DNA of 64,000 bases from Spinacia oleracea. Taxonomy: Eukaryota; Streptophyta; Magnoliopsida; Caryophyllales; Amaranthaceae. The stretch covers positions 87,425,141-87,489,140 of the forward strand of contig NC_079487.1 of the NCBI RefSeq assembly GCF_020520425.1, read 5' to 3'. Shown piece after piece: positions 1 to 64,000 of this stretch. The notes beneath the pieces were generated by a model that worked only from the letters and a program-made list of their open reading frames with translations, did no database searches and was not told the origin of the DNA. The position numbers and the translations under genes were made by a program. Every line of letters starts with the position of its first letter. Within the stretch, counting starts at the first letter, position 1.

Positions 1-80
1 CCAATTGACGGAGAAGTGCAGTACCCTCGTATACATTTATAAATCCAATTGACAGAGAAGTGCAGTACCCTAGCATATTG
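1..80. repeat. Short direct repeat inside the CACTA element
   Basis: The motif CCAATTGACRGAGAAGTGCA occurs at about 1 and about 46, each followed by GTACCCT, giving two copies of a roughly 46-bp unit. It could be the edge of a longer array lying to the left of the window. Confidence 0.6.
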
Positions 81-1059
81 TTTTGTTCAGCATTTATAAC
101 TCCATTAAGGTCAAAGTACTCAAAAGATACCTAATGTCTTAAGAATCTTAACATAAAGACTATGATGGCGGATACTAAGCTCCAAAAGAGCCATTTATTC
201 CATATCAATATATCATACTCTGAGATAGTCAAATGCTCTTTAATAGTCTCCAAAACCCAATTGATATGGAGTATAGATTCCTCCCTCTAACTTCTAAAGG
301 CTCCATTCCCTTTGCTAAGAGTGCAAAGAAAACCCTTCAACATTAACAGGTAAAATGAAATTACAAAATGACAATTCAGCCATACCTATCAAATCACGCG
401 TCAAGATAGTAAGATAAAATTTCACCTAATTCAGCTTTGTATGCACCCATAACATAAAAAATAAATTGTAAGGACGATAAAAGGATGATATGCATATCTT
501 CAGGACATCTACTGAAAGTCTGAGATACATTATTGATATTTCATTCTAGAAAAAACTGATGCAAAGAAAAGGAGAAACTAAAAGAAAATAACTCCAAAAA
601 AAGACATACAACCCTACTATCAAAACAAATGTCGAGCATAATTCTCCAAACCTCACAAAAAATTGGAAAACAACTCTAATTTCATAATTCCCCAAATTGC
701 AACAAATACAACTCAATTAACAAATTTCAAAATGGTCTATGATATTTAAACAATAATTAGAACTCCAAAATAATTATTTATTTTAAACCCTAAAATCGAA
801 TTGACTCGCAAATCAATAGGAAAAAGAACTCCAAATTCATCTAAAACCCTAACATAGAAACACAATACTTGAATTAGATGGGGTAATTAGCCGAGGAAGT
901 GAGAAGCTAGAGAATTACCGCAGAGAAGCGTAGAAAAGAACAAGCAATGGGGAAATATAAACTTCATCTAATCAGGGAGCTAGTATAATTTAAACAATCA
1001 AGAAACTCTCAAATTAACAATAAAGCATACAATTTCTGCAACAAAAGTTACAAAAGAAC

Positions 1060-1440
1060 CTAACCTGGAAGATCGAGTTACTAGAGAAAATGCATCCCAT
1101 ACACCAAGGAAGCAGCAAATAAAAAATCAGAGGATGCTCTCCAATAAAAAAAAACCAGAGGAAACAACGAATTTAACTTGAATTTGTTGGCCGAATTGTG
1201 ATTCAATTGGGATTTTCCATGAATATATAAAATGAAGTGAGATAAAAGTGGGATGAACTGGGAGGATTGAGAGATTTGATTGGAATTCATTAATGGTGCT
1301 GAAGGTGAGGAGGAGTGAAGACGGATTCATCAGGAAATCTGATAGATGGAGGTTAGGTTTTGGAGGTAGATCGGTGAGGAGGTTGAGGGAAACGTGGGAG
1401 ATGGAGTGAGTGTAAAGCGCGATTCATCGAAAATTTTAGG
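1060..1440 (-). other. Possible transcript leader/first exon in the CACTA element
   Basis: Read on the minus strand, this is a pyrimidine-rich leader-like stretch running into a small open frame (ATG near 1330, about 67 codons). Near 1066 there is a donor-like CCAG/GTTAGG. This arrangement fits a 5' exon of a gene carried by the CACTA element and transcribed away from its right end. The peptide resembles no family I recognise and may not be translated. Either a transposase leader or a captured host leader would fit. Confidence 0.3.
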
Positions 1441-2115
1441 AGAATTAGGCGGGATTTTGTTTTGCCTGAATGTATAATTGGTTTTGCGGGCTTAAAAACA
1501 TGTGGGTTCCACGTGTTTTTTTTTTTGCTAGTAGCGACGCTTTAGACCGTCGTAATATATTTCGGCTCTCTAAAGCGTCGTAATTTGCAAATTAATATTC
1601 GCGGCCCCAAAGCTCCTGCGACCCTTTGTCACACTGTCGCAATTATTCCGTCTAAATATGTACTCTTTTCTTGTAGTGAAGGCTTGGAGACGGTTCTGAA
1701 GATGATGAAGATCAACTAGACCCTTCGAGAGGAGAAAAAGAGCCAAAGAGGAGAAAGGCCGGATCGAGCAATCTGGTGAAACCCGCAGAGGTTGATGCTC
1801 GACCCAAAACCCCTTCTCCCGAGCCAGATCAAGAAATGGAGGGTATCTTCCTCGAAGATGATTCAGACAGGAGCATCCGAATAGGCAAAGGCCTAAGCTC
1901 GGGACTCCGAATCAATTTGATCCAACTGTTGAGGGATCACAAAGAAATTTTTGCATGGTCGGCAGCGGACATGTCAGGGATAGATCCGAAGATGATCTGT
2001 CATAAGCTGGATGTCGATGTCGAAGCTCGGCCAATCAAGAAGAAGAAGAGGAACTATTCCTCAGAGAAAAACAAAGCCATCGCCGAAGAGGTGAAGAAGC
2101 TGCAAGAGGCAGGCT

Positions 2116-2416
2116 TAGACCTGATCAAGATGAGCCCGGCCCGCCCGAAATTTTTGCGGGTTTGGGAAGAACTTTTCCGGTCCGGTTTCAGGGCCCGGCC
2201 CGACCCGGCCCGAAAATTTTATTTTTTGGGCGGGTTTGGGAAACAAAAAATACACTTTTTAGTTATAATTTGGCCCGGCCCGAAAAGCCCGGTAGGCCCG
2301 GCCCGAAAAGAACGGGTTTGGGCATAAAATTTTGGCCCGAATCTTGGCCCGACCCGAGATAGCGGGCTGATTTTTTACGCTCAAGCCCGGCCCGGCCCGC
2401 CATTTGATCAGGTCTA
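2116..2416. mobile_element. hAT-type MITE inserted in gypsy pol
   Basis: The 301-bp element has perfect 13-bp terminal inverted repeats, TAGACCTGATCAA and TTGATCAGGTCTA. A perfect 8-bp target duplication GGCAGGCT lies at 2108-2115 and 2417-2424. The 8-bp duplication and the TAG...CTA ends are hAT hallmarks. The interior is dominated by GC-rich GGCCCGGCCCGA-type motifs near both ends, separated by a short AT-rich core, which looks like subterminal transposase-binding arrays. It has no coding capacity. Its insertion interrupts an otherwise readable stretch of gypsy RT, so it came later than the gypsy element. Confidence 0.9.
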
Positions 2417-2748
2417 GGCAGGCTTCATCGAGCCATGCATGTACCCCAAGTGGTTGGCCAATGTGGTGATGGTCAAAAAAGCAAACGGCTCATAGCGCAT
2501 GTGCGTAGACTTCACACATTTGAACCGAGCCTGCCCCAAAGATTGCTATCCCCTGCTGAGGATAGATTAGTTGGTGGACTCGACAAGTGGCCATTCTTTG
2601 CTTAGCTTCATGGACACCTTTTTCAGGGTACCATTAAGTATTCATGCACCCTGATGACAGGGCGAAGACATCGTTTATCACAAGTGCAGGAGTGTTCAAC
2701 TACAGAATGATGCCCTTCGGCTTGAAGAATGCCGGAGCAACCTACCAT

Positions 2749-4297
2749 ACATGTGAACTGCTTGGATAAGTAAATCCAACCAAAGCATCACTAGCAACCT
2801 ATACAGTTGAAGTAAAAGTAATTATTGCCTAAGAAGCAATAAAACAGGGTTGTTTAAAGTTCTTCACTGAACTTGCGTAGATCACCTATCTGCTGGATTG
2901 ATGGTTCTTCATTGAATAATGCGTAGAACCACTCTTGAAGCAAGAAAAACGTCTGCTAACTTGATGGTTCTTCATTGAAAAATGCGTAGAACCACTAATG
3001 TAGCAAGAAAGACTAGATCACAAAATAAACATACTCAAAAGATCTTATCATCATATCTCGAAGAACATTCGATGAAAAGGATATTAAGATTCGCAAAGCA
3101 TGATAATTAAACCTATGCAACAAGTGAGAAGCAACACTCACATTGTAGCACTGGAAATCAAGCATAGCTTTGAATTCCATGAACTGTTTTAAAGATGGGT
3201 TTGAGGCCCATGGTTGTAAAACAATGGGGTTGAACATTTATCATATATGAAATGTATTTTCATATTCCATTTAATCTTGGTTTAGTATTAAATGATGAGT
3301 CCCTTCAATTTGACGATATATTCAAGATAGACTGTCAGGACCAGTCCTGTGACTAAGAAATGTCGATCAAGTGAACTTGAATGTCAAAGGTTGAAAATGG
3401 TCCCTGGTCGGAGTTTTCTATAAAATTGGACGCATAGAAAACGTTAGACGACTGGAATGCAAGATGACTAGTAGTTCTGTTTCTTGAACTATGTGGACAT
3501 GGAAATCGCATAGAAAACGTTAGACGACTGGAATGCAAGATGACTAGTAGCACGAAGCCGGGCCATCGCCCAGCAAGCCAAGCGCGCCACACGAACAACC
3601 AAGGCCACGCCAGGCCCAACGCAAAGGCCAGGCCCAGCAGGCCGTGGCAGCGCGCGCAGCTGCGAGCAGTGGGCTGCGAGTATTGCTGCTGCTCGCGTGG
3701 GCTTGTAGCTCGCGTGGGCCGAGCGGCCGTGTGGGCTGTGCGCAGGCATGGCCTGCACGCTTGCGGGTAATGCTCGTGTAGAGTTTGTGTTCACATACGA
3801 AACCTAAAGAGTATAGGATTTGTTTAATGATTAAATTCCTAATCCTAAAAGATAAATTAATTAAATAAGAATTCTACTAGGATTCTAATTTAATTAATTC
3901 GTATCCTAGTAGGATTCGATTACTTATTCCATGGCCTATAAATATGAGTTAAGGGCTCATAATTTACATAGAGTATTCAAGCATTCAAAGTGATTTTGAG
4001 AGCAAAATTCAGTCACATAATTGCGTACAAATAGCCGAAAATTCCAAGTACCTTAAGGGCGATTCTAGTTGATCAAGCTTAAGGCGGATCCGGACGTGCT
4101 GTGGACTATCTACGGAGGGACGACACTTGGAGTCCTAAAGACTTGTTCTTGTTCGGTTCGGGCGCAGCTAGGGAGGGCACGCAACAAAGTGTATGCATCT
4201 AAACTATGCTAAATGATTATGTGTAAATAATATGCTTTCCTGGCTTTATGGTTTTTCCGCATGATTTATGTTTTGTCATATGAATCATAACCTAACA
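2749..4297 (+). mobile_element. Old, rearranged Copia 3' remnant inside gypsy pol
   Basis: The right part (about 3551-4297) matches the 3' half of the Copia 1 LTR (compare 10430-11169) and ends in the same ATAACCTAACA. The middle (about 3285-3480) matches the noncoding region upstream of the Copia 1 3' LTR (compare 18025-18235). The left part (about 2760-2880) reads like decayed Copia RNase H sequence. Gypsy pol resumes at about 4298. It belongs to the same family as Copia 1 but is clearly older and broken throughout. No matching target duplication was found at its ends. Confidence 0.75.
3431..3550. repeat. 44-bp direct repeat in the Copia remnant
   Basis: Two identical 44-bp copies (3431-3474 and 3507-3550) start CGCATAGAAAACGTTAGACG and end GATGACTAGTAG. 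The second copy is directly followed by LTR-type sequence. In Copia 1 the corresponding sequence occurs once (about 18170-18213). Confidence 0.9.
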
Positions 4298-7100
4298 CAT
4301 TGGACCTGCCCGAGCTGAAGACAAAGAGAGACGTGCAAAGACTAATCGGCAAGTTAGCCGCACTGTCGAGATTCATATCGAAAGCTTCGGACAAAGGGTC
4401 CCCGTTCTTCAAAACTCTCAAACCAAAAACCCTCCCAGGAGGTAAGCCGAACAAGTAAAAAAGAAAGGTGTCCCGAGGAAGGTGGACCCCGAGTTGGCAT
4501 GGGAACAAGAGCAAAGATTATGCGTTCCAACAGTTTAGGGCTCATCTGACTCAACTTCCTACAATGGCTAGACCAAAAGAGGGGGAAACCCTATACTTAT
4601 ACGCCGCAGTTAGTCCCGGGATCGTAAGCGCGGTACTCCTTCGAGAAGAAGAAAAGAAGAAACAACCAATCTACTTCACCAGCCGAACTCTAACGGGTGC
4701 CGAAACTCGGTATCCACTCATCGAGAAAGTAGCTTATGAAGTGGTGGTAGCTGCACGAAAGTTAAGACCCTACTTCGATCCTCATCAGATAGTGGTGTTA
4801 ACCGAGCAGCCACTCGAAAAAGTGCTAGACAAGATAGAGAGGTCGGGAAGATTGGCTGCGTGGGCTTTCGAACTATCAGAGTTCTGCATCAAGTATCAGC
4901 CGAGGACAACCATCAAGGCACAAGAACTTGCTGATTTTTTGGCTGAATGCTCATATCAAGAAATGTTGGATGACACAAAGAGCACTTGGGAAGTCTACAC
5001 CTATGGATCTTCCACAGTCGATGGCTCGGGGGCCGGAGTTGTGTTAATACCTCCAACAGGAAAAAGCATAGAGTATGCCATGAAGTTTGGCTTTAAAGAA
5101 ACCAACAATGAGGCCGAGTATGAGGCTGCAATCGCAGGGATAGAGCTTTGCCTATCTCTGGAAGCCGAACATGTTTGCCTCAAAACACTCTCAGCTTGTA
5201 GCCAACCAGATCCGAGGGGAGTATGAGGCCAAATGGCCAAGCATGACAACTTATCTAGCAAAAATTAAATCCTTAACGTCAAAGTTAAGATCCTTAGAAG
5301 TCATTCTCATCCCCCAAGGCCAGAAAACACAAGCTGACGCTTTATCAAAACTTGCAAGCTCAACGCTCATCGACCTAAACAGGTCAGTCCATGTGGAAGT
5401 CTATCAAGAAAGGAGCATTGATTTTCCATCCCCTACGGTATGCAACCTACGTCCCGAGCCGAGCTGGATGGACGCGGTCATAGCATACAAAGAAAGGGGA
5501 GAACTTTCCGAAGACAAGCTGCAAGCAAGAAAATTGAAAAGATTCAACAAATGGTTCATCATCGATGCCAATGAAGAGCTCATGAGAAAGTCATTTTCAG
5601 CCCCACTGCTGAAGTGTGTCGGGCCAACCGATGCTGATTACATTCTAAGAGAGATCCGTCTCGGCATATGCGGAAATCACATGGGGGTAGGACCTTGGCA
5701 CATAAGGCACCCCGGGCCGGATATTGGTGGTCCACAATGGTTTCCGAAGCAAATGCGATGACAAGGAAATGTGAAAAGTGTCAGAAGTTCGCACAGGCTA
5801 TCCACCAACCAGCTCAAAACCCTACAATCAACAATATACCCCTTACCATTCGCACAATGGGGGTTGGACATCATCGGTCCATTCCCCTCGGCTGTGAACC
5901 AGAAGAAGTGGTTGATAGTAGGAGTGGATTATTTCAGCAAGTGGATTGAAGCCGAGTCAGTTTCTTCCATCACCGAAACACAAGTCCGCAAGTTCATCTG
6001 GCAAAAAATCATCACAAGGTTCGGCATACCGAGGCTAATGGTCTTCGACCAAGGGAAACAGTTTGATAACACCCCACTGCAAAGTTGGTGTAAGCAGTTC
6101 GGTATCCACCTAGCTTACTCAGCAGTATGCCACCCTTAAAGAAACGGGCAAGCCGAAGCCGCAAACAAGCTAATCCTCAATGCACTCAAGAAGAGAGTTA
6201 AGGACGAAAAGAGAAAATGGCTCGAGGAGCTTCCTGGAACACTTTGGTCCCTTCGGACCACCGAGAAAGAAGCCACTGGGCAAACACCCTTCCACTTAGT
6301 ATACGGTTCCAAGGCTGTCATCCCTGTAGAAATCGAAACAGAAAGCTTAAGGATCTAGTCATACAACAAGTATGATGGAGTGCATGGAGAAAGTAACGAC
6401 CAACTTCTGTCCGAAGCTCTAGATCTACTAGATGGAGCTCGGAACGACACCAGAACTCTAAACACAGCCTATCTACAAAGGGTTAGCAAGCACTACAACT
6501 GAAGAGTCAATGCCAGACCTCTAAAGGTCGGTGATCTAATGCTTAGAAACGCTGGTGCAGTTCAGAAGGAAAGGATCCATGGGAAACTCTCGGCAACTTG
6601 GGAAGGACCATACATCATCCACTCTGAAAAGAGAACTGGCACCTTTATGCTCAAACACTTTGAAGAACTATTGAAATGCCGATGTTCTCAAAAAATATTT
6701 ATTATGATCAAACACTCATTGTAATCCAAGTAAGTTGTTTAATGAGAAGAGGAAAGCCGTTGGCACCATGTGTTTCATTAAACGTATCTCCTTATGTGTT
6801 TTATTCATGCATGCGACTTAGGAATTGATCAATCCGAAGCCAAAATCAATCTGAGTTAACCATTCCTTGGATTAAATTCCATTAATTAGTTAACTAAAAA
6901 ACCAACGACCAAGGTATCGTCCAAAATCCCCGGATTCGCGATACCTCGGAAAACCCTATTCGCAACAAAAGTCGCTCGAATCGAGTTATAAAAAGCTCGG
7001 CTCAGATCCACGGATCGCCGAGGTCATAACTAAGAGTCAGAATAGCGATTTCTTGCCCAGGTTCCCAAACCAAAAGAAATCGGAAGAACAAAAGTAAATT

Positions 7101-7375
7101 GAGTCTCTTAGAAAATCTACGGATTTGAAGAACTCAAGCAAAATGGGTCTCTTAGCAAATCTACGGATTTTAAGAACTCAAAGCAGGATGAGTCTCTTAG
7201 CAAATCTACGGATTTGAAGAACTCAAAAGCAAAATGAGTCTCTTAGAAAATCTACGGATTTGAAGAACTCGAGCAAAAGAAGTCTCCTAGCAAATCTACG
7301 GATTTGAAAAACTCAAAACAAAATGAACTTCTGAGAAAATCTTCGGATCTGAAGAACTTGATCAAAACAGACTTT
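7101..7375. repeat. Tandem repeat, about 45-bp unit x 6, in the gypsy 3' region
   Basis: About six head-to-tail copies of a 44-46 bp unit, each starting like GAGTCTCTTAG and containing AAATCTACGGATTTGAAGAA. The last copy is the most diverged. The array lies between the integrase end and the antisense gene. Tat/Ogre elements are known for variable tandem repeats in this position, some of which have seeded genomic satellites. Confidence 0.9.
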
Positions 7376-7733
7376 TGGAGTTAAAATAAACTCAGCAAAA
7401 ACCGAAGGCTCTGAAGCCCAAAAATAAACAAAGGCAAAGCAATCAAATAGCAAGTCGAAACCATTTTTCATTCAATATTCGGGGAGAAGGGTACGATTAC
7501 ATCAGTTAACTCGGCACAACCCGAGGAATCCTCAAAAATTGAAAGCAAAATGAGTTTAAAGCTAAAATCAGCAGCCATCAACAGATGATATCGGCCTATC
7601 GAAGTACAAAGAAAGCAAAACAAAATTATTAAAGTACAACGCAGCGCCGAGGCAAAAAGAAGAAACTTAAGCACAACTTCGGAAGTCCTCAACTGGAACC
7701 AACCGACTCTGAAGAAGACGACTGCCCGAGTTC

Positions 7734-9745
7734 CTAAGGGATATCACCAGCAGACCCCTGTTGAGCAGCTTTCAAAGAGGTGCCCACATTAGTGTCACCT
7801 TCAGAAGCAACCTTCCGAGCCTGCTGGTCCCTAGCAGCTTCCTCTCGCTCCCGAGCAGCGTCGTCTCGATCAGCTTGACATTCTTCCTCATGGTCCCGAG
7901 CTTCAACCCACTTAGGCACATGTTCAACCCACTTAAAATCCGGCATGTTCTTATCGAACATGCGCCGAGCACCGAGGATCCCCTCCCAATACGCGTCCTG
8001 ACACTGATTGGCCGTATACATTTGGGCATTCTCCTGCTCAAGCTTACAAATCTTAGCCTTCAGCTCCCGAATATCATCCTCCAGCACTGGGACCCTCTCA
8101 ATAGTGGCCTTCACCAGTTCAGCGCTCTCGACCAGCCGCAAGATGGCACTCTCCTTATCATTAAGCTTGGCCTCGAAGCTAGCCTTCTCCTCGGCCTTCT
8201 CCTTCTCAAGGACTTGATATTTCTCTGAGTTAAGTGCCACGCGAACATAGAGATTCCCAACAATCGGCACCGATCTTCTCAAGCGCATCCGTTCCTTCTC
8301 GGGTGAACTCAACAACCAACAACTTAGCCCCCGCGAGCTCGGAAATGAGGAAGTTGGCCTTCTGGTCGAGATTAGGGACGTCCCGAGCATATAGTTCCTC
8401 AAACCTCTGGAGCCGCATCTCGTCATAATATTAACATTCAGCAGAAAAAGCAGTCCAGAAGTTGGCCTAGAGAGAACGAACTAGAATAAAAATCACAAGA
8501 CAAGCAATGAAGAAGTGGATAGACAACAAAACTCTAAACTTACCTCGTTCATGTGATACTAGTCCATTTTGGTTAGATGACTCACTGACTCCCCTAGAAC
8601 TCGAAACTGAGGGATAGAACGCAACATGTTCTCCCGAGCAGCTTCAGACCCAACCAAAGAGCCCACATGAGCAGAAGGATCTTCTACCATAACCGAGGGT
8701 CGGGCAAACCGAGCCATGGTCGTCCGAACTGCAGCAGGCACCCTCCTTATGGGGACATCGGAGCAAGGGTCAGCATGAACTAATCACTCCAACATAGAAG
8801 TTGAAGTAGAACCCAATGTCTCACAACGCCTTTTTATCCCTTGCTTCGGATCAGCGTCACCAGCCTCGGGAACCGAGAGGGTAGCATCCTTGGTCTCACC
8901 TTTCGCAGCCGAAGGATTATCCACCGCCACCTCCGAATCCGTGAGATCCACGAAAACTTTATGAGGAGTCCGAGGATCCTTCCCCGAACCATCAATAGCA
9001 CCTCCACCCTCGAAAGCAAGGGACCCAGAAGAACCCAAAGGAGGGTCAGTTTCGAAGGCCTCCACCTCATGGGTGATGTCCTCGACTATCACCCCCGCAT
9101 CAGTTAGTGGTTTTAGCGGAGAAGGCACACCAGTTTCCTCGACCAAAGGTTGGTCCACCGGTTCATTCCTCACCAGCACCGCCACAATCTTTAGCTTCTG
9201 GCCGGGAAGAGGAAGGAGACTTCGAAGATTCTTAGGAGGACCCTTCTGACGAGTGAGATAGCGTTCACCCGCTTCGGCAAGGCGCGGATCCCCAGCAACA
9301 ACAACCTGTCGAATGATTTCCTCAGTAAGGGGAGGACGTTGGCTAGTAAACTCGAGAACCTCGGGAATAGGCGTTACCTTCCTCGAAGACGAAGAATCCT
9401 TCTTCTTCGGTCTCGAAGAAGACTTCTCCTTAGAAACCTTCTCGATTTGGGAGAAGACTTCTCCTCCAAAACTTTCTTCTTCCTCGACTTCTTCCTCTCC
9501 TAAAGACACAAGAAGAAGCAGGGCGTCAGAACTAGTCAATAAAAGACCAAGTAAAAACGAAAAATAGCACTGCTTACTTCGGGCGCAGCGAGAGAAGGAA
9601 GAGATGAAGCAGACGAGACGACTGGAGCAGCAACTGTCACCTCGGATCCCTGAATGAAAACAAAGGGCTGAGCTCTGACACAAAGAAATGGAAAAGACTT
9701 CGGATCCGAAAACAAGACAATTAAAATCAGTTAACGGATCAGAAG
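7734..9745 (-). pseudogene. Tat antisense gene, distal (3') exons
   Basis: Minus-strand open stretches at 7734-8426 and 8784-9745 show the composition of the antisense gene of Tat elements. There is an acidic/serine-rich linker with lysine-rich patches (about 9400-9500), followed by a long Lys/Glu-rich coiled-coil-like segment (about 7900-8230, e.g. LEKEKAEEKASFEAKL) near the C-terminus. Pyrimidine tracts followed by AG suggest the several introns usual in these genes. Copia 1 separates it from the proximal part at 20207-21544. It is a fossil with several breaks. The function of these antisense products is unknown. Confidence 0.6.
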
Positions 9746-11169
9746 TGAAGGAAATAATGCCCTTGGTCCAAGTATGCATTCTATGTTAAGTCTAATAAAT
9801 GCGGTTCAGTATTAATTAACAAGTTAATAATTCAGTGAGATCAAGTGAGCTGAATGCCTAGCTAGAGGCCGCTTCAGTTCAAGTGGAATTAATGATATTA
9901 ATCCACAGCTTACTCTTGACTGAACCCGTAGGGTCACACAAATAGTACGTAAACGGATCAAGTATTTAATGGCATTAAATACTCTATCTATGGATATTCG
10001 GAATCGACGGATCTTGGTTTCAGTGGGAGCTGAGATCGTCACAGGCAAGAAATTAATACTCCGGAAACGATGATATTGTCGGAAACGGAAATATGGATCG
10101 TATCGGAAATATAAATATTATACAAGTCGTAGATGTTGCCGGAAACGGAAACATGGTACGTATCGGAAAATATTATCGGAAATGGAAATATTGCCAGAAT
10201 CGGAAATATTGCCGGAAACGGAAATATTGTCAGAATCGGAAATATTACCGGAATCGGAAAATAATTCCGGAAACGGAAATATTAAATATTTGTTCGAAAC
10301 GGAAAATAATTCCGGAATCGGAAATGTTAAATATTGTTCGTATCGGAAATGAATTCCGGAATCGGAAATTTAATCGGAAGCGCATCGTACGAATAAGCAT
10401 CGGACGAGGCCTGCCGGACGAGGGCCCAGCACGAAGCCAGGCCATCGCCCAGCAAGCCAAGCGCGCCGCACAAACAGCCACGCCAGGCCCAGCGCAAGGC
10501 CAGGCCCAGCAGGCTATGGCAGCGCGCACAGCGCGCGCAGCGCGCGCGGAGCTGCGTGGGCTTGCAGCTCGCGCAGGCCTCGCTGCGTGGGCTGCTGCTC
10601 GCGCGCACGCATGGGCGGCCCATCGTGGCTGCCGTGTGTGCGTGTGTAAGTGTTTGTGTTCGTGAACGTTTCCTAAAACGTGCAGAGTTCGGTTAATGAT
10701 TAAATTCCTAATTCTATTTGATAAATTAATTAAATTAGAGTTCTTGTAGGATTCTAGGTTTAATTAATTTGTATCTGAATAGGATTTCGATTCCCTTTCC
10801 ATACCCCTATAAATATGTGGCTTGGGTTCACAATTTATAACGAGTTTCAAAGTATTCAAAGTGAGTTTTTGAGAGAAAAATTCAAACACACATCTTGCTC
10901 AAATTGCCGAAAATTCTAGTACCTTAAGGGCGATTCTAGTTGGTCAATCTTAAGGCGGATCCGGACGTGCTGTGGACTATCTACGGAGGGACGACACTTG
11001 GAGTCCTAAAGACTTGTTCTTGTTCGGTTCGGGCGCAGCTAGGGAGGGCACGCAACAAAGAGTATGCATCTAAATTATGATATATGATTATGTATAAATA
11101 ATATGTAGTCCTGGGTTAATGGTTGTTTCCGCATGATTTATGTAATATCATATGTATCATAACCTAACA
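9746..11169 (+). repeat. 5' LTR of Copia 1
   Basis: Starts TGAAGGAAATAATGCC and ends ATAACCTAACA. Contains an array of CGGAAA motifs, then a GC-rich block (about 10420-10640), then an AT-rich block with a TATA-like CTATAAATATG (about 10806) that probably starts the transcript. Confidence 0.93.
10037..10380 (+). repeat. CGGAAA-motif array in the Copia 1 LTR
   Basis: A degenerate tandem array of an 18-20 bp unit close to CGGAAATATTGCCGGAA runs for about 330 bp upstream of the GC-rich block and the TATA-like site. It is repeated at about 19070-19412 in the 3' LTR. The position suggests a U3 enhancer-like array; that role is inferred from position only. Confidence 0.75.
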
Positions 11170-13947
11170 GTGGTATCACGAGCCCCTTATTATTTTCATA
11201 ATCTAAATTGCATGAACATGGTTAAATATTACAAATTTGCAAGAATTAAAAGGGGTGATTAATTTTCGTAATTGTTAATTAATTGCAAATTGCGTTTATT
11301 TAATTATACGTACGCAGTTCTTCGGCAGTTTCTTCGTTACTCATCCAAATCGAGTGATTTTTGTGTCAATTCCGCATGTAAAAGGCATTCTAAAATTTTG
11401 ACAAAAACAGTATTTTTCTGCCGAACCCAGAATTCTCAAATTCGAAGCCTAACTATGACTTTTCGAAGGTTTTAGTTTTTCGAATGCAAAATTTCGTAAA
11501 TTTAAGATGTTAAATTAAATATTTGCGATTCTTGTTGATAAATCTTGAATTTTTGATTGACCTACTGCATATGTTTAACAAGTTTGAATGCCTAGTCTTG
11601 TTAATTATGCAATCTAATTTGTAATTATGATTAATTTGTTGAAAATTAGAATAATTTAGAATTAATTTGATTTTCATAATTAATTATAATTTAATTAGAA
11701 ACCTATGATTAAAAACCACCATAAAAATTGTAAATTTATGATAAATTTTAAATTTTTATGACCTAGACTTGAATCCATAACAATCGGAAATCAATTGAAT
11801 AATAAATTTTCGATTTTTCGCCCTAAAATTATGAAATTAATAATATTTATTAATTTGTCATTAATTTTAAATATAAATTTCAAATTTTTATGCGATTCGT
11901 TCATATAACTTGCACACACAAAGCAATGGACGCTTCGTGTTACCCTTAAGGGGTGTTGTATAATGCGGGCATGCGACGACGAGCAAGGGAGCTCGTCGCC
12001 CGTGCGGCACGAATGCAATGAGCAAGGGCGTAGTGCACGAGCACAAGGCAGCAGCCCTGCCTTGTGTCGTGGGCCACGAGCAATGGACGAATGGGCATGG
12101 GCGAAGGGCGAGCCAAGGCAGTCGCGTGTGGGCAGCAAGCGAGCTGCGCCACGACGCGCACTACCTCGCGCAAGAGCGCGCAGCCTCGCGCGCAGCGAGC
12201 GCAAGCTCGCGTGCCACGAGCGCTGCGCCCAGCGTTGCTCGCACGCACAGCGAGCGATGTCGCGCGCCCAGCGAGCGATCTCGCGCGCCCAGCGAGCGAT
12301 GTCGCGCGCCCAGTGAGCGATGTCGCGCGCACTGCGAGCGATAGCTCGCGTGCGATGAGCGCTGGCGCGCGCAGCAAGCACCAAAGCGTGCGGAGGCTTG
12401 CGATGGGGATGCAGCAGCTATGCGACGAGCGCATGGGCTGCGCGCACATGGCCAGCGATGGCTGTGTGCGTGCGGCCCATGGGCGTGCAATGCGTAGGGT
12501 GTTAGCGTTACGATTAGATCGTTTTGAATGTTTAATTTGAAAATTTCAGTTCACGTAATTTTAATTAATTTTAAAATTAATAATTTAAATTATTTTCTTG
12601 GATTTTAATTTTGAATATTGTAATTATAATAAATTTTATTTATTCTAATTATTTTACTAAAATTAAAATCATGAATTAATTTAAATACGACTGAAATTAA
12701 ATTAAACTTTTTGGATTCAATTATAAATTTATATGAGCTTTAAATTTTAATTAAATTTGTATGTTTCCGGTTAGACTAGAAATACATTTTTATGTTTAAA
12801 ATTAGTAAAGCATATGAATTTATTGGTTTAAGTGGGAGCGCTTTTAGTCATAAACTCTTGATTAGGTCTACAAATCCTTAAGGTTAAAACAACTTGATTA
12901 GAATTAATAAGGACTGAATAATTGGTAGATTATTGGTGCCCTTGATTAATTGCTGCAAATTTTTACGTGATGCATAATGTGTTTTACTAACCAGCTATGT
13001 GGGCCATTCATGATAATGAATGGGTGAATGGTATATATTGTATATGTACTGTTTTGCAGGTTATGAAGTGACTAGTATGGCCCAAATAGGATAGAAAATA
13101 TGGTCTGCGTACCATTAATTTGAATGTAATTGGTCTAAAGTACCAAAGTTATTTTTCAATTCAAATATGGTCTGCGTACCATCAAATAGTTGTAATTAGT
13201 TATAGCTTGTCCTATTTGAAGAAAATGGTGCCTCCCACGGAGATTTTCAAAGACGGACTTTGAAGTAAAAGCTTCAAGATGAAGTCGGGCCATACTAGAT
13301 CACATTTATCTTATGCATGTTTTAAGTTATTTATTGTTTTAAATATGTCTTAGAATGCATGAGATCAAAAGCTTGATTATGTTGCATGATTAAGGATTTT
13401 AGTTCACTTAAAATCTAACCAACATAGTAAGAGCCTTAAGTTCCAAACTTAAAAATTGAGTTAAAAGGTGCCATGCCAAAATATACACTTGCTTGGATAT
13501 CCTTTACATCAATCTAGTAATAGTTTTCGCTCAGCGAGGTGTTACTTATTGGTCCTAAAGGGGCAAGGTACACAAATAATTGTGAGTACATGTTAGTTTT
13601 GGTGAAACTCAACGATATAAGTAAGGAGTCCTTTTATGTCGTGGCAAAATCGATAGGTTTTCCTAATAAGTTCTTAGACGTACCTATCAACCAAGAATAG
13701 TTTCTAGACTATTAGCAAAAGGCTTTTGCTTACCTAAGATATTCTAGGATTAAGTCGACAAACTGTGCTTAGTTCTTCAATGATTTTAGGATCTTGGAAT
13801 CATTTTATTCACACCTGCCGGAACACATAACTTGAATAAAATGCTTAATAAACATTGAATTATGCATGTATGCTAGAATTTAAGTTTATTAAGAGAAACT
13901 GTGAATGGTTATTTATTTGTTTATTCTTTTCAATTGTAGTTTTTAAT
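11170..13947 (+). other. Noncoding leader of Copia 1
   Basis: About 2.8 kb lies between the primer site and gag. It is AT-rich except for a GC-rich island at about 11960-12490. No credible reading frame was seen; open frames in the island follow from its composition. The repeated phrase ATGGTCTGCGTACCAT occurs twice (about 13099 and 13168). Confidence 0.8.
12170..12350 (+). repeat. GC-rich short tandem repeats in the Copia 1 leader
   Basis: Tandem copies of a 21-bp unit close to CAGCGAGCGATGTCGCGCGCC run at about 12246-12345, surrounded by looser GCGCAGCGAGCGC motifs. The island is sharply bounded by AT-rich sequence on both sides. Confidence 0.75.
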
Positions 13948-16900
13948 ATGGCAAACAACAATTCATTCAACATTCGATCAATTCTCGAAAAGGAGAAGTT
14001 GAACGGGAAAAACTTCCTTGACTGGCAAATGAACTTGCAAATAGTTCTTATGCAGGAAGAAAAGGAGTATGTCCTAGATGAGGCGATGCCCGAAGCTGCA
14101 GGCGACGGGGTCACTCAGGCAGCCCTCAATCGTTGGATTGATGCCAACAAGGATGTGAAATGTCTAATGCTCGCCACCATGAGTGCGGATCTGCAGAAAA
14201 CGTTCATCAACTCAGATGCTTTCACAATCATCAGTGAGTTGAAGAACATGTTCCAAGATCTGGCTCGAGTCGAAAGATTCGAGACTCATAGGCAAATTCT
14301 TGAGACCAAGCTTAAGAAAGGCGAGCCCGTAAGTCCACATGTTCTCAAAATGATTGGACTCATTGAGAATATGAGTCGGCTGGATCAGCAATTTTCTCAG
14401 GAAATGGCTATAGACACCATCCTCCATTCTCTTCATAGCGGGTATGATCAGTTCAAACTGAACTACAGTATGAATAGTCTGGACAAAACGCTCACTGAGC
14501 TTCACGGTATGCTGAAGACCGCTGAAAAGACGCTCAAAAGTGATAAGCAGGATGTGCTTATGGTGCGTGGGGGCAAGTTCAAGAAATCTGGAAAGAAGAG
14601 GAATGCTAAGAAAGGTGGCAACAAGGCCAGCCCAACTAAGCAAACTGGCGCCAAATCTGCAAAGAGGAAGGTCAGTCAACCCACTTCTGAATCCGAATGC
14701 TTCTACTGCAAGAAGAAGGGGCATTGGAAGAGAGATTGCTTGAAGCTAAAGGAAGATCAGAAGAACGGAACAGTCGTTCCATCTTCAGGTATTTTCGTTA
14801 TAGACTGTATACTTGCTAATTCAACTTCTTGGGTATTAGATACAGGTTGTGGCTCACACTTATGTTCCAATCCACAGGGACTAAGAAGAAGTAGAAAGTT
14901 AAGCAAGGGTGAAGTCGACCTACGAGTGGGAAATGGAGCACGGATTGCTGCATTAGCTGTAGGAACTTACTATTTGTCGTTGCCCTCCGGGCTACTTTTG
15001 GAACTGGAAGAATGTTTCCATGTTCCAAGTCTTACTAAAAACATCATTTCAGTTTCTTGCTTAGATGCTAAGGGATTTTCCTTTTTAATAAAAGACAATA
15101 GTTGTTCGTTTTATTTTAAAGAGATGTTTTATGGATCTGCTAGATTAGTCAATGGACTTTATTTATTAGATCACGACAAACAAGTATATAACATAAATAC
15201 CAAAAGGGCCAAAAAGGATGATTCAGATCTCACCTATCTGTGGCATTGTCGATTAGGTCATATAAACTTGAAACGCTTAGAAAGATTTCAAAAGGAAGGA
15301 ATTCTAGAACCATTTGACTTAGAGGATTATGGTAAATGCGAATCATGTTTACTTGGCAAAATGACGAAGCAACCTTTCTCTAAAGTTGGAGAAAGAGCAA
15401 ATGAACTATTGGGTTTAATCCATACAGATGTATGTGGACCAATGAGTACAAATGCTAGAGGTGGTTTCAGCTACTTTATCACTTTCACTGATGACTTCAG
15501 TAGGTATGGTTATGTCTACCTAATGAAGCATAAGTCTGAATCCTTTGACAAATTCAAGGAATTTCAGAGTGAAGTAGAGAATCAATTAGGCAAGAAGATT
15601 AAGGCACTGCGGTCTGATAGAGGCGGTGAATATCTGAGCTATGAATTTGATGACCATCTGAAAGAATGTGGAATTCTATCAGAGTTGACTCCTCCTGGAA
15701 CACCACAATGGAACGGTGTGTCGGAACGGAGGAACAGAACCTTGCTAGACATGGTCTGGTCAATGATGGGTCAGGCCGAACTTCCATTAGAATTTTGGGG
15801 ACATGCACTAAATACAGCTGCACTCACTATAAATAGAGCTCCGTCTAAAGCTGTCGAAAAGACTCCATACGAATTATGGTTTGGAAAGCCTCCAAATGTG
15901 TCTTTTCTTAAGATTTGGGGATGTGAAGTATACGTCAAACGATTAATTTCAGACAAACTTCATCCAAAATCTGACAAATGTATCCTTGTGGGCTATCCAA
16001 AGGAAACAAAGGGGTATTACTTCTACAATACATCTGAGAACAAAGTGTTTGTTGCTCGAGATGGTGTCTTTTTGGAGAAAAATCACATTTCCAAAATGAC
16101 AAGTGGGAGAAAAGTAGACCTCGAAGAAATTCGAGTTGAACAACAAACTCTAGAGAATGCTCAAGATGACGTTCAGGATGAAACTCAGAGATCTTTAGAA
16201 GAATCTGGTGAGAATCATGGTCAATCTAGAAATGTTACCCCACGTAGATCGCAAAGATATAGATCTCAACCGAAAAGGTACTTAGGTATTTTGACGAACG
16301 AGAGCTATGACGTTCTATTACTTGAAAGTGATGAACCTGCGACTTACAAACAAGCTATGACGAGCCCTAGCTCCAAGCAGTGGCAAGAAGCCATGCAATC
16401 TGAATTAGACTCCATGTCTGAAAACCAAGTATGGGATTTGGTCGATTTGCCAGATGGCTACCAAGCCATTGGAAGCAAATGGGTTTTCAAACTGAAAAAG
16501 GACAAGGATGGGAAACTTGAAGTTTTCAAAGCTAGATTGGTTGCAAAAGGTTACAGGCAAGTCCACGGTGTAGATTACGATGAAACCTTTTCACCAGTTG
16601 CAATGCTAAAGTCTATTCGAATAATGTTAGCAATCGCTGCATATTACGATTACGAAATATGGCAGATGGATGTCAAAACTGCTTTCTTAAACGGCGTTTT
16701 AACAGAAACTGTGTTTATGACACAGCCTGAAGGTTTTGAGGATCCAAAGAATGCTAAAAAGGTATGCAAGCTAAAGAAGTCAATCTACGGATTGAAGCAG
16801 GCATCCAGGAGCTGGAATATACGTTTTGATGAAGCAGTCAGTGACTTTGGTTTCATCAAGAACGCAGACGAATCTTGTGTATACAAGAAGGTCAGTGGGA

Positions 16901-17913
16901 GCAAAATTGCTTTCCTAGTATTATATGTCGATGACATATTGCTTATCGGAAATGACATTCCTATGTTGAACTCTGTCAAGATTTGGCTTGGGAAATGTTT
17001 TTCGATGAAGGATCTAGGAGAAGCACAGTACATATTGGGCATCAAGATTTACAGAGATAGATCTAAAAGGATGATTGGACTTAGTCAAAGCACTTATATC
17101 AATAAGGTGCTTGATAGGTTCAAGATGGCGGACTCCAAGCGAGGCTACCTACCCATGTCTCATGGAATGACTCTAAGCAAGACTCAGTGCCCAAAAACAC
17201 TTGATGAGCGTAGACGAATGAATGGGATTCCATATGCATCATTGATTGGTTCAATAATGTATGCTATGATATGTACACGCCCGGATGTTGCGTACGCACT
17301 CAGTGCTACGAGCAGATACCAGTCAGACCCAGGAGAGGCGCATTGGACTGCTGCCAAGAACATTCTGAAGTACCTGAAAAGGCACAAAGATGACTTCCTG
17401 GTCTATGGTGGAGATGATGAATTAATTGTTAAAGGCTATACGGACGCAAGTTTCCAAACCGACAAAGATGATTTCAGATCACAGTCTGGGTTTGTCTTCT
17501 GCCTCAACGGAGGAGCAGTAAGCTGGAAAAGTGCTAAGCAAAGCACCATTGCGGATTCTACAACTGAAGCGGAGTACATTGCTGCACATGAAGCAGCAAA
17601 GGAAGCTATATGGCTAAGGAAGTTCATAGGTGAACTTGGTGTAGTCCCCTCCATTAAAGGACCAATAGCCCTGTATTGTGATAATAACGGAGCTATTGCA
17701 CAGGCAAAAGAGCCTAGACACCACCAGAGAGTCAAGCATGTACTTCGTAGATTTCACCTTCTACGAGAATTCGTTGAAAGAAAAGAAGTCGAGATAAGAA
17801 AAATTGGAACTGATGACAACATATCAGATCCATTAACTAAACCTCTGCCGCAGGCGAAGCACAACTCGCACACTGCAGCTATGGGAATCAAGCATATTGG
17901 AGAATGGCTTTGA
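13948..17913 (+). CDS. Copia 1 gag-pol polyprotein
   Basis: A single open frame of about 1321 residues from the ATG at 13948. The frame also opens upstream at 13855, but MANNNSFNIRSILEKEKLNG is the usual Copia gag start. Parts in order are gag (about 13950-14690), CCHC zinc knuckle (CFYCKKKGHWKRDC, about 14698), aspartic protease (WVLDTGCGSH, about 14829), GAG-pre-integrase and integrase (LWHCRLGH near 15239, HTDVCGPM near 15423, core to about 15800), reverse transcriptase (about 16430-17150, LYVDDILLIG near 16924) and RNase H (about 17420-17830). The gene order PR-INT-RT-RH is that of Ty1/copia. The frame looks whole, consistent with a young insertion. Confidence 0.93.
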   Translation: MANNNSFNIRSILEKEKLNGKNFLDWQMNLQIVLMQEEKEYVLDEAMPEAAGDGVTQAALNRWIDANKDVKCLMLATMSADLQKTFINSDAFTIISELKNMFQDLARVERFETHRQILETKLKKGEPVSPHVLKMIGLIENMSRLDQQFSQEMAIDTILHSLHSGYDQFKLNYSMNSLDKTLTELHGMLKTAEKTLKSDKQDVLMVRGGKFKKSGKKRNAKKGGNKASPTKQTGAKSAKRKVSQPTSESECFYCKKKGHWKRDCLKLKEDQKNGTVVPSSGIFVIDCILANSTSWVLDTGCGSHLCSNPQGLRRSRKLSKGEVDLRVGNGARIAALAVGTYYLSLPSGLLLELEECFHVPSLTKNIISVSCLDAKGFSFLIKDNSCSFYFKEMFYGSARLVNGLYLLDHDKQVYNINTKRAKKDDSDLTYLWHCRLGHINLKRLERFQKEGILEPFDLEDYGKCESCLLGKMTKQPFSKVGERANELLGLIHTDVCGPMSTNARGGFSYFITFTDDFSRYGYVYLMKHKSESFDKFKEFQSEVENQLGKKIKALRSDRGGEYLSYEFDDHLKECGILSELTPPGTPQWNGVSERRNRTLLDMVWSMMGQAELPLEFWGHALNTAALTINRAPSKAVEKTPYELWFGKPPNVSFLKIWGCEVYVKRLISDKLHPKSDKCILVGYPKETKGYYFYNTSENKVFVARDGVFLEKNHISKMTSGRKVDLEEIRVEQQTLENAQDDVQDETQRSLEESGENHGQSRNVTPRRSQRYRSQPKRYLGILTNESYDVLLLESDEPATYKQAMTSPSSKQWQEAMQSELDSMSENQVWDLVDLPDGYQAIGSKWVFKLKKDKDGKLEVFKARLVAKGYRQVHGVDYDETFSPVAMLKSIRIMLAIAAYYDYEIWQMDVKTAFLNGVLTETVFMTQPEGFEDPKNAKKVCKLKKSIYGLKQASRSWNIRFDEAVSDFGFIKNADESCVYKKVSGSKIAFLVLYVDDILLIGNDIPMLNSVKIWLGKCFSMKDLGEAQYILGIKIYRDRSKRMIGLSQSTYINKVLDRFKMADSKRGYLPMSHGMTLSKTQCPKTLDERRRMNGIPYASLIGSIMYAMICTRPDVAYALSATSRYQSDPGEAHWTAAKNILKYLKRHKDDFLVYGGDDELIVKGYTDASFQTDKDDFRSQSGFVFCLNGGAVSWKSAKQSTIADSTTEAEYIAAHEAAKEAIWLRKFIGELGVVPSIKGPIALYCDNNGAIAQAKEPRHHQRVKHVLRRFHLLREFVERKEVEIRKIGTDDNISDPLTKPLPQAKHNSHTAAMGIKHIGEWL

Positions 17914-18777
17914 TGTCTCTGTTTAATGTTTTAAAGTTTTAGAGTTTAAATCTTTGTAAAACATTATTGGTTAATCATTCACAATAAATGAAAAGAATTC
18001 ATTTTTCCATTTAATTTGTGGTTTATTAAATGATGAGTCCCTTCAATTTGACGATATATTCAAGATAGACTGTCAGGACCAGTCCTGTGACTAAGAAATG
18101 TCTATCAAGTGAACTTGAATGTCAAAGGTTGAAAATGGTCCCTAATCGGAGTTTTCTATAAAATTGGACGCATAGAAAACGTTAGACGATTAGAATGCAA
18201 GATGACTAGTAGTTCTGTTTCTTGAACTATGTGGACATGGCAATGTCATAATCATTTGCATAGATACTTACTTTGGGAAGACTAGTATCGGACAAGACCT
18301 ATGAAACTTTACTGTAAGAGATGAAAATCTGTCATAAGTAAATTTCATTAAATTATTAGACACTAAATCCTCAATACCTGAGTGATTTGATATTACTTGT
18401 TTGAGAACTGGTTGCTTTGACGTTGACCAACCGTCGCACCGTAAAAGGAGGCTATAAAGGCAACGCTCAGGTAATCACCTATCAAACGAAGTCTAATCTC
18501 AAGATCGCAAGATTGGGATTGTCCTCCCATAAATCGGGATGAGATGCTTAAAAGTTGTACAAGGCCACTCGGAGAGCTAGAAACTGTGAAATGCATGGCC
18601 GTGCTCGGATGAATCATAGGCTATGATTATCTGTTTATTTGATCAGTTGAACTCTGAAACCGAGGAACACCTCTGGACATAATAAGGATGACAACTCTTA
18701 CCTTATGTTCAAGAGCAAGCATCGAGCGACAAAGGAATTAGGAAATGCACACTTGTCCCTAAGGACAAGTGGGAGAC
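17914..18777 (+). other. Copia 1 3' noncoding region and polypurine tract
   Basis: About 860 bp lies between the polyprotein stop and the 3' LTR. No reading frame was recognised. It ends with AAGGACAAGTGGGAGAC directly before the LTR, the expected polypurine tract for plus-strand DNA synthesis. The block at about 18025-18235 is shared with the old remnant at 3285-3480. Confidence 0.8.
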
Positions 18778-20201
18778 TGAAGGAAATAATGCCCTTGGTC
18801 CAAGTATGCATTCTATGTTAAGTCTAATAAATGCGGTTCAGTATTAATTAACAAGTTAATAATTCAGTGAGATCAAGTGAGCTGAATGCCTAGCTAGAGG
18901 CCGCTTCAGTTCAAGTGGAATTAATGATATTAATCCACAGCTTACTCTTGACTGAACCCGTAGGGTCACACAAATAGTACGTAAACGGATCAAGTATTTA
19001 ATGGCATTAAATACTCTATCTATGGATATTCGGAATCGACGGATCTTGGTTTCAGTGGGAGCTGAGATCGTCACAGGCAAGAAATGAATACTCCGGAAAC
19101 GATGATATTGCCGGAAACGGAAATATGGATCGTATCGGAAATATAAATATTATCCAAGTCGTAGATGTTGCCGGAAACGGAAACATGGTACGTATCGGAA
19201 AATATTATCGGAAATGGAAATATTGCCAGAATCGGAAATATTGCCGGAAACGGAAATATTGTCAGAATCGGAAATATTACCGGAATCGGAAAATAATTCC
19301 GGAAACGGAAATATTAAATATTTGTTCGAAACGGAAAATAATTCCGGAATCGGAAATGTTAAATATTGTTCGTATCGGAAATGAATTCCGGAATCGGAAA
19401 TTTAATCGGAAGCGCATCGTACGAATAAGCATCGGACGAGGCCTGCCGGACGAGGGCCCAGCACGAAGCCAGGCCATCGCCCAGCAAGCCAAGCGCGCCG
19501 CACAAACAGCCACGCCAGGCCCAGCGCAAGGCCAGGCCCAGCAGGCTATGGCAGCGCGCACAGCGCGCGTAGCGCGCGCGGAGCTGCGTGGGCTTGCAGC
19601 TCGCGCAGGCCTCGCTGCGTGGGCTGCTGCTCGCGCGCACGCATGGGCGGCCCATCGTGGCTGCCGTGTTTGCGTGTGTAAGTGTTTGTGTTCGTGCACG
19701 TTTCCTAAAACGTGCAGAGTTCGGTTAATGATTAAATTCCTAATTCTATTTGATAAATTAATTAAATTAGAGTTCTTGTAGGATTCTAGGTTTAATTAAT
19801 TTGTATCTGAATAGGATTTCGATTCCCTTTCCATACCCCTATAAATATGTGGCTTGGGTTCACAATTTATAACGAGTTTCAAAGTATTCAAAGTGAGTTT
19901 TTGAGAGAAAAATTCAAACACACATCTTGCTCAAATTGCCGAAAATTCTAGTACCTTAAGGGCGATTCTAGTTGGTAAATCTTAAGGCGGATCCGGACGT
20001 GCTGTGGACTATCTACGGAGGGACGACACTTGGAGTCCTAAAGACTTGTTCTTGTTCGGTTCGGGCGCAGCTAGGGAGGGCACGCAACAAAGAGTATGCA
20101 TCTAAATTATGCTATATGATTATGTGTAAATAATATGTAGTCCTGGGTTAATGGTTGTTTCCGCATGATTTATGTAATATCATATGTATCATAACCTAAC
20201 A
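18778..20201 (+). repeat. 3' LTR of Copia 1
   Basis: Same length (1424 bp) and ends as the 5' LTR. About ten single-base differences and no clear indel were found by eye. Followed by the second copy of agaag. Confidence 0.93.
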
Positions 20202-20206
20202 AGAAG

Positions 20207-21544
20207 TAGTTACCAATTCGGGGAGAATGGTCTGTATCGGAACCGCCTCTCCAGGTCTGTTAGCGTCTCAAGGATCAGCCCGAGGGCGTGAGCCGAGAAC
20301 GTGTGGCTCTCTAGATTCGGCTGCCGAGGGTTACTCTTGATGAAATAGTATGGAGGGAAGCGAACGAGAACCTCGCCGCCGTCCGTTTTATAGCTAAGCA
20401 CCTCGGAATCAACATCAGCTTCACCTTGATCTACACAAGAATAAAACAAAAAGATTAGATCCAAAAGCACTGAAAAGAGGGAGGCAAACACCTCAGCTGA
20501 AGCACGATCTCAGCACAAAAATCTCACCCTTGTCATAGATCCTACTTAGACCGACAGCAGCGAGGATGACCTCCTGGGTGATGTAATGCAAGTTCGGAAG
20601 CCAATACTCAAGCTCCCTAGAAGTTCTCGCTCATAACCACTCCAGCAGAACAGTGTGGTCCGTGTTTTCTGGATCGACAGATCCAACTCTCGACATCATC
20701 GGATCCACCCTAACGAACCACTTTGGAGGTGAGTAGTAGTATGAGTGTTTCGGATCAACAGGCACCCGAACCAAGAGCCACTGCGTTTTCCACTCGTGAA
20801 CCGAGGATACATAAGGGAGCGCAGTCAGAAAATTTCTCTCGCCCTTCCGAGGCCTTTTGTTAGTAATGGTCCACCAACCATGAGCAGCGTTCGAATTCCT
20901 CACGAGCTCATGCATCTCCTTGAAGACCTTAATAAAAGGCGGATAACCGAGGTAGTCACACATCCAATGGTACCCGATAATGTGGCGCATGGACTTCGGA
21001 GTCAACTGAGCCAACGAGATGTTGTACTCATTCAGTACACGAGCGATGAACGGATCCAGGGGGAACCGAAGTCCATAGTAAAAATGATGAAGATACAAGG
21101 CAATAAAACCAGGAGGAGGGAGAATTACCCTCGCATGCTTCTGCACCGGAAGCTCACACCAATAACCTAAGGCATACTGAATGGAATATAGGTCCTCGGC
21201 CAAACGATGATAGTGCCCCTTCCTTGCCTCCACCAACCAGTTCCCATCAACTGTCGTACCGTCTGGACCAGCAATCTCGGTTTTATCATTAAAGAGAGGC
21301 GCAAGTATCCCCAAAGGATATGCCTCCCTCCAACGCCTCGAAAAGAGGGGACGAACGGGAAAGCGGCCAGTAACACTGTCCCCACGGCTCGATTCGGCAC
21401 GAGCTTCACCACCCGAGCGCTCCTTAGCTTCAACCTCGGGAGAAGCTTCCCTCGACCTCTCCAAAGAGACCCTATTTTCATCTCCCTTACTGGAAGAAGA
21501 TACTACACCGGACTATTTTTTCCACCTTCCCCTAGCCATGGCGA
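20207..21544 (-). pseudogene. Tat antisense gene, proximal part (gypsy-type 'transposase 28' domain)
   Basis: The minus-strand frame at 20631-21464 encodes a protein resembling the 'putative gypsy type transposon' domain family (Pfam PF04195), e.g. LPPPGFIALYLHHFYYGLRF and IGYHWMCDYLGYPPF. It is known from plant Tat/Athila-like elements and has no proven enzymatic role. Further open sequence lies at about 20530-20630 and 20210-20430, separated by an intron-like stretch with GT and pyrimidine-AG ends. The next donor-like GTAACT is only a few bases from the Copia 1 insertion point, so Copia 1 probably sits in the following intron. It is a fossil with a few breaks. A TATA-like TATAAATACC on the minus strand near 21790 may be its promoter. 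Confidence 0.7.
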
Positions 21545-21993
21545 AAACTCTGAATCTAGAGTGCAGAAGAGCAAAGAGCAAGGCAATGAGAAAAAATAAG
21601 AGGAAACTGGAAACAAATTACCTTCCTCGAAGCGGAAATCTCCGACAAAACGGAGTAAGGTCCCGAAGTAGATTCCCAGTGAATTTGCAAAGATCTGAAG
21701 AAATTCGCAAGAAGAAACCGCCGGAATTCTGTAGAAAGCTTTGAGATATTTGAGCGAATAAAGTTGGAAATGGTGGATTAAGGATGGTATTTATAGGCAA
21801 CCACTCGAAAAACCGCCCAACTTCCACTTTATTCCAATCCACTCGATCAAAGACACATCCGAAAAGATCAGCGACACTTGTCTCTCATTGCATGGATAAA
21901 AATGTTCCTTTTTGAAAAAAGAGGGAGAACTTTTGGACTTCTGACACTTGGAAACCCACCCATTTAGTTCTAAATGTGCCAGGTCTGGGGGCA

Positions 21994-22406
21994 TGTTATT
22001 TGGGCTCCCAATTGCATACCAATTGGGCCAGCAGTACAAAACCCAATGGCTCAATACAACAACATCAAAGCCATCAAACCCCACGCAAGGCTATTCAGCC
22101 ATCACCAAGGCCCAAGGCCTAATAGCAATAAATGACCTATGGGGCATTTATTATACAAACACCATAAATAAGCCGCCAAGGCTCACACCTCAAGGTACGT
22201 CCAATTTATCGCCTTAAGACTACTCTCTAGAGAACTAGATCCGAGCATCGTTCTTACATAGGCATCGGAGGGGCTTTCCTCGGAAACACCCCCGAGGCTA
22301 GTGACTTTATCTATTGTGCAGGTAAATACGGACACAAATCATTCAAGCAATCTAGATCTTCCACACCAATGAAAAGGGCCTTCATACGAAGCCCATTGTT
22401 TCAACA
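21994..22406 (+). repeat. 3' LTR of the Tat gypsy element
   Basis: Starts TGTTATTTGGGCTCCC directly after a polypurine run (TCTGGGGGCA) and ends TTTCAACA, giving matching TGTT...AACA ends and a length of 413 bp. LTRs of a few hundred bases are usual for small Tat elements. The 5' partner is outside the window, so neither age nor target duplication can be read. Confidence 0.65.
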
Positions 22407-22679
22407 CTGGAACAAATAATATTAGCCCCCTTTATTTCTTTACTATGGGTTACCGGCTAAGTTACTTTCAAGATTTCTCCAAAGCGAGATTAGTTATAGC
22501 AAATCCATAATCTCCATATGAAGGTAAATCAGTTTCTAAGAGATCGAGAGAGAGAGAGGTAATATAAATAGCCCAATAAAACTGACTTGAAACAAAGTAA
22601 TTGTTCAAGACGAAAATATAAGTTTAAAAGGAAGTTAATAAACCTCTAACTACGTGATGAACCAAAAAATTATAATCTA
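22407..22679. other. Intergenic sequence, nothing recognised
   Basis: AT-rich DNA between the gypsy LTR and the candidate Helitron start, with a short GAGA run near 22544-22558. No gene or repeat was recognised. Confidence 0.5.
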
Positions 22680-22818
22680 TCTCTATTATGTAAGTGAAGA
22701 GTTGACGGTATATGAGTAAATCCACTTTTCGTGTCCCCCTTGGAATAGACGATAATATCCCCACCCCTAATTTAAACCCCAGCCTTCATTCCAAACCCTA
22801 GAAATCCCTGAGTTTGAG

Positions 22819-22824
<6 letters not shown>

Positions 22825-22883
<59 letters not shown>
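22825..22883 (+). repeat. (CT)n microsatellite, 59 bp
   Basis: A pure CT run within a leader-like stretch that follows 'aaaccctagaaatccctgag'. CT-rich leaders are common in plant genes, so this may be the captured 5' UTR and promoter of one of the source genes. Confidence 0.95.
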
Positions 22884-22886
<3 letters not shown>

Positions 22887-23069
22887 TCTAGCTGATGGTT
22901 AAGCTGCTGGTTGTTGTTGATTGTCTTCGTTGCAGCTCTGCACAAATCTAGAATGTAAAAGTTTCCAAATCAATAATAGTGAGTATTTTACAATTCCAAT
23001 CGCAATTTACCCTTCCATTCTTAATTTAGTTTCAATTTAATTTCAATTTTCTGATTGATTAATAGAGAT

Positions 23070-23278
23070 AAAAGGGGGATTCAGATGAAGAACTTGAACC
23101 TTTGTTCGATTATAGCCAAGTTCAACCCTATTTTTTGGTCGATCTTGAAGGTTTCTCAACCCTCATTCTATAATTTTTTTCTATCCTTCTCGAATTTTTG
23201 TGACTTTTAACGTTGTTTTTGTTATGCAGATGATTTCGATTCTTCCCATCGAGTTTCGCCGAAGAGACAAAAAGTTGG
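23070..23278 (+). pseudogene. Captured exon pair, possibly from a ubiquitin-like (Rad60-SLD type) protein gene
   Basis: One exon-like stretch reads DEELEPLFDYSQVQP and ends at a donor (CTTGAAG/GTTTCT, 23150). A second starts after TTATGCAG (23229) and continues in the matching phase with DDFDSSHRVSPKRQK. Joined phases and an acidic run across the junction argue for real exons. From memory, the phrase EELEPLFDYSxVQP recalls plant ubiquitin-like NFATC2IP-type proteins. That identification is weak and needs a database search. The reading frame closes just after the second exon, where RPL26 sequence begins. Confidence 0.4.
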
Positions 23279-23392
23279 AATATAAATGTTGGAATTCACC
23301 CTTCCAATGTGGTTGTGACTAGGTAGAAACTCGATAAAGACAAGAAGGCATTGTTGGATCGTAAGGCGGATGGTCGTCCAAAAAATCATTAG
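23279..23392 (+). pseudogene. RPL26: Captured fragment of ribosomal protein L26 gene
   Basis: Reading plus-strand from about 23279 gives NVGIHPSNVVVTR, a stop where the family has Leu or a related residue, then KLDKDKKALLDRKADGR. This matches the C-terminal half of cytosolic large-subunit protein eL26 (family form: [22 protein letters not shown]...). Only about 35 of about 145 residues are present. It has one in-frame stop and ends at a second stop, TAG (23390-23392), directly followed by GTATAATTT. It is a gene fragment with no function of its own, fused by capture to unrelated exons on both sides. Confidence 0.8.
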
Positions 23393-23941
23393 GTATAATT
23401 TATGTTGTTTTAGAAGTTTCGGTTTGGTTTATTTTGAGAAAATTAATCTATTATTTGGATGTTTGCTGTGATTTTATTTTTACCTGTTTATTTGCGAATT
23501 CAAGGTACTCGACATGTTTCTCATTTGATTGTTTATGAGAAATTTTCTGTATTCATCTTATTTTGTTTATTCATATAAATTCTGGTGCATATAAGAGGTT
23601 TTGTTGTAGACCATCTTATTTTGTTGAGTTTTTGGTGTTTTATGAGAAATTTCACCTTTTATTTTTTGAAATTCTAAATTATTTGGACTTGATTTTGGGG
23701 GATTTATAATTGAAATTATAAACTCTATTTTATGAAGATTTGATGAAAACGTTATGATAATTTCATAATTTCATACAACTTGATGTTGTGTGCACTATTC
23801 AATTGCACTAGAGATCATTGCACTACATCATTCCATTTTAGGAAGCGCAGACACAATCCATTAGTTATGATTCAGATACTTAATTAGTGTGGTTTGGAAC
23901 GTTTGTATTGAAAATTAAACGTTTGAGTAAATTGTTCAAAA

Positions 23942-24331
23942 AAGAACAAAATGCAGTGGTTCCCAAGTTTACAAGGAACAACAAAAGCACAAACAGAGGA
24001 AGCAAAAGAAGCAACATTAGAGAAAACAACACAAGGGTTGTCATTGATTGAGGATGCCTTTGTCAAATGCAACCAAGGGAAGTCCTTTTTCGGGGGTGAT
24101 AGTATTGTCTACCTTGACATCGCCTTTGGGAGCTACTTGGGATGGTTGCGCGTCACTGAAAAGACAAACAACATTGAGTTGCTGAACAAGGAGAAGATGC
24201 GTAACCTCCTAGTCTGGGCTGACAAGTTCTGTGCTGATGATTCTGTCAAGGATTACATGCTTGACACTGCTAAGCTTGCTGAGTTTTCCGAGATCATTTT
24301 TGCTAGGTTTAAAGCAGCCGCTTCTACTTAA
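23942..24331 (+). pseudogene. GSTU: Captured 3' exon of a tau-class glutathione S-transferase
   Basis: The open frame from ATG 23951 encodes 126 residues matching the C-terminal helical domain of tau GSTs: WFPSLQG, then the GLSLIEDAFVK helix, GKSFFGGDSIVYLDIAFGSY, WLRVTEK, and a C-terminus near FARFKAAAST. The N-terminal thioredoxin-like domain with the catalytic serine, encoded by exon 1 in GSTU genes, is absent, so it cannot be an active GST (which conjugates glutathione to electrophiles in the cytosol). Exon 2 itself is intact to its natural stop (24329-24331). Best likeness from memory is the GSTU17/18 branch. It could be transcribed as part of the Helitron's chimeric unit. Confidence 0.85.
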
Positions 24332-25638
24332 ACTTATAAATGCATGGTTGTTATGAAGGGATTAGTACTTTATAGCTGGTTGATGATGTTTTACATGCAT
24401 GGTGAACCTTAGATCTTTTGTATTTAAGGTTTATGCTAGCTTAGCTTTAACAATTCCACTTCCTCAAATTTGAGTAAAATAAATGTGCAAGAATGCTCGC
24501 TCCAGTGTCTCCGTCTTGGTGTATTTAGATTCTAGAGTGTGTTCCAGCAATTGTATGTCCTTTAGAAGTCAAAAATCTTTTAAGATAAAACAAAAGAATT
24601 TATGATTTGATCTTGATTTTACAGTATGTTTTCTTAAGCGGATCAAAATTTCCTTTTTAAGTTCGCACGCATCGCGTGCATATAAGACTAGTTACATTAT
24701 ACTAAAACAGACACCAGAGATGACACGTGTCACTTCCTGGTGCATTTTTTTCCGCCAAAACATTTAATTTTTTTTCTTTAAAAAAAATTACATTACCTTT
24801 TTAGGATACTAAGATAAAAATGAAATACAAAATATAATTCAATTACCATAAATGTTATTACATAATATATTATTGGAGGAAAGTTGAATCAATATTAATT
24901 TTTCCTTTATGATATGATTTTATTTCTATATTATTATAACTTATTAATCTGATAAAAAATTTAAATAATATTTATGAATAGAATTCTAATGTTAGTCCAT
25001 GCATTGTTAATAATATAATACATGGTAAGTATGAATGATAATTAAATAAAATAATACATGGTAATAGACTAACATTAAAAGTCCATTTATCATAGTTTTA
25101 CTCAATTCAAAATGTGTTGCATTTGACTAACTCAGTCATGCTCAGGTCTTTTCGAAAATTAGTCTTGGTCGGGTCAGTCATTCGGGTTTGGTTAACTTTG
25201 TTAGATCAATCTACATACAAGTACACAACTATAATCTTAAACTTTTTATTGTAATATACAAATTTAGCTTATTTGAATATTTTTTTGCACAACTTTGAAT
25301 TTATACTTTTCCATCTATCCTTTTTATTTTCACGTTATCCTAAAATCAAAAGTCTTTTATTTAGTAACTATTAAAATAACAAATTATTTTAATAGTTACC
25401 GTGTGTTGCACATGCCTTAAACTACTCAAATATTAACTAATACTTTTAATTAAATCTCACGCTCACGATTAACCAATTCAAAAAGTTCATTAGTTAAATT
25501 AGGTTGGATTGCGGAAAATAAGGTATATAAATATCCCTTCCTTGCAAAAGGGAAAAAAACTTTCTACCGTTTGGATAAATTATTTTACACATTTGAAATA
25601 CAAACAAAATTCATTTTTCTTAGAATTTTTTTTTATTA

Positions 25639-25938
25639 CCTCCTATATATCCGTTTCAAAGTGATCTCTAACTTTTCGTTTTAATCGGTTTCATAATATT
25701 CTTTACACTTTGCTTTACTCTATTTTTTGATGTGAAAAATGACTACTTTATCATTCTTACCCAACAATATTTTTTCACTCACTTTCTCTTACTTTATTCT
25801 TTTTTTTTCTTACATACACCCACCTTTTTACATATTTCTCTTAATTTATCGATATTTTTTTTTTTATATTTAACGAACTATTATACTTTTGTCTTAATAT
25901 TTGTGCAAATAAGCGTAAAGATTTTTATGAAACAGAGG
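25639..25938. mobile_element. Stowaway-like MITE
   Basis: Flanked by TA dinucleotides (25637-25638 and 25939-25940), with degenerate inverted ends CCTCCTATATATCCGTTTC and, in reverse complement, CCTCTGTTTCATAAAAATC. Very AT-rich, 300 bp, noncoding. Related to the MITEs at 48586, 53514 and 57933. Confidence 0.6.
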
Positions 25939-26114
25939 TAGGAATCACTAACATACAAATGCATCTTAAGTATCTATATAGTTTTCTTATTTCATTTCAA
26001 TTAATTAGGTTTTTTTTTTGACATAGGCTTAATTTGCATAAAAACAAAACAAAGTTCACTTATTACAACCTAAGCAAACTACACTACTATAGTCTTTAGA
26101 GACCATTACATAAC

Positions 26115-27017
26115 TTAAATAACATTCAAAACACAAAATTGGCCGGTATAATCCGAACAGGTAGTAGTATTCCCTTGTGTCAGCCCTTGTTTGCCGATAA
26201 TGCCTTGCTTGCACCACCATTGAGATGATATCGTGCCAAAACCACCATTGGTTGTGATTGTGATTTCTTTATAGGAGATAAAGCATGAGTTGGGGTAGTA
26301 ATTGATGTCACACTTCGTCGTTAACCTGCAAGCCTTGGAAGACAAAGAAAGAAGTGGAATAGAAACAATGTCTTGAGCTAGTTGCAAAGAGCTTGTGAAT
26401 CGCTCACAAGCATCATGAGTCACCAAGAGTAACTCGAGTAGCATACTATGAATCCCCAAAAAATGGGGAGCAACATTCATATAAATGATTTTGAAAACGT
26501 TGAGATCAAACCCCAACGCTAACCTAAATTGGAAATTAACAAAAGTTAATCCCAAACACCAACTAACAACTAAAACCCAAGAACACCAAACCTTCATGTC
26601 ATAATCTCCTCCTTCCCTCGCCAAACTACCTGGAGACTTTTTTCCAAGGCCACTTTCGAAGGTGAATAAGTCCTTCATTTCACTTCCTCCTAAAATCGAA
26701 CTCCATACTCCAAAAGAGGAAAGGACTACATTACACACTAACTCCCAACATCTAAAAACTAACCCCCATTTCTTCACTGCCACAACTTCTCCAATTGACA
26801 TCCACACCAACCAGAACCACAATTGATTACCAACATCAACAAACTTAAACAGGAATTTACCAACACAAGCAAAAAATAACAACCCTACTACCATCACCAA
26901 TCTAATAACATCCAACATTAAAACATAACAACAAGAAGGAAAATAAACCACTAAGCAAACAGAGGATAACAAAGAGAGGTATACAACCCACAATGGCCAA
27001 AACCTTACTAGGGACAC
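26115..27017 (-). CDS. Unrecognised 300-codon ORF inside Helitron B
   Basis: A minus-strand open frame of 300 residues. The first about 80 residues are strongly hydrophobic (several Leu/Val/Phe runs that could span membranes). The C-terminal third is Cys/Ser/Thr-rich, ending SDYTGQFCVLNVI. I recognise no family. The plus strand here is purine/C-rich and poor in minus-strand stop codons, so the frame may be open by composition. Upstream on the minus strand (27030-27600) there is leader-like DNA with 'gggttagggtttc'-type motifs and intron-like borders. It may be a captured, partly intronic gene region or noncoding. Confidence 0.25.
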   Translation of the reverse strand: MSLVRFWPLWVVYLSLLSSVCLVVYFPSCCYVLMLDVIRLVMVVGLLFFACVGKFLFKFVDVGNQLWFWLVWMSIGEVVAVKKWGLVFRCWELVCNVVLSSFGVWSSILGGSEMKDLFTFESGLGKKSPGSLAREGGDYDMKVWCSWVLVVSWCLGLTFVNFQFRLALGFDLNVFKIIYMNVAPHFLGIHSMLLELLLVTHDACERFTSSLQLAQDIVSIPLLSLSSKACRLTTKCDINYYPNSCFISYKEITITTNGGFGTISSQWWCKQGIIGKQGLTQGNTTTCSDYTGQFCVLNVI

Positions 27018-28386
27018 AGGTGAACGAAATTAAGACCGAAACAGAAACCCTAACTCAATCTTTACCTTTACCGTCAAGATCGACGTAATCCGACACTACA
27101 AGACCGCGACGACAATGTTAGCTTCGGAATTAAAACAACCAAACCCTAAGAAAATCAGAACACATCCCTAAAACCAGTGTTTCCTATCCCAAAATAGAAG
27201 CCCTAACCCCTAAAATTTTACCTTTACCAGCGGTTTTGTTTTTTTTTTTTAAACGGTGGCGGCGTCTTGGGGAAGATCTGGAAATAGGCACCAAGGTTGA
27301 AGATCCGGTCAAACGAAATCCTCCGAAATCGAATTTGACTTAGCTTCTTATGGTTGACTCCAACTATTAGCTTCTTACGGAATTTAAGAACGAAAAACTC
27401 CGACAAGCAAGAGATGAACACTAAGGGGGCTTTGAAGCAAATATTGCGACGATCCTTCTTCGATCTCTACCTCTTTGCCGGCAAGAACAACCTAATAACT
27501 ACCACTACGCCAGATAAACGCAAGCTCGCCGGCGGCCGTTAAGGCTACGACCACCAGCGAGCAAGCAGTGCGGCGTTAGGGTTTTTTTTTTGGGGGGGGT
27601 TTCTTTCACGAGAGGAAAAGTAGAGAGAGAAAGTATTAAAAAGTACCAAGAGACTCTTTAAGAAATTAAGTTAATTTCAATTAATTAGTTGTAACCCATA
27701 TTTTACCTTTATTCCTATCAACGTACAATCTCTATTTTATATGGGAACTCCTAATATCATTTTAGTAAATTTTCTTTTGGTGTCCCTCTATATAATATAA
27801 TACCCTTGGTAATTTTCACAATTTAATTGAAAAACTGAACTGTAATAATTCTAAAAATTGATTATTTAATGTCATATTGCAAATAAGGTATTCTAATGCA
27901 TAAATTTTTTCATATTTTAATAAATGTAAGACATTTGCAACATGACAACCAAAAGTCAACAACAAATTTGAAAAAATGTTGAACCATTTTAAATATGAAA
28001 TCTTTAAATTCTCACCTTCGTAATTTATGAAAAAATTGTAATCCCTTAATTCTCACTCTCTTAAATTTGTAATCCCTTTATTCTCTCCATAATTATAATT
28101 TTTACGAATTTTTATTTACTATTAACTATCAAATCCCCTTTTCTAACCACCTTCTCCCTGATAGTAGTCATCTACTCACAGAGTCACAACCTCCCAGACT
28201 GGCTCAACCCGCTTCTTATCGTGATTTTTTGCCGCCGCAATAGCATTTTCACCCGTTTTATAAAGTGTTGAGAAGGAAAAGGATCATAAAACATTCTATA
28301 AAGCATCATGTTATTTCAGGTTAAGATATAACAATGCAATTATTTTTTTCTTCATATTCGGACGCAACACGTGCATATAAGACTAG

Positions 28387-28878
28387 TCTAAATCCTTTTT
28401 GAACACATGGTGTACACTTGTAGTATAGAGTTACATACATCATGATCCCAAATACTAATAGTGTGATTGAAGAACATACTATTGGAGTTTCCTCATTTGT
28501 TGGTTTTGATTCAAAAGAATAAAATAGTTGTTGTCCCTCATTGAAAATATACAAGTATTTCACCTACTTTATATATTACCTTTCAACTAGTATGTTTGTT
28601 AGAAGACAAAAGATGTAGCTCTAAGCAATTGTACACATGTGCGCACGTCGGACCGGTTGAGGGCGTGTGGCGCTGCGCGTTCGCTGGTGTAGGTGGGGCC
28701 TTTTTGCTACAGCTCAGTATTGCGTAACAACTACTTTGACATGTATGGTAATCATATGTTTTCCATAACGGTTGCTGATTTAATTCTGTCAATTGGTACC
28801 AATCAAAGACAAATTGATTGTTGATTTAATTTCCTTCCGAAATTAATTGGTTAGCTTTTCCGTTTTATATATTGTGAG
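28387..28878. other. Intergenic sequence left of the LTR array
   Basis: About 490 bp with a GC-richer patch at 28640-28700. No gene, tRNA or recognised repeat. Its right edge is the GTGAG that was duplicated by the LTR array insertion. Confidence 0.5.
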
Positions 28879-31471
28879 TGTAATACCCCGAATTTTTTTT
28901 AAAACTTGATTAATTATGCTTAATTATTTCTACTTAGCTTAAAACCGTTTTAAATCCTAATTTCGAACTTGATTTTAGTTTACGAAGTTTTATGTCGCTT
29001 GAATTTTAATATTGTTACACGATTTATTTATTTTAGATTTATAATTTAATATTTACGAGCTTAAGCTACCTTTTAAATCTTAATTATTATTTCGTAGTTT
29101 ATAAAGGATTTTAATAATTTCGGAACGTTCCTATATTATTCGAAAACTAAATTTATTTTATGTTAACGATATTTATTAAAGAATTATTTCACAATCTGTT
29201 TTTAATTAAACATTTCTATTTATATAGGATTCCTAAATATAGCAAAGGAATTTCTGAATTTTACCCACCTTATGAAATAACCCAAAATGCTATTTAAAAT
29301 TTAAAAAAAAAAAAAAAAAAAAAAAGGGAAATCCCCTAGCTTTCCCCCCTTCTCCTACGTGTATGGGTGCAATAAGGGTCAAAATTTCCTAGTTTCTTTG
29401 ACTCCTCTTTACCCACAATGCAGTCTAAGTTCATTTTCTTGACCCCCAAGTACCTCTCCTTCTTCTTTACTCTACTTCCATGCTGAGATCATGGGTGATG
29501 TCCATTGAATTCCAATTACCTTATAAATAGAGATGAAATCTGTTTCCCATTTTCACAACAATTCGGTGGAGTAATCTAACAAAAAAACCTCAAGTCCTCT
29601 AGCTATTCCCCTGTTTCGAAACAAACCACCAACGCCACCTCTTGTGGCCACCACCATAGACACCGCAGCTCTGCCACTGCAACTACTTCCACCACCGCAA
29701 ACACCCCCGCATCCCCTCCCCGGTTCGCACTCCCTTTCCCTTGTTGTTCCGCCACCGTGCCGCAACCACCGCACTCCGCCCACCTTTCCCAGCCACCCTC
29801 ACTGCCTGTACACCTCTTTCGCCGCCCATAATCGACCGGAAACACCCATTTCCCTGCTTTCCCCGTTCGCACGACCCTTCCCCCTTCCTTGTTGTTTCGC
29901 CGTCGCGAACCACCACCATTGTCACCACCGCATCACCTCACCGGTGGAAGCACCACTGAACTTTGCCGCCCAGAAACTCCGACCACCTGACCACCTCCAT
30001 GTGTCACCCTAGTGATGTTGCCGCTAACTCACGCACGCCTCACCTCTCCTTTTTCTTGCCTCTGTTTCGTCTAATGTGAAACCAGGTGGTTGGGACCTTG
30101 CTCCAAATCCCAATTAATATGCTGCTAATATTTTCTTTTCAAAAAAAAAAAAAAAAAAAAAAGTCAACTATACTTACCAACCACTAAAGACAAAATTGGG
30201 TAAGTTTTAATGCTATTCTACGTAATACAAGTAATACTCCTAATAGATTCTTCAAGTATGATTATTAACAACTATATTCATGATTTACATAATGGATTTA
30301 CGTAATTGGGTAAGTTTTAATGCTATTCTACATAATGGATTTACATAATTTATAAAACTTGTTTTTCTAAAATATGATTATTAACAACTATATTCATAAT
30401 TGTATATAATTACTAATTTTGGTAATTTAATCGTATAAGTATTCTCGGAGCTCAGGAAGAACGGTCCATCGAACAGGAAGTATAAACTACGGTTGAGGTA
30501 ACATCTATTGCTAACACCCACAATCCCCTTATAAAATGTGTTTATGTGATTATGAAATATGTTTATAATGATGTGTTTTTATTGGATTGTGGGATATGAA
30601 ATGTATTTATGAAGTGTGTTTTATGAATGATGATATTTAAATATGTTTATGAATGATTTTATAAGATGATGTTTACGAGTTATTAATAAGATACGAAACA
30701 TGATAAATAAAAGTGTAACAGGTTCTGGCAGTTAGTGGGGTTACTATTTTTAGGTCGTGCACGTACCGCCGTACCGCGGGACACCCAACAAGGGAGAGTG
30801 CTCCTTGAGGGTTACCGCAAGCTAAAAGAGAAACTATTTAGGTACGGGCGTATGTCCAACAAGGGAGAGTGCTCCTTGAGGACTATCGCAAGGTGGGAGA
30901 CGTCCCGCAAGGCTAACTTGTCAGTTACCAAGTAAAATGAATGTTTTATGAAAGATAATGGGAACTATTAAAGTTTCAAGTTATAAATTATGTTTTATTA
31001 TAATGCATTTATGAAAGTGTTTTACTATATTCTATTCTCCCTGATTGCAAAGTAAATAAAATGAATTGAAATGAGTTTACGCTGTTAGGGTAGTATGTTA
31101 CTGGGCCTCGGCTCACGATATTGCTTTTGTTTTAGGTACGAAGAAGATCATGGGATGCCTTAGAGTGAGGATGCAACCACCAAATTCACGATTGATGTTT
31201 AGTAAAGATAACTATGTCATTAGTAATAAAGGGATGTATTATTTAAAGTCTAAGTTTGATTTCATGATTTGAGTTAGATTTTAATATTAATGTTTAATCA
31301 GATGTTAAAAGTGTTTATTATTAAAGTTTATTTAGTAATTTAAAAAGGTTATGTCGCCTTGTATTTCCCACGAGGGAAATAGGCATGTGACACTCCGACT
31401 AAATTAGGGTTTCCGCTGCTAATTAAAGATAATTAACCTAATTTATGGTGTTTAGAAGTCGGGGTGTTACA
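28879..31471 (+). repeat. LTR 1 of the array
   Basis: TATA-like TTATAAATAGAG near 29522 and a short GC-rich, Pro/Thr-coding-like block (29620-30010) downstream of it, followed by poly-A tracts (29310-29325, 30140-30161). Contains two copies of the phrase CAACAAGGGAGAGTGCTCCT (about 30787 and 30858). Open frames in the GC-rich block follow its composition and are not taken as genes. Confidence 0.93.
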
Positions 31472-33861
31472 GTTTGGTATTCAGAGCCAAAGTTCTGCGA
31501 CCATAAGTGCTAAACCTTACGGGTTTTGCACGAAATAAAATTCATTAGGCTTTAAGCAAGAATTTTAAGGAATAAGTTAAAAAGAATATTTTAAAATCAA
31601 TTAAAGTTAAAATGGAATGAGTGTGAGTGTAGGAACGGGATTAAAGGGATTTATTCTCTTGTTATTTATGTTTTCCTGATTGAATATATTATGCGAAATA
31701 TCGATTGTCGAGGGCATTAACGATGCCATGAACGAAGCTCACAACAAGCACAACATTCACGATGGCGCCAACATTAGTATTATTTCAATTTATCTCTCTC
31801 GCTTTGGATCCGAACTTCCCATGTTTATCATGTTATGAGTTTCCTACCCTAGACAGACTAGGCAAAGTTTAAGCATTACTGTTTTCTTGAAAGAAGTTAA
31901 GTTAAAGCACGATGCGAACACAAAGATTTTGTGGATATGAATTGTTTTGAGGAATTTTTATGGTTATGGAATCTTTAAGGATAGTATAAATGTTAAGTAT
32001 CAAACGAGCATAAGGTTGTATTTCACGAGTGGTGGATCACTAATTAAGTTAAGGTTATTATAGGTTTATAGTGTTCAAATTATGAATGAAATTGATTCTA
32101 GGGTTACCTTCCCGTGTTATCCATGATAAATATTTTGGTGTATAAGTACAAAAGTCTAGTATCTAAAAGATGATTAATATGCCTCTATTAAGGAAGCTAA
32201 GAAGTTATACATAAATGTTATGAACCACATGAGTTAGGGTAGAAGACCCGTTTTAGTTGACATATGAATAAGATTTTGAGGATTTTATCAAAAGGAGTTA
32301 TCAGGAATTAGTATATCAAAAGATTGAATGATAGAGTATCGAAAGAGCATGAGTTTGTATTTCGTAAGTGGCGAATCAACAATTAAATCGAGGTTTAAAG
32401 CATTGAAGTTACGATTGAAATCGATTCTTAGATTACCATTACGCATAATTATAAGGATTGTTTTTTTTATGTATTTATCTGAAAGGATGCTTGATAATCT
32501 CCATAAAGAAAGCTAAGAGAGATAATTTAAGGTTTGTAAAATGTTATGGGAAAACATGTTTTGTGGTGATCGAAAAGACGAAATTGAGTTTGCATATAAA
32601 GTTTTGAGGATTCTACCAAAATGAGTTATCAAGAATTAGTATGTGTATCAGGTTGATGATATCAATGACTGTTATGAAATTCGAAATGAGTTATGAATGA
32701 TTGAGGAATGCAATGAAATTGAGAATAGGAAATCGACAAAACGACATGTCTATAAAACCAGGTAGTCTGAACTAAGTTTTCTGGAAGATAGATTGTTTCT
32801 GATAAAGGCACATTTGATGACTTAGCATTATCCGCGAAATACGAGGGTTGTCTACCTGAAATACTAAGAATAAGTAACGATCGAAGTCGTATGTCCAACG
32901 ATGTATTTTCTATCACGTGATTGACTCGAACCCCTGCAACGAACGTAGTCAACGAAGTTATTCAACGTAGAGGAAAAGATAGGAGATCGAAATCAAAACG
33001 AATCGAATAAAGAAAGTCAACGACAAGATTCCTGCAGCAAAGAAGCTCAAGAGCAAACGAAAACGCAACATCTCCAGATAGTCGCCTAAGAACAATATAA
33101 TGTACGAATCACGAGGTTTTATGTAAACGTGTTATGAATCAACCATGCTCGTGTGTTAGATCGAATGATTATGAATGTTATGCTTATGTTGAATGTGAAA
33201 ATTTTCAATTTATGAATTATGTCTTTATGATATGCTTTATGGATTATGTTTATGCTGACATGATTGTATTGGTAATCTAATCGTTATACATGGAAGCCGA
33301 CTTCGGTGGACGTTCTCCTGAGCTCAGAGTATGAGATTGTTATAATAAATGACTTTTACGAATTATTTGAGTATTGCAATTGTTAGATAAATATTTATTC
33401 TCATTTTCAAAGTCATAAATTTTGCATTAAATATTACTATTTTTGGTAAGAAAAATATTTTCAAACAAGATATCACAAAGTAAAATGGGAGCCTAGTCTA
33501 AGCTAACAAGTTTGCCCCTTTTATGTTCTTTGCTCCTCGATCCTATTTTATGAAGTAAAGTGGAGGTACGAAAGATGCTGGCAGAATGTAATTGACCTTA
33601 ATGACGATTAAGGGTCGATATATAATTTTGCCCCTTTTGTATTCTTTACTCTTCAATTCTAGGTCTCGAGTTGAAGCTGAGTCATCAAAGAAGATGGCGG
33701 AATGAAAGCTAGACATTGTCGGAATTGATATACAATTGTGAGATCTTGGTTTTAAAATAAAATGTCATACTTTTATTTCGAATATTTTCGATTCAGAACA
33801 ATCATTTTATAGGTTTAATTTTCAAGTTTCGAGGACGAAACTTTTTCTAAGGGGGTAAGAG
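31472..33861 (+). other. Internal region, copy 1 (noncoding)
   Basis: About 2.39 kb between LTR 1 and LTR 2. Primer site at 31475, polypurine run at about 33848-33861. No gag, protease, RT, RNase H or integrase signature was seen on either strand. Frames of 62-96 codons are present but look random. Confidence 0.85.
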
Positions 33862-36452
33862 TGTAATACCCCGAATTTTTTTTTAAAACTTGATTAATTA
33901 TGCTTAATTATTTCTACTTAGCTTAAAACCGTTTTAAATCCTAATTTCGAACTTGATTTTAGTTTACGAAGTTTTATGTCGCTTGAATTTTAATATTGTT
34001 ACACGATTTATTTATTTTAGATTTATAATTTAATATTTACGAGCTTAAGCTACCTTTTAAATCTTAATTATTATTTCGTAGTTTATAAAGGATTTTAATA
34101 ATTTCGGAACGTTCCTATATTATTCGAAAACTAAATTTATTTTATGTTAACGATATTTATTAAAGAATTATTTCACAATCTGTTTTTAATTAAACATTTC
34201 TATTTATATAGGATTCCTAAATATAGCAAAGGAATTTCTGAATTTTACCCACCTTATGAAATAACCCAAAATGCTATTTAAAATTTAAAAAAAAATAAAA
34301 AAAATAAAGGGAAATCCCCTAGCTTTCCCCCCTTCTCCTACGTGTATGGGTACAATAAGGGTCAAAATTTCCTAGTTTCTTTGACTCCTCTTTACCCACA
34401 ATGCAGTCTAAGTTCATTTTCTTGACCCCCAAGTACCTCTCCTTCTTCTTTACTCTACTTCCATGCTGAGATCATGGGTGATGTCCATTGAATTCCAATT
34501 ACCTTATAAATAGAGATGAAATCTGTTTCCCATTTTCACAACAATTCGGTGGAGTAATCTAACAAAAAAACCTCAAGTCCTCTAGCTATTCCCCTGTTTC
34601 GAAACAAACCACCAACGCCACCTCTTGTGGCCACCACCATAGACACCGCAGCTCTGCCACTGCAACTACTTCCACCACCGCAAACACCCCCGCATCCCCT
34701 CCCCGGTTCGCACTCCCTTTCCCTTGCTGTTCCGCCACCGTGCCGCAACCACCGCACTCCGCCCACCTTTCCCAGCCACCCTCACTGCCTGTACACCTCT
34801 TTCGCCGCCCATAATCGACCGGAAACACCCATTTCCCTGCTTTCCCCGTTCGCACGACCCTTCCCCCTTCCTTGCTGTTTCGCCGTCGCGAACCACCACC
34901 ATTGTCACCACCGCATCACCTCACCGGTGGAAGCACCACTGAACTTTGCCGCCCAGAAACTCCGACCACCTGACCACCTCCATGTGTCACCCTAGTGATG
35001 TTGCCGCTAACTCACGCACGCCTCACATCTCCTTTTTCTTGCCTCTGTTTCGTCTAATGTGAAACCAGGTGGTTGGGACCTTGCTCCAAATCCCAATTAA
35101 TATGCTGCTAATATTTTCTTTTCAAAAAAAAAAAAAAAAAAAAGTCAACTATACTTACCAACCACTAAAGACAAAATTGGGTAAGTTTTAATGCTATTCT
35201 ACGTAATACAAGTAATACTCCTAATAGATTCTTCAAGTATGATTATTAACAACTATATTCATGATTTACATAATGGATTTACGTAATTGGGTAAGTTTTA
35301 ATGCTATTCTACATAATGGATTTACATAATTTATAAAACTTGTTTTTCTAAAATATGATTATTAACAACTATATTCATAATTGTATATAATTACTAATTT
35401 TGGTAATTTAATCGTATAAGTATTCTCGGAGCTCAGGAAGAACGGTCCATCGAACAGGAAGTATAAACTACGGTTGAGGTAACATCTATTGCTAACACCC
35501 ACAATCCCCTTATAAAATGTGTTTATGTGATTATGAAATATGTTTATAATGATGTGTTTTTATTGGATTGTGGGATATGAAATGTATTTATGAAGTGTGT
35601 TTTATGAATGATGATATTTAAATATGTTTATGAATGATTTTATAAGATGATGTTTACGAGTTATTAATAAGATACGAAACATGATAAATAAAAGTGTAAC
35701 AGGTTCTGGCAGTTAGTGGGGTTACTATTTTTAGGTCGTGCACGTACCGCCGTACCGCGGGACACCCAACAAGGGAGAGTGCTCCTTGAGGGTTACCGCA
35801 AGCTAAAAGAGAAACTATTTAGGTACGGGCGTATGTCCAACAAGGGAGAGTGCTCCTTGAGGACTATCGCAAGGTGGGAGACGTCCCGCAAGGCTAACTT
35901 GTCAGTTACCAAGTAAAATGAATGTTTTATGAAAGATAATGGGAACTATTAAAGTTTCAAGTTATAAATTATGTTTTATTATAATGCATTTATGAAAGTG
36001 TTTTACTATATTCTATTCTCCCTGATTGCAAAGTAAATAAAATGAATTGAAATGAGTTTACGCTGTTAGGGTAGTATGTTACTGGGCCTCGGCTCACGAT
36101 ATTGCTTTTGTTTTAGGTACGAAGAAGATCATGGGATGCCTTAGAGTGAGGATGCAACCACCAAATTCACGATTGATGTTTAGTAAAGATAACTATGTCA
36201 TTAGTAATAAAGGGATGTATTATTTAAAGTCTAAGTTTGATTTCATGATTTGAGTTAGATTTTAATATTAATGTTTAATCAGATGTTAAAAGTGTTTATT
36301 ATTAAAGTTTATTTAGTAATTTAAAAAGGTTATGTCGCCTTGTATTTCCCACGAGGGAAATAGGCATGTGACACTCCGACTAAATTAGGGTTTCCGCTGC
36401 TAATTAAAGATAATTAACCTAATTTATGGTGTTTAGAAGTCGGGGTGTTACA
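33862..36452 (+). repeat. LTR 2 (middle) of the array, mosaic of LTR 1 and LTR 3
   Basis: 2591 bp. At 34352, 34727 and 34875 it carries the LTR 3 base, not the LTR 1 base. At 35776 it carries the LTR 1 base, not the LTR 3 base. This left/right switch is what one crossover between a 3' LTR and a 5' LTR would leave. It has one private change at 35027. Confidence 0.9.
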
Positions 36453-38842
36453 GTTTGGTATTCAGAGCCAAAGTTCTGCGACCATAAGTGCTAAACCTTA
36501 CGGGTTTTGCACGAAATAAAATTCATTAGGCTTTAAGCAAGAATTTTAAGGAATAAGTTAAAAAGAATATTTTAAAATCAATTCAAGTTAAAATGGAATG
36601 AGTGTGAGTGTAGGAACGGGATTAAAGGGATTTATTCTCTTGTTATTTATGTTTTCCTGATTGAATATATTATGCGAAATATCGATTGTCGAGGGCATTA
36701 ACGATGCCATGAACGAAGCTCACAACAAGCACAACATTCACGATGGCGCCAACATTAGTATTATTTCAATTTATCTCTCTCGCTTTGGATCCGAACTTCC
36801 CATGTTTATCATGTTATGAGTTTCCTACCCTAGACAGACTAGGCAAAGTTTAAGCATTACTGTTTTCTTGAAAGAAGTTAAGTTAAAGCACGATGCGAAC
36901 ACAAAGATTTTGTGGATATGAATTGTTTTGAGGAATTTTTATGGTTATGGAATCTTTAAGGATAGTATAAATGTTAAGTATCAAACGAGCATAAGGTTGT
37001 ATTTCACGAGTGGTGGATCACTAATTAAGTTAAGGTTATTATAGGTTTATAGTGTTCAAATTATGAATGAAATTGATTCTAGGGTTACCTTCCCGTGTTA
37101 TCCATGATAAATATTTTGGTGTATAAGTACAAAAGTCTAGTATCTAAAAGATGATTAATATGCCTCTATTAAGGAAGCTAAGAAGTTATACATAAATGTT
37201 ATGAACCACATGAGTTAGGGTAGAAGACCCGTTTTAGTTGACATATGAATAAGATTTTGAGGATTTTATCAAAAGGAGTTATCAGGAATTAGTATATCAA
37301 AAGATTGAATGATAGAGTATCGAAAGAGCATGAGTTTGTATTTCGTAAGTGGCGAATCAACAATTAAATCGAGGTTTAAAGCATTGAAGTTACGATTGAA
37401 ATCGATTCTTAGATTACCATTACGCATAATTATAAGGATTGTTTTTTTTATGTATTTATCTGAAAGGATGCTTGATAATCTCCATAAAGAAAGCTAAGAG
37501 AGATAATTTAAGGTTTGTAAAATGTTATGGGAAAACATGTTTTGTGGTGATCGAAAAGACGAAATTGAGTTTGCATATAAAGTTTTGAGGATTCTACCAA
37601 AATGAGTTATCAAGAATTAGTATGTGTATCAGGTTGATGATATCAATGACTGTTATGAAATTCGAAATGAGTTATGAATGATTGAGGAATGCAATGAAAT
37701 TGAGAATAGGAAATCGACAAAACGACATGTCTATAAAACCAGGTAGTCTGAACTAAGTTTTCTGGAAGATAGATTGTTTCTGATAAAGGCACATTTGATG
37801 ACTTAGCATTATCCGCGAAATACGAGGGTTGTCTACCTGAAATACTAAGAATAAGTAACGATCGAAGTCGTATGTCCAACGATGTATTTTCTATCACGTG
37901 ATTGACTCGAACCCCTGCAACGAACGTAGTCAACGAAGTTATTCAACGTAGAGGAAAAGATAGGAGATCGAAATCAAAACGAATCGAATAAAGAAAGTCA
38001 ACGACAAGATTCCTGCAGCAAAGAAGCTCAAGAGCAAACGAAAACGCAACATCTCCAGATAGTCGCCTAAGAACAATATAATGTACGAATCACGAGGTTT
38101 TATGTAAACGTGTTATGAATCAACCATGCTCGTGTGTTAGATCGAATGATTATGAATGTTATGCTTATGTTGAATGTGAAAATTTTCAATTTATGAATTA
38201 TGTCTTTATGATATGCTTTATGGATTATGTTTATGCTGACATGATTGTATTGGTAATCTAATCGTTATACATGGAAGCCGACTTCGGTGGACGTTCTCCT
38301 GAGCTCAGAGTATGAGATTGTTATAATAAATGACTTTTACGAATTATTTGAGTATTGCAATTGTTAGATAAATATTTATTCTCATTTTCAAAGTCATAAA
38401 TTTTGCATTAAATATTACTATTTTTGGTAAGAAAAATATTTTCAAACAAGATATCACAAAGTAAAATGGGAGCCTAGTCTAAGCTAACAAGTTTGCCCCT
38501 TTTATGTTCTTTGCTCCTCGATCCTATTTTATGAAGTAAAGTGGAGGTACGAAAGATGCTGGCAGAATGTAATTGACCTTAATGACGATTAAGGGTCGAT
38601 ATATAATTTTGCCCCTTTTGTATTCTTTACTCTTCAATTCTAGGTCTCGAGTTGAAGCTGAGTCATCAAAGAAGATGGCGGAATGAAAGCTAGACATTGT
38701 CGGAATTGATATACAATTGTGAGATCTTGGTTTTAAAATAAAATGTCATACTTTTATTTCGAATATTTTCGATTCAGAACAATCATTTTATAGGTTTAAT
38801 TTTCAAGTTTCGAGGACGAAACTTTTTCTAAGGGGGTAAGAG
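36453..38842 (+). other. Internal region, copy 2 (noncoding)
   Basis: Nearly identical to copy 1; by eye one substitution (near 31602 versus 36583). Same primer site and polypurine run. Confidence 0.85.
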
Positions 38843-41433
38843 TGTAATACCCCGAATTTTTTTAAAAACTTGATTAATTATGCTTAATTATTTCTACTTA
38901 GCTTAAAACCGTTTTAAATCCTAATTTCGAACTTGATTTTAGTTTACGAAGTTTTATGTCGCTTGAATTTTAATATTGTTACACGATTTATTTATTTTAG
39001 ATTTATAATTTAATATTTACGAGCTTAAGCTACCTTTTAAATCTTAATTATTATTTCGTAGTTTATAAAGGATTTTAATAATTTCGGAACGTTCCTATAT
39101 TATTCGAAAACTAAATTTATTTTATGTTAACGATATTTATTAAAGAATTATTTCACAATCTGTTTTTAATTAAACATTTCTATTTATATAGGATTCCTAA
39201 ATATAGCAAAGGAATTTCTGAATTTTACCCACCTTATGAAATAACCCAAAATGCTATTTAAAATTTAAAAAAAAAAAAAAAAAAAAAGGGAAATCCCCTA
39301 GCTTTCCCCCCTTCTCCTACGTGTATGGGTACAATAAGGGTCAAAATTTCCTAGTTTCTTTGACTCCTCTTTACCCACAATGCAGTCTAAGTTCATTTTC
39401 TTGACCCCCAAGTACCTCTCCTTCTTCTTTACTCTACTTCCATGCTGAGATCATGGGTGATGTCCATTGAATTCCAATTACCTTATAAATAGAGATGAAA
39501 TCTGTTTCCCATTTTCACAACAATTCGGTGGAGTAATCTAACAAAAAAACCTCAAGTCCTCTAGCTATTCCCCTGTTTCGAAACAAACCACCAACGCCAC
39601 CTCTTGTGGCCACCACCATAGACACCGCAGCTCTGCCACTGCAACTACTTCCACCACCGCAAACACCCCCGCATCCCCTCCCCGGTTCGCACTCCCTTTC
39701 CCTTGCTGTTCCGCCACCGTGCCGCAACCACCGCACTCCGCCCACCTTTCCCAGCCACCCTCACTGCCTGTACACCTCTTTCGCCGCCCATAATCGACCG
39801 GAAACACCCATTTCCCTGCTTTCCCCGTTCGCACGACCCTTCCCCCTTCCTTGCTGTTTCGCCGTCGCGAACCACCACCATTGTCACCACCGCATCACCT
39901 CACCGGTGGAAGCACCACTGAACTTTGCCGCCCAGAAACTCCGACCACCTGACCACCTCCATGTGTCACCCTAGTGATGTTGCCGCTAACTCACGCACGC
40001 CTCACCTCTCCTTTTTCTTGCCTCTGTTTCGTCTAATGTGAAACCAGGTGGTTGGGACCTTGCTCCAAATCCCAATTAATATGCTGCTAATATTTTCTTT
40101 TCAAAAAAAAAAAAAAAAAAAAAAGTCAACTATACTTACCAACCACTAAAGACAAAATTGGGTAAGTTTTAATGCTATTCTACGTAATACAAGTAATACT
40201 CCTAATAGATTCTTCAAGTATGATTATTAACAACTATATTCATGATTTACATAATGGATTTACGTAATTGGGTAAGTTTTAATGCTATTCTACATAATGG
40301 ATTTACATAATTTATAAAACTTGTTTTTCTAAAATATGATTATTAACAACTATATTCATAATTGTATATAATTACTAATTTTGGTAATTTAATCGTATAA
40401 GTATTCTCGGAGCTCAGGAAGAACGGTCCATCGAACAGGAAGTATAAACTACGGTTGAGGTAACATCTATTGCTAACACCCACAATCCCCTTATAAAATG
40501 TGTTTATGTGATTATGAAATATGTTTATAATGATGTGTTTTTATTGGATTGTGGGATATGAAATGTATTTATGAAGTGTGTTTTATGAATGATGATATTT
40601 AAATATGTTTATGAATGATTTTATAAGATGATGTTTACGAGTTATTAATAAGATACGAAACATGATAAATAAAAGTGTAACAGGTTCTGGCAGTTAGTGG
40701 GGTTACTATTTTTAGGTCGTGCACGTACCGCCGTACCGCGGGACACCCAACAAGGGGGAGTGCTCCTTGAGGGTTACCGCAAGCTAAAAGAGAAACTATT
40801 TAGGTACGGGCGTATGTCCAACAAGGGAGAGTGCTCCTTGAGGACTATCGCAAGGTGGGAGACGTCCCGCAAGGCTAACTTGTCAGTTACCAAGTAAAAT
40901 GAATGTTTTATGAAAGATAATGGGAACTATTAAAGTTTCAAGTTATAAATTATGTTTTATTATAATGCATTTATGAAAGTGTTTTACTATATTCTATTCT
41001 CCCTGATTGCAAAGTAAATAAAATGAATTGAAATGAGTTTACGCTGTTAGGGTAGTATGTTACTGGGCCTCGGCTCACGATATTGCTTTTGTTTTAGGTA
41101 CGAAGAAGATCATGGGATGCCTTAGAGTGAGGATGCAACCACCAAATTCACGATTGATGTTTAGTAAAGATAACTATGTCATTAGTAATAAAGGGATGTA
41201 TTATTTAAAGTCTAAGTTTGATTTCATGATTTGAGTTAGATTTTAATATTAATGTTTAATCAGATGTTAAAAGTGTTTATTATTAAAGTTTATTTAGTAA
41301 TTTAAAAAGGTTATGTCGCCTTGTATTTCCCACGAGGGAAATAGGCATGTGACACTCCGACTAAATTAGGGTTTCCGCTGCTAATTAAAGATAATTAACC
41401 TAATTTATGGTGTTTAGAAGTCGGGGTGTTACA
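38843..41433 (+). repeat. LTR 3 of the array
   Basis: 2591 bp, ends TCGGGGTGTTACA, followed by the second copy of gtgag. No primer site follows it; instead host sequence and, 11 bp later, Copia 2. Confidence 0.93.
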
Positions 41434-41449
41434 GTGAGCCTTTCTTCCT

Positions 41450-42182
41450 TGTTGTAGATTAAGAGTTTTCAAGGCTAAAATGAAGAACAAGAAAGTAAGA
41501 CTTACGGAACTTGTTGTGCCGTGGTAACCAAACCACTGTCTTGAAAACGAGATTCGGTGCAACCGGGATGTACAATTGTATTCACCGATTCGTTCCCTAA
41601 GGTTTACACAACCCTCAACACACAATGACACTCTTGGGTGTGAGATGGAGTTACCAGAACTTATGCCCAAAAGAAAGGAAGAAAGGGAGATGATAAGGGA
41701 ATGATTTTCTGTAAACAAATCAAGAAATGAAGCATGTATTTATAGGATTAGAGGAGAATACAAAACAACCCAAAGAAACCAAAGGACTCAAAAGAATCCA
41801 ATGGTATTGAATCACCAATTAAATCCATGATAATGAAGGGTTTATAACCCCCATAATCAAGAGAAATAATGGACCAAATTAATCATCATAATCAGAATGA
41901 TAATTGTCCATAAATCATACTTAAAAGGTTATCATAAAAGAGGAATCCAAAGAGAAGATCAAAAACGGACAACACTAAGAGCCGATCTCGAAACCTGCCG
42001 GTTTCTCAAAACCGGTCGGTTTTCGGTGCACTTCAAAAAATGCCTTTTAAGTCCGTTTTTCAACTCACGCTCGAAACCTGCCGGTTTTGGAAAACCTGGC
42101 AGACAGGTTTTGGGAAAACCTGCCGGTTTTCCAAAACCTGGCAGGCAGGTTTTGAGCGCTTTTCCATCTTTAAATTCCAACA
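41450..42182 (-). repeat. 3' LTR of Copia 2
   Basis: 733 bp. Its 41985-42155 part is packed with inverted and direct copies of motifs like AAAACCTGCCGGTTTT and CCTGGCAGGCAGGTTTT, able to form strong hairpins. Confidence 0.92.
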
Positions 42183-42782
42183 ATCCCCCACTAAAGATGA
42201 GAAAAGATATCAAATGGAAGAGGAAAATATTGGGCATAAGAGGAGATCAATACATAGCATTCGGTGTTACATTTAAGTAAATTGAAACCAAATGTTTAGT
42301 GAAGTGGAACAATGACTTACAAGTCCAAGGGTGGACTAACCTTGAAACCCTTAAACTTTTGATCAAAGAGTGGACTAACCTTGAAACTCTAAGATTTAAG
42401 TCAAGCCCCCCACAACACATACATCACCCCAAAGATCTAGTAAACTCCGCAAAGTGAACGCGTTTTAAGCCATGCGTTTACCTTAGTTCTCATGGAAGCT
42501 CTAGGAAACCGCCCAAGTTTCCATGGAAGATGGCGAGTCTTCACAACCACGTAGGTGAATCCCTTGTGCTTCTCAATAGCACAAAACATCTCTTAGGATT
42601 CATTAAGAGTTTAAACAAACTCAACCTCCACATAAATTTCAACGGTGGATTTCTCAAATGCTTAGCTAGAGCACCTACCACGTAAGTATAAATCCATTAA
42701 GAATTCCAACGAATTCAACCTACACTAAGCATTACAAACACAAACTGCCATAGGAATGGAATATTAGTAATTCTTATCATAT

Positions 42783-45700
42783 TCACTTCATGGGCTTAAG
42801 CCCCATTCCCCTCGACGAGTCAAGAACTTGGTTCCTTGCCAACCCCTTAGTCAAAGGATCCGCCAAATTTCTTTCGGACCTTACATAGTTCAATGCAATC
42901 ACTCCATTTTTGAGTAGTTGCCTCACCGAACTATGTCTAAGGCGTATGTGCCTCTTCTTACCATTATAGTTGCTATTATTAGCCACACCAATTGCCGCTT
43001 GAGAATCACAATGCAAGGATACCGAGGAAGTTCTCTCCCCCCACAATGGGATATCGGCTAGGAGGCTCCTTAACCAATCCGCTTCTTGACCTGCCAACTC
43101 AAGAGCAATGAATTCAGATTCCATGGTGGAGCGGGCTAAACATGGTTGTTTCGAGGACTTCCATGAAATAGCACCTCCACCCAACATAAACACATAACCA
43201 CTAGTAGAAACCACTTCATCATTATCGGACACCCAATTAGCATCACAATAACCTTCCAAAACATTAGGAAAGCGATTAAAATGCAAACATACCTCCATGG
43301 TACCCCTTAGGTACCCAAGTAATCGATGAAGTGCTTTCCAATGTTCACTACTAGGATTGTGAGTATATCGACTTAATCTACTTACCGCATAGGCAATGTC
43401 GGGACGTGTGCAATTCATCAAAAACATTACACTTCCTATTACCTTGGCATATTGCTCTTGAGATACGCTTGAACCCTTATTCTTTGTAAGCTTTACACTT
43501 GCATCATAAGGAGTCTTACATGGCTCCACATCATAGCAATCGAACTTCTTCAAGATTTTCTCCACATAGTGAGATTGACTCATTGAGAACCCATCCTTGG
43601 ATTTTGTCAAACGAATACCAAGGATCACATCGGCTTCACCTAAGTCCTTCATTTCAAACTTAGTAGACAAAAAATCTTTAGTGTAATTCACAACCTCAAG
43701 GTTAGTGCCCATAATAACCATGTTATCAACATAGAGACAAATAATAACACAAGAGGAATCAAACACTTTAGAATACACACAAGAGTCCGAAAAATTAGTC
43801 ACAAAGCCATCACTCCTAAGAGTACAATCAAACTTTTCATACCATTGCTTAGGAGCTTGTTTCAAACCATACAAAGACTTTTTAAGTCTACACACCTTAT
43901 GCTCTTGACCCTTAACTACAAAGCCTTCCGGTTGAGTCATGTAAATTTCCTCATCAAGATCACCATTAAGAAAGGCCGTTTTAACATCCATTTGATGGAC
44001 CACTAAGTCATGAATTGCCGCTAAAGCAACCAAAGTCCTAATGGTGGCAATCTTAGTCACAGGTGAGTAGGTATCAAAAAAGTCAATTCCCTCTTTTTGA
44101 GTGAAACCTCTAATAACAAGTCTAGCCTTAAACTTATCAATAGAGCCATCGGGTTTCTTCTTCTTAGTAAAGATCCATTTATTACTTATGGGTTTAGACC
44201 CCTTAGGCAAATCACATAAGTCCCAAGTATGATTAGACATGATTGAATCTAATTCACTTTTAATGGCCTCTTTCCAAAAACTAACATCTATGGATTTCAT
44301 AGCTTCACTATAAGTCTTTGGGTCTTCTTCTAAGAGAAACAAAGAAACAACAATTTCACTCAAATAATCCACATCAAAGTCTTCTACAAGAAAAACGGTC
44401 AAGAAATCTGGTCCAAAGGTAGTCTCTACTCTAAGCCGTTTACTCTTCCTAGGTTGGACTTCTTCCACTATAGTGGGAGGAGGAGGAACACTAGGACTAG
44501 GCAAAGAAACATCCAAAGGCACATCAACACTTGACTCATGCACATGAGAAGACAAAGAGGATTTCAACGGGAAAATATGCTCAAAGAAAACTGCATCCCT
44601 AGATTCACAAATAGAATGATCACTCAAAAGCATGAATCTATATGCGGCACTATTATGAGCATAACCAATGAACACACAATCAAAAGTTTTAGACCCAATG
44701 GTGGTTTTCTTAAAATCTGGAAAAGCAACCTTTGCTAAGCACCCCCACATTTTCAAAATACTCATGTTAGGACTATAACCCTTCCAAAGCTCATAGGGTG
44801 TCTTATCCAACTTCTTAAGGGGCACTCTATTGAGTACATAACAAGCGGATAAAACCGCCTCCCCCCACATGTTGTTGGATAATCCGGAACTTAGAAGCAT
44901 GGCATTCATAGTCTCTTTTAAAGATTTGTTTTTCCTTTCGGCAATACCATTTTGTTGTGGGGTGTAAGGAGAACTTAGCTCATGGATAATTCCATTGGTT
45001 TCACAAAATTCTTTTAAAGACCATTTTCCATATTCACCACCTCTATCGGTTCTAACTCTTTTGATTTTAAGGTCAAGTTGATTTTCAACCTCGGCTTTAT
45101 ACTTTAAAAATGCACTTTCGGCCTCATCCTTAGTTTTCAAAAGATATACTTTAGTAAACCTTGAAAAGTCATCAACAAAAGTTATGTAGTAATTTTTCCC
45201 TCCTCTACTAGTAGTGCAATTTTTAAAGTCCGCTAAATCCGAGTGAATCAACTCTAACAATTTAGTACTTCTCGTTGTCACTTGCTTAAAAGGTTTCTTA
45301 GTATGTTTGGCCTCAACACAAATAGGACATTTAGAGGCTTTGTCAATTTTATCAAAAGAAATTAAGTTCATGTTTTTTAACTTTTTCATGTAAGAAACAT
45401 TTAAATGTCCTAATCGATTGTGCCAAACATCCATAGACTCAACGATGTAAGCAAAAGAAGAAGTACTTTCATTATTGTTCAAAACATTCAACACAAATAA
45501 GCCTTCACTAAGGTAGCCTTTCCCAACAAAGTCTCCATTCTTAGAGATAACAATCTTATCCGCCTCAAAGACAAGTTTTAGGCCGGCTTTGTTGAGAAGG
45601 GCACCCGAAACAAGATTCCTCCTTAGGGAGGGAACATACAAGACATTATTCAAAAACAAAGTTTTTCCGGAAGTGAGTTTAAGGTGGACCTTTCCTTTGC

Positions 45701-45875
45701 CAAGAACTCCGGCGGTGCTACTATTTCCCATGTAAACATGGTCTCCATCGGTAGCATCCTCAAATTCCGTCATGATAGCCTTGTTAGCACAAAAGTGTCT
45801 TGATGCTCCCGTATCCAAGATCCATTCTACCTTGTTCTCCACCAAATTGGCTTCAACCACCACCGCGGCTATCAC
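42783..45875 (-). CDS. Copia 2 pol polyprotein
   Basis: Open frame of 1030 residues with, in order, protease ([12 protein letters not shown], near 45810), GAG-pre-integrase ([11 protein letters not shown], near 45425), integrase core ([10 protein letters not shown] near 45250; [25 protein letters not shown] near 44960), reverse transcriptase (about 44220-43600; [18 protein letters not shown] near 44120) and RNase H (about 43250-42820). The order is Ty1/copia. The frame abuts gag at 45872-45875. The element looks nearly whole. Confidence 0.92.
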
Positions 45876-46792
45876 CTCATTCTTTTCAACAAGGTTGGCT
45901 TGGGAGGCACCATTGGAGTTGCTCTGTGGCGGTGGTCACATTGATAGGCTTTGTGTCCTATCTTTCCACACACATAGCAAGCTCCTTTGGTCTTTTGAAT
46001 CTTGTGGTTGTTAGTGAAGTTTCCTTTGGTTGAATGATTTTTCTTCTTCCCTTTGAACCTGTTTTTAGCCATAGGAGCACTAGATTCAACCAGGTTAGCT
46101 TTAGAAGAATTCAAAGAAAGGGATTCAAACTTATCCTTGAGGCGATTAGCCTCTTCGGTCCTCATATGACCAATGAGTTCTTGAAGGTTCATGTCCTTCT
46201 TCTTGTGCTTCAAAGAATTGCGGTAGTCATTCCATGATGGTGGAAATTTCTCCAAGAGTACATTGGCTTGGAGAGTTTCACACATCTTCATACCTTCACC
46301 CAAGATGTCGGTGACGATGTTCTCGTAATCATGGACTTGATCCATGATGGACTTGTCATCCGTCATCTTGAAATTGATCCGCTTACCAACAACATACTTT
46401 TTCTTACCGGCATCATCGGCTCCATACTTCTTTTGCAAGGTGTCCCAAATGGACTTGCTTGACCGATTGGTGATGAGGAGGTCAAACAAGATTCCATTCA
46501 CATGATGGAGAATGTGAGCCCGAACAAGTTTGTTGTCTTTCTCCTTCTTGGTCAATGCTTCGGCCGCCTTCTTGACATCTTCCGCCGAAAGGGAGGGATC
46601 CGGTGCTACCGCCTTGCTTGCTTCAATTGCTTCAATCACATCCTCATAGAGCACATAATCTATTTCAAGTTGCTCAAAAAAGATCAATAATTTTTGTGAC
46701 CATCTCTTGTAGTTCTTGCCATCAAGAGGCTCCAACTTAGAGAGGTCGGGAAGGGTCTTGTACATCATAGAGTTAGCCATAACAATAGACAT
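45872..46792 (-). CDS. Copia 2 gag
   Basis: 306 residues. N-terminal [20 protein letters not shown] is the typical Copia gag opening (UBN2-type domain). A Lys-rich stretch precedes a CCHC zinc knuckle ([14 protein letters not shown], near 45965). The start ATG is almost directly behind the 5' LTR. Confidence 0.9.
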
Positions 46793-46810
46793 AATATCTC
46801 GTTTTCAAAT

Positions 46811-47543
46811 TGTTGTAGATTAAGAGTTTTCAAGGCTAAAATGAAGAACAAGAAAGTAAGACTTACGGAACTTGTTGTGCCGTGGTAACCAAACCACTGC
46901 CTTGAAAACGAGATTCGGTGCAACCGGGGTGCACAATTGTATTCACCGATTCATTCCCTAAGGTTTACACAACCCTCAACACACAATGACACTCTTGGGT
47001 GTGAGATGGAGTTACCAGAACTTATGCCCAAAAGAGAGGAAGAAAGGGAGATGATAAGGGAATGATTTTCTGTAAACAAATCAAGAAATGAAGCATGTAT
47101 TTATAGGATTAGAGGAGAATACAAAACAACCCAAAGAAACCAAAGGACTCAAAAGAATCCAATGGTATTGAATCACCAATTAAATCCATGATAATGAAGG
47201 GTTTATAACCCCCATAATCAAGAGAAATAATGGACCAACTTAATCATCATAATCAGAATGATAATTGTCCATAAATCATACTTAAAAGGTTATCATAAAA
47301 GAGGAATCCAAAGAGAAGATAAAAAACGGACAACACTAAGAGCCGATCTCGAAACCGGCCGGTTTCTCAAAACCGGCCGGTTTTCGGTGCACTTCAAAAA
47401 ATGCCTTTTAAGTCCGTTTTTCAACTCACGCTCGAAACCTGCCGGTTTTGGAAAACCTGGCAGACAGGTTTTGGGAAAACCTGCCGGTTTTCCAAAACCT
47501 GGCAGGCAGGTTTTGAGCGCTTTTCCATCTTTAAATTCCAACA
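46811..47543 (-). repeat. 5' LTR of Copia 2
   Basis: Same length and ends as the 3' LTR, with the same hairpin-prone motif cluster at 47346-47515. A TATA-like site on the minus strand lies near 47097-47105 (CCTATAAATACATG). Confidence 0.92.
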
Positions 47544-48585
47544 TTCCTCACAAAGCACAAGAAGAATAATCAATCTATATTCTCTCTAAATACAATTTCT
47601 CTGGTTTGTTTTTTTGCAACGATCAATTTCTTTTTCAATATAAACTTTTTGTACTACACGAACGAGATAAATGCCGTGTATTCATGGAGGTTAATTATCA
47701 AGAGGTCGTATATACGTAACGGGGAAATTTCAACTTTAAGCAGTGTTAGTACACATCACGATTTGGTTAAGATAAATTTATTCGTTCATTACTAGTCATT
47801 ATTCCTACACATACTACGTCTTACGTATTTGTTAATGAAACAACATTAACTAAAAACATTAGCTATTTAGCACTCGTACTCGTGTCGAATACGTAGTATA
47901 ATCCGTCTTAATGGTTTAGTATTGAATTGTTTACTCACCAAATAATATTTATTATTGAGCTCCCTCTTTCCAAAGACAATAGTTTGAGTTAGCATAAAGA
48001 TTGGCCGGATTGAATGAACGCCATCCAAAATCGAGCATATCTAAATAACTACTATGTTTCCATATGGATCCCTTTGTGGAGTGGTTTTTCCATCTTTAAT
48101 CCCCATGCATGTCCACAATCGAGCATGCCAATTCTGTCTATGTGACGGTTTTGTGGCTAACTTCTGATCTAAGGAAGTTTCCCGAAAGTTTGGAATTTCC
48201 GATTTTATGCTAATATAAAAGGTTGCTCGTTTCAGAGTTTCTTAAGTGCATGATTTGACCACTCGTGCTCGTCGTCGAGAACTACCTCCTACCGATTTTA
48301 GTTTGTTTTCCTCTTTATTGTTTTTGTTAACAAGAACAATATGTTGTCGATGTTAACAACTTTATAAGTTACAGAGTACGTGCAATCAATATATTGCCAG
48401 CTTCACAAGACAAAAAAAAATTTCTTAGACTATCGATTAGATACTTCACTACCTAGCTATTTGACGTGTTAACAGATAACAATAGGTGATACTTTCTTAA
48501 AAAAAATACTACGTAGAAGATAATGAGTATAGTTATAACTCAACAACGCTAAAAAATTACATGGAGTACGTATCCATAGGACGTA
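47544..48585. other. Intergenic sequence, nothing recognised
   Basis: About 1 kb of AT-rich DNA. No gene, no RNA gene and no repeat ends were recognised. Confidence 0.5.
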
Positions 48586-49427
48586 CTACCTCCGTTTCTA
48601 AAAGTTCTTTACGATTTGAAAAATATGTCCAAAGTATAAAAATTTTGACCGTAAATTCTCACTATTATATACATCAAAACATTACATGTAAGATCTTGTT
48701 AGATTGGTTTCGGTATGTATTTTCAGAATATCAAATTTTTATAATTTTTTCACATACGAAATTGAATATACAGCGCGTCTCCTGTGAGACCAGTCACACC
48801 ATCAACTTGATGGTGTGACGAGCGCGAAACCAATAGCGTACCTCCCCTAAAACTATAAAAAAGTAACAGATCTAAACTATAGAAGTAACATACCTAAACT
48901 AAAAAAGTACCTCCTCTAAAATTATATATATATAAAAAAAAAGTAACATGTCTAAATTATAGAAGTAACATACCTAAACTAAAAATTTACCTCCCCTAAA
49001 ACTAATCCGTATAAAAAAAGTAACATGTATAAATTATAGAAGTAACATACCTAAACTAAAAAAAGTACTTCCTCTAAAATTATAAAAACAAAGTAACATG
49101 TCTAAACTATAGAAGTAACATACCTAAACTAAGAAGGTATCTCCCCTAAAACTACTCCGTATAAAAAAAATAACATGTATAAACTATAGAAGTAACATAA
49201 CTAAACTAAAAAAAATACCTCCTCTAAAATTATATAAAAAAAAAAAAGTAACATGTCTAAACTATAGAAGTAACATACCTAAATTCGCAAGTGTGAATTG
49301 GTCTCACCATCAGTTGATGGTGAGAACAGTCTCATATAAGAATTTGGGTTGAATATATTAGTAGTTAAATATTACATGGGAGTTCGTGCAAATATTGACT
49401 ATAAAGATCTTTTTAAAACAGAGATAG
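48586..49427. mobile_element. Stowaway-like MITE, split by palindrome-repeat element 1
   Basis: Flanked by TA (48584-48585, 49428-49429), inverted ends CTACCTCCGTTTCTAAAAG and, in reverse complement, CTATCTCTGTTTTAAAAAG. Without the 578-bp nested element and its 9-bp duplication it would be about 255 bp, the same length as the relative at 57933-58187, with which it shares long similar stretches. Confidence 0.8.
48771..49348. mobile_element. Palindrome-repeat element 1 (MULE-like, 9-bp TSD)
   Basis: 578 bp with a perfect 9-bp target duplication TTGAATATA (48762-48770, 49349-49357). It starts CAGCGCGTCTCC and ends GAATTTGGG. Near the left end is a perfect palindrome with 13-bp arms (GTCACACCATCAA, one base, TTGATGGTGTGAC). 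Near the right end is a palindrome with 10-bp arms (CTCACCATCA, GT, TGATGGTGAG). In between is a tandem array whose units follow GTAACATGTCTAAACTATAG, GTAACATACCTAAACTA and GTACCTCCCCTAAAACT in turn, about 70 bp per triplet. The two ends are imperfect inverted repeats of each other (TGTGAGACCAG versus TATGAGACTG). No coding capacity. The 9-bp duplication points to Mutator-like transposition. Confidence 0.85.
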
Positions 49428-49429
49428 TA

Positions 49430-50561
49430 TAAGAACATTTTGGGCATCGCTCTAGCATTCTCCGGTTCCGCAACATAAATTTCCTCGTTCCCGCCTCCCG
49501 GTTATTCGTCTCCCAACAAAGTTAATCACAAATTGCCTTTCTTTTTACACTTTAATTCATTTGATCATTTCATTGGCTTAAGAATATGTTCCCCCTTCCC
49601 CACTTCTAATCAATCACTCAAGCGCGCAATCACAAAACAAATATATGTACAAAATATATTCTCCACTTACCCATTATCGAACAAATTTATGACTGTTGAG
49701 CATCCATTTCATTTTAGAGTAAATTATTTAAATCTAAGCTCTCAATTTTCAATTACCGTGTGTATGAGATGTTCTTACACTTATTTAATGTCAGACCATA
49801 TATAATATTATGTCATCTCGGTAAGTGTTGGTTAACATATATATAAGTAGTCGTCTGAATAAACTAGTAGATAATCTTTTACAAAAGTTTGTATCTTCTA
49901 AAGATATTGAGGATGTAATTAAAATTACAACTTTAATTTTGTTGTAAACTTTTCTTTTGCTTCACCCCTTTTTAGGTAGTGTACAATGAGACAATGAGTA
50001 GATATAAAGGCTAATATATAGCCATGGATTTTGAATTTAGATGTTGAGTGGAGTATAAAATAACGAAATTACTTTCAAGTAAAATGGACTCGATCATATA
50101 GATAGTTATACATAATTTGTCTTTTCCTCTTACATTAAAGAGGGAACAGAAGATGATAAATTGTACAAACTTCATTTAACATGGGATTTACTATACTTTT
50201 TCTTAATACGGAGTATTTTTTAAACATCATAAACATTATATTTAATGGACCCTAACCACTCTTTGTACAAATTAGTAACATTGTTATTTTCATGCATGCA
50301 TGAATGAAAAATTGTACTTTTTTCTATAACTTTTCAATGTTGGTTCTAATTAGATTTCATCATATATAATTCCAACTAGAAATAATGCATATTTTCGCGA
50401 TCATTTTGGCCGAAAATTGAGAAGAAAACAAATCATATTAAGTAATGAAGAAATAATTCCATATCAACTTACACACGAAATATTACATAACAGAGTCGAA
50501 AATAATTTCTCCTCTTGTATACATTTCCCGCAAGGTAACCAAAAAAGAGGGGAAAAAGATA

Positions 50562-50601
<40 letters not shown>

Positions 50602-50780
50602 ATATGGGTCATTCTAAGCTAATTTCAAAATTGATGGGTTGAGTTTATCTCAAGTTAATGGATGGTCAAGTAACTAGAGAAATAGTTCATGTCTCTCTAA
50701 ATCTAATAACTCGATGGTCCAGTAACTGGAGAGAATCCTTACCCTGTGTTTGTTACCCTAAGAAGAGGTTTAGTAATTAA
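49430..50780. other. Intergenic sequence downstream of the GDU gene
   Basis: AT-rich DNA with no recognised gene. It should contain the GDU 3' UTR at its right edge. A (TA)n microsatellite lies at 50571-50599. Confidence 0.5.
50571..50599. repeat. (TA)n microsatellite
   Basis: A pure TA run directly behind a poly-A run. Confidence 0.95.
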
Positions 50781-51308
50781 TTAAATATGTGGGTGAGTGG
50801 TTTCATCTTCTTTAGGCTTCTCATCATCATTGGTTCCCTCATCTTGATCCTTAGCAATATTGTTATTACTAACCTTTAGATGATCATTAGAAATTATGTT
50901 GGGCAACAACATTAAGGCAGGGGTAGCTAAGAAAGTAGGCTTATCATTGCCAGCCATAATAACCACAATCTTCTCTTCATAAACAGGAATTCCATTCATC
51001 TTACTAACTCCATCTACTTTCTCACCATTCTCAATATCCCCTCCCTCATTGCCTTGTCGTTGGGCATCGTCGTCGTTTCTAGCCAATTTCCAGTAAGAGC
51101 AAGCCAATATCAAGAGGGCAAAGGCTATTAGGCCGAGCATCGCCGCTAAGCCTCCGAAAAGGTAAGGCACCGGCGAGTGCCATGGTGATCTCGGCTGTGT
51201 TGAGAACGTCGTGGTTGATGCTGGAGCAATGGAGAATGTGTTCTTCTCCGGGGTTAAGGTGGGGTGTACGAAAGTGGTCATCCTCATGTTTATGTCCTGT
51301 TTTTTCAC
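50781..51308 (-). CDS. GDU: GLUTAMINE DUMPER (GDU) family membrane protein
   Basis: Intronless minus-strand gene of 175 codons. GDU proteins are small plant plasma-membrane proteins whose overexpression causes amino-acid export. They act through LOG2-type RING ubiquitin ligases and their transporter targets are not fully known. Here an N-terminal Ser/Thr/Pro-rich segment leads into one membrane helix (HSPVPYLFGGLAAMLGLIAF, about residues 44-63, continuing LLILACSYWKL), then an acidic linker and the family's VIMAG box (VYEEKIVVIMAGNDKPTFLA, about residues 109-128), followed by an acidic C-terminal tail. Length is close to Arabidopsis GDU1 (about 158). Met 1 or Met 8 (MRMTTF) could be the start. 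A TATA box lies about 83 bp upstream. It appears intact. Confidence 0.92.
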   Translation of the reverse strand: MKKQDINMRMTTFVHPTLTPEKNTFSIAPASTTTFSTQPRSPWHSPVPYLFGGLAAMLGLIAFALLILACSYWKLARNDDDAQRQGNEGGDIENGEKVDGVSKMNGIPVYEEKIVVIMAGNDKPTFLATPALMLLPNIISNDHLKVSNNNIAKDQDEGTNDDEKPKEDETTHPHI

Positions 51309-51390
51309 TAGGAAGAAAAGGGGTGTTTTTATTATTTGGGGTGTTGTTGTTGTTGTGATGATGTGAGTGTGTGATGGGGGTGTGAGGGTG

Positions 51391-51398
51391 TATTTATA
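51391..51398 (-). promoter_or_regulatory. TATA box of the GDU gene
   Basis: TATAAATA on the minus strand, about 83 bp before the ATG, leaving room for a short leader that contains GT/AAC-rich simple sequence (about 51335-51365). Confidence 0.65.
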
Positions 51399-51767
51399 AG
51401 AGAAAAAGAAAAGAAAAGAAAAGTAGGAGAGAGATTATTTGATGGAGTGGATCGAGTAATTAAAAGGATCACAGATAGGATGATGTTGTGTTGTTGGAAA
51501 GAGTTAGCTAGCTAGCCTAACAAAATGGGCAATTGAACAATTAAGAAGCCAATAATTAAACTAACACCTATTTCAGGGGCAACTTTTCATTTGGTTTTGA
51601 TCCTATCCTATATTCCTCTCACCTTAATACGTATAGAAATGTTAAACGGAGTCGTTTAAGGTTGGTTATGGCCCGATAGAGTATAATCGACTCAGGTCAT
51701 ATCAGATAATAGTTTACGTACGTAGGTTACATTAATGTGTCCGATCTATATTATAGATGCATGAATC

Positions 51768-53513
51768 TATACTATTGTTAAAACTCCAAGGTAAAAAGTG
51801 TCATCTCGCCACATGCCGCTATGACCTCTCATTTGATAGTCACATATTTTAACCACTATGCCACAACTCATTTTGTTATTTCTTATACGTTCAAAATTAT
51901 TCAATCAATATAATTAGAAAAGTGAATTGAATAATTTCTTAATAGTTTCTCATCACTAATTAGTCATTAATTTTACGAGTTAGAAATCCTTACATGATAA
52001 AATTTATTAAAGCATACTCAAAACAAGATACATAGTAATCTAACAAATTAAATAAAATTCAAAACAAATAATATAATAATCTAATTAATCTATTATTCTA
52101 CTATCAGAAACATCGCCCGTGACACTAATCAGTTGTTTTTCCAAATCACTTCATTTTGTATGGATTGCGGTCAAATTGGGTCAGTTTTTTCCTTTTACAG
52201 TTCTATTTGTGTATCAAAATGGAGTTACGTCGTTTCAGGAGAGGGCCCATTGTGTACCTTAGCAAATGGTTTTGTGATGGGCCCGCATAATTATTACTAG
52301 TAGTACAAGTATAAAGAAAGCTAGTTGTTCTATTATTGGTTGTGTTGCGGTAAATTGGGACTCACTCACAACTTGCATGAAAGCTCGGTAACCTAATACT
52401 AATACTACTACTAGTAGTAAAACTCTAGTAATGGGCAATAATGAAGAGGGCCTCCAAGTCCCACACTCCCACCAAGCCATGCGCACCAACGTACTACGGA
52501 GTAGTGTACTCCCTATTTCCCCATTTGCCTCTTATATATACGGATTACCTTGCTAATATACTGTGATGATAGCACGAGTTAAATTTCAATCAAGATAATC
52601 ACGTTTAAATAGAAATTATACCTAAGTTCAAATAAGATTTAATAAGTAATGCAGTAGAAAGTTTATTTAAAGACAAGTTCATGGCTCTATTCTCCCTATG
52701 TTACTTTCACCTATTTCATGATATATTAATACGATTAGACAAGATAAGTTTAGATAAGATAAATTCAAAGTTAATAAGTCCATATAGAATAAGTTTAAGA
52801 TTAATAAATTTTGACAATATTAGTCCACATGACTAATATCTTCAGATAATTGTTTGGTTTAGGCCATGACTGATGAGCAAGTTCGTTCTCTCTGATTTCA
52901 ATTATCTCAAATATAGTTAGCACTTAGTTAGCAGCATGTTGACGAGTTGATGACACCTTTATATCCAATCCATTATCCATAGCCCATAATACTAATTCAT
53001 CATCTTAATCATCATCATCAACATTCATGTTTTATTCTGTTTCTCAGTGATGTCAGTGTATATGATTGTGAGTCCAATAATGTCACGCCAATTCAACTGA
53101 ATCAATATGATCATCATTATTCTTCCTCTAAAACGTATGTCTCAAGGTTATCACTACTTCAAAAAGAACACCTTAATTATCGAGTTGCGTCTAACTCATA
53201 TACGCCGCGTCTAAATACTACCAACTTACCACAAAAATGACTACAAAGTACATATATACAAACTATCATAAATTCCACTACGCCAAGTCGTGTCTAACGT
53301 CGACAATCAGGCTATATTAACCTGATAAGATCTCATCCAAAAAAAATTCGTGTGGAACAAATGAGTCCCAACTCACATGTAGGTTATTAATTTAAACCAT
53401 TAAATTAAATAAAGGAATGGTTGTGTATAAACCCCCTTACGTTAATTATGACAAATTTTAGTTATATATTTTTTTATCTCTATGTATATCCGACAAAAAA
53501 ATTAAAGTATGTA
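51768..53513. other. Noncoding interior of Helitron C
   Basis: AT-rich DNA with a minus-strand frame of 76 codons at 52259-52489 that I do not regard as a gene. At about 53167 the sequence CACTACTTCAAAAAGAA could be a degenerate CACTA-type end, but no partner was found. Confidence 0.4.
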
Positions 53514-55427
53514 CTCCCTCCATTTCTTTTTGATGTATCAATTTGGAATCTGGTGTGGTTTTTAAGAAAATTGAAATATTAATTGGTTTGTATGGGTATA
53601 AATTTAATGATTGGGTGTAAGAAAAATGATTGGGTGTAAGAGATTATAATAAATAAAGGAGTGAGAAAATAATAAAGAAATAAGGTAAGAGAGAGGAGTG
53701 ATAATGATGGGTGATAAAGGAGGTGAGAGAGTGGGTATATGGGGAAGGGAAAAGAATTAAATATTATGAGTGGGAAAAATTAGGTGGGAATATGGGTAAA
53801 ATCTTTGGGTATTTTGGTAATTAGATAGAAATGTGAGGGTATTTTAGGATAAAATGTACAGCGCGTTTCCTGTGAGACCAGTCACACCATCAACTTGATG
53901 GTGTGACGAATGCGAAACCAATAGCGTACCTCCCCTAAAACTATAAAAAAAAAAATGTAACATATCTAAATTATAGAAGTAACTTACCTAAACTAAAAAA
54001 GTACCTCCAATAAAATTATAAAAAAAAAAAAGTAACATGTCTAAACTATAGAAGTAACATACCTAAACTAAAAATGTACCTCCCCTAAAACTATTCCATA
54101 CAAAAAAAAAAGGAACATGTCTAAACTATAGAAGTAATATAACTAAACTAAAAAAGTACCTCATCTAACATTACAAAAAAAAGTAACATGTCTAAACTAT
54201 AAAAGTAACATACCTAAACTAAGAAGGTATCTCCCCTAAAACTATAAAAAAAAATGTAACATATCTAAATTATAGAAGTAACTTACCTAAACTAAAAAAG
54301 TACCTCCAATAAAATTATAAAAAAAAAAAAGTAACATGTCTAAACTATAGAAGTAACATACCTAAACTAAAAAAGTACCTCATCTAACATTACAAAAAAA
54401 AGTAACATGTCTAAACTATAGAAGTAATATATAAATTAAAAAGGTACCTCCCCTAAAACTAATCCGTATAAAAAAAGTAACATGTCTAAACTATAGAAGT
54501 AACATACCTAAACTAAAAAAGTACCTCATCTAACATTACAAAAAAAAGTAACATGTCTAAACTATAGAAGTAATATATAAATTAAAAAGGTACCTCCCCT
54601 AAAACTATTCCATACAAAAAAAAAAGGAACATGTCTAAACTATAGAAGTAATATAACTAAACTAAAAAAGTACCTCATCTAACATTACAAAAAAAAGTAA
54701 CATGTCTAAACTATAGAAGTAATATATAAATTAAAAAGGTACCTCCCCTAAAACTAATCCGTATAAAAAAAGTAACATGTCTAAACTATAGAAGTAACAT
54801 ATCTAAACTAAAAAGGTATCTCCCCTAAAACTACTCCATATAAAAAAAAAAGTAACATGTCTAAACTATTGAAGTAACATACCTAAACTAAAAAAAATAC
54901 CTCCTCTAAAATTATTAAAAAAAAAAGTAACATGTCTAAACTATAGAATTAACATACCTAAACTAAGAAGGTATCTCCCCTAAAACTATTTCGTATAAAA
55001 AAAAGTAACATGTATAAACTATAGAATTAACATACCTAAACTAAGAAAAGTATTTCCTCTAAAATTATATAAAAAAAAAGTAACATGTCTAAACTATAAA
55101 AGTAACATACCTAAACTAAGAAGATATCTCCCCTAAAACTACTCCGTATAAAAAAAGTAACATGTATAAACTATAGAAGTAACATACCTAAACTAAAAAA
55201 AGTATCTTCCTCTAAAATTATAAAAAAAAGTAACATGTCTAAACTATAGAAGTAACATACCTAAATTCGCAAGTGTGAACTGGTCTCACCATCAGTTGAT
55301 GGTGAGGACAGTCTCATATAAGAATTTGGGTAAAATGTATGTCCAAAAATAGAATAGATTCTAAATGGATACAACAATATGAAACGCTTAAAATGGAAAC
55401 GGATACAACAAAAAGAAACGGAGGGAG
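53514..55427. mobile_element. Stowaway-like MITE, split by palindrome-repeat element 2
   Basis: TA duplications at 53512-53513 and 55428-55429. Inverted ends CTCCCTCCATTTCTTTTTG and, in reverse complement, CTCCCTCCGTTTCTTTTTG. Net length without the nested element is about 430 bp, long for Stowaway. The left arm is rich in GAGAG/GGGTA-type sequence. Confidence 0.85.
53859..55330. mobile_element. Palindrome-repeat element 2 (MULE-like, 9-bp TSD)
   Basis: 1472 bp, the same family as 48771-49348: same start CAGCGCGT, same end GAATTTGGG, same 13-bp-arm palindrome at the left and 10-bp-arm palindrome at the right. A perfect 9-bp target duplication TAAAATGTA lies at 53850-53858 and 55331-55339. 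The interior array is about 2.5 times longer, with the same three alternating monomers of 22-30 bp (GTAACATGTCTAAAC, GTAACATACCTAAAC, GTACCTCCCCTAAAAC). Some longer stretches (about 140-180 bp) are themselves repeated within it. No coding capacity. Confidence 0.88.
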
Positions 55428-55429
55428 TA

Positions 55430-56667
55430 GTAGTCTAGATGATTTTTCGTTTTCTCTTTGGCAGAACATCATTTTAATTTATTTTTGGTACAAATGAGAT
55501 ATAAGGGCAATCAAATTAACTATATACAAATGGGAACGGTGGATTCGAATTTATGATATACCGTACACGTGTCATTGGTGTTGACCACTAGATCATGACC
55601 TTGTTAATATACAACACAAAGATAATGACTAGATGCATATATACATATAATTTTTAACATTTACAAATCAAAGCTAGCGTGCTTAGTTCGGCCTATTAAT
55701 TGGTGCACGTAGGAGAGGTAGCTTAATCCGGCTTATCGTTTCGATGCCGGCCTTCGGCCAAAAAATTATGTCTCTTAAACATACGAGTCATATAAAATTG
55801 CAAAGTTCTTATGCATTGATTGACATCCACAATTCGAAGATAATGTGTATATGTACTTGAATGAATATATATGTTAGTTACTTTCCAATTAAACCAATTG
55901 ATTAAGCTTTAAAAGGTGTACTTAACGAGCATAGTGCATACTGTACTACCTAGTAACTTTATATATTCTGTTACTAAATGTATGAAACTTTGCCACATGA
56001 ACTTATTCCTATACCTTTTCATGTTTTATCATTTCAAATTATATTACTTCGTATTATATTGTTATTAATTACATGATTGTCACAAGATGATTAGTTATTT
56101 TGAAGTTTCTATATGGAATATTATATTGGTATATCAGTATATGCCAACTTAAATAAAAGTAATCATGTAATTATTTAGTTTAATTAAAATATATGCTAAC
56201 CCAACATCTAATATGCACTTCTATTGCTAAGATAATCATGTTTAATTTCCTTCATATCATAATCTTTTGTTAATGATTGATTGCTTCAAGGGACCTTTTA
56301 ATTAGTCCCATATTCTCCACTATTTTTAAAATTGGGCCTCATCATAAAAATAATATGTCGATCGATCAATAAATACATACGTTATAAAATAAAATAAGTA
56401 TATTACAATATCTCTCTATTTTAAGGAACTTCTGAAGTCATGTATTTTTCGTAAATGAAGTTTTGTTGTCTCCCAAATAGTCTAAAACGCCCATACTACT
56501 TACAAATAATATGGATATTAGTTGTAAAATAAAATAAATTAAAAGACATAAAAGAAAATTAGTCAATCAAATTTAATACTATTTATCAATTATATTAGCA
56601 TTATTTGTGAGTAAAATAAAATAAAATAAAAAGGCATAAAAGAAAATTAGTTAGTCAAATTGATTTA
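55430..56667. other. Noncoding interior of Helitron C, second part
   Basis: AT-rich DNA with no gene or repeat recognised. Confidence 0.45.
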
Positions 56668-56675
56668 ATCACAAC

Positions 56676-57540
56676 TAGGGGTGTAAATTGGATGGATTGG
56701 ATTGGACTTTGTCAAGTCCAAATCCAATCCGAATTTTGTTGGACTCGAATATTTGAGTCCAAGTCCGATCCAAAGCTTTCACGAGTCCGATCCAGTCCGA
56801 TCTAAATAAATTTTCTTAAGTCCGAATCCGATCCAGTCCGATCCAATTTTTTTAATAAATCTTATCGTTCGTACTGTAAAATAATTTTAAACCCAATAAA
56901 TACTTAAATAATATCTTGGTAAAGCTACACTATAAATGCAAATCAAAATGTTAACGAAAATGCAAACAAAGTATTAAGAATTAAACCAACCAAAATACTT
57001 CGTACATAGCTACGTAGATTGCTGATGATTATTGGGCTATGTTCAGAAAATTATGGCTACATCTTTAAAATAATGGCAAGACTTATGAAAGTGTGGAAAA
57101 TTATGGAACAATGAGAGAGGATTGAAGTCATACAACATATAGCCGTCAGAAGAGAGGGTGCAAAAAATAAGTTTGGGAAAAATAAGGTTACGACTTATTT
57201 TATAGGGTAAATATAAGCTCATGACAAATATTAGGGTTAGGGTTTTGGTTATAAACTTATTAGAGTTATTACCCATCATATTATGTCAAGGCCCAAAAAC
57301 CGCAAATTTCAACATTTTTTATAGGATAAATAGCTCTATTTATAGAATAAAAATTATAAACTTTGGACTTAATTGGATTTTTGAACTCCAAGGAATTGAG
57401 TCCAAGTCCAGTCCAAAAAAAATTGGACTTGAAAATTTAAGTCCGAATCCGATCCAAACTTTTTCAAGTCCGGTCCAGTCCGACAATTTGGATTGGATTG
57501 GATTGGACTTTGGACTTTTCCAAGTCCACTTACACCCCTA
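56676..57540. mobile_element. hAT-type non-autonomous element
   Basis: 865 bp with terminal inverted repeats TAGGGGTGTAA and TTACACCCCTA and a perfect 8-bp target duplication ATCACAAC (56668-56675, 57541-57548). Both subterminal regions are arrays of AAGTCCGATCCAGTCCGATC-type motifs in opposite orientation, and the centre is AT-rich. The TAGGGGTGT ends and 8-bp duplication are typical of plant hAT elements. No transposase frame was seen. Confidence 0.9.
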
Positions 57541-57932
57541 ATCACAACATACAAAAAGTCATAAATCAAAAAAAAAAAGTCGATCACAATCAAACACTTA
57601 ATCACAACCAAATATATATACTCCTTATTCACATAATTTATTTTTCCTTTCTAGTATTTATTATGCCACGTTATCATATTGTCACAAATAAATCATATTT
57701 AAATTTAAATTTTAAAAACATAATTCAATCAAACAAATATATTCCATAATAAAAATACATCCCCAAATTATTTTGAAGTCTACTTTTTCTGTAGAGAAAC
57801 TTGCGAATAATTATTTCTACTAACATAATTTTGTTATTTTATATATCTTCGCATGCACCGCGTGCATGTAATACTAGTAATATATATACTCTAAGTGCAC
57901 TAAGTTAAGCTTAGCCTTTTGGTAATTAAGTA

Positions 57933-58187
57933 CACGTCCGTTCCTGAAAGTTTTTTACACCTTGGAATGTGTTCAAAGTATGAAAAATTTGACCGTAAAT
58001 TATCACTATTATATACATAAAAATTTATCATGTAATATCTTGTTAGATTGGTCTCGGTTTATATTTTCATAATATCAACTTTGTATAAATTTTTCACATA
58101 CAAAATTAAATATATGGTAATTAAATATTGCATTAATTAGAGTTCGTGCAAATAGTAAGTGTAAAGAACCTTAAGTAACCGAAGTAG
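57933..58187. mobile_element. Stowaway-like MITE without nested insertion
   Basis: TA duplications at 57931-57932 and 58188-58189. Similar over its length to the MITE at 48586-49427 (shared phrases TTTGACCGTAAATT, TCTTGTTAGATTGGT, AGTTCGTGCAAATA). It lacks the palindrome-repeat element and therefore serves as a related empty site. Confidence 0.75.
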
Positions 58188-58189
58188 TA

Positions 58190-60880
58190 CTAGTCTCGGT
58201 CATGGGCATTTTAATGATTGGATGATTACCCATGAATGGCTTAGTCCCTGTTCATCTAGTCCAGTCTAGTCTGATTTCTCTAGTTTCTAGTCCAGTGTCG
58301 TCCGGTCTAGCCTAGTCTAGTCTGATTGTTTTCTGTGAGTGTTTTTACTTTTTCTAGTCTGATATGATATGAATTTTGCTCGTTTTGTCTAATTTTAAGA
58401 AAAATAAGCAATAAACCATACAAATAAGGTGAAGAGAACAAAACCTTAATCAGCTTGTTAATCCGAGCTGAATCGACTTGCACGTATAGAATTCTGGCCT
58501 AATAGGACATTTTTTTTCTTAATTGCCTTAGTAAAAAAAATGAAAATTTATGGTCTAAGTGCAAATCTAATCCGGAATCCAATATTAAGTATTTTGGATT
58601 CATGATCTGCCCCACGAGTCCATTTGAAAAGCTACAGTGGAAAGGCACTGAAATTCTGTTATGGAGATGATATCAGCCTGGCCAATATGTACTCATTAAC
58701 CTGCAAAAGAAGATGATTGAATAAAGAAATAAAGAATATAGAATTGTTGGTAAAGTCACTACACCAAATTGTTCTTCCCCTCAAAGTAATTTCAATATAT
58801 ATACAGTCACAAATTTTATGCTTTTCAGATTGTATAATATGCTAATCGGTTTGAAGAGTTGCCATCAGGTTGAGTCACCTCGAATTTGGATTAGTCGAAA
58901 AACTTACATTACACCCTCTATCCCTTATAAATTAATTATCTCATTCCTTAATATTTACTTTACTTAAAAATGTTACCTTACTGATTAAGTAGTCCTTTGA
59001 TTGAAATATTGAATCTAGGAGTATCGATCATTTTATATGAATTTCGTTTTCCTTGAATTTTCAATTTCTAAGAAGTGTTCAAAGTTGTCTGAATAATTAA
59101 GCAAACTTTTGTTTAGAGGGAAGTGCAACATTATATTATCAATCAAACACCTTCCTATAAACTTAAATAGGAGAAACCTAAAAGGCAATCGAGACAACCT
59201 CATAAGAAACCGGAAGAGTATATTCTATATTACCGATTGAGGCATGTTAAGAATATAATCCACATATGTGAAAATTAGATTAGTTATCTCACGTTGAAAA
59301 AATAGAGAGGAATTGACTCCTATAATATGAGTAGCTCTACATATAACGAACTGGTTTTAGAATGAAACTTTATCATGCTTATATATGACAAGACTTTTCT
59401 CTTATACGGGCTCGTGCATGGCCCGGAGAGTCACACGCACCATCATAAAACGATGAACTACTGTGATAGTGCTACTTTCGTATTAACTAATTTGAGGCCC
59501 TAGTGATTAGTGACCTAAGCTATTTCCTATAATCATCATATCTCTTTTACTTTAGTTATATGGTGGGGCCATATGTATAATTGTTAATGTTATAATTACA
59601 TGAGGAATTAATCACTATTATGGGCCCATAACCACTAATTTCAATAACAATTTGATGGTTTTGTTGACTAATATATTGTGGATAATATTTTTAAAAATAA
59701 ATCTACCTTAATTAGATTATTAATGAAACATGATTAGACAAAAACAAAAGAGGTTCGATTATGAGTTTAAATCTAAATGAAACAACATAGATTAATTTGA
59801 TTTGGATACTCCTTAAAGATTAAAGAAGGGTTAGGCAATTATTCCATGATCATTATCTTGAAGCTTAGTATGAAGTCATTTCATTTGAGTGAAATATGCA
59901 CATCATGGAATATGGAGATATTCTTGTAAATATATGGATAAGCCTATGACAAACATTTGCAATTTGATCGAGTACAGTATTTATTCCCCCTACTAAAGCT
60001 CGATCTAGTTAGCTAACTTGGGTTAGTTGGCTTAATCCAAGGTGAGTTTCGTCTCGATAAGACAATTTTTGATGGAGTTTTGTACATATATGATTCCACT
60101 ATTTCTAACTACATGCATGATGCATCTTATTGAGATTTACATTTTGATGGTCTTGTTGGGTATTACTTTCAATTTTCAGTTTTTTGTTTTATGTTTGTCA
60201 AAGTAACATGATTTGGTTGAATTATGAACTCAATATTATATGTTTTCCCTCTATAAAATGCTTAGTTCGTTAAATATGAGAGATGAGTTTTGTATCGATA
60301 AGACGGTTTACCCAAAAAAGTACACTATATATCAACAGTAATGGCATATTAATTTTACAAATATACTTGCGCTTAGGTTTGACATTTGATAGTGGATTCA
60401 GAGGAAAAGAGGAAGCCAAAGATATATGAAAATATGGTGATTTGATGCAATTTCATGAATTTAAATCGTAGATTCTCTTGTCGACAATATGGTTGCTAGA
60501 CTTGCAACTATGTCAATATATTTATCTTTATATACATGTGCAACTATGTCAATATATTGCCGGCTGGATTTTTTTTTTTCTTTTTTTAATGCTTATTTAA
60601 GATTAACCTCGTTTGTTTTAATGGAAACCTAACTTTTCAACGGAAAATATTTTTAAGGGACAGAAAATAATATTTTTTTATCTGTTTTTCCTGACAAGAA
60701 AAATTATAGGAAAAAGATGGAAATGAGAGATGAATAGGAGAAGGAAAAAGAAATGTAAGAGAGAAAAGAGGAAGGTGCAACATACCTTATTTTCAAAAGA
60801 AAATTTGTTTTCTACTTTGAGAAAGTTGCTTCCCACCATTGGGAAAATAGTTTTCCAACACTAGAAAAATGGTTTTCCAC
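58190..60880. other. Intergenic sequence
   Basis: About 2.7 kb of AT-rich DNA. A CTAGTCCAGTCTAGTCTGAT-type short repeat lies at about 58255-58330 and fits no known ends. No gene was recognised. Confidence 0.45.
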
Positions 60881-61015
60881 CATTTTTTTTGACAAGTTAA
60901 GATTTCATTAATCAATCAAACCAATTACACCAAGGGAGGGAGGAGGAGAAACAGGTTTCTCCTGCAGCCCAAGCCAAACAGAAGGCTAAGAACACTCAGC
61001 CAACAACCCCAACCT
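60880..61015 (-). mobile_element. Possible LINE 3' end
   Basis: On the minus strand the segment ends ATTAATGAAATCTTAACTTG followed by TC and a short poly-A, a common 3' end of plant L1-type LINEs, preceded by a GC-richer untranslated-like stretch. Only about 130 bp is present and no reverse transcriptase was seen, so a 5'-truncated copy is the best reading. Confidence 0.4.
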
Positions 61016-61018
61016 CAA

Positions 61019-61767
61019 GTCTTATATGTGACCAGCCACAACATCAACTTGATGGTGTGACATGTTCACACTTACAATAAGCCCAATGCGTTTAAAGCCA
61101 GAAAATAAAGTAACATCAGCATAGAAAATAAAGTAACATCAGTATATACAAATAACATCTAACATGAAATTGAAGAAAATGCAATAAACCAAGAAAAGTA
61201 ACAGCGAATACAATGTATAAGTAACACCGACATAGAAATTCAAGTAACATCAATCTATACAAGGAACCTTTAACATAAAATTGAAGAAACTGCAATAACT
61301 AAAACTAACACCAACACAGAAATTCAAGTAACACTAGACTATATAAGAAACCTCAAACATGAAATTCAAGAACTGTAGTAAAACAAAGAAAAAATAACAG
61401 CGAATACAACGTATAAGTAACATCATCATAGAAAGTCAAGTAACATCGGTCTATACAAGGAACCTTTAACATGAAACTGGAATAAAATAAGAAAAGTAAC
61501 AACCAATACACTGTACAAGTAATACCAACATATAAAATCAAGTACCACCAGTCTATACAAGCAACCTCTAACATTTTTTTTTCTTTGAAAAGAAGCAACC
61601 TCTAACATAAAATTCAAGAAATTGCAGTAAAGAAAGAAAAGTAACGGCGAATACTATGTATAAGTAACACTAGCATAGAACGTTAGGTAACACTCGTCAA
61701 TAACTTTCTCCATATTAATTGCACGTACACGTCACACCATCAAGTTGATGGTGTGGCTGGTCACACA
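61019..61767. mobile_element. Palindrome-repeat element 3, diverged relative
   Basis: Inverted ends share TGTGACCAGCCACAMCATCAA. Each end carries a palindrome: left about 61037-61061, right about 61731-61757 with CACACCATCAA and TTGATGGTGTG arms. The interior is again a loose tandem array rich in GTAACA (e.g. AAGTAACATCAGTATATACAA, GAAATTCAAGTAACA) with irregular 100-200 bp periods. Architecture is as in elements 1 and 2, but the interior sequence differs. Flanking duplication is not clear because a CACTA element starts directly at the right edge. Confidence 0.65.
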
Positions 61768-62963
61768 CACTACAAGAATCAGAAGCAAGGAGGACGATTT
61801 TATCATCAAAAGAAAGGCGATAATAAAATTGTCCTAGTAGAACGGATCAAATAGGGCGATATTGTATTTTCCTTGTTGATATGAGCAAACAGGGCAAATT
61901 TATCTAACTGCCTTTTTGATATTGGGTATAACTAACAAAGAGGGCGAAATGTTTTGATTGCCCTTTAATGCAGCTACCAAAGAGGGCGAAATGTTTTGGT
62001 TGCCCTTTAATAATTAACCAGAGTAATATTAACAAAAGAGGATGAAAGATTCTTCGTCTTCTCCTCCCAAGTTTCTTCTAATCCTTCATTTTCCTTTTTA
62101 ACCGACTTGATCCAGATAAACTTGAATTTCCATTCTCTTCTTCCCGATTCAAAAAGAAAAAAATAGTTTTTCTTTGCAAATTTTCTGGAACCCTAGAAAT
62201 CGATTTGTTCAAAAAATCTCAAAAAGGTACGAATCTCTTATTCTTTCCTTAAAATTAGTTATGTTGAAGGCAATTATTCTACAATTGGTTGATGTTTAGC
62301 GTTTTTTGGTTCGAATTTCGTGATTAGTACTATGATTCGTAAAATATGTTGCGATTTTTCCTTATGAATTTGCGAATTTGTTTCAATATGCAATATTAGG
62401 TTAACTGTTATCGTAATTCGATTTAGTTTGAGTTGGTTGTTGATTTGATCGAATTGCTTGAAGATTAGTGTGAATTGCTTGAAGATTAGTTCGAATTGCT
62501 TGCATATTTGATATTGTTGCTTGACGATTAGTTCAAATCGCTTACAGATTTGATCGGTTTCGGCAATAAGATTTCAGACGATTTGATAAGCTCTCCCTCC
62601 AATCCAAAAGATTTGCTAGAATCAGTAACTTTTTTCTCTCACTCTTATCCCCAGATTTTGCAATTACTTTTGTTTGAATAAATTAGATAGAAATTTTATT
62701 TTGTTCAAGTTCCATGTTAGAGCAATTTTGTTGTAATTGATTGGTTTTCCTCGGCTCTGATTGTTTTTATATGACTCGGGTGCTCTGCAGTTGTCCAAAC
62801 ACCTGGATGTTGGCTTCTTCTTAGACTTTGGGGATTTTCTTGGTAATATTTTTCTCCCTTTCATTTGTGTTTTTGTTCTGGCATTTGGCACACGTCCTTT
62901 CATCTGCTGATATACGTTTCAATTATCAATCCCTAGCTTTTTTTAGCTTCATGTTTGGATTCA

Positions 62964-63041
62964 CCTGCTGAGCCTAGGTCTATTCCTTCATCTTCGATGT
63001 ACCCCACGCTTGATGTCGGTGATAGGATCTTGGCTGAGAAG
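62964..63041 (+). pseudogene. PLSP1: Captured exon fragment of plastid/thylakoid signal peptidase I
   Basis: Plus-strand reading gives [18 protein letters not shown] and then DRILAEK, ending at a donor-like AAG/GTAG (63041/63042). This is the box of type I signal peptidases around the catalytic serine (S in SMYPT), in the form used by plant plastidic Plsp1/thylakoidal processing peptidases, which remove lumen-targeting signals. Only about 25 residues are present. The membrane anchor, the catalytic-lysine box and the C-terminal half are missing. The downstream intron-like DNA does not resume the gene before TAF2 sequence appears. Confidence 0.85.
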
Positions 63042-63510
63042 GTAGTTTCTATGATGACTAAGAAATGTGATTATCTTGAATGTATTGGTAATTTGTTAAG
63101 TTTAAATTATAATATGACTTACAGTATATACAATTAGCTTAGTATGAATGATGATAATAGTAGTTCTTGATGGTTTACTTGATATATATTGTGCTGCTTT
63201 ATATTAGTGCTCTGTACTGGTAGTGTTGCTGTATGGCATAAAGTTCAATGAAAAGGATGATTTGAACCACGAACATTGTGATATGAATAGAACTCAGGAA
63301 AGATTATGTTTACAAACTATGGAAATACAAAAACTTAGATACTGGTTTATCATCTACTTGAGGTTCTAGTGTACGAGTATTTTGTTGAGCCAAGAGGTTC
63401 GAATTGACAGGTTATGTGCTGGAAAATTCACTTGTATAGAGTTCTGTTTGGTATGTTCACATGACTTGTTTGAGTAACCTTAATTTATTTTTGGTTTTGC
63501 AATTATGTAG

Positions 63511-63650
63511 TTACACCGAGCTGGAGATTGTTGTCCCTGATAATGGGGTTATTGGTTTGCATTATGAGAATTTGGAGATTGAGAGAGTTTTGGTAGATGG
63601 GGAGCCAACAGAGTTTGATGTTTTCCCTCACTATCATTCGTCCGATCCCG
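63511..63650 (+). pseudogene. TAF2: Captured exon of TFIID subunit TAF2
   Basis: After an acceptor (ATTATGTAG, 63510) the frame reads [20 protein letters not shown] and [16 protein letters not shown], ending at a donor-like CCCG/GTTTTG (63650). This matches the N-terminal aminopeptidase-like domain of plant TAF2 (Arabidopsis form [29 protein letters not shown]). TAF2 is a promoter-contacting subunit of the general factor TFIID. One exon of about 46 residues is present out of more than a thousand residues. Intact splice sites on both sides suggest capture from genomic DNA, not from mRNA. Confidence 0.88.
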
Positions 63651-64000
63651 GTTTTGGACATTGCACATCGTATCCACTCTGTTGCAGTTTCAAAGAACGA
63701 TTTCTAGGAAACACATTTCACTTATACAAACAGATTCCAGCCTAGGAAAATAGCATGAAAGATAATACCTACATACTTTTGCTGTTGTTCTGGTTCCTCC
63801 TAAAAGATGATGTTATACTAACATATGGTTCGCTCTGTCTTGAAAATTCTCACTCTATCATCCCTGTTTATTTCCTTATGCAATTTATTATTGATATCAT
63901 TTTCTTCATCTTCTTCTTTGTTTTCTTGTGCCTTTTGCTTTAGGTAAGGGCCTTGCGTACGATCACACAACTTATTCTGAGGTAATTATTTAATATTTGA

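Follow-up and report, generated by a model that had tools for sequence, protein, structure and literature searches.

Two related families of putative non-autonomous Mutator-type elements with tandem-array bodies in Spinacia oleracea

Described elements of similar build

It has been shown that the target duplications of Mutator-like elements (MULEs) measure 8-11 bp, with 9 bp in many families, and that VANDALs, which make 9-bp duplications, have terminal inverted repeats (TIRs) that are absent or short and degenerate (available portion of PMC6446971). The non-coding tandem repeats of VANDALs carry a short motif in one orientation and are gained or lost between related copies; the same source, in the portion available, describes DUF1985 as a domain of VANC, and AT9TSD1 as bearing VANC6 motifs yet unrelated to VANDAL (PMC5735166). 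According to the accessible parts of the respective papers, Tm1 of root-knot nematodes, a Mutator/Foldback element with a MITE-like group, combines 9-bp duplications, asymmetric terminal motifs and variable short tandem repeats (PMC3169594); Tetris of Drosophila virilis has internal tandem repeats, an apparently non-coding middle domain and a transposase source that was not found (PMC4079207); the MULE-related Rehavkus has a 9-bp duplication and a minisatellite preceding its 3' end (PMC6446971); and Xmix/Xstir, miDNA4 and the lepidopteran GTCY elements are small non-autonomous MITEs with tandem repeats (PMC9659126).

In a window of 64,000 nucleotides of spinach DNA, the whole stretch analysed here, we studied two copies of one element family, A, and a truncated copy of a second family, B, which is newly described (Table 1). 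The build of A and B has precedents in VANDAL, Tm1 and Tetris, and the statement of a first-pass annotation of the window that no named family has this build was too strong as to kind, Rehavkus being similar as well. As far as the available texts go, A and B resemble VANDAL21/VANDAL6 and AT9TSD1 in their 9-bp duplications and one-orientation motif arrays, and perhaps in their ends. However, VANDALs encode VANA/B/C while the window A copies encode nothing of at least 40 aa, and the VANDAL motif is YAGTATTAY, AGTTGTCC or AGTTGTAC instead of AAGTAACA, the common AGT being a post hoc remark. From the same partial sources, the repeats of Tm1 and the 220-bp repeats of Tetris sit within inverted ends, unlike those of A, which form a one-orientation body between palindromic ends; Tetris repeats also form long satellite-like arrays, a kind of spread that did not show up at the places examined in the present genome. 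Rehavkus, as described there, belongs to arthropods and annelids and has a PHD-finger transposase, whereas the A and B elements are without protein. Xmix/Xstir, miDNA4 and GTCY are animal elements, for which the available part of the review mentions neither palindromic asymmetric ends nor a family-shared motif. No family of A's build was described in the accessible part of a spinach survey, the text on a barley MULE of 'unusual structure' was without tandem repeats, and five A/B end and array words, in a literature text search, occurred in nine papers, of which, judging by titles, none deals with transposons.

Ends, target duplications and the two families

Table 1. Features of families A and B in the window
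Feature	Position	Strand	Remarks
Copy 1 of family A	48771-49348	+	578 bp, exact 9-bp duplication TTGAATATA
Copy 1 left target duplication, 9 bp, TTGAATATA	48762-48770	+	pairs with 49349-49357
Copy 1 left end, begins CAGCGCGTCTC	48771-48837	+	13-bp palindrome 48793-48819, outer GCGC repeat
Copy 1 array	48838-49283	+	six trimers, order cab-dab-cab-dab-cab-dab
Copy 1 right end, terminus AAGAATTTGGG	49284-49348	+	10-bp palindrome 49303-49324
Copy 1 right target duplication, 9 bp	49349-49357	+	TTGAATATA
Copy 2 of family A	53859-55330	+	1472 bp, exact 9-bp duplication TAAAATGTA
Copy 2 left target duplication, 9 bp, TAAAATGTA	53850-53858	+	pairs with 55331-55339
Copy 2 left end	53859-53925	+	palindrome 53881-53907
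Copy 2 array	53926-55265	+	eighteen trimers
Copy 2 right end	55266-55330	+	palindrome 55285-55306
Copy 2 right target duplication, 9 bp	55331-55339	+	TAAAATGTA
Truncated B copy	61013-61767	-	both ends palindromic; array units of ~100/196 bp, with AAGTAACA

The coordinates given in the first-pass annotation for the two A copies, and the perfect duplications that it reported, were right to the base, and the palindromes that it had described just inside the ends were found at both copies. They lie 22-24 bases inside each end (CAGCGCGTCTC... on the left, CCCAAATTCTTATATG... on the other side), with 13-bp arms around a 1-nt centre on the left and 10-bp arms around a 2-nt centre on the right, where the palindrome stops 24 bases inside the end in both copies. 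When 10-bp arms and at most 3 nt between them were required, palindromes started at 24 positions in the window, 11 of them in a single AT microsatellite, versus a mean of 0.8 in five mononucleotide shuffles of the window. As single-stranded DNA, the left end of copy 1 folds into a three-way junction (dG -20.4, z -7.0), and the right end of copy 2 into a single long imperfect hairpin (z -3.9). The two ends are related but asymmetric, the left end scoring 51 against the reversed right end, with a maximum of 35 among 500 shuffles.

The search with both ends that had been proposed, carried out with at most 3 mismatches in the 894-Mb genome, gave 583 left and 534 right ends, and reversed-pattern controls gave 0 matches for either. 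In 64 complete A copies, the 9-bp duplication was perfect in 41 and agreed at 8 of 9 bases in a further 15. Since 56 of the 64 copies thus reach at least 8/9 versus 0.23% of re-paired flanks (9/9 in none), flank agreement goes beyond chance, as expected of the mobile element with a small tandem array body that had been proposed. The conservation of the ends is overestimated because the loci were chosen by exact or near-exact end matching. A third end variant is present as 21 identical 29-bp ends in the genome.

Family B is an older sister family of A, with the same asymmetric ends, 9-bp duplications and a different array. Its ends share 51/54 and 51/65 aligned bases with the corresponding A ends, and the duplications were exact in three of six copies, 8/9 in one and not at fixed ends in two. 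Folding of the ends is less clear than in A, three of four sequences having z of -2.8 to -4.4 and the fourth -1.7. The window copy is reversed in orientation relative to the ends shared with A and is without the ~12 final bases of its CAGCGCG end; a target duplication was looked for and none was found. Relative to the shared ends, the B array runs in the direction opposite to that of the A array, which is not what one would expect if the mechanism were strictly polar.

Inheritance of the array

The body of A is called as a tandem repeat by TRF, with periods that include 22, 75-77, 150 and 295. The three monomers and the unit of about 70 bp that had been noticed earlier hold up in the decomposition, which gives cab and dab trimers of ~75 bp each and, in addition, a 150-bp repeat level above them. 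Among the 64 complete copies, element length changes by ~75-bp steps around a ~796-bp form with nine trimers; trimer number ranges from 2 to 18, the 6- and 11-trimer forms are recurrent, and the array of copy 2 is the longest. These steps might be due to unequal exchange or slippage. Neither window copy of A fully contains an ORF of at least 40 aa, and each is overlapped by one ORF from outside; this and the length steps support a non-coding mobile family, probably MULE-type, in which changes of array length are tolerated, in line with one of the two readings offered earlier, that of a non-autonomous MULE.

Unit identity was compared in 14 of 17 qualifying copies. Between copies, units at the same position were 95.6-97.7% identical at eight of nine positions and 93.3% at the ninth, while 35 of the 36 unit pairs within a copy were only 84.9-94.2% identical; the exception, units 6 and 8 within a copy, were 97.1% alike, matching the between-copy level. 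With that exception, then, a unit is closer to its counterpart in other copies than to its neighbours in the same array, and the array travels together with the element, inherited from the nine-trimer form.

According to a different explanation, which we consider highly improbable, a dispersed satellite gained ends later and most of the repeat resides outside elements. The array motif occurs exactly at 1283 places in the genome, and clusters were analysed on 100 listed places (first 96.5 Mb, contig 1). Of the 40 clusters among them, 26 have an exact end within 2.2 kb and 14 have none so near, as a satellite origin would allow. However, a left-end match coincides with 2 of these 14, and in three of the remaining 12 that were read, a mutated left end was present in all three and a right end too in two, so that these three are elements with mutated or interrupted ends. 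The loci L026 and L037 contain other inserted sequence, and in L072, L079 and L080 the array gives way to unrelated sequence, by appearance a similar interruption. In L030, the array passes into a supposed RRM-like gene fragment; capture of the Pack-MULE kind is not claimed, as a 32-aa portion gave no Pfam match at E 0.1 and the right end lay beyond the sequence read. Each of the 40 clusters has 1-4 exact motif matches, and no long free-standing array apart from element ends was found among the 100 listed of 1283 places. The satellite explanation is therefore largely refuted among the places listed, and the suggestion that the element is a route for satellite spread was not borne out by these short clusters.

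Classification and a possible role of the arrays

The best joint explanation, which we regard as fairly probable, is that A and B are non-autonomous Mutator-type (MULE) DNA transposons whose array is plausibly a row of binding sites. Membership of the MULEs is suggested by target duplications within the 8-11 bp range in both families. MULEs have long TIRs or are TIR-poor; the A ends are related and unequal, and the window B copy has inverted arms of 39 bp with 95% identity. As in VANDALs, a short motif recurs in non-coding tandem repeats in one orientation, AAGTAAC having a density of 22.4/kb in the arrays of A and 20.0/kb in those of B; it is absent from the opposite strand of both and falls to ~0.1/kb in the flanks. 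A transposase supplied in trans by a putative autonomous element would recognise the two related, unequal ends (CAGCGCGTCTC... and CCCAAATTCTTATATG...), and insertion would proceed through a staggered 9-bp cut. The array may present a single-orientation row of sites with core AAGTAACA to an element-encoded or host protein, by analogy with VANC on Arabidopsis VANDAL arrays most likely an anti-silencing or recruitment factor.

The 9-bp duplications and asymmetric outer motifs are also found in Tm1, and repeats as additional transposase sites have been discussed for Galileo and Tetris (PMC4079207; both likenesses from the available portions of the sources). A Foldback-type element (FB, FARE, Tm1, Tetris), in which repeats are part of the inverted ends, act as extra transposase sites and promote expansion, is nevertheless improbable here: A has no long inverted ends made of tandem repeats, and this explanation is disfavoured by its interior array with AAGTAAC on the forward strand only.

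With regard to the MULE explanation, the genome holds 1960 candidates for the MULE transposase domain PF10551 and 893 for DUF1985 (PF09331); 150/150 and 149/150, respectively, of the best 150 scored match. The autonomous MULE with matching ends that had been suggested as a search target was not found when the best-scored PF10551/PF09331 hits were set against the exact ends listed, with a script on contigs 1 and 2 (54 MULE and 41 DUF1985 hits) and elsewhere by eye. Of the 54 MULE hits, the two closest to exact A ends lie at 4.7 and 7.2 kb, each next to a complete short copy of its own, and no best-scored MULE hit lies inside a listed element. All 41 DUF1985 hits are more than 100 kb from any exact A end, and no VANC (DUF1985) gene was tied to A/B ends among the best-scored hits compared; one DUF1985 hit (C1:70892620) and an array cluster (C1:70898011) are 5.1 kb apart, with ~0.09 such pairs expected. 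A 7.5-kb left-to-right pair at C3:17644985 was rejected as an autonomous candidate, the 601 bp inside its left end being ordinary array. The third end variant is the best lead toward an autonomous partner, and the best-scored MULE hit closest to it, by eye, is 22.6 kb away.

The A and B arrays, otherwise unlike, both repeat the octamer AAGTAACA; being common to two families with unlike arrays, it hints that the repeats may be docking sites and not filler, and a binding role like that of the VANDAL arrays in Arabidopsis is plausible. In B, AAGTAACA columns diverge about half as much as the remainder (0.054 vs 0.105), and 5 of 588 circular shifts were equally low; in A, the younger family, 69 of 652 shifts were as low and the constraint signal is unconvincing. 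Column scoring by a consensus motif is biased toward conserved columns, and when all repeated 8-mers are ranked, AAGTAACA comes 5th of 35 in B and mid-table of 49 in A, a comparison that weakens the signal in B and leaves constraint there only suggestive.

It is quite possible, if short of probable, that a neutral minisatellite originated a single time, in a deletion derivative of a MULE, and has simply been tolerated as the array, with differences between copies caused by drift and slippage. The unit-size length steps and recurrent forms agree with such passive hitch-hiking, as does the absence of convincing constraint in A. A 269-bp copy with two trimers retains a matching 9-bp duplication, which indicates that a long array is unnecessary for insertion, unless the array shrank later. 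However, two families with shared ends and unlike arrays carry one octamer at ~20/kb in a single orientation, and octamer divergence is lower in B, this last point being weakened by the 8-mer ranking. Tentatively, the arrays could instead be mobile docking platforms, with AAGTAACA rows retained for an element-encoded, VANC-like anti-silencing or transposition factor; the non-coding elements, composed almost entirely of its sites, would spread by parasitising it. If true, a caryophyllid plant would have an arms-race system of the VANDAL kind.

Should the arrays prove to be binding platforms, the sequence-specific anti-silencing of the VANC type demonstrated in Arabidopsis would gain a counterpart in another plant order, and in a minimal form, a non-autonomous element of little beyond sites and ends. 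Since the copies form a natural length series, 2 to 18 trimers between identical ends, they lend themselves to direct tests of how the number of sites affects methylation and mobility. Neutral arrays, on the other hand, would be a clean example of minisatellite inheritance through transposition with unit order intact.

Genome-wide distribution of family A

The first-pass annotation had described two elements in the window with palindromic ends, a tandem array and perfect 9-bp target duplications, and this description matches the sequence exactly. The window spans C1:87425141-87489140. The genome (894,210,420 bases in 242 contigs) was searched with a 30-mer of the left end (one degenerate position) and a 33-mer of the right end (two degenerate positions), which gave 255 and 293 matches, respectively, and 0 for both reversed controls. 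With up to three mismatches, 583 left and 534 right ends were found, the controls again giving 0. The 88 loci fetched for an exact or near-exact end match yielded 72 distinct left ends once multiple hits to one place and extra copies from duplicated segments had been dropped. No left end was recognisable at the right-end loci L044, L057 and L060, which were left out of the count, and locus L065 turned out to be the right end of the copy at L026. A right end was present within the fetched stretch for 64 of the 72 left ends and absent for eight.

The nine bases flanking the 64 complete copies matched perfectly in 41, at 8/9 in 15 and at 7/9 in 3; lower values were obtained for the others (5/9 in 4 and 4/9 in 1). 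When flanks were re-paired among copies as a control, 8/9 was reached in 0.23% and 9/9 in none. The 9-bp duplications that had been proposed for checking on genome copies are present in most complete copies, exactly in 41/64 and at 8/9 in a further 15/64. The AT content of the 41 exact duplications was 83% versus 71% in the flanks. On contig 2 (G000:C2:93686733-93716190), left and right ends repeat at a spacing of 21.9 kb, consistent with a tandem segmental duplication carrying several copies.

Coordinates of repeat features in the window
Feature	Position	Remarks
Family A, copy 1	48771-49348	six trimers; recurrent string (5/64 complete copies, this one included)
Family A, copy 2	53859-55330	18 trimers; longest of the 64 complete copies
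Family B copy	61013-61767 (-)	truncated, last bases of the CAGCGCG end missing
Tandem-repeat row	30599-40637	recurs every 4,981 bp at 30599, 35580 and 40561; ungapped identity between 30000-35000 and the sequence 4,981 bp further along is 83%; suggests a locally repeated segment of ~5 kb
Repeat pair	10101-10373 and 19133-19405	99.6% identical, 9,032 bp apart; possibly parts of retrotransposon long terminal repeats
Repeat pair	41986-42154 and 47347-47515	98.8% identical, 5,361 bp apart; possibly parts of retrotransposon long terminal repeats

Ends and array of family A

Single-stranded folding gave a three-way junction (z -7.0) for the left end of copy 1, with a GCGC outer stem and hairpins of 5 and 12 bp, and one long hairpin (z -3.9) for the right end of copy 2. 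Since the left end aligned to the reversed right end with a score of 51, against 35 for the best of 500 shuffles, the termini of family A are highly degenerate inverted repeats, each containing a palindrome.

The body consists of monomers a, b, c and d, arranged in two kinds of trimer, cab and dab, each about 75 bp long. Complete copies measure 269 to 1472 bp with a median of 796 bp, close to which sits the most frequent trimer order, cab-dab-cab-dab-dab-cab-dab-cab-dab (11/64). Of the 17 strict nine-unit copies, 14 were compared unit by unit: between copies, units in matching positions showed 93.3-97.7% identity. Inside one copy, units from different positions showed 84.9-94.2% identity in 35 of the 36 pairs; only units 6 and 8 were more alike (97.1%). 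As same-position units are, with this exception, more alike across copies than the units within a copy, the array has passed through transposition with its unit order intact; changes in its length look secondary. The mean pairwise identity of 25 nine-unit copies, picked by length and unit count, was 95.5%.

The genome contains 1283 exact matches (627 + 656) to a 40-mer from the array. The 100 places listed, all within the initial 96.5 Mb of contig 1, were grouped by eye into 40 clusters of 1-4 hits each; an exact end lay at most 2.2 kb away in 26 of them, and 2 more adjoined a left-end match. Of the remaining 12, three were read in sequence. Two proved to be full elements with point-mutated ends and, by eye, matching nine-base flanks (the left end of one, L096, has a one-base ambiguity). 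In the third, the left end is mutated and a tRNA-like, presumably SINE-like, sequence interrupts the array. Arrays existing mostly as long satellites without ends, the outcome named earlier as speaking against a mobile element, were not seen among the listed places, where clusters were small and all three read were elements.

Left ends without a right end were those of L007, L026, L027, L030, L037, L072, L079 and L080. The L027 copy has its right part deleted and, by eye, shows AGAATTTGGG at its end followed by the nine bases of the left flank. Other sequence is inserted in L026 and L037, and L072, L079 and L080 look interrupted in a similar way. Judged by eye, a different type of element, with ends like GGATTTTTCATGAAATACCCCC... 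and their complement, seems to have inserted into A arrays more than once (L026, L065, L037 and L080); at L026/L065 it apparently duplicated some 9-11 bp of the array. In L030 (reverse strand), the array ends after about 170 bp of element and is followed by a fragment resembling an RNA-binding-protein gene, a 32-aa piece of which had no Pfam match; the switch may reflect either gene capture or a nested insertion.

The sister family B

Family A ends, used as queries against the window and the fetched loci, revealed a third element in the window, with tandem units of its own and 39-bp inverted arms (95% identity) that contain the palindrome of family A. In a genome search with this stretch (40 of 1106 candidates scored), the matches at the 39 places besides the query itself started at query position 52-58 in 36 and ended at 808 in 29, which places the common part at about 61011/61013-61767. 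No target duplication was found for the window copy. The six best-scoring relatives define the true ends as CCTCAAGTCTTATATG... and ...ATGAGACGCGCTG; their 9-bp duplications are exact in three, 8/9 in one, and just 7/9, after a shift, in two. Aligned to the CAGCGCG end of family B, the left end of family A is identical at 51 of 54 bases; the A right end agrees with the other B end in 51 of 65. Family B looks older than A, because seven B sequences share a mean pairwise identity of 85% (short flanks counted in) and identity to the window copy is 77-87% at the 39 places. Folding of its ends (four sequences) gave z -1.7 to -4.4, less clear than for A. Allowing up to three mismatches, the B end has 427 genome matches, A copies among them; one end variant, with 21 identical 29-bp copies, is a possible candidate for a third, young family or for an autonomous one.

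Possible mobilisation and role of the arrays

Tm1, Rehavkus and VANDAL also carry tandem repeats inside elements with 9-bp duplications. Therefore, the build of family A is a variant and not new in kind, and the earlier statement that no named family was known to have it goes too far at that level; as for the sequence itself, exact end and array words occurred in nine papers, and judged by titles none of these deals with transposons. A search with every term required, Mutator and minisatellite among them, returned no paper. A survey of spinach repeats counts 167 MULE-MuDR sequences and 445 unknown MITE sequences, and passages of its text describe no element of this build (PMC6337768). We favour mobilisation of both families by a MULE transposase acting in trans on the asymmetric ends, which would fit the 9-bp stagger, the degenerate ends and the abundant MULE domains of the genome (150/150 scored candidates matched the profile). 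On contigs 1 and 2, comparison of the best-scored MULE-domain hits with end positions found no transposase gene tied to A ends.

The arrays of A and B are unlike, yet each is a row of AAGTAACA. AAGTAAC occurs at 22.4/kb in A, measured over 64 copies (41,985 bp), and at 20.0/kb in B, measured over 7 copies (4,156 bp), with none on the opposite strand of either, versus about 0.1/kb in flanks (159,399 bp). With a slightly relaxed core, the most frequent spacing was 22 bp for A and 23 bp for B, roughly two helical turns. With the common ends as reference, the B array runs opposite to that of A. Octamer columns diverge less than the rest in B (0.054 vs 0.105; 5/588 shifts), and in A the signal was not convincing (69/652 shifts); when repeated 8-mers are ranked, AAGTAACA comes 5th of 35 in B and falls mid-table among 49 in A. 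That the array is a neutral passenger is nearly as likely as our favoured reading of it as a row of protein sites. Parts of two papers describe VANC21 binding a 9-base motif that sits in non-coding tandem repeats in rows of a single orientation and is gained or lost between related copies, and VANC6 acting also on the unrelated element AT9TSD1 (PMC5735166, PMC10398659); the former presents DUF1985 (PF09331) as a VANC domain (PMC5735166). This domain is widespread in the spinach genome (149 matches among the best 150 of 893 candidates scored). By analogy with VANC on VANDAL elements, the arrays of these families may serve as rows of putative protein-binding sites.
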